Source: an uncultured Sulfuricurvum sp.
GTDB taxonomy: Bacteria > Campylobacterota > Campylobacteria > Campylobacterales > Sulfurimonadaceae
Assembly: GCA_903844635.1 (NCBI GenBank)
Contig: CAIMUF010000055.1
Span: 1 to 64,000 of the forward strand
Direction of reading: 5' to 3'
Length of the DNA stretch: 64,000 bases
Shown here: positions 1 to 64,000 of the stretch, piece after piece
Layout: each line of letters opens with the position of its first letter
Position numbering within the stretch: the first letter of the stretch is position 1
Notes under the pieces: generated by a model
Seen by the model: the letters and a program-made list of their open reading frames with translations, nothing else
Told to the model about the DNA's origin: nothing
Databases searched by the model: none
Position numbers and translations under genes: made by a program

Positions 1-8
1 AAAATAAA

Positions 9-25
9 TCAATTAATTTAATTGA
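9..25. repeat. 17-bp palindrome upstream of the first gene
   Basis: TCAATTAA-T-TTAATTGA, perfect 8-bp arms around one base, ending 22 bp before the start codon at 47. It could be an operator for the small DNA-binding protein that follows or simply AT-rich DNA. No promoter can be assigned with confidence. Confidence 0.4.
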
Positions 26-46
26 AAAGTCGATAAACTACATACT

Positions 47-505
47 ATGAATAAAAACGCATTAATCATAAAATCTTGTATTGAAGAATTGTTAAGTTTG
101 AGGCAAAAAAGATTTGACGAATATATAGATTTAAAAATCAAAGAACACTGGGCTTTAGATATTATGAATAATGGACACACTCCAATACCAGATGAGGATA
201 AAATTATCTGGGAAGAATTTGTGAGTGATTTTGACTTCCCTCTTTTAAAGCTGAATAGTCTTTTAGAAAAAGACTTTCAAAATAGAGAAGTATTAGAAAT
301 CGAAAAGAATATGGTTAAGCTTCACGGCAAAGAATATTTGAATGTTAAGGAGTTTGAAGATAAGTATGATATATCAAAAAACACACAAGCACAATACAGA
401 AGCAGAATGCATGATCCTCTCCCTTATCGTCAAATTGTCTTAAATGGAAAAATCACTTATGTTGTTAAGGATGTTGAACAATGGCTTCAAAATCAACACA
501 AATAA
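47..505 (+). CDS. small helix-turn-helix (excisionase-like) protein of unknown role
   Basis: I do not recognise this 152-residue protein as a named family. The N-terminal 95 residues are charged and helical. The last ~55 residues (from KEYLNVKEFEDKYDIS to VVKDVEQWLQ) have the layout of an AlpA/excisionase-type HTH_17 domain: a leading hydrophobic 'L.V.EF..KY.IS' helix pair, a basic turn, then a short wing and 'D.E.WL' helix. The gene is markedly more AT-rich than its right-hand neighbours, and its codon use (AAA, ATA, TTA) suggests accessory DNA. It sits directly upstream of a 5'-truncated mutS7, so it may mark the end of an inserted element whose body lies to the left of the window. Function inferred only from the fold-like pattern; it could equally be a host regulator. 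Confidence 0.55.
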   Translation: MNKNALIIKSCIEELLSLRQKRFDEYIDLKIKEHWALDIMNNGHTPIPDEDKIIWEEFVSDFDFPLLKLNSLLEKDFQNREVLEIEKNMVKLHGKEYLNVKEFEDKYDISKNTQAQYRSRMHDPLPYRQIVLNGKITYVVKDVEQWLQNQHK

Positions 506-558
506 GACGTTCCGACTTTGTCCGAATTATCCATTTTGACACTGTTTTCAACAATCTG

Positions 559-580
559 AAGTGTATAAAAAAGTGTATAA
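559..580 (+). repeat. tandem 10-bp direct repeat at the mutS7 junction
   Basis: AAGTGTATAA occurs at 559-568 and again at 571-580, spaced 12 bp. It lies in the 115-bp gap between the AT-rich HTH gene and the truncated mutS7 frame. Tandem short repeats like this are seen at recombinase arm sites, but no integrase or second att copy is visible here, so the role is open. Confidence 0.4.
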
Positions 581-620
581 GTTTTTTTAGCACCCCTTTA
601 AAAGTTCGGTAAATAGGGCT

Positions 621-3392
621 ATGTCTGTAATTGTAAGCAATCCCAAAGAAGTCGCTGAGTTTCTGAACATTCAGCTCACCCGAAAAAATAAAACCATACT
701 GGAAAACTCTCTCCAAAATCCCCTTCTTGCTGGTGTTCCAAGTGTTTCTATCGAGCGCTATCTTAGCCGTTTGGTTCAGTCGAAAAAATATACGATTGTT
801 CTCGTGCGTCAACAAGGCGAACCTCCTCACGTCCGCCGTTATATCTCTAATATTATTTCTCCGGGAACGAATTTTGATTACATTGCCGAGCCCAGTGAAA
901 ATTACATCGCCTCGTTACTCATCGATCAAAACAACGGCGTGTATTCGGTGGGCTATTCTGCTATCGATGTAGGGACGGGTAAAACACTTATCAAGGAGAT
1001 TCATGGTTCGCGAGAAGATAAAACGTATGCTCTGGATGAAGTTTTTACTCTTCTGCAAAGCTATCAAACTTCAGAGGTAGTGGTGACATTTTGCGACTCC
1101 CAGATCGATGAAGAAGAAGTCAATCGTTATTTAGAGCTCAAAAGCCATCATCGCAGCATCAAAAATGAAAAACGGCTTCGCATTGATTACCAAAATGAAC
1201 TGTTTGGGCGTATCTATCAAATCCGTTCACTCTTAAGCCCGATTGAGTACCTCGATATGGAACGGTATGCGTATACGTCGGAATCGTTGGCGGTGTTGAT
1301 TCACACGATCATTGACCATGACCCCGCTATCATTGAAAAGATGAATCGACCGACATTTTTGGGGACTGCGCGTTATATGTATTTGGGAAACAACGCGTGC
1401 GAGCAGCTTGGGATTATTTCACGTGATCATGATGAGATGACGGTGCTGAAACTCATCGATAAAACTTCTACAGCGATGGGAAAACGGCTTCTTCGTGAGC
1501 GACTGCTTAACCCTATCTGTGATGCTAAGCTTTTGGAAGATCGGTATGATTTAATCGAAAAGATGACGGATCATATTGCCCCTTTGGAAAGCAAGCTCAA
1601 AGAGGTTTATGATTTAGAGCGAATCCTTCGTCGTCTTAAACTGGGCAAACTTCATCCCTTCGAGCTTGCGTATTTTTATGCGTCACTTACCGCTGCTGAA
1701 AAATTATTTGAGGATGCAAAGAGCCTTGGGATTAGTTATGATAAAGCGAGTGCTCAAGAGTGTGCACTGTGTGCATCGGAGTTACGACGAATTTTTGTCA
1801 TTGAATCGTGTGCCAAATTTCGACGTGATCAGGTGGATGTTAATCTTTTTAACGAGGGTATTGACCCTGCCATCGATGCACTTGAACAACTGCAAAATAC
1901 CAATGAGCTTAAGTTGCAAAGTATTATCGAACACATCGATACGTTTTTCGACAACGGCAGTGGATATGCCTCTATCGGATGGCTGGAGAGTGAGGGATAT
2001 CATCTGGTGATGACTCGTAACCGTTATGTGAGTATTGAAGAGAATCTGCATAACAGCTTTTTTACGTTAGAGGGGCAACACCATTTTTTCCGTGATTTTC
2101 AGATACGAAAACTCAAAACGACTGTCAAACTTTCCTCTGCGCTGCTCGATGAACTCTCCATCGAAAATGCGGGGGCAAAATCGCGAATGCTCGCTCAAGT
2201 ACGTGAGCGGTATCAAGAATATTTAGAGGGCATTGAAAAGAAGTTTTCGCACGCCATTGAGCATCTCATCTCGTTTTTGGCGTTGGTCGATGTATCGCTT
2301 AGCGGTGCCAAGTGTGCCATACAGTTTCGATACGTTCGTCCTCAAATCGTCTATGATGTTCCAAAGGCGTTTGTCGAAACGGTAGGATTGCGTCATCCTC
2401 TCATAGAATCGCGAGAAGAGAACGGGATTTTTATCCCCAATGATCTTTTTTTAGGCTCTATCGAACAGCGAAGTTTTGAGGAACATACGACGATTGAGGC
2501 ATCAAAGGGAGAAGATGTTAAAGGGGTTCTTCTCTATGGAATCAACTCCAGCGGAAAGTCCTCTTTAATGAAAAGTATCGGCTTGGCAGTGGTGATGGCA
2601 CAGGCAGGATTTTTTGTTCCGTGTGCGATGATGCGGTTTTCTCCCATCGATAAGTTACTGACTCGTATCGTCTCCAAAGACAATCTCTATAAAGGGCTTT
2701 CGACTTTTGCAGTAGAGATGCTCGAACTGCGAAATATTTTCAACCGTGCGACGGAAAATACCCTGATTTTAGGAGATGAAATTAGTCACGGCACGGAAAC
2801 AGAATCAGCATTGGCTATTGTTGCCAGTGCAATTTTAAGGCTCAAAGAGTTGGGAAGTTTGTTCATTTTTGCAACGCATCTCCATCAGCTTTCATCCCTT
2901 AGTGAAATCGAAAAAGCAAAAGGGATCGTATTACTTCATTTGGGTGTCTATTATGATGAAGAGAGTGATAAACTCGTTTATGACCGTAAACTAAAAAGTG
3001 GAAGCGGCAGTACCCTTTATGGTTTGGAATTTGCCAAATCCCTCCATATGGATGAAACGTTTATCCAAAAAGCGTACGAAATCCGTGGACGTATTACAGA
3101 TAATGGACACGATGCGTCGTTGCTCAAACGAAACAAAAAGAGCCGCTACAACAGCAAGCTGTATCTGACAAAATGTGCGCTGTGCGATGAAGCGGTCGAT
3201 GAAGTGCATCATATCATCCCACAAGCCAGTGCAGATGAGGGTGGTTCAATCGGACATTTCGGGATGAATCATCGTTACAATCTGATCCCGCTATGTGGCA
3301 ATCATCATCGCCTAGTACACGAGGGAAAAATCGCCATTCACGGATTTGTGATGAGCGAAGAGGGTTTACGGCTTAGTTATTCACAAACCTAA
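621..3392 (+). CDS. mutS: MutS7-type DNA mismatch repair protein with C-terminal HNH nuclease, 5'-truncated
   Basis: MutS-family ATPase of 923 residues. The frame enters in the middle of mismatch-binding domain I ([13 protein letters not shown] ... [15 protein letters not shown]), runs through connector, lever and clamp regions, and reaches the ATPase with Walker [10 protein letters not shown] near residue 640 and Walker B LILGDE near 715. A C-terminal HNH domain follows: CALC near 852, VHHIIPQ, and [10 protein letters not shown] near 885-895. MutS with HNH at the C-terminus is the MutS7 subfamily known from epsilonproteobacteria, octocoral mitochondria and giant viruses, thought to combine recognition and nicking in one chain. 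The segment that should carry the Phe-X-Glu mismatch-reading motif (GDFFE-like) is absent: an in-frame TAG at 588-590 blocks upstream extension and no other frame of 500-620 encodes it. I read this as a 5' truncation at the junction with AT-rich DNA. The product may still bind ATP and DNA but probably not mismatches. Confidence 0.85.
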
Positions 3393-3405
3393 AGGGATAC
3401 CTTCA

Positions 3406-5340
3406 ATGACTGAATCAAAAATATACGATACATTAAAAAATTATGGCTTTTTAATTACCCCTTATTGCTCTTTTGGACTGACTGAAACTCCTTCGATTGA
3501 TTTTTTTCCCGTTGCACTCAAAATAGAGTCTGAAAAAGTAGTCCATAAAAGTAATTTTGGTGCGGTCAAGCTCAATATTAACTCGATGGAAGCATTAGAA
3601 CGTGCCAAAGATGAGATTATCGCCAATGTGAGGGCAAAAGAGGTACTTCTCGACGCAACTGACCGATTTATCGCGACACAGATGGTTAGCGGTATCGAAC
3701 TGTATGTGGGGCTTGTGGACGATGATATATTTGGTAAAACCATTGTATTTGGGATGGGCGGTGTATTTTTAGAACTGTATAAAGATGTTTGTTACATTGA
3801 TATCTATGCGGACGAGGTAGAGATACAACGCGCTATTGGACTGACTAAAATATCCAAAGTCTTTGAAGGTTTCCGGAGTTTTGATTTTACTATTGATACC
3901 GCTGTTGCATTTATTCGGCGTGTCCAAAACTTTGCCAAGGCTAATCCTGACATTATAGAACTCGATTTTAATCCGGTAATACTGACCAAAGAAGGGTTGA
4001 AAATTGCCGATGCCCGTATCAAAAAAGGGGAACCGAAACTTGAAAAACTAGGAACGCTACGAGAGAATAGACCTCCATTTTTTACTAACCAAAGGGTCGT
4101 GCTCATCGGTGCCTCTTCGGATCCGACCAAAGTCGGTTACTCCATCGCCAAAAATTCTCTTAAGTATGGCGGTGAGCTGTTTTTTGTGAATGCCAAAGGG
4201 GGTGAACTTTTCGGTAAAAAACTCTATACGAGCATTGCGCACATAGAGGGAGATATCGATACGGCGGTTATTATGATCCCCTCAAATACCGTTATTGAGT
4301 CTATTAAAGAGTTAATTCCCAGAAATCTTAGAAATCTCATCATCATCTCCGCAGGCTTTAAAGAAACTGGGGACAACGAGTCTGAACAGCTCATTGCAAC
4401 GTTGAGCAATGAGCACAATTTTAATGTAATCGGGCCTAACTGCTTGGGGTATCTCAATGGCGCTGAAAACCTTAATCTAACGTTTGGGATTGATGGATTA
4501 AAAAATGGAAACTTGGCACTTCTATCCCAATCAGGTGCTGTACTGTCCGCCCTTATGGATAAAGCGTATGATGCGGGAGTCGGTTTTTCGCATCTCGTCT
4601 CATGCGGTAATATGGTGGATTTAGATTTTGCGGAGATGATCGATATGCTCAACCGAGAAGAGACGTGCAAATCTATCTCGATCTATGCCGAAGGGATACA
4701 AAACGGCAAAGAGTTTTTAAGAGCGATTAGGAAAAGTCAAAAGAAAATCTACATCTTTAAAACAGGAAAATCTGCTCAGAGCAAGAAAGCGGCTTTTTCG
4801 CATACGGGCAATCTCAGCGGAAACTATGCGATGTTCAAAGGGCTTATCGAATCAGTGGGGGCAAAGATCGAGGAGAATATCGAAGCACTTTTGTTTAACC
4901 CTTCCAATGAAGTCAATAATATTCTCATCGTAACCAATGCCGGCGGTCCGGCTACGATCTTGACCGATTATATCATCGATCAGGGAAAAACGCTTTATAC
5001 GCTCAGTAAGGATGAACTAGATGCACTGAATGAGGTACTTCCATCCAACTGGTCCAAGAATAATCCTGTGGACATTATCGGGGATGCAATGGCAAACCGA
5101 TATGAGAAGACTTTAGACGTTGTAAGTAAATTTGAGGGGGTTGATTTGATCTATCTGCTCGTAACTCCTCAGTGTATGACAGACACCCTTGCTATCGTAC
5201 AGCTGTGTGAGCGTGATTGGGGTAAAAAGATATACCCGATACTTTTGGGCGGTCATGAGATGGAAGAGGCAAAAAATTATCTCCGAAGCCGACAAAAGCT
5301 TTTTTTCAAAACCCTTCAATCGGCAACGTCGTTTTTATAG
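3406..5340 (+). CDS. ADP-forming acyl-CoA synthetase (acetate-CoA ligase type), beta-alpha order
   Basis: 644-residue NDP-forming acyl-CoA synthetase, converting acyl-CoA + ADP + Pi to acid + CoA + ATP or the reverse. Residues 1-215 form the ATP-grasp (beta) half: VALKIESEKVVHKSNFGAVKL, GIELYVGLVDDDIFGKTIVFGMGG, and ELDFNPV. Residues ~220-340 are the Rossmann CoA-binding domain (VVLIGASSDPTKVG), followed by the ligase-CoA domains (LLSQSGAVLS, SISIYAEGI) with the phospho-accepting histidine in FSHTG at about residue 465. The usual bacterial order is alpha then beta; here the ATP-grasp comes first, a known permutation in this superfamily. It starts 13 bases after mutS7 and may be cotranscribed. 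The acyl substrate cannot be told from sequence; acetate is only the common case. Confidence 0.85.
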   Translation: MTESKIYDTLKNYGFLITPYCSFGLTETPSIDFFPVALKIESEKVVHKSNFGAVKLNINSMEALERAKDEIIANVRAKEVLLDATDRFIATQMVSGIELYVGLVDDDIFGKTIVFGMGGVFLELYKDVCYIDIYADEVEIQRAIGLTKISKVFEGFRSFDFTIDTAVAFIRRVQNFAKANPDIIELDFNPVILTKEGLKIADARIKKGEPKLEKLGTLRENRPPFFTNQRVVLIGASSDPTKVGYSIAKNSLKYGGELFFVNAKGGELFGKKLYTSIAHIEGDIDTAVIMIPSNTVIESIKELIPRNLRNLIIISAGFKETGDNESEQLIATLSNEHNFNVIGPNCLGYLNGAENLNLTFGIDGLKNGNLALLSQSGAVLSALMDKAYDAGVGFSHLVSCGNMVDLDFAEMIDMLNREETCKSISIYAEGIQNGKEFLRAIRKSQKKIYIFKTGKSAQSKKAAFSHTGNLSGNYAMFKGLIESVGAKIEENIEALLFNPSNEVNNILIVTNAGGPATILTDYIIDQGKTLYTLSKDELDALNEVLPSNWSKNNPVDIIGDAMANRYEKTLDVVSKFEGVDLIYLLVTPQCMTDTLAIVQLCERDWGKKIYPILLGGHEMEEAKNYLRSRQKLFFKTLQSATSFL

Positions 5341-5348
5341 GTTGTGCT

Positions 5349-5608
5349 TTACGACGAGCAGCTCAGATTTAAATTCTGATTCTGAGCCGGTGTTATGCCT
5401 GCATAACGCTCAAATTTTTCGTGTTCATCGTATGGATTTTGCGCCAATAAGAGCAAGTCATTGACGAGGGTAAAATCGTTTTTTTCAGCTAAGTCGATGG
5501 CTTCTTGGAATATGTAGTTTTTGAGTATGTACTTGGGGTTGGATTTTTAAGCGGAGTCGGATCAAGGTCGAGATAGGGAGCAGTTAGGGTTAGGTTTGAT
5601 AGTTTCAT
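5349..5608 (-). pseudogene. selO: remnant of selO (YdiU-type protein adenylyltransferase) with large internal deletion
   Basis: Reading the minus strand from an ATG at 5608 (preceded by a GAGG ribosome site) gives MKLSNLTLTAPYLDLDPTPL then KNP, the typical SelO amino end. Near 5539-5549 the reading frame shifts by one. The sequence then continues as the SelO carboxyl end: SNPKYILKNYIFQEAIDLAE, LLLLAQNPYDEHEKFERYAG and a terminal LSCSS at the stop 5349-5351. SelO is normally about 480 residues and this locus could encode about 85, so the whole kinase-like core is gone. The shared stretch AAAATCCA at the joint suggests a deletion between short matches. The Cys-Ser-Ser end corresponds to the selenocysteine site of eukaryotic SelO. 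It fills the otherwise empty 330-bp gap between the acyl-CoA synthetase and FapA genes. Confidence 0.8.
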
Positions 5609-5669
5609 ACAAAGAGTTTTACCTCAAAAAGATAACATCTCTAGGTGTGAATGAAAGAAGTTTATTTTT

Positions 5670-7472
5670 TTAGGATTCAAAGATGATTTTTTTATCTTCA
5701 CCTTCGCGGCGAAGTCGAACATGTAAAATATTTCCTTGCGGAGATGATGCATACTTTTGGGATGTTTTTGGATCTATAAACAGGATGCGAGTATGTCCAT
5801 TATACGTTCCATGATGGGTGATCGTTGCATGCACGTCCGCATCATAGAGCATATTTAAATCGTTTTCGATGGAGTGAGCATGCTCTTCAAGTTCTTTGAT
5901 CGTTGTTTTTTCATCGGAGAGCTGAGCAAGGGAATGTTTATATTGTTGGACGCGTACCATATCCGCTTTTATGGGAGAAGCATTTTGGGCAAGAGCTGCT
6001 TTGATTTTTTCTTGGGTTTGTTTGATGCGGTTTAATTGCTCTTTGAGTGCAAGCTCTTTACCCAAAAGATGTTTCCCTTTTTCCTGAATTTGTGTATAAA
6101 CTTCTTTTAGTTGCAGTTCCAGCTGATTGATTTGTTCTAGATAAGAGGGAATTGCTCTTGGATTGATAATGAGGTTGTTTCCATCTCCAATAATACTTTG
6201 GATGGTGATCGATTTTAGCGCGGTAATATTGGCATTGGAATAGAGAATATCAATGACAACATGATCGGCTATAATCTCTCCCCCCATCATTTTACTAACA
6301 TGAACCGTTTGCGCTTCTACTCTTCCCGCTTCCAAAATTTCTATCGTGGCATTTTTGGCCTTTAAATCGCCTCGATGGAGATGAATGCTTGCATTTTCTT
6401 GAACTTCGATAAACGATTTTTTATGGGTTTGCGCACCGATAGTGAGCTCACATGCTTGAATCTTTGTGTTACTTCCAATGGTTCCTTGAATATCAAGTGT
6501 TTGAACATCAATAGTGATTCCTGAACCGACCGCATCTTTGGTTAGATCCTCACGGTTTATTTTTACATGAATATCTTTATCGCTTCCCGTTTCAATGGAG
6601 CCTGTGTCTTTGAAGCTTGCATGTTTTAGCCGAAGTTCATGTGCGATGGAAAAAATGCCATTGATGCGTTGGACGTAGCCTGATTGTTTAGAATAAAAAC
6701 GAATAGAGAGAGCATCTTCTTCGGCTCGAATCGTTTCGTGGTCAATCGTTATTGCATTGGCATAGCGAATTAAAGCTTCTCCTGCATGGAGGTACTCTCC
6801 CGTACAACTGCGGCCATTTCGGCCATTGACGGCAAAAGTATATTCAAAGATCAAATCATCGGGAAGGACACCTTCGATAAGTTTCTTGTCGTGAGTCTCT
6901 TTTTTATAGTGGAGCACTACACTGTCGTTAATAGGCGGTATTGGGGGAAAGAACTTGGTGACACCTATCCGATAGGGTTCATGAAGTGCTCCCTCTTTTT
7001 GAATCTTGAGAAGCAATTGGTTGATTTGGACATCAAAGTCACTATCTGTGATACCGATAAGCAAGCCTGCCTGAAGTTTTTTGGAACGAATTTCTTCTTT
7101 GATGTAGTCTTGAATCCCTTTTTTCAGTGGAAGGAGGGAGGACGGATCGATAATGACAATGGCTTTTGTTTTGTTTTTATCCGATGCTAAACTCAGATGA
7201 AGGTCAAAGTAGGGATGCGGTTGTAAGGGATGAATGATAATCTGATATTCTTGACGGACTTCAAAAGGAGATGATCGTATTTCAACCTCTGTAGTGACAT
7301 CTTCAAGCCGTGAAACTTCCAAAGTACGCCACTCTTCATCCACAGTTCCCCGATAGTAGGTTTGATAAGACAGGAGATCAAAACCGATTTTTTCAACCGG
7401 TATCCCCCATGCTTGCGCTGCTTGTGTTAATGCGGTACTAACACTTGACGTGGTTGTTTTGAAAGCTTGCAC
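5670..7472 (-). CDS. fapA: FapA/DUF342 family beta-helix protein
   Basis: 600-residue protein of the FapA (DUF342) family. The N-terminal ~200 residues are a mixed alpha/beta region. The middle has the repeating short-strand pattern of a right-handed beta-helix (IGSNTKIQACELTIGAQ, GRVEAQTVHVSKMMGGEIIA, IIGDGNNLIINP). A long coiled coil (about 455-545) follows, and the C-terminus is basic. In Vibrio, FapA influences polar flagellar assembly, and many homologues have no known role. The start is GTG at 7472, four bases after the RND gene stop, so it is the last gene of the efflux operon and probably translated with it. The weak ribosome site makes the exact start uncertain. Linking a FapA protein to an RND pump is unusual and its role here is unknown. 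Confidence 0.8.
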   Translation of the reverse strand: MQAFKTTTSSVSTALTQAAQAWGIPVEKIGFDLLSYQTYYRGTVDEEWRTLEVSRLEDVTTEVEIRSSPFEVRQEYQIIIHPLQPHPYFDLHLSLASDKNKTKAIVIIDPSSLLPLKKGIQDYIKEEIRSKKLQAGLLIGITDSDFDVQINQLLLKIQKEGALHEPYRIGVTKFFPPIPPINDSVVLHYKKETHDKKLIEGVLPDDLIFEYTFAVNGRNGRSCTGEYLHAGEALIRYANAITIDHETIRAEEDALSIRFYSKQSGYVQRINGIFSIAHELRLKHASFKDTGSIETGSDKDIHVKINREDLTKDAVGSGITIDVQTLDIQGTIGSNTKIQACELTIGAQTHKKSFIEVQENASIHLHRGDLKAKNATIEILEAGRVEAQTVHVSKMMGGEIIADHVVIDILYSNANITALKSITIQSIIGDGNNLIINPRAIPSYLEQINQLELQLKEVYTQIQEKGKHLLGKELALKEQLNRIKQTQEKIKAALAQNASPIKADMVRVQQYKHSLAQLSDEKTTIKELEEHAHSIENDLNMLYDADVHATITHHGTYNGHTRILFIDPKTSQKYASSPQGNILHVRLRREGEDKKIIFES

Positions 7473-7475
7473 GTA

Positions 7476-9185
7476 TTACGGCTCGATAATAGAAACGGCT
7501 TTACGTTCATGAAAATTAAAATGCTTTTCAAGATTCGAATTATCCAGTAAGATGGGGACAACGATCAAAGAAGCGACTACGGCTGCTATGGTACCGAAAA
7601 TAAGGGAAACACCTAACCCGCCAAATACCGCATCACTGGCTAAAAGCGTAGATGCCAGAATAATCGCTGCAGCTGTAAGGAAAATAGGTTTTGCTCTCGT
7701 AGCGGCTGCGTAAGCAATTGCTTCTTTTTTTGGCATGCCTTTATCGACCATCAATGATTTGGTGAAGTCAATGAGTAAAAGTGAATTGCGTGAACTGATA
7801 CCGATGAGGGCGATAAATCCAATGAGTGAGGTTGCGGTGAGGAAAAAAGTATCCGCCGTAAACAAGTCCATAATAAAGTGACCGAAAAGAACCCCTACGA
7901 TAGAGAGAAAACTTCCAAGCAAGATGATTCCACTGAGAACAAAGCTCTTATAATAAATAACCATCAGTAAAAAGATAAGGACGAGTGCTGCAATAAATGC
8001 TCCTCCTAAATCGACAAACGTATCGAGCGTGACTTCCATTTCCCCATCCCAAATCAACTCATAGCGTTCTTTGGATTTTTTGTCGATAAGTTCGAGATTA
8101 AACAGGCCAATTTTATGAATTTCATAGTTATCGGTAAAGGTATCTAAAATAATATTGCGTGCATCCATGAGAGGATACACTTGGGAAACCATATCGGTTT
8201 CTGCCAGAACATTCGTCATTTGATGGAGATTTTTTGTCACAATCATCGGATTGGATTTTACCGATACGATTTCAACAACTTCGGTGAGAGGAATCATCAT
8301 TCCCATGCTGTTCATCAATTTTAGGCTCGAAAGTTTAAGAGAGATTGCATTGAGATCTTTGGAGCTGAACTTTTTACTCGCAGGGTCAAGAACCAAGAAA
8401 ATAGGAATTTGCTCAGAGACTTCCGATGAATTTTTAACGGCAATGGACATACCTTCAAATGCTAGGTACAAAATATCATTGACATGTTTGATGTCTAATC
8501 CAGAGCGGGCAATTTTATCACTGTTGACGCGTACTTCGAACTTTTCAAAAATTTCATCTTGCATGATATCAATATCGACAAGCCCTTTAGTCTGTTGAAA
8601 GACACCTTTGATACGTTCGCTCAACTGTCGGATACCTAATGCATTGCTACCGTACACTTCTGCTACGATAGCAGCCATTGTTGGAGGACCTGCCGGCGGT
8701 TCAATAAATTTGATATTGGTTTGAGGGATGATGCTTTCACATTGTTTTTGTATCTCTGGACGAAGACGCTGTACCATCATATAAGAAGGCTCAGAACGGT
8801 CGTGTTTTTTGGTAAGATTGAGAACGACTTCAGCAACATTTTCTGAATTTTTGAAATGAGAGCCTTTGATAAGTCCTGCAAAATCGAGCGGTGAACCTGA
8901 ACCTAAAAAGACTTCCATATCGAGTGCTTCAGGCTCTTTTTGAAGAATTGTGGTGACACATTGGCTAACGCGCTGTGTTTGCTCGATCGAGCTTCCGCTT
9001 GGGAGATCAATGTAGACTGAATACGTGTCATTGTTTTTTCCAGGAAGCATTTTAGCCATGACAAGCTGAGTGGGTATCATCGCAATCGAGAGGATAAATG
9101 CAGCGAGTGTCAGCCAAAGAAATAGCTTTTTTTTAGACGAAGAATTGAGAACAGCCAATAGATAATTTTCAAATTTTTGATACAT
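7476..9185 (-). CDS. RND efflux permease, C-terminal half
   Basis: 569 residues matching the second pseudo-repeat of an RND transporter. One transmembrane helix near residues 25-45 is followed by a periplasmic porter region (YSVYIDLPSGSSIEQT ... VYGSNALGIRQLSERIKG) and then helices 8-12, including the GFIALIGISSRNSLLLIDF segment. The start codon overlaps the stop of the upstream half by one base (TAATG). The two proteins together (531+569) equal one normal RND subunit of about 1,050-1,100 residues, divided exactly between helix 7 and the linker before helix 8. They should assemble in the inner membrane with the adaptor and the outer-membrane channel encoded just upstream. Substrate unknown. 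Confidence 0.85.
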   Translation of the reverse strand: MYQKFENYLLAVLNSSSKKKLFLWLTLAAFILSIAMIPTQLVMAKMLPGKNNDTYSVYIDLPSGSSIEQTQRVSQCVTTILQKEPEALDMEVFLGSGSPLDFAGLIKGSHFKNSENVAEVVLNLTKKHDRSEPSYMMVQRLRPEIQKQCESIIPQTNIKFIEPPAGPPTMAAIVAEVYGSNALGIRQLSERIKGVFQQTKGLVDIDIMQDEIFEKFEVRVNSDKIARSGLDIKHVNDILYLAFEGMSIAVKNSSEVSEQIPIFLVLDPASKKFSSKDLNAISLKLSSLKLMNSMGMMIPLTEVVEIVSVKSNPMIVTKNLHQMTNVLAETDMVSQVYPLMDARNIILDTFTDNYEIHKIGLFNLELIDKKSKERYELIWDGEMEVTLDTFVDLGGAFIAALVLIFLLMVIYYKSFVLSGIILLGSFLSIVGVLFGHFIMDLFTADTFFLTATSLIGFIALIGISSRNSLLLIDFTKSLMVDKGMPKKEAIAYAAATRAKPIFLTAAAIILASTLLASDAVFGGLGVSLIFGTIAAVVASLIVVPILLDNSNLEKHFNFHERKAVSIIEP

Positions 9186-10780
9186 TAGTGAGCCTCTGTA
9201 GGATGTTGAGGTTTTTTGAGCAATCGTATTGCCAAATAAGGGGTAAAGATGTAAGCAACAAAGAGCGATGCGATGAGGGCAACAGGGACATTGGCAGGGA
9301 TTGGTTTCATAAACTGACCCATCATCTGTCCAACAAATGCCATAGGAACCATGGTCAAGATAATGGCGAGTGTGGCAATATTGGTAGGTGCTCCAATCTC
9401 GTCGGTAGCTTCGATCATCAACTGATCGGCATCCCTTTCATGTGCATTGGGGGCGTGAAAATGGCGATGGATATTTTCAATAACGATAATCGCAGCATCG
9501 ACCAACAATCCAAGACTCAGCAAGAATGCAAAGAGGGTGATACGGTTAATCGTCTGACCTGTGAGATAAGCAATAAAGAGAGTAATCGCCAAAATAGCAG
9601 GAACCGTAAAGGTAACGATAAGTGACTCTCTCCATCCCAAAACAAAGGCAAGCAAGATGGCGATGATCACGATGGAGAGCAAGAGGTGAAAAACCAGCTC
9701 ATTAACTGCTTCATTCGCACGTTCACCATCATTACGAGTAATAACGTAGTGAATCCCTTGTGCTTCCATAAGCGATTTATATTTGGTCAGTTCTGTTTTT
9801 ACGGCATCGGCGATGATAACGGAATTCGTCCCTTGCAGTTTTGAAACAGTTAGGGTCACTTGATCTTTGAGAGGAGAAAATTTGCCGTCACTTCCTTTGA
9901 CACTTACGAGTGCGGATTTGAAGTTTTGAATGTCCTGTCCTGAGGTTACAGTGGCTACATCACGCAAATAGATGGCAGAACCGCCGTATTGTGCGACGAT
10001 AATATTACCGACATCATCAACACTTTCAATGGCATTTTTAACTCCGATCATTACGATCTCATTTGATTGGGTTTTCCCTTTTATCTCAGGGACATTGTAG
10101 GAAAGTGCTTGGACGGATTGGACAATCTGGCCCAGTGAGAGATTGTAGCCCGAGAGGCGATTAATATCGACTTGGACGTTAAATTGATGTTTTTTAGCGC
10201 CCTTGATGTCAGTAACAGCAACATTGGGAAGGCCATTAATATGATGTTGGATAAATTTTACACGATCATAAAGAATGGTAGGATCGATAGCCGAATTATT
10301 GGAGTAAAAAGCGACCGATACGATAGGAATATCGACGTCAATGTCGAGAGGTTTAATAATCGGTTGCATAGCACCTTTTGGGAGAATGCCCATATTTTGC
10401 ATGATTTTGTCATAAATTTTTAGATTTGAATTTTCTTTGGCTTCACCTATAAAAAAAGCGGCATTGATGACGGCAACATTATCCATTGCCATTCCGTGGA
10501 TATTTTCAATCCCTTTGACTTCTTTTAGTTTTCGCTCTAAGGGTTTGACTATGACGTTTTCAATCTCTTTTGCTGTAGCACCGGGCATAGCAATGATGAC
10601 AGTTGATCCACTTACTACCATTTGGGGGTTTTCTTCACGCGGCATCATCATAAGGGCAATGTAGCCGATAATGATGAGGAATATCCCCAAAATTGGGGTG
10701 AGCGGATTACGTAAAAAACCATGTGCAAGTTTTCCGGCATAATCTTTAGGATGATAAGGTGCGCTATGAGAGGACATCAA
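9185..10780 (-). CDS. RND efflux permease, N-terminal half
   Basis: 531 residues covering helices 1-7 and the first porter region of an RND pump: LTPILGIFLIIIGYIALMMM (helix 1), MPREENPQMVVSGSTV, and the helix-4 proton-relay segment GLLVDAAIIVIENI. That segment has a single aspartate followed by alanine, as in heavy-metal-type RND proteins, rather than the Asp-Asp of AcrB; this is only a hint at class. The protein ends after helix 7 (YLAIRLLKKPQ), and the second half is a separate, translationally coupled gene. The adaptor gene ends 5 bases upstream of its start. Confidence 0.85.
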   Translation of the reverse strand: MMSSHSAPYHPKDYAGKLAHGFLRNPLTPILGIFLIIIGYIALMMMPREENPQMVVSGSTVIIAMPGATAKEIENVIVKPLERKLKEVKGIENIHGMAMDNVAVINAAFFIGEAKENSNLKIYDKIMQNMGILPKGAMQPIIKPLDIDVDIPIVSVAFYSNNSAIDPTILYDRVKFIQHHINGLPNVAVTDIKGAKKHQFNVQVDINRLSGYNLSLGQIVQSVQALSYNVPEIKGKTQSNEIVMIGVKNAIESVDDVGNIIVAQYGGSAIYLRDVATVTSGQDIQNFKSALVSVKGSDGKFSPLKDQVTLTVSKLQGTNSVIIADAVKTELTKYKSLMEAQGIHYVITRNDGERANEAVNELVFHLLLSIVIIAILLAFVLGWRESLIVTFTVPAILAITLFIAYLTGQTINRITLFAFLLSLGLLVDAAIIVIENIHRHFHAPNAHERDADQLMIEATDEIGAPTNIATLAIILTMVPMAFVGQMMGQFMKPIPANVPVALIASLFVAYIFTPYLAIRLLKKPQHPTEAH

Positions 10781-10785
10781 AACTC

Positions 10786-11571
10786 CTAATTTAATTCAAC
10801 AGTAGCGTACATTCCAGGGTAGACGGTTTGTTTTGCGCTAAAGGAGACTTTGATTTTAAACGTATGAGTCATAGGATTAGAACTTGGGACAACGGAACTG
10901 ATGGTGCCGATTCCGACAAACCCTGTTGAGGGGATGGACACTTTCACTTTTTTACCGATAGGAGCCATTTTTAAACTGCTTTCAGCCACTTCAACTTCGA
11001 TTTTAAGAGTGGTTAAGTCTGATAGTACGATTGCGGGCATACCTGGCATTGCCATTTCGCCTACTTTGATATTTTTAGAAATAACCACACCATTGTTTGG
11101 AGCTACAATTTGTAAATATTGGTATTGGTTAGTGACTTCTTTTTGGCGAGCTTTGGCTTGAGAGACTTGGCGCTCGGAAATTTTGATGGTATTTTTGAGG
11201 TTTTTTTCGGCCAATTCAAGATTTTCAACTTCATAACGGCTTACCATGTCTTGTTGGTATAAACGTCGATGGCGTTCAAGATTTACTTTGAGATTTTCAT
11301 ATTGGTTCTGGTACATTTGCTGGGATAGTTCCGCTTGAGCAATTCCCATCTCTACTTGAGTTTTAGCGGAATCGATCTCTCTTGAGTCGATTGAGTAGAG
11401 TAAATCACCCTTGCGGACACGTGAACCTTCGGAGACGTTTACGGAAGTGACAAACCCCATATTTCTACTGGTAATCATCTTTTGGTTGTCGGAGATAATA
11501 ACACCGGAAAGAATAAGCCCTGCCGCATTTAAAGCAGCACCTAGGGTGAGAAGAGAAAAGATAATTTTCAT
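10786..11571 (-). CDS. RND periplasmic adaptor (membrane fusion) protein
   Basis: 261 residues with an N-terminal signal/anchor (MKIIFSLLTLGAALNAAGLIL), a first lipoyl half (GFVTSVNVSEGSRVRKGDLL), an alpha-helical hairpin (about 75-150), a second lipoyl half (IVAPNNGVVISKNIKVGEMA) and a beta-barrel domain to the C-terminus. It is shorter than typical AcrA-like adaptors (about 370-400) because it lacks most of the membrane-proximal domain, as in minimal adaptors. The start overlaps the stop of the TolC-type gene by ATGA. It bridges the split permease and the outer-membrane channel. Confidence 0.88.
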   Translation of the reverse strand: MKIIFSLLTLGAALNAAGLILSGVIISDNQKMITSRNMGFVTSVNVSEGSRVRKGDLLYSIDSREIDSAKTQVEMGIAQAELSQQMYQNQYENLKVNLERHRRLYQQDMVSRYEVENLELAEKNLKNTIKISERQVSQAKARQKEVTNQYQYLQIVAPNNGVVISKNIKVGEMAMPGMPAIVLSDLTTLKIEVEVAESSLKMAPIGKKVKVSIPSTGFVGIGTISSVVPSSNPMTHTFKIKVSFSAKQTVYPGMYATVELN

Positions 11572-12914
11572 TGATTGGCTCCATAGCTTAGTTTTTCGAG
11601 AGCAAAAATACGCTCGTTTCGTTGATTTTTAACCATTTGCAGATTGATAATTTTTTCGATTTGCTGAGATTGTTTGATGATAAGATCACTCATTGAGGTG
11701 AGATGCTCACGATAGCGTCCTTCATAATTTTTGTAGATCTGGGTTGAAAGGTCGAGCTCTTTTTCTAAACTGCTAACTTGATAATCCAAGCTTTCGATTT
11801 CGGTTTGAATTTTGTCATACTGAAGGGCAATCCCTTTTTTAGCGAGTTCCACTTCGGTTGACGTTTTAAGATGGTCAATCCGTGCTTTTTCCAGAGTGTG
11901 TGCATCGATTCCGCCGTTGTACAAGTTCCAGCTCAGACGTGCACCGATCGTGTAGGCAGCATGGTCACTAAATTTTCCTAAGAACGTATTGTCAGCGCTG
12001 GACGCTTCGGCAAATGCACCGACGGTTGGAAGATACGGAGCCGTTGCCACATCAATCATGGAGGAGCGAATTTCCAACCCATGAGAAGCTTTTTTGAGGT
12101 CACTGTTATTTGCCATAACATCCGCTTCCGTAATTGCAGCAGAAGCCCGATCATCGGAAGGTGTCACTATGTCACTAACTTTTTGATTTAGAAGAAAGCT
12201 TAAATAGTGGTAGAGAAGTTTTTTATTGGCTTGCATTTCCAAAATCATTCGATCGACATTGGCTTTTTTGGCTTCGACTTCGAGCAAATCAACTTTTTTG
12301 GCATACCCTTCTTGAAACATTTGCTGGGTGGCAGCTTGCAAGGTTGCGATGTTTTTTTGAATCACTTGCAATTTGTCGATCGAGTGATCGAGAAGGGCCA
12401 TATCGTAATAGCTTTTTCGAATTTCATAGATTTTTTCTGCCGTTACCTTGGTGGTGTCAAGCTGTTTGATCTTTTCCATCTGTTGAGCAATTTTTTCATA
12501 ACTGCTAAGCTTTCCGCCCGTATAGAGGGGAATGGCATAGGTGAGCTTGCTTTGAAAAAGATTTCGATAACCAGGATAGTTGAGGTCTTTTGGTTGCGTT
12601 GTAGTGTCACCTGTATATTCAGCGAGTCCAAAATCTCCGAAATTTGCTTCGCGTGAACTGAGTTTAAATCCAAATACGTTGAGCGCATCGTTCGAGCGGA
12701 CAACATTTTGAGTAAAATCGAGTGCACCATAACTGTAGCCTTGAGAAAGGGAGACATCGTTTTGGGCAATTTTAGCGTCCAAAGAGGCTGCTTTTATCTC
12801 TAAATTTTGTTCTTTAAGCAGTGTTATCGCTTCATTAAGAGATAACGGAGCTGCACTGAGATTGAGAACACTTAAAAGTAGCGCAAGTGTTAATCGTTGT
12901 GTGGGAGATGCCAT
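11568..12914 (-). CDS. TolC-family outer-membrane efflux channel
   Basis: 448 residues: signal peptide (LALLLSVLNLSAAPLS), then two repeats of long coiled-coil helices typical of OEP/TolC proteins (LNEAITLLKEQNLEIKAASL near 25-45; KKGIALQYDKIQTEIESLDY near 360-380) with short strands between (YLPTVGAFAEASSADN). First gene of the efflux operon TolC-adaptor-RND(N)-RND(C)-FapA. Its promoter region contains two TTATACTAT repeats 20 bp apart, a possible regulator site. Export substrate is unknown. Confidence 0.88.
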   Translation of the reverse strand: MASPTQRLTLALLLSVLNLSAAPLSLNEAITLLKEQNLEIKAASLDAKIAQNDVSLSQGYSYGALDFTQNVVRSNDALNVFGFKLSSREANFGDFGLAEYTGDTTTQPKDLNYPGYRNLFQSKLTYAIPLYTGGKLSSYEKIAQQMEKIKQLDTTKVTAEKIYEIRKSYYDMALLDHSIDKLQVIQKNIATLQAATQQMFQEGYAKKVDLLEVEAKKANVDRMILEMQANKKLLYHYLSFLLNQKVSDIVTPSDDRASAAITEADVMANNSDLKKASHGLEIRSSMIDVATAPYLPTVGAFAEASSADNTFLGKFSDHAAYTIGARLSWNLYNGGIDAHTLEKARIDHLKTSTEVELAKKGIALQYDKIQTEIESLDYQVSSLEKELDLSTQIYKNYEGRYREHLTSMSDLIIKQSQQIEKIINLQMVKNQRNERIFALEKLSYGANQ

Positions 12915-12949
12915 TGGGAGAAACCATCCTTGTGATTTATTTGTGATAC

Positions 12950-12978
12950 TTATACTATAAATAATACAATTATACTAT
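12950..12978 (-). promoter_or_regulatory. paired direct repeats in the efflux operon promoter
   Basis: TTATACTAT at 12950-12958 and 12970-12978, exactly 20 bp (about two helical turns) apart. On the minus strand each contains TAGTATAA, overlapping the likely -10 region (TATAAT) 36-60 bp upstream of the TolC-type gene start. The arrangement resembles a tandem response-regulator site. No regulator gene is adjacent. Confidence 0.5.
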
Positions 12979-13044
12979 TTACAAGTTTAAAAGAGTCAAA
13001 ATGGCCATAATCTATCCAAGATGATACCATAAAAATATCAGGGT

Positions 13045-13073
13045 TTGAAATTCAAAGCCAATTAGGGTAAAAT
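13045..13073 (+). promoter_or_regulatory. predicted sigma-70 promoter for efp
   Basis: TTGAAA (13045-13050), 17-bp spacer, TAAAAT (13068-13073), 26 bp before the efp start; AGGGGAAG supplies the ribosome site. Confidence 0.6.
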
Positions 13074-13099
13074 TCGGGCAATTATATACAGGGGAAGAC

Positions 13100-13666
13100 A
13101 TGGCAACCATCGGAATGAGCGATATTAAAAAAGGGGTACGCCTCGAAATCACGGGTGTACCGTACAGAGTAATCGATTTTCAACACGTCAAACCTGGTAA
13201 AGGTGCAGCATTTGTTCGTTGTAAAGTTAAAAGTTTTTTGAACGGAAAAGTAGTTGAAAAAACGATTCATGCGGGCGATAAATTCGAGGTTCCAAATATC
13301 GAGCATAAAACCATGCAATATCTGTATGATGACGGCGAAATGCTTCAGTTCATGGACAACGAAAGCTTTGAACAATTAGGTCTTAGCTATGAGCAATGTG
13401 AAGATGCAAGCAAATGGATCAAAGACGGTACAAACGTTCAAATCATCTTGCACAACGGCAAAGCAATCAGCGTTGATGCTCCTGAAATCATGGAACTTAA
13501 AATTGTTGAAACACCACCAAACTTCAAAGGTGACACATCAAGCGGTTCTAAAAAACCTGCAACGCTTGAGACAGGTGCAGTCGTACAAATCCCTTATCAC
13601 TTACTTGAGGGTGATATCATTCGTGTTAACACCGTTGAGGGTGAATACATGGAAAAAGTAAAGTAA
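13100..13666 (+). CDS. efp: translation elongation factor P
   Basis: 188 residues, the standard EF-P length, with the three beta-barrel domains in order. EF-P binds between P and E sites of the ribosome and relieves stalling at polyproline. The loop carrying the modified residue reads KPGKGAAF, with the acceptor lysine at position 34, so an EpmA-type lysylation (or similar) is expected; no modifying enzyme lies in the window. The C-terminal signature [18 protein letters not shown] is intact. It is divergent from the efflux operon and has its own promoter. Confidence 0.97.
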
Positions 13667-13694
13667 CTTTCTCTTCTTAATACTCTATTGTGTC

Positions 13695-13728
13695 ATTCCC
13701 GTGAAAACGGGAATCCAGCTTTTTTTCT
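13695..13728 (+). terminator. REP-like hairpin followed by T-run, after efp
   Basis: ATTCCCGT (13695-13702), loop GAAA, ACGGGAAT (13707-13714), then CCAGC and a run of seven T. It can act as an intrinsic terminator for efp. The same hairpin core with the CCAGCTTT tail recurs at 53557, so it is also one copy of a dispersed element. Confidence 0.65.
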
Positions 13729-13813
13729 GATAAAGTCTTCATATTCTTTTATAGTTTTTCAATACAATAGACTCTTTTAATATTCTGAGTATAATTTTAG
13801 AAATAAAGGAATC

Positions 13814-14383
13814 ATGATGCCAAAAGTTCTAATCCCTATTGCAACAGGTTTTGAAGAGATTGAAGCGGTGAATATCATCGATGTACTTCGTCGTGCCGGT
13901 ATTGAAGTAATTATGGGTGCATTGGATGAGCATATGCTTGTCAAAGGTGCCAATGGTATTACGGTACAGTGTGATCGTGTTATCGAAGGTATCAGTGCGG
14001 ATGAACTTGATATGATCGTTCTTCCCGGCGGCATGGGCGGTACGAAAGTATTGGCACATGATCACGGTGTTCAGACATTGCTAAAAGAGATGGACGCCAA
14101 AGGCAAAAATATCGGTGCGATATGTGCTGCACCGTATGCCCTTTACACAGCAGGCGTTCTAAAAGAGGGATATACCTGTTATCCAAGTGTCGAAGATGAG
14201 ATCAAAGTCACCGGTTATCAAGGTGATAAAAGCGCTGTAGTTCAAACGGGCAACATTATGACGTCTCGCGGTCCTGCTACGGCGATTTGTTTTGGTTTGG
14301 CTATTGTTAAAAAGCTGTCTGGTGTTGAGGTAAGCGAAAGACTTCGAGGCGGTTTACTGGCAGAATATTGTGAAAAAATATAG
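13814..14383 (+). CDS. DJ-1/PfpI family protein (ThiJ-like)
   Basis: About 189 residues of the DJ-1 subfamily of the glutamine amidotransferase-like superfamily. It shows the FEEIEAV glutamate motif near residue 14, the DMIVLPGGMGG loop and the nucleophile cysteine at about 104 in GAICAAPYAL. Family members include deglycase/glyoxalase-like and chaperone activities; which applies here is not clear. Two start codons are adjacent (13814 and 13817), and the AAAGGA site fits the second slightly better. The next gene starts inside its 3' end. Confidence 0.9.
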   Translation: MMPKVLIPIATGFEEIEAVNIIDVLRRAGIEVIMGALDEHMLVKGANGITVQCDRVIEGISADELDMIVLPGGMGGTKVLAHDHGVQTLLKEMDAKGKNIGAICAAPYALYTAGVLKEGYTCYPSVEDEIKVTGYQGDKSAVVQTGNIMTSRGPATAICFGLAIVKKLSGVEVSERLRGGLLAEYCEKI

Positions 14384-15116
14384 TTTCCTTCTTTTGAGTG
14401 TGTTGAGTTTTACCGCCAGTGCCCAAGTACATCTTTCTTCATCTGAAAACTTAACACAAGAAAATGCCATCCAATATTGTCGTGATCTGGGTACAAGTTG
14501 GAGGGCGCTGTCTATACGCGAATTGTATAAACTTCCTGAAAATACCTCTTTTACGACTGGATTTAGTTATTGGTCAGCAACAAAAGTAGCTTCAGGTGAC
14601 GTTGAAGTAGGTACGGGCAGTGAAGGCGATGGCGGGATTGTTGCTATGATTGGCTACAGTTTTTTTCCAAAAGAGCCTAATATTACTTTATCTCCTCCAA
14701 CGAAAAAAATTGCTGCCGCGTGCACTAACGTTCCTGAGAGTAAACAAATACGTGACTATGCTTTAACCCCTAAAGGGACCGAAGATAAAGGATCAGAACT
14801 GCTGTGGCATTCACTTGATGCGACGGATAAGCAACGTAAATATACGTATGAATCAGCCAAAGAGATGTGTGAGAATTTAACCCTGGATGGACGGATTTGG
14901 CGACTTCCTACGGCAGATGAACTGTACGGCATCGTTGATACTGACTTTATCCGTCCGAGTGTGGATATGAAATTTTTTGGTCCTATGATGCACCGATACT
15001 ACTGGACGATTGACACACTCAATGAGAGAGACGCGTATGTGGTCGGATTTAAGTTAGGTTCTGTTGCTACGGTTGTTAAAACCCAATCAGCCTATGCACG
15101 ATGTGTGAGTGAGTAA
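14370..15116 (+). CDS. exported DUF1566 (Lcl-like) domain protein
   Basis: 248 residues starting at a GTG that overlaps the DJ-1 gene by 14 bases. It has a signal peptide (YSFLLLSVLSFTASAQ) and two related segments with the DUF1566 hallmarks: AIQYCRDLG ... WRALSIRELY ... YWSAT in the first half, and AKEMCENL ... IWRLPTADELYGIVD ... YYWTID ... ARCV in the second. Paired cysteines suggest disulfides in the periplasm. Proteins with this domain are usually surface or periplasmic and poorly characterised. No partner is evident; the link to pfpI by overlap is positional only. Confidence 0.75.
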   Translation: MKKYSFLLLSVLSFTASAQVHLSSSENLTQENAIQYCRDLGTSWRALSIRELYKLPENTSFTTGFSYWSATKVASGDVEVGTGSEGDGGIVAMIGYSFFPKEPNITLSPPTKKIAAACTNVPESKQIRDYALTPKGTEDKGSELLWHSLDATDKQRKYTYESAKEMCENLTLDGRIWRLPTADELYGIVDTDFIRPSVDMKFFGPMMHRYYWTIDTLNERDAYVVGFKLGSVATVVKTQSAYARCVSE

Positions 15117-15133
15117 AAATATTACTTCTCCCT

Positions 15134-15162
15134 TTGACTTTTAATGGTGAAAAGACTATACT
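15134..15162 (+). promoter_or_regulatory. predicted sigma-70 promoter of the exopolysaccharide operon
   Basis: TTGACT (15134-15139), 17-bp spacer, TATACT (15157-15162), 35 bp before the first gene of the operon (15198). It is the best-formed promoter seen in the window. Confidence 0.65.
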
Positions 15163-15197
15163 TAAAATTATAAATCTTTCTAATAAAGGTTAAGACG

Positions 15198-16466
15198 ATG
15201 GATATCCAAATTATACTTCTCATCCTCGTTTGTTTATTTTCATTCTCTATCGGTTTTATTGTTTTTGGGACGTTTCTTCGTCGTTGGATTCACAAAAAAC
15301 AGTATACGCAGATCGATCATCTCAAATCCCTTTATCAGCCATGGGTGGATGAAGCATTAAGTGGAAATACTCAGCATATGAGCGAATTTCAGCGTGTGGT
15401 TGACGAAGATGCTTTTGGGCGCGAGGCGTTAGAGCAGATTGTGTGTGAAAAATGTATGTCGGGTGAAAAAGTGATTTTACCTTTGATTCAAGAGATTGGA
15501 TTTGTCCGGTTATACGAAAAGAAACTACTATCAAAACATCTAAGTATACCTCTGCGTTCACGTGCAGCGGATCGTTTGGGCCGAATGCAAAGCGAAGAGT
15601 CGGTCGATTTGTTATTTCAAGTGCTGAAAGAAGAGAGTGATAAGAAGGATCTGGCAAACAGTATCATCAAAGCGATGGCGTTGATCGGAAGCGAGAAAGC
15701 GTTGGAATCTATTATCACTCTTTTCCCGTTGATTCTCAAAAAAGAGGTTATTACCCCTAAGAACGGTGAAATGATTTTACTAATGTTTGCACCGTTGTAC
15801 CGTGAACATTTGGTGAAAGCACTACATAATTTTCAACACTCAGGAGAGAGACTCTCCGTGATTGTCACTCTGGATGCGCTAAGCCGTTCGGCAGTGAGTG
15901 AGGATATGGTCGCGGTGGCGATGGAGATGCTGGCGTCTGAAGATGCGGAGATTCGTGTCCGATGCTTGCGCTTGATTGCCAATGCAAATGTGCAAAGGGT
16001 TGAAATGACGCTACATGAGATTAGGCTTTGTTTACAGGATAGGCAGTGGTTTATTCGGTTGCAGGCTATAGAAGTTGCACGACGATTTTTTTGCCCAGAG
16101 AGTCTGCCCGAGATGGTATTGTTGCTTCGTGATGCCCATTGGCAAGTGAGACGTGCAGCAGCCGGAATGATTGTCAGCCGGGGGGATGAGAGTTTAGAAA
16201 CCATCATCGGAGTGATCGAGGGAGAAGATATCTACGCCAAAGAGGCTATTTGTGAAGCGATCCATCTGGAAGGGTATGTGCATCAGCTTATCAATCACTT
16301 GACACAATCATCACTCCTGTTTAATTCCTCTGCACGTATCCTCTTTTATATGCACTCCATCGGACTTTCTTCAAGTTTGAAGGAGGTGGTATTGACTCAT
16401 CCAAGCGGTGAAATTCGACAAAATCTGCATCTTCTTATTCATCCACAAGGAGGAGACAATGACTAG
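15198..16466 (+). CDS. membrane-anchored HEAT-repeat protein of the exopolysaccharide operon
   Basis: 422 residues with one N-terminal transmembrane helix (about 4-28, IILLILVCLFSFSIGFIVFG) and a soluble body of alpha-helical HEAT-like repeats. The repeats are clear near LRSRAADRLGRMQSEESVDLL, AEIRVRCLRLIANANV, WFIRLQAIEVARRFF and HWQVRRAAAGMIVSRGD. Such repeats are protein-interaction scaffolds. First gene of a five-gene run in which every stop overlaps the next start; its stop overlaps the glycosyltransferase start by 8 bases. It probably forms part of the inner-membrane synthase complex, but no homologue of known function is recognised. Confidence 0.75.
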   Translation: MDIQIILLILVCLFSFSIGFIVFGTFLRRWIHKKQYTQIDHLKSLYQPWVDEALSGNTQHMSEFQRVVDEDAFGREALEQIVCEKCMSGEKVILPLIQEIGFVRLYEKKLLSKHLSIPLRSRAADRLGRMQSEESVDLLFQVLKEESDKKDLANSIIKAMALIGSEKALESIITLFPLILKKEVITPKNGEMILLMFAPLYREHLVKALHNFQHSGERLSVIVTLDALSRSAVSEDMVAVAMEMLASEDAEIRVRCLRLIANANVQRVEMTLHEIRLCLQDRQWFIRLQAIEVARRFFCPESLPEMVLLLRDAHWQVRRAAAGMIVSRGDESLETIIGVIEGEDIYAKEAICEAIHLEGYVHQLINHLTQSSLLFNSSARILFYMHSIGLSSSLKEVVLTHPSGEIRQNLHLLIHPQGGDND

Positions 16467-17916
16467 TTATTTTATTTCAGGAGTCATTTTTTTTAATATC
16501 GCGGTGGGGGTTTACTATGGTTTACTCAACAGTGTGTATACTCTTTTACTCTCCATTGCCCTTTTTACCGTGATACGACAAGGCTCTCGTGCCAAATATA
16601 CCGAGGATCGTTTATGGCTTTATTCAAATGAAACACCTCCTGTGTCGATTCTGATCCCCGCGTACAATGAAGAGGATGTGATTTTACGTACGGTCGCTTC
16701 TGTCCTGACACAAGAGTACCCGTTATTCGAAGTGATTGTGATCAATGACAGCTCGGAAGATAAGACATTGCAACTTTTGATTGAAACCTATAGTCTTTAA
16801 AAGGTAGATCAGCTGTATCGGGATATCCTTAAGACGGAACCCATCAAAGGGTTTTACTATAATAAAGAATATCCGAACCTTTTAGTGGTTGACAAAGAAA
16901 AAGGGGGGAAAGCCGACGCGCTCAATGCGGGTATCAATATTAGCCATTATCCCTATTTTTGTTCTGTTGATGCTGACTCGATTTTGGATACTTACGCACT
17001 GCTTAAAATCATGGTACAGGTCGTTGAAAGCAAGGTTCCCGTAATCGCCTGCGGAGGTGATGTCAGGGTGTTAAACGGGATGAATCATCCTGAGGTTCAA
17101 GGATATGCAGCTGAATTGCCGGAGAGTTCATTGGCAATGTTTCAGATTGTTGAATATCTGCGAAGCTTTTTATTTGGTCGGATCGGCTGGAATGCATTAG
17201 GCGGATCGGTGATTTTATCGGGGGCATTTTCCCTCTTTTTAAAAGATGCCGTCGTACGAGCAGGAGGGTATGATCGCAAGCAGGTTTCAGAAGATCTTGA
17301 AATCGTACTGAAATTGCACCGTTTGTATGCTCAAGAGAAACGTCCGTATAAAATCGATTATGCACTGGACGCTATTTGCTGGACTGAGGTTCCTGAAAAA
17401 ATCAATCAGCTCGGTCGTCAGCGTCGCCGATGGCAGGTGGGGTTTTTACAGGCATGCTGGAAACATCGGGGGATGATTTTCAATCCGAGATATAAAACGG
17501 TAGGATTGTTTTCTCTCCCTTATTTTCTTTTCTTGGAATCTACCGGATCGGTTATCGAACTGTTGGGCTTTGTAGTGATGCCGCTGGCGTATTATTTTGG
17601 CCTATTAAGTGTCCATTATTTTATCCTCTTTTTATTGCTTGCATTGGTGTATGGGACGTTCTTATCGGTCGCGACCATTTTGCTTGAAGAGATGACCATT
17701 AAACGGTATCCCTCATGGAAACATTTGGCTCGGTTGCTATTGTATGGATCGATTGAACATTTCGGGTATCGGCAAATCAATGCATGGTGGCGTTTGCAAG
17801 GGATATTTCAATTTTTCTTTATGCCGTATTCATGGGAATATGTTCATAAATCAGGGAAAACACATTCGGAGCATGAATCCCATAAAACATTAGGTTCAGA
17901 AGATGCCAAGCAGTGA
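16459..17916 (+). pseudogene. processive family-2 glycosyltransferase interrupted by an in-frame TAA
   Basis: One continuous 485-codon frame from the ATG at 16459 (after GGAGGAGAC) with a single stop, TAA at 16798-16800 (codon 114). The same frame continues uninterrupted on both sides. It has two N-terminal transmembrane stretches, VSILIPAYNEE near 61, INDSSEDKT near 95, then (after the stop) KGGKADALNAG near 148, DAD near 171, SED near 277, QRRRW near 319, and several C-terminal helices (about 355-450). These are the D, DXD, (T/S)ED and Q-RW motifs of PgaC/BcsA-like inner-membrane polysaccharide synthases. No PilZ domain. The N-terminal fragment alone could not catalyse. A GTG at 16885 could start the remainder, but that would lack the first nucleotide-sugar motif. 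A point mutation, a sequence error or readthrough are all possible. Confidence 0.85.
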
Positions 17917-20227
17917 ACAGCTTGCTGAACAAGCACTCTCTACTGGGGATTTTCAAGAAGCGGTAAATCTCTTTAAACGCGCACTGGAATCGGGAGAAAC
18001 TTTTCAAAAATGGTCTGGTTTGGCTGTTACCTACGAAAATCTGCAAGCGTGGCCCGAGGCTCGATGGGCGTCACACAAAGCATTGGAGTTGGATACAAGG
18101 GATACTCGTATGCCGGCATTGCAAAAGAGGGTGGATACGAACGAAGCAAATGAAAAAAAAGTAGGCAGTAGGAGAGGGGTTTCTTTTCGAGTGCATAGTG
18201 ATCAGATACAGATAAAAAAAGGGAAAAAATGGGAAGAATTTACCCTTCGAGGTATTAATCTCGGATTGGGACTGCCCGGATATTTCCCTGGTGAATTTGC
18301 CGTTATGAGCGGAACGTATCTTAAATGGTTTGCAATGATGCACGACGCCGGATTTAATACAGTACGGATTTATACCCTCCATCCTCCGGCATTTTATCGT
18401 GCTCTTGCCCTTTATAATCAAGCATCGGTGAAAAAACTCTATCTTATTCAAGAAATATGGCTTGAATTACCGGATGACAATGATTTTAACGCAACTAAAT
18501 ATAGTGCGTATGTTACCCAGCAAGTTCATAACGCTGTGGATGCGATTTACGGAAATTTGACACTGCCGCCCATGAGGGGAAATCCAGAAGGTCACTATAT
18601 TGACGATGTTTCGCAGTGGACTCACTCTTTTTTATTGGGAAGAGAATGGGAGACCTGTGCTGTCGCCTTGTATAACACTATAATGAAGAATGAAAAGGGA
18701 GACTACTTCGGAGAATACATTATGATGAGGGAGGGAACTCCTTTTGAGAGGTGGGTTGCAGCGCAATGTGATACGATCCAAGGCTATGAAACCAATACGT
18801 ATCGAGATTCCCATCCGGTATCAGTCGTAAATTGGCCGACGCTTGATCCGTTGGAACATAAAAGCGAAGCGTCATATTATGAGGGGTTGAAACGCCAAGG
18901 GTTGATAAGTGTACCGCCCGATGTGTGTCAGATGGATGAAGATATCGAGAGCTTGGATCTTTTAAAATTCAGAAGTGTTCAAGGGGGAGGATTGTATGCA
19001 ACGTATCATGTTTATCCCTACTATCCCGATTTTTTACTGGTCGAGGGATTAGAGAGCAAAAATCCGTATGGAGAGTATTTAAAAAAACTCAAGCATCATC
19101 ATCAGGGAATGCCCATAGTCATAGGAGAATTTGGGGTACCCTCTAGCCGGGATGCAGCGCATTGGCATCCGCTGGGGTGGAATCACGGCGGCTTGAATGA
19201 GAAAGCACAAGGAGAGATTAATGTCCAGATGATGAAAACTATTTTTGAAACCGGATTGTCGGGAGCAATTCTCTTTAGCTGGTTTGACGAATGGTTTAAA
19301 AATAATCGTCTGTTTGTCCCCTATCATCTTCCCCGTGAGCGTCGATCTTTGTGGTTTAATGCTCAGAATGCTGAACAGACCTTTGGATTGCTTGCGATGT
19401 ACCCTGGATATCCGGATAAAAAGTGCACTCTCAGCGGAAATACGAGAGAATGGAATGAAGCGCAAATCCTCTATGAAGGAGCTGTGCAGTGCAAGGCTAT
19501 GAGTGATGAAGGATTTTTGTATCTTCAGCTGATGACGAAGGAAAAAATTGATTTTGATACGTCATCGTTTTTAATCTGTTTGGGAACGTGCGGTGATACT
19601 CAGGGAGAATACCGTTTGCCCGTAAGTTCTGAGTTGCTGAGTCCGATTCCTCTCACGTTTTGTATTGAACTCTCCGGAAAAGAGAAAAGTCGCATTTTGA
19701 TAACAGCACCGTATGACAAATATCTCAATCATGAAAGTAAAGTGATTCGTCCTATCGCGTCAATACAGGGGGGATGGGTAGAGATGGTGCAGTGTGTAAA
19801 CGAACGGCGATTGAGTAAAGATTTGAAAACCTTTTATCCTCCCCGTTTTATTACGATGAGCCCGTTGAGATTTGGGACACTTCTTTCGGAGTCTCCCGAT
19901 TCTAACTCGTTGAGCGATTTTTATTATGAGGGCAATACGATTGAAGTTCGACTTCCGTGGGCATTGCTCAATGTGACCGACCCCAGTTCGAAAAGTGTTT
20001 TATGGGTGGATCATCAAGGTGCCTATCGTAAAACTGAGGGGATCAATGTGGTGCTTCTGAAGCAGTCTTCCCAAACGTACCATTTTATCCCACGCTCCGG
20101 TAAAAAAGAGGATGTTCAAATGATTCACTGGGATGAATGGAACACTCCTACGTATCATACCCACCTCAAAGAGAGTTACGGCATTGTAAAAAAATATTTG
20201 CATTCAGCGGGGGAGGAGAAAAAATGA
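17903..20227 (+). CDS. TPR and glycoside-hydrolase-like (clan GH-A type) protein
   Basis: 774 residues starting 14 bases inside the glycosyltransferase gene. Residues 1-75 are two TPR-like helix pairs (AEQALSTGDFQEAVNLFKRA; WPEARWASHKALELD). Residues ~105-440 look like a (beta/alpha)8 hydrolase: FTLRGINLGLGLPG, MHDAGFNTVRIYTLHPP, TYHVYPYYPDFL, and IGEFGVPSS with the putative nucleophile Glu409, then AILFSWFDEWFK. The remaining ~330 residues are beta-rich. There is no signal peptide or membrane helix, so as written it stays in the cytoplasm, which is odd for a polysaccharide hydrolase; it may trim, transglycosylate or bind nascent glycan at the synthase. Family number cannot be assigned by eye. 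Confidence 0.7.
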   Translation: MPSSEQLAEQALSTGDFQEAVNLFKRALESGETFQKWSGLAVTYENLQAWPEARWASHKALELDTRDTRMPALQKRVDTNEANEKKVGSRRGVSFRVHSDQIQIKKGKKWEEFTLRGINLGLGLPGYFPGEFAVMSGTYLKWFAMMHDAGFNTVRIYTLHPPAFYRALALYNQASVKKLYLIQEIWLELPDDNDFNATKYSAYVTQQVHNAVDAIYGNLTLPPMRGNPEGHYIDDVSQWTHSFLLGREWETCAVALYNTIMKNEKGDYFGEYIMMREGTPFERWVAAQCDTIQGYETNTYRDSHPVSVVNWPTLDPLEHKSEASYYEGLKRQGLISVPPDVCQMDEDIESLDLLKFRSVQGGGLYATYHVYPYYPDFLLVEGLESKNPYGEYLKKLKHHHQGMPIVIGEFGVPSSRDAAHWHPLGWNHGGLNEKAQGEINVQMMKTIFETGLSGAILFSWFDEWFKNNRLFVPYHLPRERRSLWFNAQNAEQTFGLLAMYPGYPDKKCTLSGNTREWNEAQILYEGAVQCKAMSDEGFLYLQLMTKEKIDFDTSSFLICLGTCGDTQGEYRLPVSSELLSPIPLTFCIELSGKEKSRILITAPYDKYLNHESKVIRPIASIQGGWVEMVQCVNERRLSKDLKTFYPPRFITMSPLRFGTLLSESPDSNSLSDFYYEGNTIEVRLPWALLNVTDPSSKSVLWVDHQGAYRKTEGINVVLLKQSSQTYHFIPRSGKKEDVQMIHWDEWNTPTYHTHLKESYGIVKKYLHSAGEEKK

Positions 20228-21021
20228 GAGAGCTGTTACGGCGCGATTTTTTAAAACTCGGTCTCTTCACTACGGTAGCCTTGGGTGGGAGTATTTCGCT
20301 TTTTGGCAACGATAACACGAATACGGTTGCGGTGTTAATGTACCATGATGTCAACTCCTATTCAAAAGATCCGTATACTGTTTCACCAGCTGATTTTGCA
20401 GCAGAAATGGAGTGGCTTTTTAGGGAGGGGTATACCACTCTTTTTGTCGATGAGGTGGAGTCATTTGTTCGAAGGGGAGGAAAAAAAGGGATTGTTCTGA
20501 CTTTTGATGATGGATATTTTTCTTTTTTATCGTACGCGTATCCTTTTCTTTCACGTTATGGATTTAAGGCGACGATCAATATTATTGGAGAATCGGTAGG
20601 TGCATGGACAACATACAGAATAAATCGTCCTATGCTCAGCTGGGATGAATACCGTTATCTTTTGGGTGAGGGGAGGGTACGACTGGGATGCCATTCGTAT
20701 CGGCTTCATCATGAACCATCCGCTATTTTTAAACTTTCAGAGGGAGAACTGTTGGACGATTTGTCACACTTCCAAGAAACTCTAAAGGCTGAAACGGGAA
20801 AAATAAGCTCTGTTATGGCATGGCCTTTTGGGGAATATCGGCAACAGCATATTGAGAGTGCAAAAAAAATTGGATTTGAGTATTTTTTAACGTCAAATGA
20901 GGGATATTGGAATATTATAGAGAATGGGATTGATATGATCCCGCGTCTTTCTATTTCATACAAACTGGATCTGATATCGTATCGACAGTATATTCGAGGA
21001 GGAAAAAATTATGAATCATAA
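20224..21021 (+). CDS. Tat-exported polysaccharide deacetylase (CE4)
   Basis: 265 residues from the ATG at 20224, which overlaps the previous stop as ATGA; a longer reading from 20137 would cover the upstream gene and hide the signal. The N-terminus RRDFLKLGLF is a twin-arginine signal. NodB-type catalytic motifs: TFDDGY at 93-98 (Asp95/Asp96), HSYRLHH from His157 (metal ligands 157 and 162), and AWPFGEY. It would remove N-acetyl (or other acyl) groups from the polymer in the periplasm, like the N-terminal half of PgaB. Tat export implies folding, perhaps metal loading, in the cytoplasm. Confidence 0.85.
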   Translation: MRELLRRDFLKLGLFTTVALGGSISLFGNDNTNTVAVLMYHDVNSYSKDPYTVSPADFAAEMEWLFREGYTTLFVDEVESFVRRGGKKGIVLTFDDGYFSFLSYAYPFLSRYGFKATINIIGESVGAWTTYRINRPMLSWDEYRYLLGEGRVRLGCHSYRLHHEPSAIFKLSEGELLDDLSHFQETLKAETGKISSVMAWPFGEYRQQHIESAKKIGFEYFLTSNEGYWNIIENGIDMIPRLSISYKLDLISYRQYIRGGKNYES

Positions 21022-22588
21022 AAAACTATACCATTTACTCAGTTTGAGTGCAGCAGTTGTCGTTGGTGCAATGGTTCAACCGGTTTATGCGCAAGGAGAG
21101 AATTCTTCAGTGATGTCGGTGAACGTTCAAAACAAAGCATTTGAACTCAAGCGTGAAGCGGAGAGCTTGATCGCTCAGGATAAGATTGATGAGGCATTGA
21201 TACGGTATGAAGAGGCGTTGAAAAGTGATCCCACTGTCCTCTCCGTTTCTGAGAAGATTCAATTGGCCCGCTATTACTCATGGGTGGATAAGCTGGACGA
21301 GGGGATTGCGCACTTAAAACAGTTGCGCGAAGAACATCCTGATAACAGTGAAGTAAAAACGCTTTTGGCCCGCTTTTTATCCTGGAAAAATAATCCGAAG
21401 GAAGCGATGAGGCTGAGTGATGAGGTATTGCAGTCCGATCCTCTCAACAGCGAAGCGCTCCATGTCAAAGCAGATCTATTGGCGTGGAATTCCAATGCTT
21501 CTGATTCTTTGGAATATTATCAAAAAGCCTTGGAACGCGGCGATAATTTCGATGTCCGATTGGGATATGCCTATGCACAGCTTTCCGTCGGTGAACTGGA
21601 TAAGGCGATCAGCGAACGCTCAAAACTGGTTCCCCGTTTTCCGTATCAAACGACGAATTTAGCGAAGCTTGACAGTGCAATTTTAAAAGCGAAACAGGGT
21701 GAGCTTCCCACCGTGCAAAGCGGTAACTCGATCGATTTCCCCGCCCTTTCGTATTATCATGACAGTGACGGAAATATCGTTAAAACCATTCGAACCACCT
21801 ACAATTTTAATGTGAATAATTTTTCAGGAGATGTGAGTTATCGGCATGGAAGTGCAAGCAATGGGACTCTCTCAAACCGTTTTGACAGTATTAGTACCAA
21901 TATGGGAACGGCATTGTATTCCTCTCTAAGAGCCCATGCCGGGATTGGTTACGTGATTGACCGTTCTAATAGTACCAACAACACGATGACCGGTCATGCG
22001 GGGGTGAATTATTATCGAGGGGATTGGGAAGCGGGGGCGGTATTGTATCGAGAGGCGCTGTTAGATACGGCGCAACTGATTGATAACGCGATTAGTATAA
22101 ACGGCGGCGAAGTACACCTCTCAAAGGCGCTGGAAGGTCATAATGCAATTTATGGAAGTTACGCGCACCGTTCATATTCGGATGATAATGATGCGAATGA
22201 TCTCAGAGTGGGAATAAAACATGTGTTTGATCTCACTGACCCTCGCGTGACCGTTGGATATGCCATCCGTTATCTTGATTTTGAGCGTCAAAGCGGAGGG
22301 GGATATTTTGATCCGGACAATTTTATTTCGCATCAACTTTTTGCAGGATTAGAGTATCGAGAGGGAAAATCGACCTATTATCTTGACCCGTATGTCGGGT
22401 TCCAATCCTTTGACCGATATGGCGCATCGTCGAATGATTTTTATGGCGGCGGAAGTATCCGATGGCGTTATCAGTTGACCCCAAAACTCTATTCGGAACT
22501 GAATGCAGAGGCAGGTAATTATGCACTGGATCAGGCGGCAGGGTACAATTATTATATGGTAGGTGCGCGTCTAAATATTGCATTTTAA
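21011..22588 (+). CDS. TPR plus beta-barrel outer-membrane exopolysaccharide exporter (PgaA/BcsC-like architecture)
   Basis: 525 residues with a signal peptide (LLSLSAAVVVGAMVQPVYAQG), about four to five TPR units (40-225: EALIRYEEALKSDPTV, DEGIAHLKQLREEHPDN, LNSEALHVKADLLAW) and a C-terminal region (about 245-525) of alternating strands with aromatic girdles ending in LNIAF, an outer-membrane C-terminal signature. This is the design of PgaA and BcsC, where periplasmic TPRs receive the modified polymer and a barrel exports it. AGGAGG precedes the ATG, which overlaps the deacetylase by 11 bases. Last gene of the operon. Confidence 0.8.
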   Translation: MNHKKLYHLLSLSAAVVVGAMVQPVYAQGENSSVMSVNVQNKAFELKREAESLIAQDKIDEALIRYEEALKSDPTVLSVSEKIQLARYYSWVDKLDEGIAHLKQLREEHPDNSEVKTLLARFLSWKNNPKEAMRLSDEVLQSDPLNSEALHVKADLLAWNSNASDSLEYYQKALERGDNFDVRLGYAYAQLSVGELDKAISERSKLVPRFPYQTTNLAKLDSAILKAKQGELPTVQSGNSIDFPALSYYHDSDGNIVKTIRTTYNFNVNNFSGDVSYRHGSASNGTLSNRFDSISTNMGTALYSSLRAHAGIGYVIDRSNSTNNTMTGHAGVNYYRGDWEAGAVLYREALLDTAQLIDNAISINGGEVHLSKALEGHNAIYGSYAHRSYSDDNDANDLRVGIKHVFDLTDPRVTVGYAIRYLDFERQSGGGYFDPDNFISHQLFAGLEYREGKSTYYLDPYVGFQSFDRYGASSNDFYGGGSIRWRYQLTPKLYSELNAEAGNYALDQAAGYNYYMVGARLNIAF

Positions 22589-22589
22589 T

Positions 22590-22631
22590 ACAAGGTAAAA
22601 AACTCCCTGTAACACCTTGTTTCTTAAGAAA
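22590..22631 (+). terminator. weak hairpin and palindrome after the exopolysaccharide operon
   Basis: ACAAGGT (22590-22596) pairs with ACCTTGT (22614-22620); a second perfect palindrome TTTCTTAAGAAA follows at 22620-22631. There is no clean T-run, so termination is only possible; the palindrome could instead be a regulator site for the malic enzyme gene. Confidence 0.35.
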
Positions 22632-22672
22632 GTGTGGAGTAAGATAGTTTAGATTATCTTTGGGAGACTTTT

Positions 22673-23938
22673 TTGAATCACGACAGCACACTTAATAAAA
22701 ACGCATTACTGTATCATGAAAATCCGCGTCCCGGCAAAATTGCCACCCTTATCACCAAACCTTTTGCCTCGCAGAGTGATCTCGCTCTCGCGTACACACC
22801 AGGTGTCGCAGCTCCGTGTCTGGAGATAGAAAAAAATCCTGATGATGCTTATCGTTATACGTCTAAAGGCAATCTTGTTGGGGTTATTTCCAATGGTACA
22901 GCGGTTTTAGGTCTTGGAAATATCGGGGCATTGGCTTCGAAACCTGTTATGGAAGGTAAAGCCGTTTTATTTAAAAAATTTAGTGATTTGGATGCGTATG
23001 ACATCGAAGTGGATGAAACCGACATAGAGCGTTTTTGCGATGCAGTGGCAGCCATATCCCCGACATTCGGGGGGATAAATCTTGAAGACATCAAAGCGCC
23101 TGAGTGTTTTGAGATAGAGAGACGGCTTGTGGAAAGGTTGAATATTCCTGTAATGCACGACGATCAGCATGGTACGGCAGTGATTTCGAGTGCGGCTATT
23201 ATCAATGGATGTTTATTGACATCACGCGAGCTTGATAAGATACGTGTGGTGGTAGTGGGTGCGGGTGCTGCTGCGATTAGTTGCGCCCGTCTGTATCGAT
23301 TTATGGGGGTTCAGACGATCTTTATGAGCGATTCAAAAGGTCTTATTCATGACGGACGCAGTGATTTGAACGAACAAAAAAGAGAATTTTTGGCACATGA
23401 GGGGATGACACTTGAGGATGCATTTGTAGGGGCAGATGTTGTAGTCGGACTCTCTAAGCCGGGGAGTTTTACTGTAGAACATATTATGACAATGGCACCT
23501 GAACCTATCATTTTCACCCTAGCCAATCCTACTCCTGAAATCTTTCCAGAAGATACGAAAGCAGCTCGACCCGATGCGATTATCGCCACGGGTAGAAGTG
23601 ATTTCCCTAATCAAGTGAACAATGTCCTCGGTTTTCCTTTTATTTTTCGTGGAGCGATGGATGTACGGGCACGTATTATTAATACCGAGATGAAAATGGC
23701 AGCGTCTCACGCATTAGCACAACTGGCTCGTGCTGAGATTCCAGAATATCTTAACGAAATATATGGAATGAAGCTGACATTTGGAAAAGAGTACATCATT
23801 CCCAAACCTTTCGATAAACGCCTGATCGTCGAAGTCTCTGCCAGTGTCGCACAGGCTGCTGTAGAAAGTGGTGTTGCACAAATAGCATCGTTTGATTTAG
23901 AAGAGTATAAGCGTGAGTTAGCTACACGTTTGAGCTAA
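22673..23938 (+). CDS. maeB: malic enzyme (malate dehydrogenase, decarboxylating)
   Basis: 421 residues, the length of the short bacterial malic enzymes without the phosphotransacetylase-like extension. It oxidatively decarboxylates malate to pyruvate with NAD(P)+. Motifs: [57 protein letters not shown] and the Rossmann loop [14 protein letters not shown]. Starts at TTG with a GGGAG site. It is separated from the exopolysaccharide operon by 84 bases. Confidence 0.93.
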
Positions 23939-23946
23939 AAACTCGC

Positions 23947-23952
23947 TATAAT
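23947..23952 (+). promoter_or_regulatory. predicted -10 box and leader of the first RNA helicase gene
   Basis: TATAAT, followed by a 143-base leader to the ATG at 24096. The leader contains a self-complementary ACGGAAAATTCCGT. Long structured leaders are common on cold-inducible RNA helicase genes, but that regulation is only a suggestion. Confidence 0.45.
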
Positions 23953-24095
23953 GCGGCTATCAAAACGGAAAATTCCGTAAGCCGTGCTACTATTTGAACG
24001 CCAATCAGAATAAAATCCTGCTTGTCTACGCTTGCCGCTATGGCACTAAAGTATCTGCACTTTTTTACGCTTCATCACTCAAAGGAAACTTATTA

Positions 24096-25427
24096 ATGTT
24101 ATTTTCAGACTTAAAACTATCGGCCCCGATTTTAAAAGCGGTTGCTGAAGAGGGTTACACAACCCCAACTCCCGTACAAGCGCAAGCAATTCCCTTTATC
24201 TTAGAAGGGCGCGATATGCTCGCAGGTGCCCAAACGGGTACGGGAAAAACTGCTGGATTTACTCTTCCAATGTTGGAAATTCTTTCTCGCAAAGTACACA
24301 ACCCAAAAGCACCACGCCATGTGCGTGTTCTTATTTTGACTCCGACACGTGAGCTTGCAGCTCAAGTGGGTGAGAGTGTTAAAACTTACGGTAAACACCT
24401 TAAATTTAAAAGCGCGATCATTTTCGGTGGTGTTGGTATGCAGCCTCAAGTTGCTGCTTTGCGTCAAGGTGTTGATATTGTCATCGCTACTCCAGGACGA
24501 TTACTGGATCACATGTCTCAAGGGACGATTGATTTGCGCAATGTAGAGATGCTGATTCTCGATGAAGCGGATCGTATGCTGGATATGGGATTTGTCAAAG
24601 ACATCCGCCGTGTTATTTCGGTGTTGCCTCAAAAACGTCAAAATCTTCTTTTCTCTGCAACCTATTCGGATGAAATCAAGACATTGTGTGAGTCGATTTT
24701 ACGTAATCCTGCTATCGTGGAAGTAGCGCGTCGTAACACGTCAAGCGAACTGGTAACGCAACGCGTTATCTTAGTGGATTGTGCTAAAAAAAGTGCTTTA
24801 TTCGGTCATTTGGTCAAAGAAAATAACTGGGAACAAGTTCTCGTATTTACCCGTACCAAACACCAAGCCAACAAACTCTCTGATTACCTTCAGAAAATCG
24901 GTGTCAGTTCAGCGGCGATTCATGGTAATAAAAGTCAAGCAGCACGTACCAAAGCGTTGAGTGATTTTAAAGCGGGTGTGGTTAAAATCCTCGTAGCAAC
25001 GGACATCGCGGCACGTGGTTTGGACATCGATCAGCTTCCTCATGTTGTTAATCTTGAATTGCCAAACATTGCGGAAGATTACGTTCACCGTATCGGACGT
25101 ACCGGACGTGCAGGTAACGAGGGTGAAGCAATTTCTCTCGTTTGTGTGGATGAGTATGATTACCTGAAGGGGATCGAACGTCTGATTAACCGTAAACTCG
25201 ATCGTGATATTATCGCTGGTTTTGAGCCTGATCCTTCCATCATGGCAATGCCTATCGTCCAAGGACGTGGCGGCGGAGGCGGTCGTGGAAACAGCGGCGG
25301 CGGACACTCTCCAAGCGGTAAGCCTCAAGGACAAAAGCGTGATAGCGCTAGACGCAGTGAGCCCAATCGCGGTGAAGGCCGAAGCAACAGCCAACGACGT
25401 GAAGACAGCCGAGGACGCGGTAGATAA
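24096..25427 (+). CDS. rhlE: DEAD-box RNA helicase, RhlE type
   Basis: 443 residues from the ATG at 24096, chosen for the AAAGGAA ribosome site and because the helicase Q-motif region ([20 protein letters not shown]) begins there. Motifs: AQTGTGKT (I), PTRELAAQ (Ia), [11 protein letters not shown] (II), SAT (III), VFTRTK (IV), [12 protein letters not shown] (V) and [10 protein letters not shown] (VI). The C-terminal tail is Gly/Arg/Ser-rich ([13 protein letters not shown]), typical of RNA-binding extensions. Likely ribosome assembly or mRNA turnover. Confidence 0.94.
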
Positions 25428-25433
25428 TCTTTT

Positions 25434-25886
25434 ATGAAAATACTCGTCGATGCTGATGCGTTTCCCAATGCACTCAAAGAGGTACTGCTTCGCGCGGTAC
25501 TAAAACGTCAAATCCCCACCCTTTTTATCGCCAATAAAAACATTTTCATCCCTAATGTCCCGTATGTCTCTATGCACGTTGTCCCACAAGGGCCTGATGA
25601 AGCTGATCACCGTATTGCAGAGCTTTGTGAGCCGCAGGACTTGGTGATTACGGCGGATATTCCACTGGCAGATCGTATCGTCACAATCGGAGCGATAGCG
25701 CTCGATCCGCGCGGGACAATTTACGACGAGAACAACATCAAGCACCTTCTTGCAATGCGCAATCTGATGGAAGAGTTACGAAATTCCGGTGAAATTACAG
25801 GCGGTCCAGCAGCAATAGGTGCTAAAACAGTTCGCGAGTTTGCGGATGGACTTAATAAATTTTTGTCACGAAAAAAAAGCCATTAG
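25434..25886 (+). CDS. YaiI/YqxD family (DUF188) protein
   Basis: 150 residues, starting 6 bases after the helicase. Conserved DUF188 features: the start MKILVDADAFPNALKEVL, then GPDEADHRI, DLVITADIPLADRI and LDPRGTIYDENNI. The fold is PIN-like and the acidic residues suggest a metal-dependent nuclease, but the family has no established function. Confidence 0.9.
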   Translation: MKILVDADAFPNALKEVLLRAVLKRQIPTLFIANKNIFIPNVPYVSMHVVPQGPDEADHRIAELCEPQDLVITADIPLADRIVTIGAIALDPRGTIYDENNIKHLLAMRNLMEELRNSGEITGGPAAIGAKTVREFADGLNKFLSRKKSH

Positions 25887-25930
25887 AGTTCTTTTATAAT
25901 TTTAAAATGTTATATTAAGAAGTTTTTATT

Positions 25931-25991
25931 CCGTTCGCCCTGAGCCTGTCGAAGGGTAATTTTTATGGTTCGACAAGCTCACCACGAACGG
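25931..25991. repeat. REP-like inverted repeat (CCGTTCG...CGAACGG)
   Basis: CCGTTCGCCCTGAGCCTGTC then GAAGG on one side pairs imperfectly with GGTTCGACAAGCTCACCACG then AACGG on the other. This sequence type is a widely distributed intergenic repeat in many bacterial phyla. It lies alone in the 145-bp gap before gdhA. Confidence 0.8.
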
Positions 25992-26031
25992 AGATTTGGT
26001 GCGTAACATTAGATGATATAATGGAGAAAAA

Positions 26032-27384
26032 ATGATTGAAAATATATTAGCCAATTTAGAACGTACCAACTGCGCCATGGATGGCACATTTATTCAAGCA
26101 GTAAGTGAAGTACTGCACTCATTAGACCCGATTCTTCAGAGTGATACAAAATACCAAACGTATGCTATTTTAGAGCGTCTTATTGTCCCTGATCGCGAAA
26201 TTCGTTTTAAAGTCCAATGGTTGGATGATAATAATAATGTTCACATCAACAATGGTTATCGAGTGCAGTTTAATAATGCCCTCGGACCCTATAAAGGGGG
26301 ACTGCGTTTTCACAGCAGTGTGAATTCGGGAGTCTTGAAATTTTTGGCTTTTGAACAGATTTTTAAAAATTCTTTGACTGGATTACCTATAGGCGGTGCC
26401 AAAGGGGGATCGGATTTCGATCCAAAAGGGAAGAGTGATTTCGAAATTATGAAATTTTGCCATGCCTTTATGCGAGAGCTTCATCAATACATCGGTGCTC
26501 GTGTGGATGTCCCTGCTGGAGATATTGGCGTAGGAACTCGTGAAATAGGATTCTTGTTCGGAGAGTATAAGAAAATTACACGTAATTATGATGGTGTTCT
26601 CAGCGGAAAGCCGTATGCGTTTGGAGGGTCGTTGATGCGTCCTGAAGCAACGGGATACGGCGTTGTTTATTTCACGGTGGAGATGTTAAAAGAAGAGTTC
26701 GGCGATTCACTGTGGGGTAAAGTATGCTGCGTGAGCGGTGCTGGAAATGTGGCATTGCATACGATTGAAAAGCTTCAATATTTTGGTGCAAAAGTGGTCA
26801 CGTGCAGTGACAGCGAAGGATCTATTTATGATCCAAACGGGATTGATCTTCTTTTACTAAGAAGTTTAAAAGGTGATGGTAAACGCTTGTCGCTGGAAAA
26901 CTATATGTTGCAACGTCTTGGGTCTGTTTATACCAAAAAAGAAGATTATCCTCATGAAGCGCATGCTGTATGGAGTACTCCGTGTTATGCGGCGTTTCCA
27001 TGCGCTACTCAAAATGAATTAACCTTTAACGATGCGGTCACATTGTTAAACAATGGTGTTCGTACGGTTGTGGAAGGGGCAAATATGCCAACCGTACCTG
27101 AGGCTATTGAAGTATTTCAGAAAAACGGAGTTTTGTTTGTACCGGGCAAAGCTTCCAATGCCGGTGGAGTTGCGGTGAGTGAGTTTGAGATGTCTCAAAA
27201 TGCTTCGATGGAGAAATGGGATTTTGACAAAGTAGACCGTAAACTTAACGAGATCATGTGTCAGATTTATAAACGGGTCTCTTTAACGGCAAAAGAGTAC
27301 GGACGTGAACGAAATTTTGTGGATGGGGCAAATATTGCTGCGTTTAAACGGCTTTCCGAAGCGATGATCCTTGAAGGCGTCTAA
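26032..27384 (+). CDS. gdhA: glutamate dehydrogenase (NADP-type, hexameric)
   Basis: 450 residues, matching the ~450-residue NADP-dependent class. It forms glutamate from 2-oxoglutarate and ammonia. Motifs: YRVQFNNALGPYKGGLRFH, LPIGGAKGGSDFDPKGKSD with the active-site lysine, VPAGDIGVGTREIG, and the nucleotide-binding VSGAGNVALH. GGAGAAAAA precedes the ATG. Confidence 0.96.
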   Translation: MIENILANLERTNCAMDGTFIQAVSEVLHSLDPILQSDTKYQTYAILERLIVPDREIRFKVQWLDDNNNVHINNGYRVQFNNALGPYKGGLRFHSSVNSGVLKFLAFEQIFKNSLTGLPIGGAKGGSDFDPKGKSDFEIMKFCHAFMRELHQYIGARVDVPAGDIGVGTREIGFLFGEYKKITRNYDGVLSGKPYAFGGSLMRPEATGYGVVYFTVEMLKEEFGDSLWGKVCCVSGAGNVALHTIEKLQYFGAKVVTCSDSEGSIYDPNGIDLLLLRSLKGDGKRLSLENYMLQRLGSVYTKKEDYPHEAHAVWSTPCYAAFPCATQNELTFNDAVTLLNNGVRTVVEGANMPTVPEAIEVFQKNGVLFVPGKASNAGGVAVSEFEMSQNASMEKWDFDKVDRKLNEIMCQIYKRVSLTAKEYGRERNFVDGANIAAFKRLSEAMILEGV

Positions 27385-27460
27385 TGATTAACATACAATT
27401 AACATATATTTACCGAAGTGCGACTACAATTGCATCAATCTTATCAAGACAGGTCTTTTA

Positions 27461-30400
27461 ATGAATAAAATTTACTCTCTATTGAGCTCCATGAAAACTA
27501 TGGCCGCTTTAATGTTGCTCTTTGCAGTTACCATCGGTTACGCTACCTTTGTTGAAAATGATTACGGAACGATGAGCGCAAAAGCAGATATTTATAATGC
27601 ACGATGGTTTGAGATTGTGCTGGGATTATTAGCCCTCAATCTTACGTTGAATATACTAAAATTTAAAATGGCACGTAATGGCAAATGGTTAGTCTTTACG
27701 TTTCACGTCGCTTTTTTGATTATTCTTATCGGTGCTGCCGTGACTCGTTATATGGGTTATGAGGGGACAATGCACATTCGCGAAGGTGAATCTGTAAATG
27801 CAATCGTAAGTGCTGAACCCTATATCAGCTTTACCGTCAAAAAAGGGGAGAAAGAGTACAACTTCCAGGAACAATTGTATCTTTCTAAACGTTCAGAAAA
27901 CCATTTTGAGAAGAAGCTAGATATTGGCGGAGAAATGATCGATGTCAAACTTGAAAGCTATATGGGAAATGCTCACTACGAAGCGGTTGCTGATCCTGAG
28001 GGTTCACCGATATTAAACATGATGATTACTGCGGGTGCTGGCGGAGAGCAAGTGAGTTTGAAGCAGGGTGATTTTTATGAGGCGAATGATGTCGTGATTG
28101 ATTTTGCTTCGAATAAAACATTTCAAAAACCGGTTATTGCTTTGAGCGTAGAGGGAGACAAGGTAGTTATGAACACTCCTGTTAATCTTAATGCATTAAA
28201 CATGGATACCCAGCAGCCACATGCGATAACAGCCGGGAAAAATATTTTAACGAATCGTACTCTTTTTCAAACCTCTCAAAGTGGTTTTGTCTTACGTGCA
28301 TTCTTGCCAAAAGCTTCGATGGCACTTGTTTCCAAGCCTTCCAAAGGACCAATGGTACAAGGCCAAGATGCTCTTACTGTCCAAGTAGCTCGTGGGGATA
28401 AAAGTGAAAAGATTGTTGCTTTGGGTTCACCGGGTGTTGTGGGTGAAAATTCAAATGCAATGTTGGGTGATGTTAGTGTCAATGTTGCTTATGGATCGAT
28501 TGAGCGAAAATTGCCTTTTGCTCTCGCCCTTAATGACTTCCAGCTCGAGCGTTATCCGGGCTCAATGTCACCCGCTTCGTATGCGAGTGAAGTAACGCTT
28601 ATTGATGAGCGTGCAGGGGTTAAAATGCCGTTTCGTATCTACATGAACCATATTCTTGACTATGAAAATTTTCGTTTTTTCCAGTCTTCATTTGATCAAG
28701 ATGAAATGGGAACCGTTCTCTCTGTTAATAAAGACCCAGGGACATTGATTACCTATATCGGATATTTGTTATTGGCAATAGGAATGTTTGGTGTGTTGAT
28801 TGTTAAAAATGGTCGTTTCAATGGATTGAGTGAAAAACTCAAAAAATTGGATGCTCAAAAAATCGCGGCATCGTTTGCCTTGATGGCGATCATGTTTATG
28901 GGGACAAATTCTCATGCGGTGGAGGCTGAAAATCCCGTTATTCAAACGGCAAAAAGTTTTGATGCTGCTCATGCCGATAAATTCGGTCATTTGGTAGTAC
29001 AAGATTCCAGCGGACGAATGAAACCATTGGATACCCTTTCGAATGAAATTTTATCAAAACTCAGTCGTAGTAATAATGTTATGGGGCTTTCTCCTAATCA
29101 AGTAATTTTAGGGATGATGCTTCGTCCGGATGCATGGCGCGAGATTGCGATGATAAAAGTGGGTGACAAAGATGTTAACAAACTCATCGGTCTTCCAGCT
29201 GAGGCGAAAACAGCAGCTTTTTCACAGTTTTTTGAATTCCCAGATGATATAACAGGCTATAAGTTAGCGCAGTTAGTGGATGAAGCAACGCGAAAAGCTC
29301 CGGGAAAACGGGATAAATTTGATAAAACATTATTGCAAATAGATGAACGGGTGAACGTTGCCTATATGGTCTATACGGGTTCATTGATTCAGATGTGGCC
29401 AAAAGCAAATGATAAAGCCAATAAATGGAATGCCACCATAGAAGCGCTTCAGACTCTTGATCCTAAAGATGCTCAAATGGTACGGTTGATGGCAGTAGGA
29501 TATTTTAGTGCCGTTGATGCGGCTCTTAAAAGCGGAGATTGGAAAGAAGCGGATAAAGCATTGGCGTTGATTGACAAATATCAACATTTTGCAGGAGCGA
29601 GTGTCTATCCTAATGAGACTAAGCTTGCGGTTGAGATTTTTTATAATAAAACCAATATTTTTGAGCAACTGTGGCCTTTGTATTTTTTGGTAGGCTTTAT
29701 TTTGCTGATCTTATCGTTTGTTAAAATCTTGAAACCCGATTTCAAATTGGAATTTTTTAGCAAAGCAACGTTGGGCTTATTGGTCTTGTTTTTTGTTGCA
29801 CACACAGCAGGGCTTGCTATGCGCTGGTATATTTCAGGACATGCACCATGGTCAAACGGGTATGAGTCGATGATTTATATCGGATGGGCTACCGTGCTGG
29901 CCGGATTTATCTTTTCCGGTAAATCACCGATGACATTGGCAGCTACGGGTATTCTGACGGGTCTTATTTTGTTTGTTGCTCACCTCAACTGGCTTGATCC
30001 TCAGGTGACGAATTTGGTACCGGTATTGCAGTCCTATTGGCTTAGTATTCACGTATCCATGATTACTGCGAGTTATGGTTTCTTGGGTCTTGGAGCACTA
30101 TTGGGAATGATTACATTGATCCTCTTTATTCTTAAAAATCCAAAGAATGAAGCACGTCTCAATCTCGCAATCAAAGAGCTTAATGCGATTAATGAGATGA
30201 GTCTTATTTTTGGTCTTGTGTTGCTTACCGTTGGAAATTTTCTCGGCGGTGTTTGGGCAAATGAGAGCTGGGGACGTTACTGGGGCTGGGATCCAAAAGA
30301 GACGTGGGCATTGGTCACCATCTTGGTCTATGCGGTAGTTATTCATCTTCGTATGATTAAGGGTGCGTATAACGACTTTTCATTCAGTGTTATTTCATTG

Positions 30401-30571
30401 TTGGCGTTTACGTCGGTATTGATGACCTATTTCGGAGTAAACTACTATCTTGCAGGAATGCATTCGTATGCGAAAGGTGATCCGGTTCCAGTTCCTGATT
30501 TCGTTCCATGGGCATATGCAGTTGTTGCAATTGTTATTGCAATGGCATATCCTAAACGCTCTACGAAGTAA
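27461..30571 (+). CDS. ccsBA: fused cytochrome c biogenesis protein CcsBA (ResB-CcsA)
   Basis: 1,036 residues. System II heme exporter and cytochrome c synthase in one chain, as in Wolinella, Helicobacter and Campylobacter. The N-terminal part (about 1-450) is ResB-like with early membrane helices and a large periplasmic section. A soluble linker follows (about 475-725). The C-terminal 300 residues are CcsA-like, with the WWD heme-handling motif WGWDPKETW near residue 939 and flanking membrane helices. Histidines in the helices (HTAGLAM; IHVSM; VIHLRM) are candidate heme ligands. It matures periplasmic c-type cytochromes needed for respiration. Confidence 0.95.
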   Translation: MNKIYSLLSSMKTMAALMLLFAVTIGYATFVENDYGTMSAKADIYNARWFEIVLGLLALNLTLNILKFKMARNGKWLVFTFHVAFLIILIGAAVTRYMGYEGTMHIREGESVNAIVSAEPYISFTVKKGEKEYNFQEQLYLSKRSENHFEKKLDIGGEMIDVKLESYMGNAHYEAVADPEGSPILNMMITAGAGGEQVSLKQGDFYEANDVVIDFASNKTFQKPVIALSVEGDKVVMNTPVNLNALNMDTQQPHAITAGKNILTNRTLFQTSQSGFVLRAFLPKASMALVSKPSKGPMVQGQDALTVQVARGDKSEKIVALGSPGVVGENSNAMLGDVSVNVAYGSIERKLPFALALNDFQLERYPGSMSPASYASEVTLIDERAGVKMPFRIYMNHILDYENFRFFQSSFDQDEMGTVLSVNKDPGTLITYIGYLLLAIGMFGVLIVKNGRFNGLSEKLKKLDAQKIAASFALMAIMFMGTNSHAVEAENPVIQTAKSFDAAHADKFGHLVVQDSSGRMKPLDTLSNEILSKLSRSNNVMGLSPNQVILGMMLRPDAWREIAMIKVGDKDVNKLIGLPAEAKTAAFSQFFEFPDDITGYKLAQLVDEATRKAPGKRDKFDKTLLQIDERVNVAYMVYTGSLIQMWPKANDKANKWNATIEALQTLDPKDAQMVRLMAVGYFSAVDAALKSGDWKEADKALALIDKYQHFAGASVYPNETKLAVEIFYNKTNIFEQLWPLYFLVGFILLILSFVKILKPDFKLEFFSKATLGLLVLFFVAHTAGLAMRWYISGHAPWSNGYESMIYIGWATVLAGFIFSGKSPMTLAATGILTGLILFVAHLNWLDPQVTNLVPVLQSYWLSIHVSMITASYGFLGLGALLGMITLILFILKNPKNEARLNLAIKELNAINEMSLIFGLVLLTVGNFLGGVWANESWGRYWGWDPKETWALVTILVYAVVIHLRMIKGAYNDFSFSVISLLAFTSVLMTYFGVNYYLAGMHSYAKGDPVPVPDFVPWAYAVVAIVIAMAYPKRSTK

Positions 30572-30577
30572 CTTTTC

Positions 30578-30607
30578 TCGTCATTCCCGCTTTCGAGGGA
30601 ATGACGA
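30578..30607. terminator. bidirectional terminator-like hairpin between ccsBA and dnaJ
   Basis: TCGTCATTCCC (30578-30588) and GGGAATGACGA (30597-30607), 11-bp perfect arms with an 8-base loop, in the 40-bp gap between convergent genes. The arm sequence shares TCATTCCCG with the repeats at 13695 and 53557. Confidence 0.7.
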
Positions 30608-30611
30608 ACTC

Positions 30612-31730
30612 TTATTTAAACCACCCTTTTACTTTTTCAAATGTCGATTCAAAAAGGCTTTCATGCGGTTTGGATTCGATTCCAAAACTTGCTTGCAGTT
30701 TTTGCAATAGTTCTTCTTGTTCAGTCGTGAGGCGATTTGGGTAGGTGAGGGTGATTTGTGCAATCATATCCCCCTTACCATGTCCGTGGACATCAGCAAT
30801 TCCTTCACCTTTAAAGCGGTAGTGTTGTTTGTCTTTGGTTCCTGTCTCGAGTTCCAAGGTTACTTCGCCGTTGAGTGATGGGATCGTGACGTCTTCGCCA
30901 AGAACTGCTTGGGTGAAAAAGATGGGAACTTCGAGATAGACATCATTTCCATTACGGATAAAGTGACTGTCTTCTTCGACCTCGAATGTGACATACAAAT
31001 CGCCTCGTACACCGCTTTTACCCATATTCCCACGTCCTGAAACGCGCAAACGGTTACCGTTATCGATACCTGCCGGAACTTTTACGGTGACTTTTTCTTT
31101 TGCTTCAGTGTAGCTTTTACCTTTACAGTCGGTACATTTTTCACTTGCCATTGTCCCCTCACCATGACACGCAGGACAGGTTTGAGAGAAGGTCATGAAC
31201 CCTTGACGGACATAGACTTGTCCTTTGCCGCCGCATTGGCTGCAGCTGGTGACTTTCGCGTCTTTAGCTCCGGTTCCTTTACAGGTTTTACACGAAGTTT
31301 TAGCGTTGAATGTTACCTCTTTCTCGCATCCGAAAACGGCTTCTTTGAAGCTGATACGCATCTCCACACCCATGTCGAGAGGAAACTTATCACTTGGTGC
31401 ACGAGATTGACGACTGCGGCCACCGCCAGCAAAACCGTTAAACATCTCTTCAAAGACGCTTCCAAGGTCATCAAATCCGCCCGAAGAGCGACGTCCTCCA
31501 CCGCCTTGTAAACCTTCTTTTCCATAACGGTCATAAACGGAGCGCTGTTGCTCGTCGCTGAGGACTTGATACGCTTCGTTACAGAGTTTGAACTTGTGTT
31601 CTGCAGTAGCATCGTTGGGGTTACGGTCAGGATGGTGGAGTTTTGCCATTTTACGGTAGGCTTTTTTGATTTCGTCTCCATTAGCACTTTTAGTAATTTC
31701 TAAAATTTCATAATAACTCAAATTTTCCAC
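30612..31730 (-). CDS. dnaJ: chaperone DnaJ (Hsp40)
   Basis: 372 residues from a GTG at 31730 with GGAG upstream; a longer reading from 31781 adds 17 residues unlike any J-domain. The J-domain (YYEILEI ... HHPDRNP) is at 4-70, a Gly/Phe-rich linker follows, then four zinc-binding repeats ([32 protein letters not shown]) and the C-terminal substrate domains. Works with DnaK, which is not in this window. Divergent from recR. Confidence 0.95.
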
Positions 31731-31755
31731 GTATAATCTCCAAAATTTTTTGCGA

Positions 31756-31783
31756 ATTATACCACAGCTTACTTGAGTCACAA
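31756..31783 (-). promoter_or_regulatory. predicted sigma-70 promoter of dnaJ
   Basis: On the minus strand TTGTGA, 16-bp spacer, TATAAT, with the -10 ending 25 bases before the GTG start. recR on the other strand has a TACAAT at 31802-31807, close to its start at 31814. Confidence 0.6.
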
Positions 31784-31813
31784 AGACTAAAGATATTTTG
31801 CTACAATAGCGGT

Positions 31814-32383
31814 ATGAAACGTTCCTTAGAAAAATTTAATCGCCTTGTCGATGCCCTTCAACAGCTTCCAACCATCGGACAAAAATCAGCAACAAGACTT
31901 GCCTACCATTTGGTCATGCACGATACCTTTGGTGCGCTAAAACTCGCACATGCTATTGAAAATGCCGTTACGAGTTTAAAAAAATGCCGTTCCTGCGGCG
32001 GTCTTTCTGAAGATGAATTGTGTGCTATTTGCAGTGACGAGCATCGTAATCATGAAGTACTGTGCATTGTTGAAAACGCCAAAGAGATTTTGATGTTTGA
32101 AGAAAATGCTTTGTTTGATGGGCGTTATTTTGTACTCGATTCTCTTGAAGAGCTTGATATAGCTCACCTTCGTGCCATCATCAACAGCGGAATAAAAGAG
32201 GTGATTTTTGCTCTTACTCCCTCAATTGCTAATCAAGGGGTTATGCTCTATATCGAAGATAAACTAATGGAATGCGATGTACGATTCAGCCGTATTGCGC
32301 AGGGAGTTCCGACGGGTGTGAGTTTGGAGAATGTGGACATTCTATCGCTCTCAAAGGCACTCGAAGATCGTGTCAGTATTTAA
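31814..32383 (+). CDS. recR: recombination mediator RecR
   Basis: 189 residues, close to the usual ~190-200. Helix-hairpin-helix near the start ([20 protein letters not shown]), a Cys4 zinc module ([16 protein letters not shown]) and a Toprim domain ([12 protein letters not shown] ... [13 protein letters not shown]). It acts with RecO/RecF in loading RecA at gaps. Its stop overlaps the convergent K+ channel gene by 4 bases. Confidence 0.95.
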
Positions 32384-34044
32384 GCTTTTTTCCAAGGTAG
32401 CGTGAAGCGTTTTTCTTCTTTGCCATGAATAACATAATAGAGCTCGTAATAATGATTGACGATGGTTTTGAAACGATCGAGGCTTGGTTTTGTGGTGGCA
32501 AAAAGAAGATGATCACCCTGATGAAGTGAAGTGTGCTCGTCCGGAAGAAGAATAAACTCACCTTGCTTGCGTTTTAACCCCAGTATAACAATTTCAAGAT
32601 TTTGACCATTACGATAAGGGTTATTGAGCAATTGTCCAAGCGTAACCGGGGTATGCTGTACAAATTGATTAAGCGCGTACATGGTATTTTTATCAATTGC
32701 CATTTCGATCAATGCAGGCCGTTTATTGACTTTATCTGTTATGTTCAGGAGTGTATTCATAAGCTTTTCATTCTCGAAATGCTCAATTCCTTCGATAAAA
32801 TTAAACGTCATAGGTCGATCAATGTAATTGTAGCCATCAATCGCCGCAATTTGATCGAGAACAAAGATCTTATCAGTGCGTAAATGAGAGAAAAGACTTC
32901 GTTCTTCAGGTTCATTTTCACGGACTATGACGAAAAGGGCTGGATTGATTCCTCGTGCTGTGGCAATGATAGAGAGATTGATGGCATCATCATTGGTTCC
33001 TGCGATGATGCATGAAGCGTTTTGGATTCCTGCCTCTATAAAGAACTCTTTGTCTGAAAAATTCTTTTCGCTAATCCCTTTGTTAATGTCCAAATAGGTA
33101 CATTCGATATTGTTTTTTTCAAAAATTCTCTGCAATGTTTTTCCAAATCGTCCTCCAGAACACACGATGTATTTTCCCATAGGGAGCATATCACTTTTAC
33201 TGACATTGAGATTGCCTCCTTGTATCCAACTCAGTAAATTAAACAAATACGGGGATCGAAGCGCTGCATCAATACGTCGTGCAATGATGTCGAAAATATC
33301 AATCACGTGATCAACACCGATATTAGTCAGATTTTCACTGCCATGATGGACATTGGAACGAGAGAGAATTTGTATATTTTCGTTCAAGATACGTGCACGT
33401 ATAGATACTTTTAGGTTAAGCTGATCATCATCAAAGAGTGTGACGATGTATTTGCAACGGGGTGATTGAATTCCGGATGCTTTGAGCGTATTTGTCGTGG
33501 ATGCATCGGCAATCAGGGATGGAATTGAGGGCATATAAATTTCGGTATCAAGTTGTTCTATTTTTTCAGAATTTATATCAATAACGACAATACGGTAAAG
33601 ATTATCTTGATTGAGTTTCTCGATGAGGAGTTTACTGGCATGGTTATATCCACAAATGATAATAAAATCTTGACGAAGACGGCGTACTTTACGTCTAAAG
33701 TTATTCATTTTAATGGCATTTATAAAGGTTTTCTCTTGCAAGAGTGCAATGAGCGAGCCTAAAGCATAAAACCATGCTGGAACGGTCGTATAGATCGTTA
33801 TAAAGACAACGATACGTTGCGGATAGCTAAACGCGTAGGGAATTTCTCCAAAGCCGATAGTTGTTGCTGTGTATGCAACAAAATACATGGCATCAAAAAA
33901 ACTCATATAAACGGTTTTACCCTCAACTTCTATACCGGGTACGAGAGTAAGAAGAATGACGGGGATTGCGTGGGCTAGATTAAGAACGATAAGGGGAGTC
34001 CTCATCTTTCTCAAAAAAAGCCAGATAGACGATTCGTTGTTCAT
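32380..34044 (-). CDS. two-helix potassium channel with tandem RCK/TrkA-N domains
   Basis: 554 residues: membrane helix about 18-36, pore loop with selectivity filter TTIGFG (61-66), second helix about 73-100, then RCK domains. The first nucleotide fold begins FIIICGYNHASKLLIEKL, and a second TrkA-N-like unit starts near YIVCSGGRFGKTLQRIF. C-terminal TrkA-C-like regions follow (LEIVILGLKRKQGEFILLPD). Similar to MthK/Kch-type ligand-gated channels. The gene immediately upstream encodes a small membrane protein on the same strand, 7 bases away, so the two form a unit. Confidence 0.88.
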   Translation of the reverse strand: MNNESSIWLFLRKMRTPLIVLNLAHAIPVILLTLVPGIEVEGKTVYMSFFDAMYFVAYTATTIGFGEIPYAFSYPQRIVVFITIYTTVPAWFYALGSLIALLQEKTFINAIKMNNFRRKVRRLRQDFIIICGYNHASKLLIEKLNQDNLYRIVVIDINSEKIEQLDTEIYMPSIPSLIADASTTNTLKASGIQSPRCKYIVTLFDDDQLNLKVSIRARILNENIQILSRSNVHHGSENLTNIGVDHVIDIFDIIARRIDAALRSPYLFNLLSWIQGGNLNVSKSDMLPMGKYIVCSGGRFGKTLQRIFEKNNIECTYLDINKGISEKNFSDKEFFIEAGIQNASCIIAGTNDDAINLSIIATARGINPALFVIVRENEPEERSLFSHLRTDKIFVLDQIAAIDGYNYIDRPMTFNFIEGIEHFENEKLMNTLLNITDKVNKRPALIEMAIDKNTMYALNQFVQHTPVTLGQLLNNPYRNGQNLEIVILGLKRKQGEFILLPDEHTSLHQGDHLLFATTKPSLDRFKTIVNHYYELYYVIHGKEEKRFTLPWKKA

Positions 34045-34051
34045 TATGGGA

Positions 34052-34429
34052 TCAGCGTTTCAATAATAGTGTTTCACCGACAAATAAAGAAACAGAGATA
34101 ATATTAGCAACCAATGCTCCTGTTGCGAGAGAGACAACAATGGTAAAAAGTTCAGGAGTCATGACGCTTGTCATATTCACAATACCCCAAACTGATGCGG
34201 CGGCAATGAGTTGTAAGTCGGCAACAAAACTTGTCGCGAGCAATACAGATCCAGTTTGTGTTTTATCTCCAAGTTTCATAATGGTGGCAATGAGATTGAC
34301 GACAATAGTGGCGACAAGTTCATAGACACTGTGATATTCGATAACATCAATATCTCCGACAACAAATCCAAAGTTGAGGGTTAATGCTAGGATAATAAAA
34401 AAACCTGAGATTACTTTTTCTGAATTCAT
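34052..34429 (-). CDS. small multi-helix membrane protein paired with the K+ channel
   Basis: 125 residues with about four hydrophobic segments (ISGFFIILALTLNFGFVVGD; LVATIVVNLIATIM; VLLATSFVADLQLIAAASVW; LFTIVVSLATGALVANIISV). Few charges, no enzymatic motif. I do not recognise a characterised family. Position directly before the RCK channel gene, with a short gap, suggests a channel accessory or a partner in ion homeostasis; this is inference from context. Confidence 0.7.
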   Translation of the reverse strand: MNSEKVISGFFIILALTLNFGFVVGDIDVIEYHSVYELVATIVVNLIATIMKLGDKTQTGSVLLATSFVADLQLIAAASVWGIVNMTSVMTPELFTIVVSLATGALVANIISVSLFVGETLLLKR

Positions 34430-34496
34430 TGAATATCTCCTAAATTAAATAGATAAGGAAATTGTATAGTAAATTTCCTTTTGTGGTTTAGAAGTT

Positions 34497-35747
34497 TTAG
34501 GTGGTAGGTTTAGCAACTAATTCGGCTGATTGATTGAGACGAACCAAGCCAGCACCGGTGTAAACGTTACGAGGGTTCCAAAGTATCCAGCCGCAACTTC
34601 CGAAGTCGTCACTGGCTTTGATTTGATCCCGAATCTCTTTGTCTCCGTATACACGACGGTCGAAGGCATAGTCTTTAAATGCTTGCAGCCATGGACGGTA
34701 GCACAATGGAGAATTGGCAGATTTTAAAAGTGCTTTGTCCAGAGAATGCTTTACAATCTCATAGTTGGCTTTTACAGGATTTGGAAAGCCAGGAATTCCT
34801 GCATTAAATCCGCTTGGGTAGAGCATCGGTGAAAGATAATCGACGTATGGGGCGAGAGCATCGACGCGCTGACCGATTTCGATGTCAGCATCATGCCAGC
34901 TTACATAACCGAAAATATCAGCAGAAACGAACACATTATAAGGGGTTAATTGTGTTCGTGCATTTTCTAAAAACCCTGAAATCGCTTTGACTCGGTTGGC
35001 TTGGGTATTCTCTACGGCAAACTTGATTCCTTTGCGATCAGGAAAGCGGACATAGTCAAATTGAACTTCATCAAAGCCAGCTGCTGCAGCTTCTTTGGCA
35101 ATGGAGATGATGTAGTTTTGAGGTTCTTTGTGCGAAGCGTCTATCCAATATAATCCTTCTTTGTCTTTGAACAACGTTCCATCATCTTTTTTAACTCCAT
35201 ATTGCGGGTAAGCTGTAATAAAGGGGGTGTCTTTAAACGAAACAATACGGGCAATGACGTAAATTTTCTCTTTGTGAAGATCTGCTACAAATTTTTTGAT
35301 GTCTTTAAATAAAATAATATCTTGAGCACCGATTTTATTGGCAATTGGATTAGCCGTTTTAAAGGCGATTTGTCCACGATCCATTTTGACATCAATTACA
35401 AGTGCATTGATCTGTGTTGTATGGATGAGATGTTTCGCATTTCCCATGATTTTTCCGCTCGTAGCTCCAAAACTGGAGAGATAAAGAGCTTTTGGAATGA
35501 ATCGGTTTAGATACATTTTCCCGCCGGTTGTGTAGAACTTTCGCTCATACCCTACTGCACGGACGCCGATAGTTGTAGCTGTGGGAACGGTGAATGAACC
35601 GTTGCTGTCACTTCGGTACTCTTTCGTACCTGAGATAATAATGGCATTTTCAATCGGTTTTGAAGTGCCCTTGTCATAGATGGTTCCTGTGACCATAGCA
35701 CTCCAACCTAATGTAATAGTGAGTGCTAAAAATACGAATGCTTTCAA
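34497..35747 (-). CDS. exported putative glycoside hydrolase (DUF4015-type TIM barrel) with N-terminal CarboxypepD-like domain
   Basis: 416 residues: signal peptide (FVFLALTITLGWSA), a short beta-sandwich regulatory-like domain (TGTIYDKGTSKPIENAIIIS ... SFTVPT, about 18-90), then a barrel domain with NALVIDVKMDRG, IYVIARIVSFKD, DEVQFDYVRFPD, VFVSADIFGYV and DYLSPMLYPSGF. This matches the putative glycosyl hydrolase domain DUF4015 found in many bacteria. Asp in IDVKMD and DYVRFPD are candidate catalytic residues. Substrate unknown; a cell-wall or capsule glycan is plausible. Confidence 0.8.
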   Translation of the reverse strand: MKAFVFLALTITLGWSAMVTGTIYDKGTSKPIENAIIISGTKEYRSDSNGSFTVPTATTIGVRAVGYERKFYTTGGKMYLNRFIPKALYLSSFGATSGKIMGNAKHLIHTTQINALVIDVKMDRGQIAFKTANPIANKIGAQDIILFKDIKKFVADLHKEKIYVIARIVSFKDTPFITAYPQYGVKKDDGTLFKDKEGLYWIDASHKEPQNYIISIAKEAAAAGFDEVQFDYVRFPDRKGIKFAVENTQANRVKAISGFLENARTQLTPYNVFVSADIFGYVSWHDADIEIGQRVDALAPYVDYLSPMLYPSGFNAGIPGFPNPVKANYEIVKHSLDKALLKSANSPLCYRPWLQAFKDYAFDRRVYGDKEIRDQIKASDDFGSCGWILWNPRNVYTGAGLVRLNQSAELVAKPTT

Positions 35748-35868
35748 TGGGTTTCCTCGGGAATAATCTTATCGCGCAATAGTAGCAAAAAAAAGCCTAT
35801 AAATAAGGTATGAAGCCTTAATAGGTTAAAATATGTTAACAAAAATACCACATAAAGGTAATGAAACC

Positions 35869-37245
35869 ATGTCATTTACGACTTTAGGGCTTAATGCCCA
35901 TCTACTTGATACCCTCGAAGCTAAAGGCTATACGCAACCTACTCCAATTCAGACGCAGGTTATTCCTCTCGTTTTACGAGGACGCGATATTCTCGGAGCT
36001 GCACAAACAGGGACCGGGAAAACCGCTGCATTTGCCCTTCCGATTATTCAAAAATTAGTCAAAGACGTTGAAGCCACACAATCGAGTGCCCGTGCCCTCG
36101 TGATTGTCCCGACGCGTGAACTCGCATCTCAGGTTGCATTGGCGATAGCATCGTATGCTGAGGGGCTTAATATCACCTGCATCGCCCTTTTTGGTGGAGC
36201 GAATATGGCCCGTCAGGCGAAAGAACTGGGGGAGGGTGTTGATATCATCGTCGCTACCCCTGGACGATTGATTGAACTCAACAAACAAGGTCATATTCCA
36301 TTGTCTCGAATCCAATATTTGGTTTTTGACGAAGCCGATACTATTTTTGATATGGGCTTTATCCGAGAAATCGAACAGATCATTGATCTCCTCCCCGTTA
36401 ATCGTCAAAATATGCTTTTTTCAGCGACGATGACCCCTTCGGTCAAACAGTTGAGCGAAAAAATCCTCAAAAAACCGCTTCTCATCGAGATTGATAATCT
36501 TAAAGCCGCCGATATGACCCTTCGCCAAGTTGTTCATCCGGTCGAAAAAGAGCGTAAAAAAGAGTTGTTGTCATTTCTAATCGGCTCCAATAACTATTCC
36601 CAGGTTCTAATTTTCACTCGAACCAAAGTCGAAGCCGACGAAGTGAGTAGCGAATTGACCCTAAGCGGTCTGAAAAATGTTGTTATCCACGGCAACAAAA
36701 AACACGGTGCCAGAGATCGGGCATTAAGTGAGTTTCGAGATGGGACGGCTCGTATCCTCGTCGCAACCGATATTGCCGCACGTGGATTGGACATCGAGGG
36801 ACTTCCCGTCGTTATCAACTATGACATCCCGCATGTCAGCACTGACTATCTACACCGCATTGGACGAACAGGTCGTGCAGGCAATGAGGGGTTGGCAATC
36901 ACGCTTCTCTCCTCAGGAGAACATCACTCATGGTCGAAAATCATCACGATGCTGGGAAAAAACGTTGAAACCATTCTCATAGAAGGTTTTGAGCCACCAG
37001 CGGATCAAGGATTATTAAAAACACGCGGAAAAAGCATGAGCAAGGATGGCGAGAAAAAAGCTAAAACGGATGGTGCATTTGGAAATAAACGCAAAAAAGC
37101 GCCCGTTCAACCAAAGTTTATCGGTAAACGCGGACCGCGTGTAGCACGTGAAGAACCTGTAGACAAGGGCAATAGTCCAGCCAGAGGAAGTGCTTTTGGA
37201 AACAAAAAACCCTCCCCGAGTAAATCAGGCGGACGAGGGAGATAA
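35869..37245 (+). CDS. second DEAD-box RNA helicase, RhlE type
   Basis: 458 residues from the ATG at 35869 (Q-motif region FTTLGLNAHLLDTLEAKGY right after the start); an ATG at 35833 would add 12 residues. All helicase motifs are present: [47 protein letters not shown] and [10 protein letters not shown]. Motif II has DEADTIFD rather than the usual DEADRMLD. The tail is Lys/Arg/Gly-rich. It is a paralogue of the helicase at 24096. Confidence 0.92.
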   Translation: MSFTTLGLNAHLLDTLEAKGYTQPTPIQTQVIPLVLRGRDILGAAQTGTGKTAAFALPIIQKLVKDVEATQSSARALVIVPTRELASQVALAIASYAEGLNITCIALFGGANMARQAKELGEGVDIIVATPGRLIELNKQGHIPLSRIQYLVFDEADTIFDMGFIREIEQIIDLLPVNRQNMLFSATMTPSVKQLSEKILKKPLLIEIDNLKAADMTLRQVVHPVEKERKKELLSFLIGSNNYSQVLIFTRTKVEADEVSSELTLSGLKNVVIHGNKKHGARDRALSEFRDGTARILVATDIAARGLDIEGLPVVINYDIPHVSTDYLHRIGRTGRAGNEGLAITLLSSGEHHSWSKIITMLGKNVETILIEGFEPPADQGLLKTRGKSMSKDGEKKAKTDGAFGNKRKKAPVQPKFIGKRGPRVAREEPVDKGNSPARGSAFGNKKPSPSKSGGRGR

Positions 37246-37252
37246 GACTTTA

Positions 37253-37450
37253 TCACGCAAACACATTGCGTGGATAAAATATTTTCAGACTAACCAGTAA
37301 TCCACAAATTATCCATAGATATGTCCAGCTAAAAGAGACACCTAAAGCTATTGTAAATAAAGTGTACCCTCCCGAAACAATACAAAACCATCCAGTGACT
37401 AATATCATAAAGAGAACTATGATTCGAATAATCGTTCCAACGGTGTTCAT
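37253..37450 (-). CDS. small two-helix membrane protein
   Basis: 65 residues with two hydrophobic helices (IIRIIVLFMILVTGWFCIVS; FTIALGVSFSWTYLWIICGL) and a basic tail. Start overlaps the DinB-like gene stop as ATGA, which supports it being a real translated gene. Function unknown. Confidence 0.65.
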   Translation of the reverse strand: MNTVGTIIRIIVLFMILVTGWFCIVSGGYTLFTIALGVSFSWTYLWIICGLLVSLKIFYPRNVFA

Positions 37451-38019
37451 CGATTTTCCTGCAGAGCTTTTATAATCGCTTGAATCTGCCGTCTGTGAAT
37501 AAAGGTATGCATGTACATAAAAGCATTCCAGTCGAAGTTGTTAAAGGATCTGAACCATGGATGGGGTTTTGTCATGTTGGATTGTTTTTTGGGAAGTTGA
37601 GCAAAAAATCTCTCATATTCACCGAAGAAAGTTTTAAAATCATTAAGCGTGCCCGAACGATTGGCAAACGGTTTGACTCCTTCGATGCTGACAGCTTCCT
37701 CGTAATATTTTTCATCTGAGAGGGATGCAATAATATCACTTACTTTACGTCCGGTAATGCAAAGATGCTCGATGACCATATTGAGAGAGAACTGGCGAGA
37801 GTGATCTTCAATTGCAAATGTTTTATCAATAATAACGTGACGCAGACGTTCCTCTTCACTCAATGTCTCTAATAGTTCGATTATACGTCGTGTCTCACGT
37901 GTGAATAGCCAAAAGGAGATGTGCCACGTAAAAAATATTCGTACTGCCGGTATGAGTAACATCCGAATCACTAGAAACTCTCCTCTAGGCAATCCTCCTC
38001 CTGGTTTTCCCTTTACCAT
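37447..38019 (-). CDS. DinB-like metal-binding four-helix protein
   Basis: 190 residues. An N-terminal hydrophobic stretch (FLVIRMLLIPAVRIFFTWHI) is followed by a DinB/DUF1569-like helical bundle with the spaced histidines MVIEHLC and HTFIHRRQIQ, the usual metal ligands. Members include thiol transferases and damage-inducible proteins without clear function. Divergent from the TetR regulator; the palindromes between them probably control this gene. Confidence 0.7.
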   Translation of the reverse strand: MVKGKPGGGLPRGEFLVIRMLLIPAVRIFFTWHISFWLFTRETRRIIELLETLSEEERLRHVIIDKTFAIEDHSRQFSLNMVIEHLCITGRKVSDIIASLSDEKYYEEAVSIEGVKPFANRSGTLNDFKTFFGEYERFFAQLPKKQSNMTKPHPWFRSFNNFDWNAFMYMHTFIHRRQIQAIIKALQENR

Positions 38020-38053
38020 TCCATCTCCTTAATCAATCTAATTGCTGCATAAT

Positions 38054-38106
38054 AATACTAGTATTCTAAAAAGTAACTTATTATTAGTGCAATTACTCTA
38101 ATAATA
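38054..38106. promoter_or_regulatory. two palindromes, candidate TetR operator region
   Basis: AATACTAGTATT at 38054-38065 is a perfect 12-bp palindrome. TATTATTAG (38079-38087) and CTAATAATA (38098-38106) are perfect 9-bp arms of a 28-bp inverted repeat. Both lie in the 130-bp divergent gap between the DinB-like gene and the TetR gene, where such regulators usually bind. Confidence 0.6.
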
Positions 38107-38150
38107 TATTTAATGTTCGTAATATGACTCTAAATATGGTAAGATTTTGT

Positions 38151-38780
38151 ATGACAAAAATTAAAAAAATAACAACAAAAGAGCGAATCAAAACAGCAGC
38201 AGTCCAACTGTTTAATGATCAAGATTCTCTTTCGGTCACGACTAACCATATTGCTAGAGCGGCAGGAATCTCAGCCGGAAATCTCTATTACCATTACTGC
38301 AACAAAGAGGAGATTATTCGAGAAATTTATGATGAGATGTCACAGAAGTTTGAATCGTTTCAAAGTTTTGAAGCGATTTTGACCTCTGAAAACCCTCTTA
38401 AAGCACTTGATGAGTCGTTTGAACGTAATGGTGAGATGTTTTGGGAATACCGATTTTTGATGAGAGATGCACCTGTGCTCATGGCACTTGATAACGAACT
38501 CAAACGTGTATTTGTCGTTAATCAGGAGAAGCGAATCACGCAGATTGCAGGGGTAATCAAGTTTTTTATTAGTGAAGAGATTTTAGAAAATATGCCAAAA
38601 GAAGAAATTTTACTTCGTGCAAAAGTTTATTGGTTTGTAACGGCATATTGGCAAGTATTTGCTTCGATGAATGAAGAAGTGACCCGAGAATCGATTCGAG
38701 AGACGAAAGAAGCGATGTTTAAAATCCATCTTAAGCCTTTTCTTTCAGAAAAAGGTCTTGAGATGATGGATAGAGTATAG
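38151..38780 (+). CDS. TetR family transcriptional regulator
   Basis: 209 residues from the ATG at 38151, 9 codons inside the longest frame that opens at 38124; ATGs at 38124 and 38136 are alternatives without better ribosome sites. The N-terminal HTH is typical: RIKTAAVQLFNDQ ... TTNHIARAAGISAGNLYYHYCNKEEII. The C-terminal 140 residues are a helical ligand domain. It probably represses itself and the divergent DinB-like/membrane-protein pair through the palindromes upstream. Inducer unknown. Confidence 0.88.
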   Translation: MTKIKKITTKERIKTAAVQLFNDQDSLSVTTNHIARAAGISAGNLYYHYCNKEEIIREIYDEMSQKFESFQSFEAILTSENPLKALDESFERNGEMFWEYRFLMRDAPVLMALDNELKRVFVVNQEKRITQIAGVIKFFISEEILENMPKEEILLRAKVYWFVTAYWQVFASMNEEVTRESIRETKEAMFKIHLKPFLSEKGLEMMDRV

Positions 38781-38800
38781 TTTATCAGAAAACTTTTTTT
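38779..38800 (+). terminator. short hairpin with T-run after the TetR gene
   Basis: AGTTT (38779-38783), loop, AAACT (38790-38794) and seven T. The stem overlaps the stop codon and is only 5 bp, so it is a weak but properly formed candidate terminator facing the convergent slyD gene. Confidence 0.45.
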
Positions 38801-38812
38801 ATGATGTGTGAA

Positions 38813-39298
38813 TTAATGCTCACATCCACATCCATGCTCATGATTTAATATCTCATGAATCTCTTCTTTTGATGCTTCATGTATATCTAGAACGGTTCCC
38901 TCAAACACGAGATCCATTCCTGCTAGGGGATGATTTCCATCAAGAGTCGCTTTGTCTCCGTCTATTTCGGAAACCATATAAATCGTAATGTCTTCAGAGT
39001 CATCATCCATGTAGCCGTCGATTTCCATCCCGACATTTAATCCCTCTGGGAGTTCGCTCACGTTTTCAGTTAAAACCAATTCAGGATCATATTGACCAAA
39101 TGCTTGTTCTGCATTTAGAACTATTTTGAAGGTATCACCGATACTTTTTCCCTCTAATACGTCTTCTACCGTTTTAAAAATATGACCGTAGTTACCGTGC
39201 AGATAAATAATAGGCTCTTCTTCTTCGTGAAGGAGTTTTCCTTCTGTATCGTTGATGTGATAATCGACAGTGACGAGGCAGTCTTTTGTGATGTTCAT
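38813..39298 (-). CDS. slyD: SlyD-like FKBP-type peptidyl-prolyl isomerase
   Basis: 161 residues with the FKBP core split by an insert-in-flap domain, as in SlyD: LVTVDYHINDTEGKLL, GKSIGDTFKIVLNAEQAFGQ, DGDKATLDGNHPLAGMDLVF. The C-terminal tail HEHGCGCEH is a short metal-binding tail, much reduced from the His-rich E. coli form. SlyD assists folding and nickel/metal handling. The gene ends the minus-strand run after the molybdate transporter genes but has its own ribosome site. Confidence 0.9.
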   Translation of the reverse strand: MNITKDCLVTVDYHINDTEGKLLHEEEEPIIYLHGNYGHIFKTVEDVLEGKSIGDTFKIVLNAEQAFGQYDPELVLTENVSELPEGLNVGMEIDGYMDDDSEDITIYMVSEIDGDKATLDGNHPLAGMDLVFEGTVLDIHEASKEEIHEILNHEHGCGCEH

Positions 39299-39307
39299 GG
39301 TGTTTCC

Positions 39308-40183
39308 TTAGGGTAGTGGTATGAGAATGGGATTAAATGCTTTAGAAGAAATTATAGCGCGTCCGCCTATACATAGGGCTGAAGCCTCTGTAGAGCTTAC
39401 GACGGTACGGACGACTGAAGAACCCACGAGTAGGGTGATGATGAAGGCAGGGAAATCTTCTTCGATTTTGAGGACTTCACCGATTAGTTGGAGTTTACCG
39501 CTGAGGGTTTGCGGGGAGAAAAATTCCATCGGTGGGCAAATGCGTTTAATGCGTCCCAATTCGATTACCGCGAGACGATCAGAGAGTTTAACCGTTTCGG
39601 CGATGTCGTGGCTTACGAGTAGCGTTGTAACGCCTAAACGACTGTGAATGAGGGATAGTTCGTCTTGGAGCTTCTGACGCATGGAAGGGTCGAGAGCGGA
39701 GAGAGGTTCATCCAGTAGGAGAATTTTTGGATGTCGAATCAGTGCACGTGCGAGGGCAACGCGCTGTTTTTGCCCTCCTGAGAGGGTTGAGGGAAGACGA
39801 TTTGAAAGAGCGGTGAGTTCGACAAGCTCAATCATTTCACCGACATTGTGGCGCTGATCGGCTGTTTCTGCGGCAAAAAGGAGATTCTCCCGAACGGTCA
39901 TGGTAGGGAAGAGGGCGTAGTCTTGGAATACAAACCCGATACTTCGATTTTGAGGAGGTAGATTGATTTTTTTGCTGCTATCAAACCAAATGTCGCCATC
40001 TACTACTATCACACCGCTATCAGGTTTTTCCAGACCTGCGATCATCCTCATAAGGGTCGTCTTTCCTGCTCCTGATGGACCGAAGAGGGTGAGGAATTCA
40101 CTATCATTGATCGAGAGTTCAAAATGGGCGTTGATTGGTCCTTCGGCAGTGTCGAGACGTTTAGTAACATTTACTAAAATCAT
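39308..40183 (-). CDS. modC: molybdate ABC transporter ATP-binding protein
   Basis: 291 residues. Walker A GPSGAGKTT near residue 35-43, signature LSGGQKQRVALARALIRH, Walker B ILLLDEPLSALDP, and switch histidine in LLVSHD. The C-terminal part is short compared with E. coli ModC (352): only one TOBE/Mop-like segment (LQLIGEVLKIEEDFPAFIIT) is present, perhaps because a separate Mop protein is encoded two genes upstream. Start overlaps the modB stop as ATGA. Confidence 0.9.
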   Translation of the reverse strand: MILVNVTKRLDTAEGPINAHFELSINDSEFLTLFGPSGAGKTTLMRMIAGLEKPDSGVIVVDGDIWFDSSKKINLPPQNRSIGFVFQDYALFPTMTVRENLLFAAETADQRHNVGEMIELVELTALSNRLPSTLSGGQKQRVALARALIRHPKILLLDEPLSALDPSMRQKLQDELSLIHSRLGVTTLLVSHDIAETVKLSDRLAVIELGRIKRICPPMEFFSPQTLSGKLQLIGEVLKIEEDFPAFIITLLVGSSVVRTVVSSTEASALCIGGRAIISSKAFNPILIPLP

Positions 40184-40854
40184 TTGATCTCTCCAAGCGA
40201 TTTTTTGTTCAGGGTATAAACGAGAAGAAGGATGGAGAAGGTCACAATAAAGAGGGTGAGGGCATATTGGTGCGCCATAGCGTAGTTGAGTGATTCGACT
40301 TCATCATAAATCGCAATGGAGGCGACACGGGTTTCTCCCGGAATATTTCCTCCAATCATCAAGATAACACCAAACTCTCCAACCGTGTGAGCAAACGCGA
40401 GAACGATTCCTGAGATAAGGCCGTGACGGATGGTGGGGAGGACAACTTTTATCATGGTTTCAATTTTAGATTTACCGAGAGTATAGGACGCTTCGATGAT
40501 GGAAAGAGGGACTTGGGAAAGTGCCGATTGGATCGGGTGCACCATGAATGGTAAGCTAAAGAGCACTGAGCCCACCACTAACCCCTCAAAACTAAATGCC
40601 AAGCGGATTCCATGTTCTGTGAGAAAACTTCCGATTGCCGATGCAGGACTGAATGCCAGGAGGAGATAAAATCCCAATACCGATGGAGGAAGGACGAGGG
40701 GCATAGAGACAATGGTTTCGATGATGCTTTTAAACCGTATTTTACTAAAAACCAAAAACGAGGCGAGTGGAACCGCAATAATGAGTAGTATCAGTGTCGT
40801 AACGGTGGCAAGTTTAAAAGTCAGCGCCATCGTGGTTAAGAATTCAGATTCCAT
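40180..40854 (-). CDS. modB: molybdate ABC transporter permease
   Basis: 224 residues from the ATG at 40854 (MESEFLTTMALTFKLATVT), preferred over 40917 because the added 21 residues have no membrane character and lie inside the Mop gene. Five to six membrane helices; the ABC-permease coupling loop EASYTLGKSKIETMIKVVLP precedes GLISGIVLAFAHTVGEFGVI, which is characteristic of ModB. Partner of modC, overlapping by ATGA; modA is encoded 14 kb away at 55167. Confidence 0.92.
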   Translation of the reverse strand: MESEFLTTMALTFKLATVTTLILLIIAVPLASFLVFSKIRFKSIIETIVSMPLVLPPSVLGFYLLLAFSPASAIGSFLTEHGIRLAFSFEGLVVGSVLFSLPFMVHPIQSALSQVPLSIIEASYTLGKSKIETMIKVVLPTIRHGLISGIVLAFAHTVGEFGVILMIGGNIPGETRVASIAIYDEVESLNYAMAHQYALTLFIVTFSILLLVYTLNKKSLGEIK

Positions 40855-41245
40855 TTGGGCCTCGCAGCAGTGAAATTTCGGAGGGTTGTACCATCCAGAA
40901 TAGGTTATCGCCTTCACGTATATCGAGGGTATCGAATGTTAGGCTAGGAACCAGCGCAATAACGGTTGAATCGCCATAGGTGAGGGTGATTTGGGATAGG
41001 ACAATTCCACGCTCTATTTTTTGAACGGAGGCGCGTTGAATATTGGCCGTGGTTTGTGTATAAGTTTGTGAGAGGATTACTTCAGTTTCTTTGAATGCCA
41101 AGGTGACATTTGTCCTTACTAAATTCTCTGGATCGGAGGCTTCAGCGAGGAGAAGGTGAAACGAATCGTCTCCCACTTCTACGGTCAGGATACTAAGGTG
41201 CTCTGAGGCAGTTACAGCTGTGATGGTGGCAGATAAAATATTCAT
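40844..41245 (-). CDS. divergent Mop/TOBE-like molybdate-binding protein
   Basis: 133 residues, beta-rich, with two weak repeats each resembling a Mop/TOBE unit (MNILSATITAVTASEHLSIL ... VTLAFKETEVILSQ; and VQKIERGIVLSQITLTYGDS ... LFWMVQPSEISLLRG). The order modD-mop-modB-modC and the overlaps at both ends place it inside the molybdate operon. It may carry the molybdate-binding regulatory domain missing from ModC. The match is weaker than for the di-Mop protein at 55942. Confidence 0.65.
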   Translation of the reverse strand: MNILSATITAVTASEHLSILTVEVGDDSFHLLLAEASDPENLVRTNVTLAFKETEVILSQTYTQTTANIQRASVQKIERGIVLSQITLTYGDSTVIALVPSLTFDTLDIREGDNLFWMVQPSEISLLRGPNGI

Positions 41246-42090
41246 AAAGGCTCTATTCTCACTTTTATATCGGCAGGCTGTGCGCTGTAAGGCGATGAGG
41301 TTACGATCATATCGACTCCCGTGCTTGCATATTCGGCGATGTTTTTGACACTGATCCCTCCTGTTGCGATGAGAATAATGTGGGGATATTCGGCTCGAAG
41401 AGTACGTACCGCATCGGAGAGTTTGGTTAGAGGCATTTTTTCGAGTTGGAGAATATCGGCTCCCATAGTGGCGAACTTCAACCCCTCTTCCAGTGTCTCA
41501 GCTTCCATCACAATCTTTTTCTCTGGGTTTGCCTTTTTGACTTTATTTAGTGCTTCTGAAAATGCCTCATCGGTTGGAAAGAAGATTCGGTGATATTCAA
41601 ACACGAGGATCGATTCGGAGAGCCCCAGACGATGAGCGACACCTCCGCCTGATTCGACTGCTTTGATCGCAATTTTTTTCGTAAAAGGAGTGGTTTTTCG
41701 GGTGGTAGCGACGACGATATCGGGGTTGATAGTACGTGCTAACAGTACCGCTTCACTGGTGTAGGTGGCAATGCCCCCTGCGTAGTCGAGGAGATTTTGG
41801 ACGCTTTTCCAAATTCGGTGACATTGTCCTGCTTCACCGTGTGCTTCTAAAAAGATACTTTTGGGTGGAACAAGGGTTCCTGATTTGATGAAACCGTCGA
41901 TTTCTAATCCATAGAGTCCGCACAGTCTAACCGCTTCTTCGGTACACGAAGCCACAAGAGGACGATCGCGGGTAGAAAAAGTGATACGGGCACGTTGCGT
42001 ATCGATTCCGAGGCTTTTTGTGGTCAAATCGCCGTAAGGGACATCTTCGGCGAGGATGAGTTCAAGTTCATGGTCACTAAGTAAAATCAT
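41242..42090 (-). CDS. modD: ModD-like protein (nicotinate-nucleotide pyrophosphorylase family)
   Basis: 282 residues from the ATG at 42090, which overlaps the methyltransferase stop as ATGA. It belongs to the quinolinate phosphoribosyltransferase fold: LAEDVPYGDLTT at the start, VVATTRKTTPFTKKIAIKAV, GGGVAHRLGLSESIL and the phosphate-binding IIATGGISVKNIAEYA. ModD proteins occur in molybdate operons, and their reaction is not established. It could be confused with NadC, but the RKTTPFTKK segment and the operon context support ModD. Confidence 0.88.
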   Translation of the reverse strand: MILLSDHELELILAEDVPYGDLTTKSLGIDTQRARITFSTRDRPLVASCTEEAVRLCGLYGLEIDGFIKSGTLVPPKSIFLEAHGEAGQCHRIWKSVQNLLDYAGGIATYTSEAVLLARTINPDIVVATTRKTTPFTKKIAIKAVESGGGVAHRLGLSESILVFEYHRIFFPTDEAFSEALNKVKKANPEKKIVMEAETLEEGLKFATMGADILQLEKMPLTKLSDAVRTLRAEYPHIILIATGGISVKNIAEYASTGVDMIVTSSPYSAQPADIKVRIEPL

Positions 42091-42881
42091 TTGGCTGTTT
42101 CCCATCCGATAAATGCCCAGTTGACAGCGCGTGGAGGGCGATTTTGTTCTACAATCACTTCACGGTAATATTCTCGCGCATTAAGTTGTTGTTCTTCATT
42201 AAGATCGTGTACGCTCCAAATTAATGACTCGACGAACTCCTCTTCAGTCCCGCTTCGAACACTTCCGCGTCCTGTTTCAATGTAGTCAACGCGGGGGAGG
42301 AACCCTTGAGTGTACAGGATGACAGGGATATACCAATAGTCAGGTTTAGTTTTGACCTTTTTCCCGATGTAGTCGAGGATATTCATATCTACGAAACTTC
42401 CTCCCACTTTGTAGGTTAGGTAACACGCTTGGCTCGCATGCGATGACATTTTAGAGAGGGCGGTTTCCACATCGGAAACTTCCATCGATCGAGATGCTAC
42501 GACGATGTCAGCTCGCGGTAAAGCGCTCCAGTCATCCTCCCAGCTGAGATGATACGTCTTAATATTCGTGACTCCTTCGCGTGCCGCGTAGGCCTTTAAC
42601 TCTTCGAGCATTTGGGCTGAAAAGTCGATGGCAATCACTTCTTTGACTTTTTTTGCAAGCGGGATCGCCAATGTTCCAGGTCCGCATCCGATGTCTAAAA
42701 CGACTTCATCTCCGGTGATGTTCATACGGGAAATAAAATCGTTTACGTAAGGGCTGTTTATTGTCGATTGTGCCATATCAGCTGATTTTTCATCCCAATC
42801 ACTGCTGGTTTTACCTTTAAAATCGGTGGTGGCTTTGTGCTCGCGGTACATTGCGGCAAAGTCGATAGGTTCTAAAAACAT
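42087..42881 (-). CDS. class I SAM-dependent methyltransferase of the molybdenum operon
   Basis: 264 residues. SAM-binding motif VVLDIGCGPGTLAIPLA near 65-80, acidic loop EVIAIDFSAQML, and post-motif LPRADIVVASRSMEV. Substrate unknown. AAAGGAC precedes the ATG. First gene of methyltransferase-modD-mop-modB-modC, all joined by short overlaps, with a ModE-like operator 25-48 bp upstream. The context suggests a role in molybdenum handling or in maturing a chelator, but this is unproven. Confidence 0.82.
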   Translation of the reverse strand: MFLEPIDFAAMYREHKATTDFKGKTSSDWDEKSADMAQSTINSPYVNDFISRMNITGDEVVLDIGCGPGTLAIPLAKKVKEVIAIDFSAQMLEELKAYAAREGVTNIKTYHLSWEDDWSALPRADIVVASRSMEVSDVETALSKMSSHASQACYLTYKVGGSFVDMNILDYIGKKVKTKPDYWYIPVILYTQGFLPRVDYIETGRGSVRSGTEEEFVESLIWSVHDLNEEQQLNAREYYREVIVEQNRPPRAVNWAFIGWETAK

Positions 42882-42905
42882 GGTGTGTCCTTTATAAACT
42901 AGGTT

Positions 42906-42929
42906 AATTGTATCATGTTTGATCTAACG
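42906..42929 (-). promoter_or_regulatory. ModE-like operator upstream of the methyltransferase-mod operon
   Basis: Minus strand CGTTAGAT-N8-ATACAATT, starting CAAA in the spacer like the sites at 45993, 52837 and 56367. One half-site has a single mismatch to CGTTATAT; the other half is weaker. Located 25-48 bp before the start codon. Confidence 0.6.
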
Positions 42930-42962
42930 TATAAATTTTCTCCCCATTAGAGAGAAATCAGA

Positions 42963-44966
42963 TTAAAATTTATAGCCGAGATTGGCGAAAAATTCACGTC
43001 CGGCATTTGGATAGCCGTAGTTAAGGACTACAAGCTTATCAGTTACATTTTTGATTCCAGCTTCTGCGGTAATATTTGCTGTTGCTTTATAGACCGTTTT
43101 GATGTCATAGGTAGTGAATGTCGGTAAGGTAGAATAAGCGTTGTTAATAAATTCGTAAGCGCCTTTACGGAATTTCATATCACCATACACTAAAAACCCG
43201 TGACTAAGGTCAGTTTGTATATAGGCAAAAATCTCATGCTTTGGTACATCGGTACGTTTAACACTTTCATTGGTTTTATTTTTCACGTTGATGTATGTGT
43301 AGTTTCCACCTACATCAAAACCGTCACTTTTATAGTCAAGATCAAATTCAAACCCTTTATGGTCAAAGCTTCCGATATTTTGATTTTGCGTTATATCATC
43401 AGTGGTTACTGATGTCCCCTTAGTATCAACGGTCATACTTTGGATAGCATTATTGACACGAGTATAAAATCCTGCCACTTTGGATGAAAGTACACTGAGT
43501 TGTTTTTGGTAGCTTAGTTCGTAATGGGTTGCTGTTTCGGCACCCAAATCTGGATTTGGTAGGGCTGTTCCTAGTTTTCTACTGTAACGATCTTTCATGG
43601 ATGGGAGATACGTTTTTTGGGCGATACTCGCTCGAAGTTTACTTGTTGGATCCATAGTATAAACAGCAGCGATTTCTGGAGAAATGGCACTTTGGTTTCC
43701 TAAGGGAATCGGAGTGGTTCCTGAAGAGGTATCATAGGCAAAATCCCCTTCTTTTCTATCGTAGCCAAGACCTGCAATGATTTGCCACTCTTTGGAAAGG
43801 GTATAAATATCTTCCAATCCTAAAGATATTGTGTTGTCTTTAAACTGATCAGTTAATACTTCGGTACTGGCTATTTCATTTATTTGGTATCCTTCATGAG
43901 AATCTTTTTTGTAGTTTGCAGAAGCCGTTACGAAATGATCACTTAGCTCAATACCGTATTCGAGACGTCCACCATAGCTTTCCTCATTATATCGGCTTGC
44001 ACCGTTAGGGAACGGGCCATTAGAAACTGTTGTATAAACGTAATCAAGTGAATTTTTTGATTTGTCATAATATACAGATGATTTGAGATAAGCTGAAGCT
44101 AGATTTTTTTGTCCCGTTATGAAGAAAGTCTCTTTATCCCAATATGGCCATGTCCAACGATCTTTACGGGTTTGGCTTGCAGTCTGACCGGTATATGAAG
44201 TAGTCGAAGGTGAAACTTCTTTTTCCCCTTTTTGATTTGAATAACCGATAGCAATTTCACTCCCGTCATCAGCGATATAACCAGTTTTTAAGCTGACTTT
44301 ATGATCTGATGAGGCAGAGCGAAGTCGATCACCATTTTGCTGAACACCATTGGTTACTGGTGTAAAATCATCACTTAGACGAAAATGGTTTTGATCACTG
44401 TAGGAAGCACCGAGTTGTGCATAGACGTGATCTTGGCGTGTTCCAATATTGATAGAAGCTACTTTGCGTGATAAAGATGTATCACTGTCGAGAACCATAC
44501 CGACTTTGACGTCTCCCTCTAATGCTTTGGTTGGACGTTTGGTGATGATATTGATGACACCTCCGAGGGTATTAGATCCATACGCAACCGAAGAGAATCC
44601 TTTGGCAACATCGATCTCTGCAATGTCAGAGGTTAAAAAACGGTCATAATCGACAAAACCGTCATATGGTACATAAACTGGTATACCATCGATAAAGAGT
44701 CCAACACGCTTGGAATCCTGACCGCGGATACTAATGGAGGTTTCGTTACGTCCACCACCTGTAAATTGCATACTAAGACCGCTCATATTATCAAGGGCAT
44801 CAGTGATGTTTTCACTGTTTTGCTGAGCAATCGTATCTGACGTCATCGTTTGTTCAAACGGACTGAATTCAATAGGGGTATTAAGAACGTTGATTTGTCC
44901 CAACGTAAAAGTATCTGCAAGTACTGCAGAAGCAGCCAGCGAGAGTATAAGTGCGTGTTTTTTCAT
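42963..44966 (-). CDS. TonB-dependent outer-membrane receptor
   Basis: 667 residues. Signal peptide (LILSLAASAVLA), plug domain (ITDALDNMSGLSMQFTGGGR, ISIRGQDSKRVGLFIDGIPV, AYGSNTLGGVINIITKRP) and a 22-strand barrel ending REFFANLGYKF, with the terminal Phe needed for outer-membrane insertion. Lies 16 bases after the luciferase-like gene, in a unit that begins with a ModE-like operator. By homology it would be called a siderophore receptor; the operator suggests a molybdenum- or tungsten-containing ligand. Confidence 0.9.
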   Translation of the reverse strand: MKKHALILSLAASAVLADTFTLGQINVLNTPIEFSPFEQTMTSDTIAQQNSENITDALDNMSGLSMQFTGGGRNETSISIRGQDSKRVGLFIDGIPVYVPYDGFVDYDRFLTSDIAEIDVAKGFSSVAYGSNTLGGVINIITKRPTKALEGDVKVGMVLDSDTSLSRKVASINIGTRQDHVYAQLGASYSDQNHFRLSDDFTPVTNGVQQNGDRLRSASSDHKVSLKTGYIADDGSEIAIGYSNQKGEKEVSPSTTSYTGQTASQTRKDRWTWPYWDKETFFITGQKNLASAYLKSSVYYDKSKNSLDYVYTTVSNGPFPNGASRYNEESYGGRLEYGIELSDHFVTASANYKKDSHEGYQINEIASTEVLTDQFKDNTISLGLEDIYTLSKEWQIIAGLGYDRKEGDFAYDTSSGTTPIPLGNQSAISPEIAAVYTMDPTSKLRASIAQKTYLPSMKDRYSRKLGTALPNPDLGAETATHYELSYQKQLSVLSSKVAGFYTRVNNAIQSMTVDTKGTSVTTDDITQNQNIGSFDHKGFEFDLDYKSDGFDVGGNYTYINVKNKTNESVKRTDVPKHEIFAYIQTDLSHGFLVYGDMKFRKGAYEFINNAYSTLPTFTTYDIKTVYKATANITAEAGIKNVTDKLVVLNYGYPNAGREFFANLGYKF

Positions 44967-44982
44967 TTTTCTTCCTTAAGTT

Positions 44983-45993
44983 TTAAATATGTGGACGGAT
45001 TTGGGTGTTAAAATCGCATAGCATTGTCCGGTTTTGACCATGGTCGGACGATGATGGCTTGAGAACAAGGTGGATGTTTGGTAACTCCTTTTGGATGGTT
45101 TTGATGGTGCTGATGCATTGTTGTGCAGTACCTATGATGCCATTGTCGAAAAACTTTTGCCCGTCAAAAAAGGCTTCACGTTCTTTAAGGACTGCATCAT
45201 AGTGTTCACGATTAAATTTGGGCGGTGGAATATCAGAGGATGCAGCACGCATGCATTTAACGAAATGATCGATCGATGGTCGAGAGATACGATAGGCTTC
45301 TTCGGGTGTATCAGCGATGCAAAACACCCGCATCAATACTATTTCAGGATTAAAACCTGCGATAGAAAAATAAAGCTTTTGTGCCTCAAGGCACTCTAGT
45401 AAACTCGCACCTTGTGACATCAATAATCCATAATCGTGATGTGCGGCAAAACGGATTGTCTCAGGATTGGCAAAAGTAGCAATGTAAAAAGGAACTTTTT
45501 TTTGTAATGGTTTGGGTTGAATTTTGACATCGTTAAACTCCATATACTTGCCTTGGTAGGAAGTGGGAGCGCTATCGTGCAAAAGTGCATCAATTGCTTC
45601 GACGGTCTCAAACATTAAGGCTCGTAGTTCATTAGGATCACGGCTAAAGTGTTTGGTATCAGGTGCAAATCCACCTTTGGCAAATCCGCCATTGAGTCGT
45701 CCTGTGCTTAGGTTATCTAATGTAGCAATACTTTCAGCCAAACGGACAGGATGATAAAACGGAGTGAGAAAACCAGCAGCTCCCAAGCGGATGTTTCGGG
45801 TTTTAGCTGCCGAATACGCAATCATAGATACAGGATCAGGGATGACACTAAAACCGTTAAAATGGTGTTCTGCAAACCATGCTTCATCAAAGCCCAGCTG
45901 ATCCGCCAGCTCGACGAGACGGAGTTGTTCCATAATACTATCTTGAACGCTTCCCCCAAAATGTTCAGTAAGGCAAAAAAGTCCGATTTTCAT
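44983..45993 (-). CDS. luciferase-like (LLM) flavin-dependent monooxygenase
   Basis: 336 residues, TIM-barrel flavin oxidoreductase of the bacterial luciferase family: ADQLGFDEAWFAEHHFNGF near 30-48, PDPVSMIAYSAAKT, IRLGAAGFLTPFYHPVRLAE, LDNLSTGRLNGGFAKGGF. These enzymes use reduced FMN and O2. The ribosome site AAAAGGA lies inside the spacer of a ModE-like operator that abuts the start codon. The substrate is unknown; the neighbours suggest chemistry on a metal-chelating compound or a sulfonate. Confidence 0.85.
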   Translation of the reverse strand: MKIGLFCLTEHFGGSVQDSIMEQLRLVELADQLGFDEAWFAEHHFNGFSVIPDPVSMIAYSAAKTRNIRLGAAGFLTPFYHPVRLAESIATLDNLSTGRLNGGFAKGGFAPDTKHFSRDPNELRALMFETVEAIDALLHDSAPTSYQGKYMEFNDVKIQPKPLQKKVPFYIATFANPETIRFAAHHDYGLLMSQGASLLECLEAQKLYFSIAGFNPEIVLMRVFCIADTPEEAYRISRPSIDHFVKCMRAASSDIPPPKFNREHYDAVLKEREAFFDGQKFFDNGIIGTAQQCISTIKTIQKELPNIHLVLKPSSSDHGQNRTMLCDFNTQIRPHI

Positions 45994-46016
45994 TTTATAT
46001 CCTTTTTGATATAACG
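45993..46016 (-). promoter_or_regulatory. ModE-like operator at the start of the LLM-receptor unit
   Basis: Minus strand CGTTATAT-N8-ATATAAAA. It covers the ribosome site and touches the ATG, so a bound repressor could also block elongation. Shares the 12-mer TTTGATATAACG (plus strand) with the sites at 52837 and 56367. Confidence 0.75.
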
Positions 46017-46034
46017 ATATTTGTAAAAAAACTC

Positions 46035-47006
46035 TTATCCCCGATAAGCGGGAAAGAAGAGTTTTTCGAAACGTTTATTTTCCTGATCGATCGGTTTGAT
46101 CAAATCGGGATAAAATGCATGTATAAGCCATCGGATTCCCATCAGGCGCATAAAGGATGGCGGACGGCTGATGATGTTGAACGGTATGGTGGGGACAGTG
46201 AGGACGTGTCCTGATTTCACAGCCCGAAGAGTCTTGAATTTTGGATTATCTGAAATCGAATCAGCAAAACTTTTTTCCATGGCTACAATGACATCAGGAT
46301 CACAGAGCAGGATCGTTTCCATCGAGACTTTTTCCATTCCGAAATTGGAAGACATTTTGCAGTTGAGGGCATTTTTTCCCCCACTGTAGGTAAAAGGTTC
46401 GAGATGAAAGGACCCGTCACATTCACTTGACATTCCATCCAGCCCTTCGGCGAAGTAGTAGCGGACATCTTTGCGTGCATTTACTTTGGTTTGAAGCGAT
46501 TGGATAAGTCCTAATGTCTCTTGTGTGTAGGCAACAAGCTCACGAGAGCGCTTGGTATTTCCGGTGAGCTTGCCGTAAAGGTTGAATTGGCTTACAAGGT
46601 CATTTATCGAATCGTTGCGCACCATCAAAACAGGAATACCCAATGCAGTAAATTTTTTCAGATGGTTTTCTGCCCCTGTAGCTCCGCCCCACATCAAAAT
46701 GACATCGGGTTTTACGCTCGCTAAAATCTCAAAATTTGGAGTGTTCCCCTGTCCAAAAAAACCGCCGACGATCGGACGGGTTGCAGCAGCACCGACATAA
46801 GGCTTTTGCTCGGACTTGAATTCAGAATTAACTGCTGCGACGAGATTGGGATCAAATGCGATCACGCTCATGGTAAGCGGCGGATGGGCAGCATAGATTT
46901 TCGTTATTTTATCGGGGATGGTGACGACTCTGCCGTAATCATCGGTGAGGGTTCGGGCGTGTGCACTGAAGAGTATCAGAGAGATGAGTAAGAGGAGGGA
47001 TTTCAT
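46035..47006 (-). CDS. periplasmic binding protein of a FecCD/BtuCD-type ABC importer (MolA-like?), copy 1
   Basis: 323 residues, signal peptide (LLLLISLILFSAHA), then a class III binding protein fold of two lobes with a helix hinge: RTLTDDYGRVVTIPDKITKIY, VKPDVILMWGGATG, RYYFAEGLDGMSSECDGSFH and IISRPPSFMRLMGIRWL. It is a paralogue of the protein at 51053: AEGLDG, EC.SFH, RPPSFMR and the LRAVK.G segment are shared. Its start overlaps the ATPase stop as ATGA. Substrate: molybdate, tungstate or a complex is suggested by context. Confidence 0.88.
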   Translation of the reverse strand: MKSLLLLISLILFSAHARTLTDDYGRVVTIPDKITKIYAAHPPLTMSVIAFDPNLVAAVNSEFKSEQKPYVGAAATRPIVGGFFGQGNTPNFEILASVKPDVILMWGGATGAENHLKKFTALGIPVLMVRNDSINDLVSQFNLYGKLTGNTKRSRELVAYTQETLGLIQSLQTKVNARKDVRYYFAEGLDGMSSECDGSFHLEPFTYSGGKNALNCKMSSNFGMEKVSMETILLCDPDVIVAMEKSFADSISDNPKFKTLRAVKSGHVLTVPTIPFNIISRPPSFMRLMGIRWLIHAFYPDLIKPIDQENKRFEKLFFPAYRG

Positions 47007-47794
47007 ACGATTCCTTTGTTAAATGTGGGGATGCACCATGTGTGGCGGTTGTGACTGATGAGGTCGGCGTCGATTCCGTAAACATCACGAATCATAGAGG
47101 AGGTAATGACCTCTTCAGGTTTGCCGTTGGCTATGATCTTTCCGCCATTCATAACGACGACTCGACTGGAAACCATGAGGGCGTGATCGGGGTAATGAGT
47201 CGTTTTTAAGAAGGTGTAGCCCTGCGTGCTTAGTTGAGAAATTAGTTTCAGCAAACGGATTTGGTTCCCGTAATCCAGACCCGACACCGGTTCATCCATG
47301 ATAAATGTGTTGACCTGTTGGGTGAGGGCGCGGGCGAGTAGAACCATTTGCTTTTGCCCACCGCTGAGTTGACCGAAAGGGCGTTGAGCAAGATCATCTA
47401 TTCCGATACGATGGAGTGATTCATGGGCAACTTCTTTATCTTTTGCTGAGGGTGCGGCGAAAAATCCGTGTTTTGCAACCCGCCCCATCATCACCATCTC
47501 CAGTACACTATAGTTGAACGGGACATTGTTGTACTGAGGGATGTAGGCAATATGTTTTGCAATCTCACGGTGAGAATAGCGATTAATGGTTTTGTTATCT
47601 AACCATATTTCACCTTGATTTGGATGGATGAGCTTTAAAATTAGCCGAATGAGGGTGCTTTTTCCGCATCCGTTTGGACCTAGAAGGCTCACTATCTCAC
47701 CGTGATTGAGGGTAAAATCTACTCCTTCTAATACGGATTGTTTCGGGTAGGAAAAATGGAGGTCATTGACCGTAATAATCGGATTTAGTTCCAT
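47003..47794 (-). CDS. ABC importer ATPase (FecE/BtuD/MolC-like)
   Basis: 263 residues. Walker A GPNGCGKST, QYNNVPFNYSVLEMVMMGR (typical of the FepC/BtuD group), signature LSGGQKQMVLLARAL, Walker B TFIMDEPVSGLD, switch TTHYPDH. Translationally overlapped with the permease before it and the binding protein after it. Class II importer ATPases of this type serve siderophores, cobalamin, heme and, in MolBCA of Haemophilus, molybdate/tungstate. Confidence 0.92.
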   Translation of the reverse strand: MELNPIITVNDLHFSYPKQSVLEGVDFTLNHGEIVSLLGPNGCGKSTLIRLILKLIHPNQGEIWLDNKTINRYSHREIAKHIAYIPQYNNVPFNYSVLEMVMMGRVAKHGFFAAPSAKDKEVAHESLHRIGIDDLAQRPFGQLSGGQKQMVLLARALTQQVNTFIMDEPVSGLDYGNQIRLLKLISQLSTQGYTFLKTTHYPDHALMVSSRVVVMNGGKIIANGKPEEVITSSMIRDVYGIDADLISHNRHTWCIPTFNKGIV

Positions 47795-48804
47795 GCTGCC
47801 CTCGCGTTTTTAAGTACGATGATAAAGACGGGGATACCGATAAGCGACGTGAGAATCCCGATGGGTATCTCGACACTTAGCGCCAAACGTGATACCGTGT
47901 CCGCTAACAGTAAAAAGATGGCTCCGACAATCGCCGAAAGCGGAATCAACAATCGATGAGACGGACCAACAGCCATACGGATGATGTGGGGGATGATGAG
48001 TCCTACCCACCCGATCATCCCCGCCATCACGACCGAGAGGGAACTGGCTAATGTCGCGAGGACGATTGCGAGAAAACGTATGAGGGGGACGTTTACTCCC
48101 AACGCTTTTGCCTCTTCATCACCCAGACTGAGAAGGTCGAAGTATTTGGAGAGAGCGACCATCCCCAAGATACTTAGAATCATAGGAATGCTTACGATAA
48201 GGACGCCGTGCAAATCTGCCATGGTTAGGCTTCCCATCAGCCAGTAGACGATGGCTGGGAGGGTACTGTAGGGATCGGCCATGTATTTGATGACCGAGAG
48301 CAGTGCGGTAAAGAGTGAGCCGCTGATGACACCGCCAAGGACGAGCATAATCGTCGAGCGAGAATTACTCACCATACCTCCGATCAAAACTGCGACACCC
48401 ACAGCAACAAATCCAAAAATAAATGCCAACAGCTGAACCACATACCATTGCTCAGAGATGAGCATTCCCAATGCCGCACCGAATGAGGCTCCCGCGAGTA
48501 CCCCTAAAATCCCCGGAGAAACGAGAGGATTGACGAACATCGCTTGAAATGCAGCACCCGATACCGCCAGCGATGAACCGATGAGGATTGCGAGCAATAC
48601 ACGAGGAAGACGGATTTGGAGAATGATGTTATCCAGTAAAGTGTAGGTATCATTACCCGAACCGCCCAAGAGTTTAAACTCTAAATAGCCCATAAAAGTA
48701 TGAAAGTCGATCGGATACTGTCCCCATAAAAGAGAGACAACCATGATGAGTAATAGCACCATCATGGCAGAAGAGAGTATCGAGAACGTTTTGAATCGCA
48801 ACAT
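47785..48804 (-). CDS. ABC importer permease (FecCD/BtuC/MolB-like)
   Basis: 339 residues with about ten membrane helices; family motifs IRLPRVLLAILIGSSLAVSG, NPLVSPGILGVLAGASFGAA, GMIGWVGLIIPHIIRMAVGP and DTVSRLALSVEIPIGILTSL. One permease serves two paralogous binding proteins in this cluster, so the importer is either homodimeric with alternate receptors or the second binding protein works elsewhere. Confidence 0.92.
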   Translation of the reverse strand: MLRFKTFSILSSAMMVLLLIMVVSLLWGQYPIDFHTFMGYLEFKLLGGSGNDTYTLLDNIILQIRLPRVLLAILIGSSLAVSGAAFQAMFVNPLVSPGILGVLAGASFGAALGMLISEQWYVVQLLAFIFGFVAVGVAVLIGGMVSNSRSTIMLVLGGVISGSLFTALLSVIKYMADPYSTLPAIVYWLMGSLTMADLHGVLIVSIPMILSILGMVALSKYFDLLSLGDEEAKALGVNVPLIRFLAIVLATLASSLSVVMAGMIGWVGLIIPHIIRMAVGPSHRLLIPLSAIVGAIFLLLADTVSRLALSVEIPIGILTSLIGIPVFIIVLKNARAAWN

Positions 48805-48812
48805 CGTGTCCC

Positions 48813-51056
48813 TTAGAATTTCAGATTGATACTGCCGTAAAGACCCAAAGGAGCTCCGGTTTGATAGGTAGTAGGTGAACCCGTTGCTACCAAATAGTTG
48901 TCTACAGCATTGATCGTAGCAATGTATTTTTCATTGGTCAGATTGGTCGCAGTGAGACGTAATAGGGCGTTATGAGAACCCATAAACTCAGCGATATGAT
49001 ATGCCATGTCGAAATCTACGACGGTGTAAGCATCTACTTTTTGGGTATTTTGTACATCGCCCCAACGACTGGAGGAATAACGAGCACTTGGAGTAAATGT
49101 CCAATCGCCTAAATGATAGGAGAGAGCCGCTTTTGCCATATACTCCGGTGCATCAGGAAGCTGTTTCCCATCGGTATTGACTGTAGTCGTTGCATTGCTT
49201 GCAAAATTTTGGGTAAATTTATATTGATTGTACGAAAGAGCTACGAGTAATTCAAGATTTTCATTGATCGGTCCGTATGCTGAGAATTCGGCTCCATATC
49301 CAAGTGCATCGCCAACATTGGCAGGATAAGCGATACTGTATTGCGGATCAAAAACATTGGCTTGTTTATTTTGGACAAATGAGACAAAGAGGAGAGGATT
49401 GAGGGTGATCCCTCCCATAGTTGTTTTCATTCCTACATCGATGTTATCCGAAAGTTCCAAATCGAGTTTGTCCCAAAGCTGTTGCAATGATGCTTTAGTG
49501 GCAAAATTAGCGCGATTTGAGACATACGTCGGAAAGAGATTGACATCAATTCCGTATGTACGGGAATAGTCAATGTAAGCAGAGGTCGAGGGGCTAAATG
49601 CATACCCAAGATAGAGTGATGGAATCCACGTTTTAAATGTTTTTGCGTCAACACTGGCGAGTGCATCGGCATTGGTCGTAGCGATGGCGGTATCGTAATC
49701 AGGATTGGCAGCTCCGGTTTGGTTATTGAGTGTATGGCTTTGGAGAGAACCCATTTTGAATGTTTGGTACTGCAATCCGGCAACATAGGTAAAATTATCC
49801 AGTGAACCGCTTGCTTCTACGAAAGGTGCCTGTAAAACGTGGTAATCATTATCTGCAAGAACTGCGTAGCCATCAAATACTAAACTTCCATTGACTACTT
49901 TATATTTTTCCTGATCGCTCGGAGGTCCTGGAGGGAGCTGTTTGTGATACCAATATCCGATTTTCGTTTTCAGTGCCTCCGAAAAGGTATGCTTTTCAGC
50001 AGCAATACTGCCAAAAAGATCGTGATCGATTTCCCAGTTTATGACACGGTTTTTACTTGCATTTCCATCAGGGCTGACACTTGAATACCAATAATCCCCT
50101 TTGTCTTTTTTATAATAGGGCTTGATACTGATAACATCACTACTGCTTGGACGATACTCAATCTCACCCAAAAGTGCCATGGTATTGAAATGTTGTTTGT
50201 TCCAATCGTAATAATTGACATCATTGCTAGCAGTTGGTTTGGTTGTTGCGTAATCTTTGTTGAAATTTACACCAAGGTTTTGTGACTCAGCATAGGAGAG
50301 ATTGTAATAATTATGATGATCGTCGGAGTTGGTGATAGCGGTTACTTTGGCTTTGAAACTATTGTTTGGCTGATAGGTTAATCCGACGGTTCCGTTAAGA
50401 CGTTTTAGATCCCCTTCGCCTTTGGTTTTATCATTGGTGAGTTGAGAAAATGATCCGAATACCGCTACATCTCCGATTTTACCACTGTCAAAACGGACAA
50501 ACGTCCGCATAAAATCATCACTTCCGAAGCTTTGAGAGACTTCAGCACCTGCTTTTGCACGGGCGGAGAGGAGATTCATATCTACTTTACCGATGAGGCT
50601 GGAGAAGCCTAGATTCTTATCCACAGGAAGATACCCTTTGTGCAAGTCGATGGAAGAGACATTCTCCATATCAAGCATCTCTTTTCCGCCACCGGGATTA
50701 CTGGAAATAGGCATTCCATCGATCATAAATACCCCTCCCGGACCGCTTTGTGATTTTCCGCGAATACGGATAGGATCATGATATGAGGGCTCATTAGAGC
50801 CTGCCTGATCAACAGGGGTAAAATTGACTGAGGGAGAAAATGCGATGACCGTATAAGGGTTCATATTTGCCTGAGTGCTAAGGGCTGCGATACTCTTGGT
50901 TGTAAACGTTTGTTTACCTGACGTTTGATTGTTATCGGCGATAAGCTGATCATTATCACTGGACGTATCGGTCACGACAATGCGCTCGATATTGACAGGA
51001 TTGGCCACAAGAATAGCACAAGCGGCAAGTGAGAGGATAAGAATGGATGGTTTCAT
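48813..51056 (-). CDS. TonB-dependent outer-membrane receptor, second copy
   Basis: 747 residues. Signal peptide (LILSLAACAILVANP), plug (NPYTVIAFSPSVNFTP, IRIRGKSQSGPGGVFMIDGM, GFSSLIGKVDMNLLSARAKA), barrel ending YGSINLKF. AGGAG precedes the ATG, which overlaps the upstream binding-protein stop as ATGA. It lies within the FecCD-type importer gene set, which fixes it as the outer-membrane entry for the same substrate. Confidence 0.9.
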   Translation of the reverse strand: MKPSILILSLAACAILVANPVNIERIVVTDTSSDNDQLIADNNQTSGKQTFTTKSIAALSTQANMNPYTVIAFSPSVNFTPVDQAGSNEPSYHDPIRIRGKSQSGPGGVFMIDGMPISSNPGGGKEMLDMENVSSIDLHKGYLPVDKNLGFSSLIGKVDMNLLSARAKAGAEVSQSFGSDDFMRTFVRFDSGKIGDVAVFGSFSQLTNDKTKGEGDLKRLNGTVGLTYQPNNSFKAKVTAITNSDDHHNYYNLSYAESQNLGVNFNKDYATTKPTASNDVNYYDWNKQHFNTMALLGEIEYRPSSSDVISIKPYYKKDKGDYWYSSVSPDGNASKNRVINWEIDHDLFGSIAAEKHTFSEALKTKIGYWYHKQLPPGPPSDQEKYKVVNGSLVFDGYAVLADNDYHVLQAPFVEASGSLDNFTYVAGLQYQTFKMGSLQSHTLNNQTGAANPDYDTAIATTNADALASVDAKTFKTWIPSLYLGYAFSPSTSAYIDYSRTYGIDVNLFPTYVSNRANFATKASLQQLWDKLDLELSDNIDVGMKTTMGGITLNPLLFVSFVQNKQANVFDPQYSIAYPANVGDALGYGAEFSAYGPINENLELLVALSYNQYKFTQNFASNATTTVNTDGKQLPDAPEYMAKAALSYHLGDWTFTPSARYSSSRWGDVQNTQKVDAYTVVDFDMAYHIAEFMGSHNALLRLTATNLTNEKYIATINAVDNYLVATGSPTTYQTGAPLGLYGSINLKF

Positions 51057-52075
51057 TTTTGAGCTCCTAATAGATTTTTGGTTTGTTGGTCATCTAATTT
51101 AACATGTAAGAAAAGGTCATAAAACTCTTTTGTTCGTTTAGTTAAATCTACTTTATATTCTTTGGGATGGAAGAGCTGTGCGAGCCACTGAATACCGATA
51201 ACACGCATAAACGATGGCGGTCGGTCGATCCAGTTAAATGGCTGTACGGGAACGAGGTGAATGCGCCCTGTTTTTACGGCACGGAGGTTTTGCCACATCG
51301 GATCTTCGACCAAATCGTTATAAACAGAGCGGTTTTGGACGATGATGACATCAGGGTTATAGGTGAGAAGGGTTTCAAAACTGATTTTTTCCAATCCTAA
51401 TATTCCGCTTTGCTGACATTTATGGACATTGTTACCGCCCGCAAAATTCATGGCTTCGACATGAAACGATTTATCGCACTCGGTAGACAGACCGTCTAAC
51501 CCTTCGGCATAGTAATAACGAACAGGTTTAGATTTCGAGATGCTTTTGTGTACTTCGTTGATGATTTTTTGAGAATACACGGCTAACTCTTTACCGCGTT
51601 TACTTTCACCTATAGCGTCACCGGCGAGACAAAAAGCTTTAGGCATATCCTTAACTTCGCGAAAGGGGATCATAAAAGTGGGGATATTGGTTTTTTCGAT
51701 CTCATGGGCGACCGTCTGAACCAGCATGTCATCTTGCCATACGAGAACCAGTTGGGGTTTATATGCCATCAGGGTTTCAAGGTTGATATTTTGTCCCCCA
51801 CCGTGGAATGACCCTATCACCGGGAGTGAGAGGAACTTTTTACTCAAAAACTGCTCATTCGCACTGTTGTTTGGATTTTTTGCTTTGAAATTGAGCCCAA
51901 TCATTTTATCGGGGTTGAGGGTATAGAGGAGATAGTTCATCGGCGGTGATGAACCAAATACACGATCGGTTTGATCCGGAAGGGTAACTATTTTCCCCTC
52001 CATATCCTTCATTGTTTTAGCATGCAGTGTGAAGCTGATCAACAGTAAGAGCAGCAAACGTATAAGTGTTGTCAT
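51053..52075 (-). CDS. periplasmic binding protein of a FecCD-type ABC importer, copy 2
   Basis: 340 residues, signal peptide (LLLLLLISFTLHA), same fold and motifs as the protein at 46035: KTMKDMEGKIVTLPDQTDRVF, RYYYAEGLDGLSTECDKSFH, IDRPPSFMRVIGIQWL. The carboxyl tail is longer by about 15 residues. The duplication flanks the receptor-permease-ATPase genes. Start has a good AAGGA site. Confidence 0.88.
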   Translation of the reverse strand: MTTLIRLLLLLLISFTLHAKTMKDMEGKIVTLPDQTDRVFGSSPPMNYLLYTLNPDKMIGLNFKAKNPNNSANEQFLSKKFLSLPVIGSFHGGGQNINLETLMAYKPQLVLVWQDDMLVQTVAHEIEKTNIPTFMIPFREVKDMPKAFCLAGDAIGESKRGKELAVYSQKIINEVHKSISKSKPVRYYYAEGLDGLSTECDKSFHVEAMNFAGGNNVHKCQQSGILGLEKISFETLLTYNPDVIIVQNRSVYNDLVEDPMWQNLRAVKTGRIHLVPVQPFNWIDRPPSFMRVIGIQWLAQLFHPKEYKVDLTKRTKEFYDLFLHVKLDDQQTKNLLGAQK

Positions 52076-52085
52076 GGGAATATCC

Positions 52086-52880
52086 TTAAGATTTTTTGAG
52101 TGAAAACGCGATGGGTATGTTCAAATATGCGGCTTTGGGAAGTGCTGGATAGTCGCCGCTCAACGCTAGGACAGTTTGAATTGCTTTAGCGTCCAAAAGT
52201 ACACTGCCGCTGGAACTGAGAATTTCAGCCTTTTCGACTAAACCATTAGGTCTGAGTAAAAAGGAAACGGTTACCACACCTTCTAATCGAAGTTTTCGGG
52301 CAATTGCAGGATACGTTAGTGAATTTTCAATCATGGCTCGAATGCGTCCCAGTGTTGCTCCATTGATCTCTTCTTGTGAAACGTTCAATTTTGGTAATTC
52401 GTTCGCCAATGTAGCAGGAGTGATTTTAGGAGAATCAATGTCGATAGTATGCTGATTCGAATGAAGTAAATCAGCATACTTTTGTGTGAGATCCGATGGA
52501 GCAACGCTGGGAAGCACTGGAGATGATTTAGGTGTCAACACCTCAAAAGAATCCGCCACAGGAGGAGTGAAAGACGGACTCTTTTGAGAAGTTAAAGCAG
52601 GTGATCTTTTAGAAAGTACATTGTGTACCACAGGAACACTTTTGGAGGATGCTTTTTGAGGTTGATCGGGAGAAATCGCTGATATCGGTGCATAATCAGC
52701 CAAAGAGATCATAACAGGCTCCTCTTTAGGAAGCAAGATAGGATGCTGTGAAGCAAAATAAAGAGCTGCCGCCATAAGAGTCCCATGCAGAGTTACTGAG
52801 GCAGTAAATGATTTGACTTTTAATAAAGAATCGTTATAATGTATCTTATTTGATATAACGTTAGGGTTTAAAAAAATCAT
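52086..52880 (-). CDS. tonB: TonB energy-transducing protein
   Basis: 264 residues from the ATG at 52880, which overlaps the globin stop as ATGA (another ATG lies at 52892). One N-terminal membrane helix with the Ser-x3-His arrangement of TonB (SVTLHGTLMAAALYF), a Pro/Ser-rich periplasmic linker, and the C-terminal TonB domain: RAMIENSLTYPAIARKLRLE, GVVTVSFLLRPNGLVEKAEI, LNIPIAFSLK. No exbB/exbD in the window, so it must use one encoded elsewhere. A ModE-like operator lies inside its first codons. Confidence 0.9.
   Translation of the reverse strand: MIFLNPNVISNKIHYNDSLLKVKSFTASVTLHGTLMAAALYFASQHPILLPKEEPVMISLADYAPISAISPDQPQKASSKSVPVVHNVLSKRSPALTSQKSPSFTPPVADSFEVLTPKSSPVLPSVAPSDLTQKYADLLHSNQHTIDIDSPKITPATLANELPKLNVSQEEINGATLGRIRAMIENSLTYPAIARKLRLEGVVTVSFLLRPNGLVEKAEILSSSGSVLLDAKAIQTVLALSGDYPALPKAAYLNIPIAFSLKKS
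52837..52860 (-). promoter_or_regulatory. ModE-like operator inside the 5' end of tonB
   Basis: Minus strand CGTTATAT-N8-ATACATTA, covering about codons 7-15 of tonB. One perfect half-site with the conserved CAAA in the spacer. Either an internal promoter drives tonB and the importer genes, or the bound regulator blocks elongation. Confidence 0.7.
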
Positions 52881-53440
52881 TGTTTTACCCATATAGACGA
52901 ATACGAGTGACGCTCAATCGGTGCAACAGTCGTTCGACGGTTTATCATCCGAATCGAGAGAGGTTCAATCCAGTTCCAAAACTCTTCGACACACTCTGAG
53001 GGTATTGCTAAATCATTGATCGTTTTTTTGTACATCATCAGCCAAATCTCACGCCCTTTTTCATCGATATTAATATGAAAATGACGCATTCGCAGTGCTG
53101 GGTGACCGTGAACGAGAGTATACGCTTGTTCACCGCCCAATGCCTCTACGAAAAAATCAGCAGTCTTTTCTGTCGCAAAGGCAAACAGTGCATCATCGGC
53201 AGGAAACAAATCTCCGATTGTACTTTTACGCAGCAGTCCATGATGATAACGCACCATCGCTCGAATGTTCTCTGCACCCCACGTTTTGTAAAGGGCATTG
53301 GTCGGAAAAGGGACTTCTGGATAAACAAAATCGATTTTCGCTTCTGCTGTATGAGAATGCTCGCTAGCGGGCTCGAACGGCTTCGTTCCGCAGGCGCTGA
53401 ACTGTGATACGGGTTTCCCATTAGAGGTCATGAATGTCAT
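52877..53440 (-). CDS. truncated (2/2) hemoglobin-like protein
   Basis: 187 residues; the globin core is at about 45-150: AENIRAMVRYHHGLLRKSTIGDLFP, TADFFVEALGG, and HPALRMRHFHINIDEKGREIWL, where the proximal histidine and following residues resemble group II/III truncated globins. Campylobacterota use such globins in nitric oxide and oxygen handling. It has N- and C-terminal extensions. Its stop overlaps the tonB start, so it may be the first gene of the importer operon. Confidence 0.78.
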   Translation of the reverse strand: MTFMTSNGKPVSQFSACGTKPFEPASEHSHTAEAKIDFVYPEVPFPTNALYKTWGAENIRAMVRYHHGLLRKSTIGDLFPADDALFAFATEKTADFFVEALGGEQAYTLVHGHPALRMRHFHINIDEKGREIWLMMYKKTINDLAIPSECVEEFWNWIEPLSIRMINRRTTVAPIERHSYSSIWVKQ

Positions 53441-53556
53441 GTTTTATCCTTTATCTTATGAAATAGGTAGGGCATCAGGGGAGACGACAGGTATTTGAAT
53501 AACCGCAGACAAACGCTTCTGTCACCTCGTCTCATGTTCTATATGTTGTTTTCGTC

Positions 53557-53584
53557 ATTCCCGCGAAGGCGGGAATCCAGCTTT
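53557..53584. repeat. REP-like hairpin between the globin and porin genes
   Basis: ATTCCCGC (53557-53564), loop GAAG, GCGGGAAT (53569-53576), then CCAGCTTT. Same family as the hairpin at 13695. It lies just after the porin stop and may end that transcript. Confidence 0.7.
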
Positions 53585-53597
53585 ATACTTATTTTTA

Positions 53598-55157
53598 TTA
53601 GAAACGGTAGTTTGCTTCGAGACGTAATTCACGATTCGAGGTGTCGTTTCCGTATCCTTCGGATTCAGTGCCGGTATTTCCCATCGCAACGCTTGAAGCT
53701 TTTGATAGTATTTCATTATTTTGGATCATGTAACGTGCTTTAAAATCTAAACTTTTGATGCTTGGAACTTTGTACATAGCATCGATATTCCACTGACGGG
53801 TATCACCATTGTTGTAATAACGATCGGTTGCCCCTTGATAACCCACTTTGGATGGATCACGGTTGTAGTAGCTATAGCTGATAAAAGCACTAAGCCCTGA
53901 TGCAAGCGCGTTGAAGTCGTAATCAAACTGTGCTTTGTAAGCTTTTGTATTAGCATTCCAATCGGTAATTGTCATAGAACGAGTGTAGTCGTAGGTTGGA
54001 AATGCACGCCATGGGGCGATCAAGTCTCCACCATCATCGGTGTGTGAATAAGCGAGGAGTAGTTTTGCAGGTCCATAGTTCGTAACAGCACGGAATGCAT
54101 ACATATAGGTATTGACACTGTTGTCATTATCCCCTTTAAGCTGTACTTTTGATACTGCACCAGCAGGTGATGTTGCTGTCACCGCACCTGTTGCGTATGG
54201 AGATAATCCATCATGTGGTGTGATAATGGCACCTGCTCCTTTATCGAATTGCTGCATATAGCGAGCACCGAAGGTGATGATGGCATCTCCAGCTTCGATG
54301 GCGTAGTTAGCCTCTAACATCCCCTGATCGATAATGTCAGCCCAATGCATTCCCCATGCTTGGATTTCAAGAGAGTCAATTGATTTGTTTTTAGCTCCTA
54401 ATATAACAACTGCTGGGGCATCGTCTTGACCAAATTTAGCTTGATCTGCAACAGAACCTGCTGGAGTAGTAATTCCTGAAGTCGTGTAGTGAGTACGGTA
54501 GTAGTTTTTGATCGCATCGGGAGTGTCTCCTGTATCTGCCATAGAACCGAAATAGGTCATCCCCCGTTCTTTGATCTTATCCGCATAATCAACTTGGATG
54601 GTGGTGTTTGGGAGATCATTGGAAATAGCTTGAGCTCCTTCAACTGCGATAGGGATCATCTTGGTATCATTTGGAGTGATCCATGGATTGGCCATTAAAA
54701 ATCGACCACCTTTGATTTTTGTATTCTCAATATCGTATTGCAGATACGATTCAGCGAGTACCGCATAGCCACTTCCAAAATTGGTAGCCGCTCCCGGTCC
54801 GCGAGCAAATAGATCGGACGCAGTGGTATTTTTAGCATACCCTTTTGTTATACCATTTGTATCATCGGTCGCAATCCCTGTACCGTGAGTGACATAAAAT
54901 CCTGCTCCTGCACTGATTCCGTATAACGGGGCAGTTTTATAGATTAAACTTCCACCGATTGCCATCCCTTCACTGTCAAGATTAGGTTTATTGGGTATCG
55001 CCCATCCATCATTATCTACCCAGTCAGTATTAAAATACTGCATGCGGATACGACCATCAAGTTTCCCCTCTTTAAAAGCTGACGCTAAATCATCTGCAGC
55101 AGTAGCGAAAACTGCCGTCCCTAAAAGTAGTGCTGTTGCAATGCTAAGTTTTGTCAT
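53598..55157 (-). CDS. outer-membrane porin (OprD/campylobacterial porin type) in the modA unit
   Basis: 519 residues: signal peptide (IATALLLGTAVFATAAD), then a strand-rich barrel with FKEGKLDGRIRMQYFNTDWV at the start, SYLQYDIENTKIKGGRFLM, and a terminal ELRLEANYRF ending in Phe. Similar in build to campylobacterial OprD-like porins. The start is 9 bases after the modA stop, so it is expected to be expressed with modA under the ModE-like sites upstream and could admit oxyanions such as molybdate; substrate is inference. Confidence 0.8.
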   Translation of the reverse strand: MTKLSIATALLLGTAVFATAADDLASAFKEGKLDGRIRMQYFNTDWVDNDGWAIPNKPNLDSEGMAIGGSLIYKTAPLYGISAGAGFYVTHGTGIATDDTNGITKGYAKNTTASDLFARGPGAATNFGSGYAVLAESYLQYDIENTKIKGGRFLMANPWITPNDTKMIPIAVEGAQAISNDLPNTTIQVDYADKIKERGMTYFGSMADTGDTPDAIKNYYRTHYTTSGITTPAGSVADQAKFGQDDAPAVVILGAKNKSIDSLEIQAWGMHWADIIDQGMLEANYAIEAGDAIITFGARYMQQFDKGAGAIITPHDGLSPYATGAVTATSPAGAVSKVQLKGDNDNSVNTYMYAFRAVTNYGPAKLLLAYSHTDDGGDLIAPWRAFPTYDYTRSMTITDWNANTKAYKAQFDYDFNALASGLSAFISYSYYNRDPSKVGYQGATDRYYNNGDTRQWNIDAMYKVPSIKSLDFKARYMIQNNEILSKASSVAMGNTGTESEGYGNDTSNRELRLEANYRF

Positions 55158-55166
55158 AAGATATCC

Positions 55167-55925
55167 TTATTTTTTAACAGGCAAGCCATAACCGCTTGCT
55201 TTTAAGATTTGGAGTGCTTTAGCCGATGACATAAAACGGATAAATTTTTTGGCACCAATTTGATTCTCAGGTGAACCGTTTTTGAGCCCTACCATCGCCT
55301 GATCGATTGTGTTGTACGATTTTGGATCGACTTCGATCCATTTACCGACGTTTTTCATCTCAGGGCTAAGGACGATTGATTTCGCCATAAAGCCGACATC
55401 GACCGCTTTTGTGGTGACATAGGCGCCTACTTGGGAGATTGATTCTGCAATAATCAGTTTGCCTTCAATGGCATTGCCCACTTTGTAAAACTTCATCGCG
55501 TTCATTGCTTCGATACCATATGGTGCTGTTTTAGGATTAGCAACGGCGATTTTTTTAACCGATGGATCCGCTACAATAGCTACCCCTTTGGATAAATCAA
55601 CTCCCGTATCACTCCAAAGGATAAGTGTTCCAAACGCATACACTTGAGAAGGTGTAGTTGTAAATCCACCATTGGCAAGTTTCGCTGGAAACTCAACATC
55701 TGCTGATAAAAACGCATCATACGGCGCACCACTCATGATTTGCTGTGTTAGTTTTCCAGAAGCTCCCGTAATGATTTTTACATCGATTCCTGATTCTTTG
55801 GTAAATGCTTGTGCGATGTCAGTGACCGCATATTTCATATTGGCCGCAGCGGCAACTGTAATGGTTTGCGCTGCAAGTGCTGAGGCAAACGCGAGAGAGG
55901 TAAGTAAGAGGTTAAATGGTTTCAT
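55167..55925 (-). CDS. modA: periplasmic molybdate-binding protein
   Basis: 252 residues from the ATG at 55925, which has AAGGAACC upstream and directly starts a signal peptide (LLLTSLAFASALAAQT); a longer reading from 55994 overlaps the di-Mop gene. ModA motifs: ITVAAAANMKYAVTDIAQAF, IITGASGKLTQQIMSGAPYD, DAFLSADVEFPAKL and NPKTAPYGIEAM. Binds molybdate/tungstate for the ModBC proteins encoded at 39308-40854, an unusual separation of the transporter genes. Confidence 0.94.
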   Translation of the reverse strand: MKPFNLLLTSLAFASALAAQTITVAAAANMKYAVTDIAQAFTKESGIDVKIITGASGKLTQQIMSGAPYDAFLSADVEFPAKLANGGFTTTPSQVYAFGTLILWSDTGVDLSKGVAIVADPSVKKIAVANPKTAPYGIEAMNAMKFYKVGNAIEGKLIIAESISQVGAYVTTKAVDVGFMAKSIVLSPEMKNVGKWIEVDPKSYNTIDQAMVGLKNGSPENQIGAKKFIRFMSSAKALQILKASGYGLPVKK

Positions 55926-55941
55926 GATAGGTTCCTTAATT

Positions 55942-56358
55942 TTATAACATACCGATAATGACACTGGAGGCTTTGAAGATTGCATAGACTTCATCGCCTT
56001 TTTTCATCATCAGTTCTTCACACGATTCATTGGTAATAATCGAGGTTAGGGTTGTGTTGCCGATAGTCATTTTAATCTCAGCATTGACCGCACCTTTAAT
56101 CACTTCTGAGACTGTTGCACACAAAACATTGCGAGCGCTGATACGCAATGGTTTGTTTTTCGCCAAAATAATAGAGCTCGATTTGATAAGCGCATAGGCA
56201 CTGCACCCGATCGTGATTTCTAGGTTTTTAACCGACTCATTGGTAATGGTAGCAACGATTTTTTCATCGCCAAGTGACAAGATAAGTTCAGAATTTACTG
56301 CACCGGTAATAACTGAATCAACTGTTCCATAAAGAGTATTGCGAGCAGAGGTTAACAT
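55942..56358 (-). CDS. mop: di-Mop molybdate-binding protein (molbindin)
   Basis: 138 residues made of two Mop repeats, each beginning with SARN: SARNTLYGTVDSVITGAVNS and ISARNVLCATVSEVIKGAVN, each ending in a YA-I-K-SS segment. Molbindins store or buffer molybdate in the cytoplasm. Start has AAAGGA and lies 8 bases from a ModE-like operator, with a second one further upstream. First gene of mop-modA-porin. Confidence 0.9.
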   Translation of the reverse strand: MLTSARNTLYGTVDSVITGAVNSELILSLGDEKIVATITNESVKNLEITIGCSAYALIKSSSIILAKNKPLRISARNVLCATVSEVIKGAVNAEIKMTIGNTTLTSIITNESCEELMMKKGDEVYAIFKASSVIIGML

Positions 56359-56366
56359 GAGATTTC

Positions 56367-56390
56367 CTTTATATATATTTTGATATAACG
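56367..56390 (-). promoter_or_regulatory. ModE-like operator proximal to mop-modA
   Basis: Minus strand CGTTATAT-N8-ATATAAAG, 9-32 bp before the mop start. Contains the shared plus-strand 12-mer TTTGATATAACG. Confidence 0.78.
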
Positions 56391-56442
56391 ATAATTACAA
56401 ACACAACAATGCAAAAAGCATTCATTTAAAATGCGACAATTA

Positions 56443-56466
56443 CGTTATGTTTTGTAAGATACAACG
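56443..56466. promoter_or_regulatory. ModE-like operator distal to mop-modA, most symmetric copy
   Basis: CGTTATGT-N8-ATACAACG; both half-sites are close to the ModE consensus. It lies 76 bp from the proximal site, about seven helical turns, so cooperative binding is possible. Between modE (3' end) and mop. Confidence 0.75.
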
Positions 56467-56563
56467 TATTATAGAAAAAAATGTCTTAATTTTTGTTATT
56501 TGTCATACTCTTGAAATTTGGCATCAAATTGAATTTCCATTATCACGGCTATGATGGAATTTT

Positions 56564-57340
56564 TTACAGCCCGATAATTATATGTAACGGTGAAATAATC
56601 GCGTAAGCGGTCATACCTACTTTTAACTTTTGTAGTGCATCTTGTTTTTCGAGGGCGATGAGGAGTGTGCTTCCATCTAGGCGCAGGCCAATTTCGATAT
56701 TATCCCCTGAGCTTTCTAATGTTTCCACAGTGCCTGAGAGGATATTATCAGTGGTGTCGGAAGAAGGTGGTGTTGAGACGATATTAATATCGCTCGATTT
56801 GATAATCGCATAGGTGTCACATCCAGTTGTTAATCCCATATTCTCAACCGATTTGGCGGTGATGATAGAGCGGAGGATGTCTGAACCGCTAAGGGCAAGG
56901 GTGAGGGTGGAATGCAGACCGTTTGTTTCGATGGTTTGTAACGTTGAGGGGATCTGATTGCGTGCACTGGTGGTAAGAAATGTACGGCTGAGGATTCGGG
57001 CAAGGCGTTCAGGATCATTTCCAGCTTCAGAGAAACGGTCGATGAACTGACGGTGAAGTTCGTTAAATCGATGAAATGTAGCGATTAGTTCACGGGCATA
57101 GGGAGTGAGCTTTGTTCCTCCACCTCCCTTGCCACCTGTGAGGCGATCGATCAACGGTTGGTCGGCTAAGAGATTCATCCCGTTGATTCGCTCCCATGCC
57201 GCTTTGTAGCTCATTTTCATTTCTTTGGCAGCAGCGTTGATGGAACCGGTTTGATCGATTCGCTCCAACAGTTCTATCCGCCCTGCACCTAAAAAGCTTT
57301 GACCCTCTTTTGTGAGCCAAAAACGTCCGTCAATCTTCAT
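56564..57340 (-). CDS. modE: molybdate-responsive transcriptional regulator ModE
   Basis: 258 residues. The N-terminal winged helix (GAGRIELLERIDQTGSINAA, AAKEMKMSYKAAWERINGMN, GGKGGGGTKLTPYA) is the ModE DNA-binding domain. Two C-terminal Mop domains follow (SARNQIPSTLQTIETNGLHS; ILSGTVETLESSGDNIEIGL), which bind molybdate in a dimer. E. coli ModE binds CGnTATAT/ATATAnCG-type operators as a repressor of modABC and an activator elsewhere; five such sites occur in this window. No site was seen upstream of modE itself. Confidence 0.93.
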   Translation of the reverse strand: MKIDGRFWLTKEGQSFLGAGRIELLERIDQTGSINAAAKEMKMSYKAAWERINGMNLLADQPLIDRLTGGKGGGGTKLTPYARELIATFHRFNELHRQFIDRFSEAGNDPERLARILSRTFLTTSARNQIPSTLQTIETNGLHSTLTLALSGSDILRSIITAKSVENMGLTTGCDTYAIIKSSDINIVSTPPSSDTTDNILSGTVETLESSGDNIEIGLRLDGSTLLIALEKQDALQKLKVGMTAYAIISPLHIIIGL

Positions 57341-57346
57341 TGTTGT

Positions 57347-57880
57347 TTAGTCTTCTTCGATGCTGTCAGTGTTATCAGTACTTTCTTTTTCTTCAAAATT
57401 GAGTAATTTTTTAGTTGTATTAACAGGACAGAAAAAAATAATTTCAAAGAAAGGATTCATAAGTGTCGTTTCTGAATCCGGCATATCAAACGCTTTAATT
57501 TCGAACCCTTTTCCATCTGCTTCAGTATTCATAATCACCGTAAAGCTCAATGTTCCCAGTGCCCGAAGCATATTGGTGACATCTTTGTAAGTTCTGTGCT
57601 CTTTTGGAGCCATAAGATTTTGATTCTCTTCACTTCGGTTCTTCATTTGGATACTGAGAAGTGTAAGATTGTCGCGGTGGATGCTTTTATTCCATTTGAT
57701 AATACCTTTTGGAAATCGCAGGAGAGATGTTTTTGAAAGTAGCGGATTAGGAGTTGTTTTTTTGATGGTTTCTATAAGTTTTAAAAAAGAGTTTTTTCCG
57801 CCGACCGCTGCAGCATAAGCTAATAGTTGATCGTGAAGAAGGATTTTTTCATCATTGTTGATTTGATTGAAACGGCACAT
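57347..57880 (-). CDS. conserved-looking protein of unknown function
   Basis: 177 residues, no signal peptide or membrane helix. A helical start (EKILLHDQLLAYAAAVGGKN), a central basic section and an acidic tail (EEKESTDNTDSIEED). No motif I can name. It ends 6 bases before modE on the same strand, so may be cotranscribed with it, and follows aroE by 37 bases. Confidence 0.6.
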   Translation of the reverse strand: MCRFNQINNDEKILLHDQLLAYAAAVGGKNSFLKLIETIKKTTPNPLLSKTSLLRFPKGIIKWNKSIHRDNLTLLSIQMKNRSEENQNLMAPKEHRTYKDVTNMLRALGTLSFTVIMNTEADGKGFEIKAFDMPDSETTLMNPFFEIIFFCPVNTTKKLLNFEEKESTDNTDSIEED

Positions 57881-57917
57881 TGTGAGCCTTTTGATTAAGA
57901 TGCGTTATTATAACGCG

Positions 57918-58709
57918 TTAATACAAAAAGCTTCGTTTCATGATAGGTCGAATCTGCTGGGCTGAAACAGTACTCTTTAAAAAAAGAGAATTCGCAATCA
58001 CCCCTTGTTCCAACAACATATCAGAGCCATCTTTATAGGGGAGCTTTGCTTTTTTAACTTCGGCTAAAAAGGGAGTTTCTTTACCGTAAATTACGTCAAT
58101 AGAGGCTTTAGACATTGCTAGTAATGCAGTTAGAAGGTCTGTTGGTATGGGTAATTCGTTGTCGGTAAGTCCTGCAGAGGTTGTATTGATAATAAGATCA
58201 AATGAACGGGGTGTGAATGTCTCCCAATCGTAGGCTTCAAAACCTTTTTCTTTAAAATACTCCAGCCGTCCTGAGGAGCGATTAAGGATGGTAGGGGAGA
58301 TTGCGTGGTGCTGTAGTGCAATGGCAAGTGCTTTTGCTGTCCCTCCCGCTCCGATAATCAATGCGGTAGAGAGTTGTCCAAAGGATTGGATCGCTGCAAT
58401 AAAACCATCGGCATCGGTGTTGTAACCAATCAGTCGATCATTTTCTAGGATAAGAGTATTAACCGTACCGATTTCTTGGGCAATACCACGAACTTCATCG
58501 CATTGGGTGTATGCAGTTTCTTTGTGGGGGACGGTAACATTCGCTCCACTGAGAGCCTTAGCAAAAAAAACATCACGCAGTTTTGCGCCATCACTCAGCT
58601 GGGTGCGGGTATAGCAAGCATCTATTTCTAGTGCTTTAAAAACCGTGTTGTGCATAAGCGGTGAACGGGAATGAGCTACCGGATCACCAAAGATAGTAAA
58701 AATATTCAT
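57918..58709 (-). CDS. aroE: shikimate dehydrogenase
   Basis: 263 residues from the ATG at 58709, which overlaps the trpE stop as TGATG; the GTG one codon earlier is an alternative. Reduces 3-dehydroshikimate with NADPH. Motifs: FGDPVAHSRSPLMHN, ANVTVPHKE with the catalytic lysine, NTDADGF, LIIGAGGTAKA (Rossmann) and DVIYGKETPFL. Part of the conserved campylobacterial block with SPOR, DUF1882, glyA and lysS. Confidence 0.95.
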   Translation of the reverse strand: MNIFTIFGDPVAHSRSPLMHNTVFKALEIDACYTRTQLSDGAKLRDVFFAKALSGANVTVPHKETAYTQCDEVRGIAQEIGTVNTLILENDRLIGYNTDADGFIAAIQSFGQLSTALIIGAGGTAKALAIALQHHAISPTILNRSSGRLEYFKEKGFEAYDWETFTPRSFDLIINTTSAGLTDNELPIPTDLLTALLAMSKASIDVIYGKETPFLAEVKKAKLPYKDGSDMLLEQGVIANSLFLKSTVSAQQIRPIMKRSFLY

Positions 58710-60121
58710 CACGCAGGATCGATCAAATCTTCGAGGGTACTTGTCAGGGCACCTAGTTTATTTGTTACTTCGAGATATTCGAGTTCATGGACAGAGTCCG
58801 CAACGATACCCGCTCCTGCTTGGAGGATGATCTGGCCATCTTTGATAAGGGCGGTACGAATCGTAATAGCGCTATCCATATTGCCATCAAATCCAAAATA
58901 GCCGATAGTCCCACTGTAAAAACCTCTTTTAACCCCTTCGAGCTGTGCAATGAGCTCCATGGAACGAATTTTAGGAGCACCTGTCATGGTTCCTGCTGTA
59001 AAGGTAGCAGCTAAGAGATCGAACATGTCTTTATCGTCACGAAGTGTCGCATGCACATCGGATACGATGTGCATTACATGAGAATAACGCTCCACGTGCA
59101 TCATCTCTTCAACTCGTACCGTTCCTGTCGCGGCAACGCGTCCGACATCATTTCGCCCCAAATCAATGAGCATCAAATGTTCTGCCAACTCTTTAGGATC
59201 CGATAGCAGTTCTTCTTCGAGTTGAGTATCACGCTGCTTGCTTCCGCCGCGTTTACGTGTCCCTGCAATAGGACGCAACAATATGTCTCCCTCATTCAAA
59301 CGTACCATAACCTCAGGAGAACTTCCAACAATGCTAAAATCACCGTACTCCATCAAATACATATAGGGAGAAGGGTTTTTAATCCGTAAAACACGGTAAA
59401 AGCTGTAGGGATCAACGGTGGCATTACGGATATAACGATTGGTCATTAAAATTTGGAAAACATCACCGCTTTGAATCATCTCTTTTGAGGCATCAATCAT
59501 TTCAAAAAAGTGTGATTTCGTGTGGATAAAATCCCCGCCAAGATCATTTTTTATAGGTACGAGCGGTGTATAGTGATAGAGTGATTTTAGGGTACGCTCA
59601 AGAGTTAAAAATTGATCTTGATACTCTGATAAGGCACTGATAAGGGTAATAGTAGAGTATTTATGAGAGACAACCGCCACCAACTTTGGTAAAATTAAAT
59701 CCATATCAGGAATATGAGTCTGATCTTCAAGAGTAGACATGGATTCTTTGAGAGTAGGTTCAAAAACTTGAACCATATCGTAGCCGATATAACCGATAAA
59801 TCCATCAATGTAGCCAATGTCAAGTTCTTTGGCTTTTGAACGATAAAATCCACAGTCAATGGCACTGTAATAACGTTTTAAAAATTCAAAAGGAGATTCA
59901 GTAGAGGTTATGATTTCGTTTTTGGAGTTAGTGTAGTGAGTTTGTCCGTCACTATAGCGCAGACGTTCCCGTGCACCCAGTGCGATAATCGTATAGTTGC
60001 CATTACTATTGCCTGCACTTTCGAGGAGAAAAGAAATTTCTCCTAAAAAAAGCCCCTTTAACTTTTCATAGACCGCGATAGGGGCAAATTGGTCCAGAGA
60101 AAAACGGTGAGAGTGAATCAC
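58709..60121 (-). CDS. trpE: anthranilate synthase component I
   Basis: 470 residues, chorismate-utilising enzyme forming anthranilate with ammonia from a TrpG partner not found here. LLESAGN near residue 33-39 is the tryptophan feedback site. Catalytic motifs: GSSPEVMVRL, RPIAGTRKRGGSKQRD, IDLGRNDVGRV and TFTAGTMTGAPKIRSMELI. The feedback motif favours TrpE over PabB. Placed between the SPOR gene and aroE. Confidence 0.92.
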   Translation of the reverse strand: MIHSHRFSLDQFAPIAVYEKLKGLFLGEISFLLESAGNSNGNYTIIALGARERLRYSDGQTHYTNSKNEIITSTESPFEFLKRYYSAIDCGFYRSKAKELDIGYIDGFIGYIGYDMVQVFEPTLKESMSTLEDQTHIPDMDLILPKLVAVVSHKYSTITLISALSEYQDQFLTLERTLKSLYHYTPLVPIKNDLGGDFIHTKSHFFEMIDASKEMIQSGDVFQILMTNRYIRNATVDPYSFYRVLRIKNPSPYMYLMEYGDFSIVGSSPEVMVRLNEGDILLRPIAGTRKRGGSKQRDTQLEEELLSDPKELAEHLMLIDLGRNDVGRVAATGTVRVEEMMHVERYSHVMHIVSDVHATLRDDKDMFDLLAATFTAGTMTGAPKIRSMELIAQLEGVKRGFYSGTIGYFGFDGNMDSAITIRTALIKDGQIILQAGAGIVADSVHELEYLEVTNKLGALTSTLEDLIDPA

Positions 60122-60122
60122 A

Positions 60123-61022
60123 TTATCCCTTTATCTTGAACGCTTTGGCTTCGATATTTTGACGAATATTACCCATCGCATCCTGTACAGCTTTTTCCCC
60201 TTGGAATGGTCCCACTAAAATTTTGGTCGTTTCCCCTGTTTTTTGAGTAGTATATTTCATTCCACTGGCATTCAAACGATCTATTAGAACCTTACTTGGC
60301 TCTTTAGCAAATGAACCAACTTGCACAAAATAGACAGTACCTGTATTTGCAACTGCAGGTGCCGTTTTTACTTCAGCTTTTGGCTCAGATGCTTTAGGTG
60401 CTGGAGTGATTGCTTCAGAAGCTTTTACCACTGGAGTCGTTTTTGGGACTATTTTTGGTTGAACTACTTTTTTAGGTTCTTGTTTTATGGATGCTGTTTG
60501 TAACGTTTTAGCTTCAACTTTTTGAACTTTTGCAATAGTTGGCTGTGCAACTGTTTTCGAAACAACAGGTTTCGGTTCAGGAGTAGTTTTTTGAGGCGTT
60601 GGTACGGATACAGTTTTCGCAATTGGGGCAGACTGAACCGTTGTTTTTACCGGTGCAATGACAGCAGGTGCAGCTTGAACAACAGCAGGTTGATTGGATG
60701 GTACGTTTTGGAGTGACTCTTCTTTGATTTTTTGTGCTACTTCATCCAATGTCTGAGTTTTTGCACTTTCATTACCTTCTTGAATTACTTCGACAGGTTC
60801 AAATAAGGGATCATTGATGATTTCTGTTGGTGCACTTGGCTCTGGTGGCAGAATTGCTTGAGGAGCTTTTTGAACTACATCATTTTTGAGTGAGTTCATA
60901 ATGACCAATACAATGATAAGTATAAGTGTCAAGGTAGCAATAGCCAGTAACAGTTTTTTACTTCCTGAGCTTGATCCGCCTTTATTTAGAATAATGTCGT
61001 TAAGTTCGTTTTTTTCTTCCAT
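60123..61022 (-). CDS. SPOR-domain inner-membrane protein
   Basis: 299 residues: short cytoplasmic N-terminus, one membrane helix (LLLAIATLTLILIIVLVIMN, about 24-43), a long Pro/Ala/Lys/Val-rich periplasmic linker (about 60-225), and a C-terminal SPOR domain (VYFVQVGSFAKEPSKVLIDR ... TKILVGPFQGEKAVQDAM). SPOR domains bind denuded glycan strands at the division site. Conserved neighbour of DUF1882 and glyA in Campylobacter. Confidence 0.88.
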   Translation of the reverse strand: MEEKNELNDIILNKGGSSSGSKKLLLAIATLTLILIIVLVIMNSLKNDVVQKAPQAILPPEPSAPTEIINDPLFEPVEVIQEGNESAKTQTLDEVAQKIKEESLQNVPSNQPAVVQAAPAVIAPVKTTVQSAPIAKTVSVPTPQKTTPEPKPVVSKTVAQPTIAKVQKVEAKTLQTASIKQEPKKVVQPKIVPKTTPVVKASEAITPAPKASEPKAEVKTAPAVANTGTVYFVQVGSFAKEPSKVLIDRLNASGMKYTTQKTGETTKILVGPFQGEKAVQDAMGNIRQNIEAKAFKIKG

Positions 61023-61031
61023 TTTAGTCTC

Positions 61032-61574
61032 CTATAGGTGTTTCGACCACGAAGCGCCACGCTCTTTTGAGTAGACTTCGTAAGGCAGGTTGAGAATGTT
61101 GTACTCAGGTGGTAAATCATCCGCAGGGAACATTCGCCACTGTTTTGGCTGTTTGGCAGCAAGTTTTAATGAAAGCATCTTACCCAATTGAATCGCTTCT
61201 TGCAATGTTGTATGCCCTTTATGAATATACACATGCAAATGTCCAGGTGTTTTTGTTTCAAAAGCGGTAAAATTAATAAATCCTTCTTCTCGAAGCAATA
61301 ATTGTGCCTTATGATAGAAGCGCTGAGTATCCGTACCGTTATAATCAATAACAATATTTTCTACTTTGCCAAACTGATTGATAAGAGAATGAGCAATAGT
61401 AATTTGTTTTTTATGATGTTGGTCAATGAGTGCTTGAGTTATTGGTTTAGCTACTTTTTCATATTTATTATAAAAAGTACGCCCTTTAAACTCAACTTTA
61501 TCGACCATGGCATCGTGTTTAAGCCAATAATGATCTGAGACCATTTTGATAAGTTTCATATCCATTGATGTCAT
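61032..61574 (-). CDS. DUF1882 family protein
   Basis: 180 residues, a campylobacterial family (homologous to the gene next to glyA in Campylobacter and Helicobacter). Recognisable segments: VSDHYWLKHDAMVDKVEFKG, PGHLHVYIHKGHTTLQEAIQ, and FPADDLPPEYNILNLPYEVY. No function is established. The HVYIHKGHTTL segment with nearby acidic residues suggests a nucleotide- or metal-handling site but this is a guess. Confidence 0.85.
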   Translation of the reverse strand: MTSMDMKLIKMVSDHYWLKHDAMVDKVEFKGRTFYNKYEKVAKPITQALIDQHHKKQITIAHSLINQFGKVENIVIDYNGTDTQRFYHKAQLLLREEGFINFTAFETKTPGHLHVYIHKGHTTLQEAIQLGKMLSLKLAAKQPKQWRMFPADDLPPEYNILNLPYEVYSKERGASWSKHL

Positions 61575-61630
61575 AATTCAAACTCCTTGTATCGCATCTC
61601 TATTTTTACTCCATATAGGAGCAAGGGTTT

Positions 61631-62878
61631 TTAATACGTAGATTGTGTATAGATAATAAATCCGCGTGCAAGTGCTTTTAACTCTTCTTTTATTGCTGCT
61701 TGCGCAGTTACATTTTCAATATCATCCAAAACATCGGCAATTTTATTCGCGATGATTTCAAATTCTTTTTCTTTCATTCCACGTGATGTAAGGGCAGGGC
61801 TTCCGATACGGATACCTGATGTGACAAATGGTGAACGGGTTTCTCCCGGCACAGTATTTTTATTGACGGTAATTCCTGCACGTCCAAGAGCTGCATCGGC
61901 TTCTTTACCGCTAAATGATTTGTTTAAGAAAGAGACTAAAACGAGATGATTATCTGTTCCACCGCTGACAATGTCATATCCGCGTTTGATTAAAACATCG
62001 GCTAGAACTGCTGCATTAACTTTGACTTGTTTGGCATAAACTTTCCATTCAGGCGAGAGATTGTATTTAAAGCCGACTGCTTTCGCTGCGATAACATGAA
62101 CCAATGGTCCACCTTGCAGAGCAGGAAAAATTGCCGAATTTATTTTTTTAGCAATTTCTTCATCATTGGTCATAATCATACCGCCGCGAGGACCTGCAAG
62201 AGTTTTATGAGTAGTCGTGGTCACAATGTGCGCATGAGGGAATGGGCTTGGGTGTTCACCTGCACACACGAGACCTGCAATGTGAGCGATGTCGGCAAAT
62301 AAAATTGCGCCAACTGCATCAGCGATCTCACGAAACTTAGCAAAATCGATTTCACGTGCATACGCTGAAGCACCACAAACGATAATTTTTGGCTGAACAA
62401 TTTTAGCAATGTCTAAAACACGCTCATAATTAATTCTACCATCGAGTTCTACACCGTATGAAAAACTGTGATAGTTTTTACCGGAAAAACTAACCTTTGA
62501 TCCATGGGTCAAATGCCCGCCGTGGCTGAGATCCATACCCAGTAATTTATCTCCTGCTTGCAATAATGCAGCATACACCGCACCATTGGCAGACGAACCA
62601 GAGTGAGGTTGAACATTTGCAAAATTACATCCAAAAAGCTCACAAGCACGGTCAATTGCCAGTTGCTCAACACCATCCGCATATTCGCATCCGCCATAAT
62701 AACGTTTAGCAGGATAACCTTCTGCATATTTGTTTGTAAATACACTTCCCATAGCTTCCATAACTGCTGGAAGGGTAAAGTTCTCAGAGGCAATCATCTC
62801 TAAATGGTCAGTTTGACGTTCAAGCTCTTGCTCACATAGGGTGAAAATTTCGTTGTCGTATTCTTTAAGAAAGCTCAT
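61631..62878 (-). CDS. glyA: serine hydroxymethyltransferase
   Basis: 415 residues, PLP enzyme interconverting serine and glycine with tetrahydrofolate. Motifs: [54 protein letters not shown], and [14 protein letters not shown] with the PLP lysine. The start overlaps the lysS stop by 14 bases. Confidence 0.97.
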
Positions 62879-64000
62879 TGGGTTCTCCGTTGTTAAGATT
62901 GTTATTTTGGGGTTTCATAGCCGGGAAGAGTAACACATCCCGGATTGAGTGTTGATTGGTCAGCATCATGACAAGGCGATCAATTCCGATTCCCTGACCT
63001 GCTGTTGGTGCCATTCCATAGGATAGGGCAGTGACGAAATCTTCATCCATCTCGTGGGCTTCATCATCACCACACTCTTTAGCTGCCATTTGGCCGTTAA
63101 AACGTTCTAGCTGATCGATCGGATCATTAAGCTCACTAAAGGCATTGGCAATTTCACGACCTGCGATAAAGAGTTCAAAACGGTCGGTCAGTTCTGGACG
63201 CTCATCATTACGACGGGCAAGAGGTGAAATCTCGACCGGATAATGGGTAATAAACGTAGGGTTAATCAGTTTTTCTTCAACAAACTCATCAAACAATTCG
63301 CCCTGAAGCTGTCCTAGATTGAGCGTTGCTTTTGCTTCTAGTTTCTGAGAACGTAAAAACTCTAAAATAGCTTCTTTATCATTAACGATATTTTCAGGAA
63401 CGCCACCGATAACGCTCAAACTTTTGATAAGTTCGATCTCAGTAAATTGGTCGAAATCAATCTCAAAATCACCATAAGGAAGACGTTTTGGAAGATTCAA
63501 GTGATCGAATAAATATTCAAAATACTCTTTTGTGATTTCAATGAGATCTTTATAGGTTTTATATGCCCAATAAAATTCAATGGAAGTGAATTCAGGATTG
63601 TGTGTTGCATCCATCCCTTCATTACGAAAGTTACGATTAATTTCAAATACCGCTTCAAATCCGCCGACGATGAGACGCTTGAGATAAAGTTCCGGCGCAA
63701 TTCGTAAAAAGCGGTCAACACCTAATGCGTTATGATGCGTCACAAACGGTTTGGCATTCGCTCCGCCAGCGATGGGGTGCATCATTGGTGTTTCAACTTC
63801 CAAGAAACCTTTGTCTTCAAAGAAACGACGCGTTAAGCTGATAACACGTGAACGAATATGAAAGGTTTTACGCACTTCAGAATTCATAATAAGATCAAGA
63901 TAACGTTGGCGATAGCGCATCTCTTTATCCGTAATTCCGTGAAATTTTTCAGGGAGAGGCGAGATAGCTTTCGTCAGTATTTTTAAGTTATCGACATGAA
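62865..64000 (-). CDS. lysS: lysyl-tRNA synthetase, class II (3' part; continues beyond the window)
   Basis: The frame is open to the last base of the window, so the N-terminal anticodon-binding domain lies outside. Visible class II motifs: motif 1 region ([23 protein letters not shown]), motif 2 ([20 protein letters not shown]) and motif 3 ([20 protein letters not shown]). Residues before the internal Met at 63920 continue the family pattern ([20 protein letters not shown]). Confidence 0.96.

Follow-up and report, generated by a model that had tools for sequence, protein, structure and literature searches.

Within the window, a 64,000-nucleotide stretch of DNA from an uncultured Sulfuricurvum sp., whose lineage is one of sulfur-oxidising Campylobacterota, a five-gene operon occupies positions 15198-22588, and every stop codon within it lies 4-14 bases past the start of the following gene. 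The features of the locus are as follows:

15121-22658, + strand: extent of the cassette (flank identity 95% up to 15120 and 93.7% from 22659)
15134-15162, + strand: candidate sigma-70-like promoter, TTGACT-17-TATACT, 10/12 consensus, 35 bases before the HEAT ATG
15198-16466, + strand: HEAT, ORF of 422 aa
16459-17916, + strand: GT2, ORF in one frame with a single internal TAA
16798-16800, + strand: the in-frame TAA in GT2, codon 114, before the DAD motif
17903-20227, + strand: TPR-GH, ORF of 774 aa
20224-21021, + strand: CE4, ORF with the Tat signal RRDFLK
21011-22588, + strand: TPR-barrel, ORF with a Sec-type signal

The layout described in an earlier note on this DNA, five overlapping genes behind a promoter, was borne out, as all five ORFs are in place and the best + strand promoter match for the operon lies just upstream. 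Promoter-like sites in the region number 19, against 16.9 ± 3.2 in shuffled DNA, so what speaks for this promoter is its position. The same five genes stand in the same order in three other Campylobacterota genomes (L006/L009, L007 and L008), the co-occurrence that the earlier note had named as a check. Among 200 genomes of the family, HEAT and full-length TPR-GH were found in exactly the same four (the TPR-GH search also returned one TPR-only match), and those same genomes have the full-length TPR-barrel gene; a fifth genome retains a remnant of it, and one other match was weak and confined to the TPR. The dN/dS values against L006 are 0.07-0.20 for all five genes, and each gene stays below 0.25 in both compared pairs; together with the shared order in three other genomes, this argues that the set did not arise by chance. 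The window carries this cassette of 7.5 kb where 13 bases stand in G074, a near-identical sister genome. We rejected the upstream Lcl_C gene as an operon member because it stays behind in this empty-site sister.

Both halves of the GT2 protein match Pfam GT2 families (1e-14), its DAD, SED and QRRRW motifs are conserved in the homologue alignment, and it is of the processive type with C-terminal TM helices. A frameshift was considered for the interruption and rejected, since the gene is a single frame with a stop, and this frame is intact in L006, L007 and L008. A relative whose GT2 is intact shows 88-95% protein identity. The stop could mark a cluster of pseudogenes that is being lost, and the empty site in G074 and what is left of a decayed barrel gene at that site in another genome (G082) fit such decay, but we consider it unlikely because all the operon genes except GT2 are open and under purifying selection, and the GT2 codons downstream of the TAA have a dN/dS of 0.056, so any decay must be very recent. 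Moreover, the source assembly is a draft of 86 contigs, and the stop could therefore be a consensus error or a population variant. As assembled, the strain or its consensus probably makes no polymer through this operon, unless the stop is misassembled or suppressed.

The first gene encodes a HEAT-repeat protein (Pfam HEAT_2, 9.7e-16), and no PgaD/IcaD partner is present in the operon. In known synthase-dependent systems the partners of the GT2 are PgaD, BcsB, PelD-type or fused c-di-GMP domains. The hydropathy plot of the HEAT protein contains one N-terminal TM helix (residues 5-23) followed by RRWIHKK, suggesting that the repeats are probably cytoplasmic, unlike BcsB, which is periplasmic; the earlier proposal that the HEAT protein replaces PgaD or BcsB is thus unproven. 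Profile comparison by hhalign matched it to the HEAT partners found elsewhere (probability 98.6, 337 columns). In each of the 14 plasmid records that have a GT2 of this type, haloarchaea included, HEAT adjoins it, usually with the hydrolase absent, whereas HEAT lies beside GT2 at none of nine other GT2 loci examined. TPR-GH, HEAT and GT2 genes adjoin each other in Deinococcus, Paenibacillus and Planococcus. Rhizobium HEAT matches were set aside, as the record examined has no adjoining GT2. In the GT2 tree, in which the window GT2 is represented by its intact relative from L006, the HEAT-linked GT2s fall on one side of a branch with support 93/88, and none of 500 shuffles came as low. The operon belongs to the HEAT-linked GT2 group, as defined in this analysis, by both adjacency and tree position.

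Homologous adjacent HEAT and GT2 genes also occur in YaiO-HEAT-GT2 clusters (Mesorhizobium, Legionella, Bacteroides, Emticicia) and in RR-HEAT-GT2 clusters of haloarchaea, and in the diderm clusters a TPR/barrel gene adjoins the pair; the operon, too, has a TPR-barrel gene. In contrast to the operon, no TPR-GH or CE4 was seen in these clusters, and a response regulator is often present instead. The widely recurring unit is HEAT plus GT2, often with a TPR/YaiO barrel, and the five-gene set is a rarer elaboration in Campylobacterota. Neither a description of the HEAT-GT2 pair nor a functional description of the YaiO-HEAT-GT2 clusters was found in the open-access literature searched. If real, a HEAT partner shared by Campylobacterota, Deinococcus and haloarchaea would be a new kind of synthase subunit, one that can easily be recognised by gene order and so far has no annotation beyond 'HEAT repeat domain-containing protein'.

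Gene order, conservation and domain calls support the earlier view of a synthase-dependent exopolysaccharide operon, and we think it likely that the operon is such a pathway built round a HEAT-GT2 core, of an apparently undescribed class; no match to a characterised operon emerged from the open-access literature searched. With pgaABCD (PNAG) it shares a GT2 synthase, a PgaB-like CE4, a predicted glycoside-hydrolase activity and a TPR plus barrel exporter, and it differs in having a HEAT partner and no PgaD, a separate deacetylase and hydrolase, another type of hydrolase, and a Tat-type signal on the deacetylase. It might nevertheless be a divergent pgaABCD, with GT2 as PgaC, CE4 and GH as a split PgaB, the TPR-barrel protein as PgaA and HEAT in place of PgaD, since PgaC, PgaB and PgaA are among the top-scoring NCBIfam families for GT2, CE4 and the TPR-barrel protein, and the PDB matches of CE4 are PgaB. 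This relationship is quite improbable because the scores fall far under the equivalog cut-offs: 133 bits against 422.3 for PgaC/IcaA (with the GT2 of the intact relative), 107.9 against 321.9 for CE4 (TIGR03938, N-terminal domain only) and 35 against 367 for the PgaA-type test of the TPR-barrel protein. Furthermore, the HEAT-linked GT2s lie apart from both PgaC sequences in the tree, and the GH profile matches a GH2-type enzyme, not the hydrolase part of PgaB. A canonical pgaBCD, with true PgaB (819.7 bits), PgaC (594) and PgaD (121, on contig C4), is encoded on another contig of the same genome, implying that the operon is a different system. With bcsABZC (cellulose) the operon shares a GT2 synthase, a putative hydrolase of GH-A type and a TPR-barrel exporter; however, its Pfam matches include neither PilZ in the GT2 nor BcsB, it has CE4 and HEAT in addition, and the GT2 reaches 34 bits in the CelA/BcsA equivalog test against a cut-off of 699.

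The GH part of the TPR-GH protein matched no Pfam family, but its profile matches a solved GH2-type enzyme in its Glu/Trp region (9fz9, E 8.5e-5); the 9fz9 Glu that pairs with E409 is replaced by Ala in its sister entry, 9g4n. The alignment contains conserved Glu, His and Trp motifs, and in it E248, E409 and W460 are candidates for the residues that characterise GH-A enzymes (Glu on beta-4 and beta-7, Trp on beta-8, in a (beta/alpha)8 fold), E248 and E409 being the putative catalytic residues. An AlphaFold2 model of the domain from a two-sequence input (window and L006) had a pLDDT of 33 and was not used. A scan of viral contigs for the GH found none, and no phage protein family matched. A periplasmic location is not obvious for this protein here, as it has no signal peptide or TM segment, and neither signal nor anchor is present in any of the four Campylobacterota genomes. 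From this one could argue that GT2, HEAT and GH are cytoplasmic and act on a periplasmic or storage glycan instead of an exported exopolysaccharide. We find this very unlikely: N-terminal TM helices are present in the homologues of the GH from Deinococcus, Paenibacillus and Planococcus, the GT2 is of the processive type with C-terminal TM helices, and a Tat-exported CE4 and a TPR-barrel protein belong to the operon as well.

The CE4 protein (Pfam PF01522, Polysacc_deac_1, 1.8e-19) is a putative PgaB/IcaB-like N-deacetylase. Its Tat-type RRDFLK and the TatC encoded in the source genome agree with the Tat export predicted earlier, and TPR-GH and CE4 are indeed two ORFs, as had been noted. Its metal motifs, TFDDG and H-x4-H, are intact in the window and L006 but missing from L007 and L008. 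Deacetylation is thus not an invariable part of the pathway, and the N-acylated hexosamine that the earlier note had deduced from the deacetylase is weakened by the loss in two of the four Campylobacterota versions. The versions that lack the catalytic motifs retain the Tat signal. Such a protein beside a hydrolase that has no signal suggests that the Tat-borne deacetylase may carry the hydrolase out of the cytoplasm. The fuller reading, in which HEAT-GT2 is a widespread undescribed synthase class of bacteria and archaea and the Campylobacterota GH is a 'hitchhiker' exported with the Tat-borne CE4, kept as an escort even if catalytically dead, is possible but doubtful. A dead deacetylase next to a signal-less hydrolase poses a specific and directly testable question of export.

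The TPR-barrel protein (Pfam TPR_19, 3.1e-16) resembles PgaA and BcsC in its TPR part, ends in Phe and has a conserved C-terminal half, suggesting a putative outer-membrane exporter. Sequence searches with the barrel half matched neither a family nor a solved structure. Membership of YaiO was rejected, as the profile comparison aligned the TPR part only.

In the exopolysaccharide pathway that we favour, the membrane GT2 would polymerise a nucleotide sugar and thread the chain across the inner membrane, with the HEAT protein, anchored by its N-terminal helix and with repeats on the cytoplasmic side, as a dedicated partner that may be a scaffold or a regulator. In the periplasm, TPR-GH would trim the chain and, in this lineage, the Tat-exported CE4 would N-deacetylate it, the two chains together doing the work of single-chain PgaB, and the polymer would leave through the TPR-barrel protein. 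Our best guess for the polymer is an N-acetylhexosamine. The genes that come after HEAT-GT2 in Halosolutus, a sugar-phosphate nucleotidyltransferase gene and glmS, point to an amino sugar.

At the chromosomal site of the operon, close relatives have exchanged exopolysaccharide operons. In G082 the same site holds an NfrB-like operon, including a protein with a weak MshEN match (0.0005). In E. coli, nfrBA-ybcH encodes the N4 glycan receptor, and NfrB has MshEN for c-di-GMP (PMC8669469, PMC8669472). The window operon shares with nfrBA-ybcH an inner-membrane GT2, a TPR-barrel outer-membrane protein and a small overlapping-gene layout, whereas nfrBA-ybcH has no HEAT, GH or CE4 and the window GT2 has no MshEN by Pfam. 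In genome G014 the operon comes after GGDEF and GGDEF-EAL genes, consistent with c-di-GMP control.

The five-gene operon that the earlier note had described was confirmed, with all five genes present in the window, which comes from a draft genome of 86 contigs with a Sulfuricurvum MAG (Campylobacterota) as close relative.

15198-22588 (+): five-gene operon, every junction overlapping

By Pfam and NCBIfam, the products are a HEAT protein, a GT2, a weak TPR match (the TPR-GH protein, hereafter GH), Polysacc_deac_1 (CE4) and a TPR protein (the barrel protein). The GT2 keeps all of the processive-synthase motifs DAD, S/GED and Q-x-x-R-W, and a single TAA at codon 114 is the sole break in its frame. 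Against L006, a relative's locus with an intact GT2, dN/dS is 0.156 (HEAT), 0.066 (GT2), 0.113 (GH), 0.195 (CE4) and 0.100 (barrel protein), and it is 0.056 for the GT2 codons 3' of the stop; because these values are low even past it, the stop is recent or an assembly error.

The interpretation offered with the operon holds in its main lines, although the unit that matters is the pairing of HEAT with GT2. The HEAT gene lies directly upstream of GT2 in all 14 plasmid records matched by a Mesorhizobium GT2 (12 from the records themselves, two further Mesorhizobium from the overlap seen in the feature list); among these 14 are three haloarchaea, another two Alphaproteobacteria (Devosia and Erythrobacter), Bacteroidota and Legionella, while none of nine GT2 loci drawn from a PgaC search has an annotated HEAT neighbour. 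The 14 HEAT-linked GT2s tested fall on one side of a branch (support 93/88; present in 93% of bootstrap trees; none of 500 shuffles as low) in a 25-row tree, where some of the deep splits lack resolution and the branches to Legionella and NfrB are long. Profile comparison of the HEAT proteins aligns 337 columns with a probability of 98.6. By hydropathy, the HEAT protein has a single N-terminal helix with basic residues after it, which probably places the repeats in the cytoplasm; two relatives, Halosolutus and Emticicia, showed no helix at their annotated start. We found no description of the pair in the open-access papers searched, and the main text of an operon survey does not mention HEAT (PMC7112194).

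The operon is a rare, discrete and movable cassette. HEAT and full-length GH each occur in 4 of 200 family genomes, and GH in 2 of 397 genomes drawn phylum-wide; the relatives' loci L006/L009, L007 and L008 share the five-gene order. Outside Campylobacterota, tblastn matched GH in three plasmid records, with GH, HEAT and GT2 adjoining in all three:

Deinococcus radiophilus
Paenibacillus cellulosilyticus, with two GH paralogues
Planococcus maritimus

On the Planococcus plasmid (L012, 5000-12435), a VTC-domain gene, DUF4956 and a CotH-kinase gene lie directly upstream of GH-HEAT-GT2, an accessory set that has also been reported next to Gram-positive pel operons (PMC7112168). The sister genome G074 is without the operon: its EF-P, DJ-1, Lcl_C and malic enzyme neighbours have 90-100% protein identity to those of the window, and DNA identity ends at 15120 and restarts at 22659, G074 having just 13 bases in that interval. 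In G014, another genome that carries it, the operon is at a different site, preceded by GGDEF and GGDEF-EAL genes, and the Lcl_C site is without it. G082 carries at the window operon's chromosomal site an NfrA/NfrB-like plus epimerase operon (locus L036, G082:C8:116000-131000, at 2441-7298 of it). Its genes encode a TPR protein, a GT2 that is NfrB-like and matches MshEN weakly at the C-terminus, and a product resembling UDP-GlcNAc 2-epimerase; a leftover of the barrel C-terminus of the window operon is also there. Exopolysaccharide operons thus appear to swap for one another at the site shared by the window and G082. The start of the malic-enzyme gene is duplicated in L036, alongside the decayed barrel piece.

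In its motif series (R155, E248, H369-Y371, E409 and W460) the GH resembles a (beta/alpha)8 hydrolase, and its profile matches the GH2-type structure 9fz9 (E 8.5e-5). Where 9fz9 has a Glu opposite E409, its sister entry 9g4n, presumably a designed catalytic mutant, has Ala. Both Glu are lost from the Planococcus GH, and the first from the second Paenibacillus copy. No TM or signal was found in the four Campylobacterota GH proteins, in which TPR begins at once, and the window frame leaves room for only three extra residues upstream; all four homologues from Deinococcus, Paenibacillus and Planococcus have an N-terminal TM. The CE4 resembles PgaB/IcaB and carries the Tat motif RRDFLK, and the window's genome encodes TatC. 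Both TFDDG and the His motif are gone from the CE4-like protein of L007 and L008, which nevertheless retains the RR motif and is under constraint (dN/dS 0.23, dS >1). A simple account would be that the folded GH is escorted out by the Tat-borne CE4; the main alternative is that the GH is cytoplasmic.

As to the substrate, a hexosamine is favoured because the CE4 is PgaB-like and because a sugar-phosphate nucleotidyltransferase gene and glmS come after HEAT-GT2 on a plasmid of the haloarchaeon Halosolutus (L093, 5238-10562), a context that hints at an archaeal amino-sugar polymer. The Legionella HEAT-GT2 cluster contains a nucleotide-sugar dehydrogenase and epimerases, which suggests that substrates vary among members.

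Canonical pgaB, pgaC and pgaD of the window's genome lie on another contig, C4 (L023, 4323-8130, with no adjoining pgaA), and score well over cut-off, whereas the window operon genes score far under it. No PgaA over cut-off was found in the whole draft genome, the best weak match being the window barrel protein. NfrB, BcsA and PgaC identities were tested by their defining features, which the window genes do not have.

Elsewhere in the window, an AcrB-type RND permease is encoded by two adjoining genes at 7476-10780 (-); their products, of ~531 aa and ~569 aa, match a different half of ACR_tran each. An assembly error is unlikely to account for the split, because L009 has two adjoining ORFs of similar size (12705-16024). 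The gene at 621-3392 encodes a MutS-type protein that combines domains I, III and V with an HNH endonuclease domain at its C-terminus.
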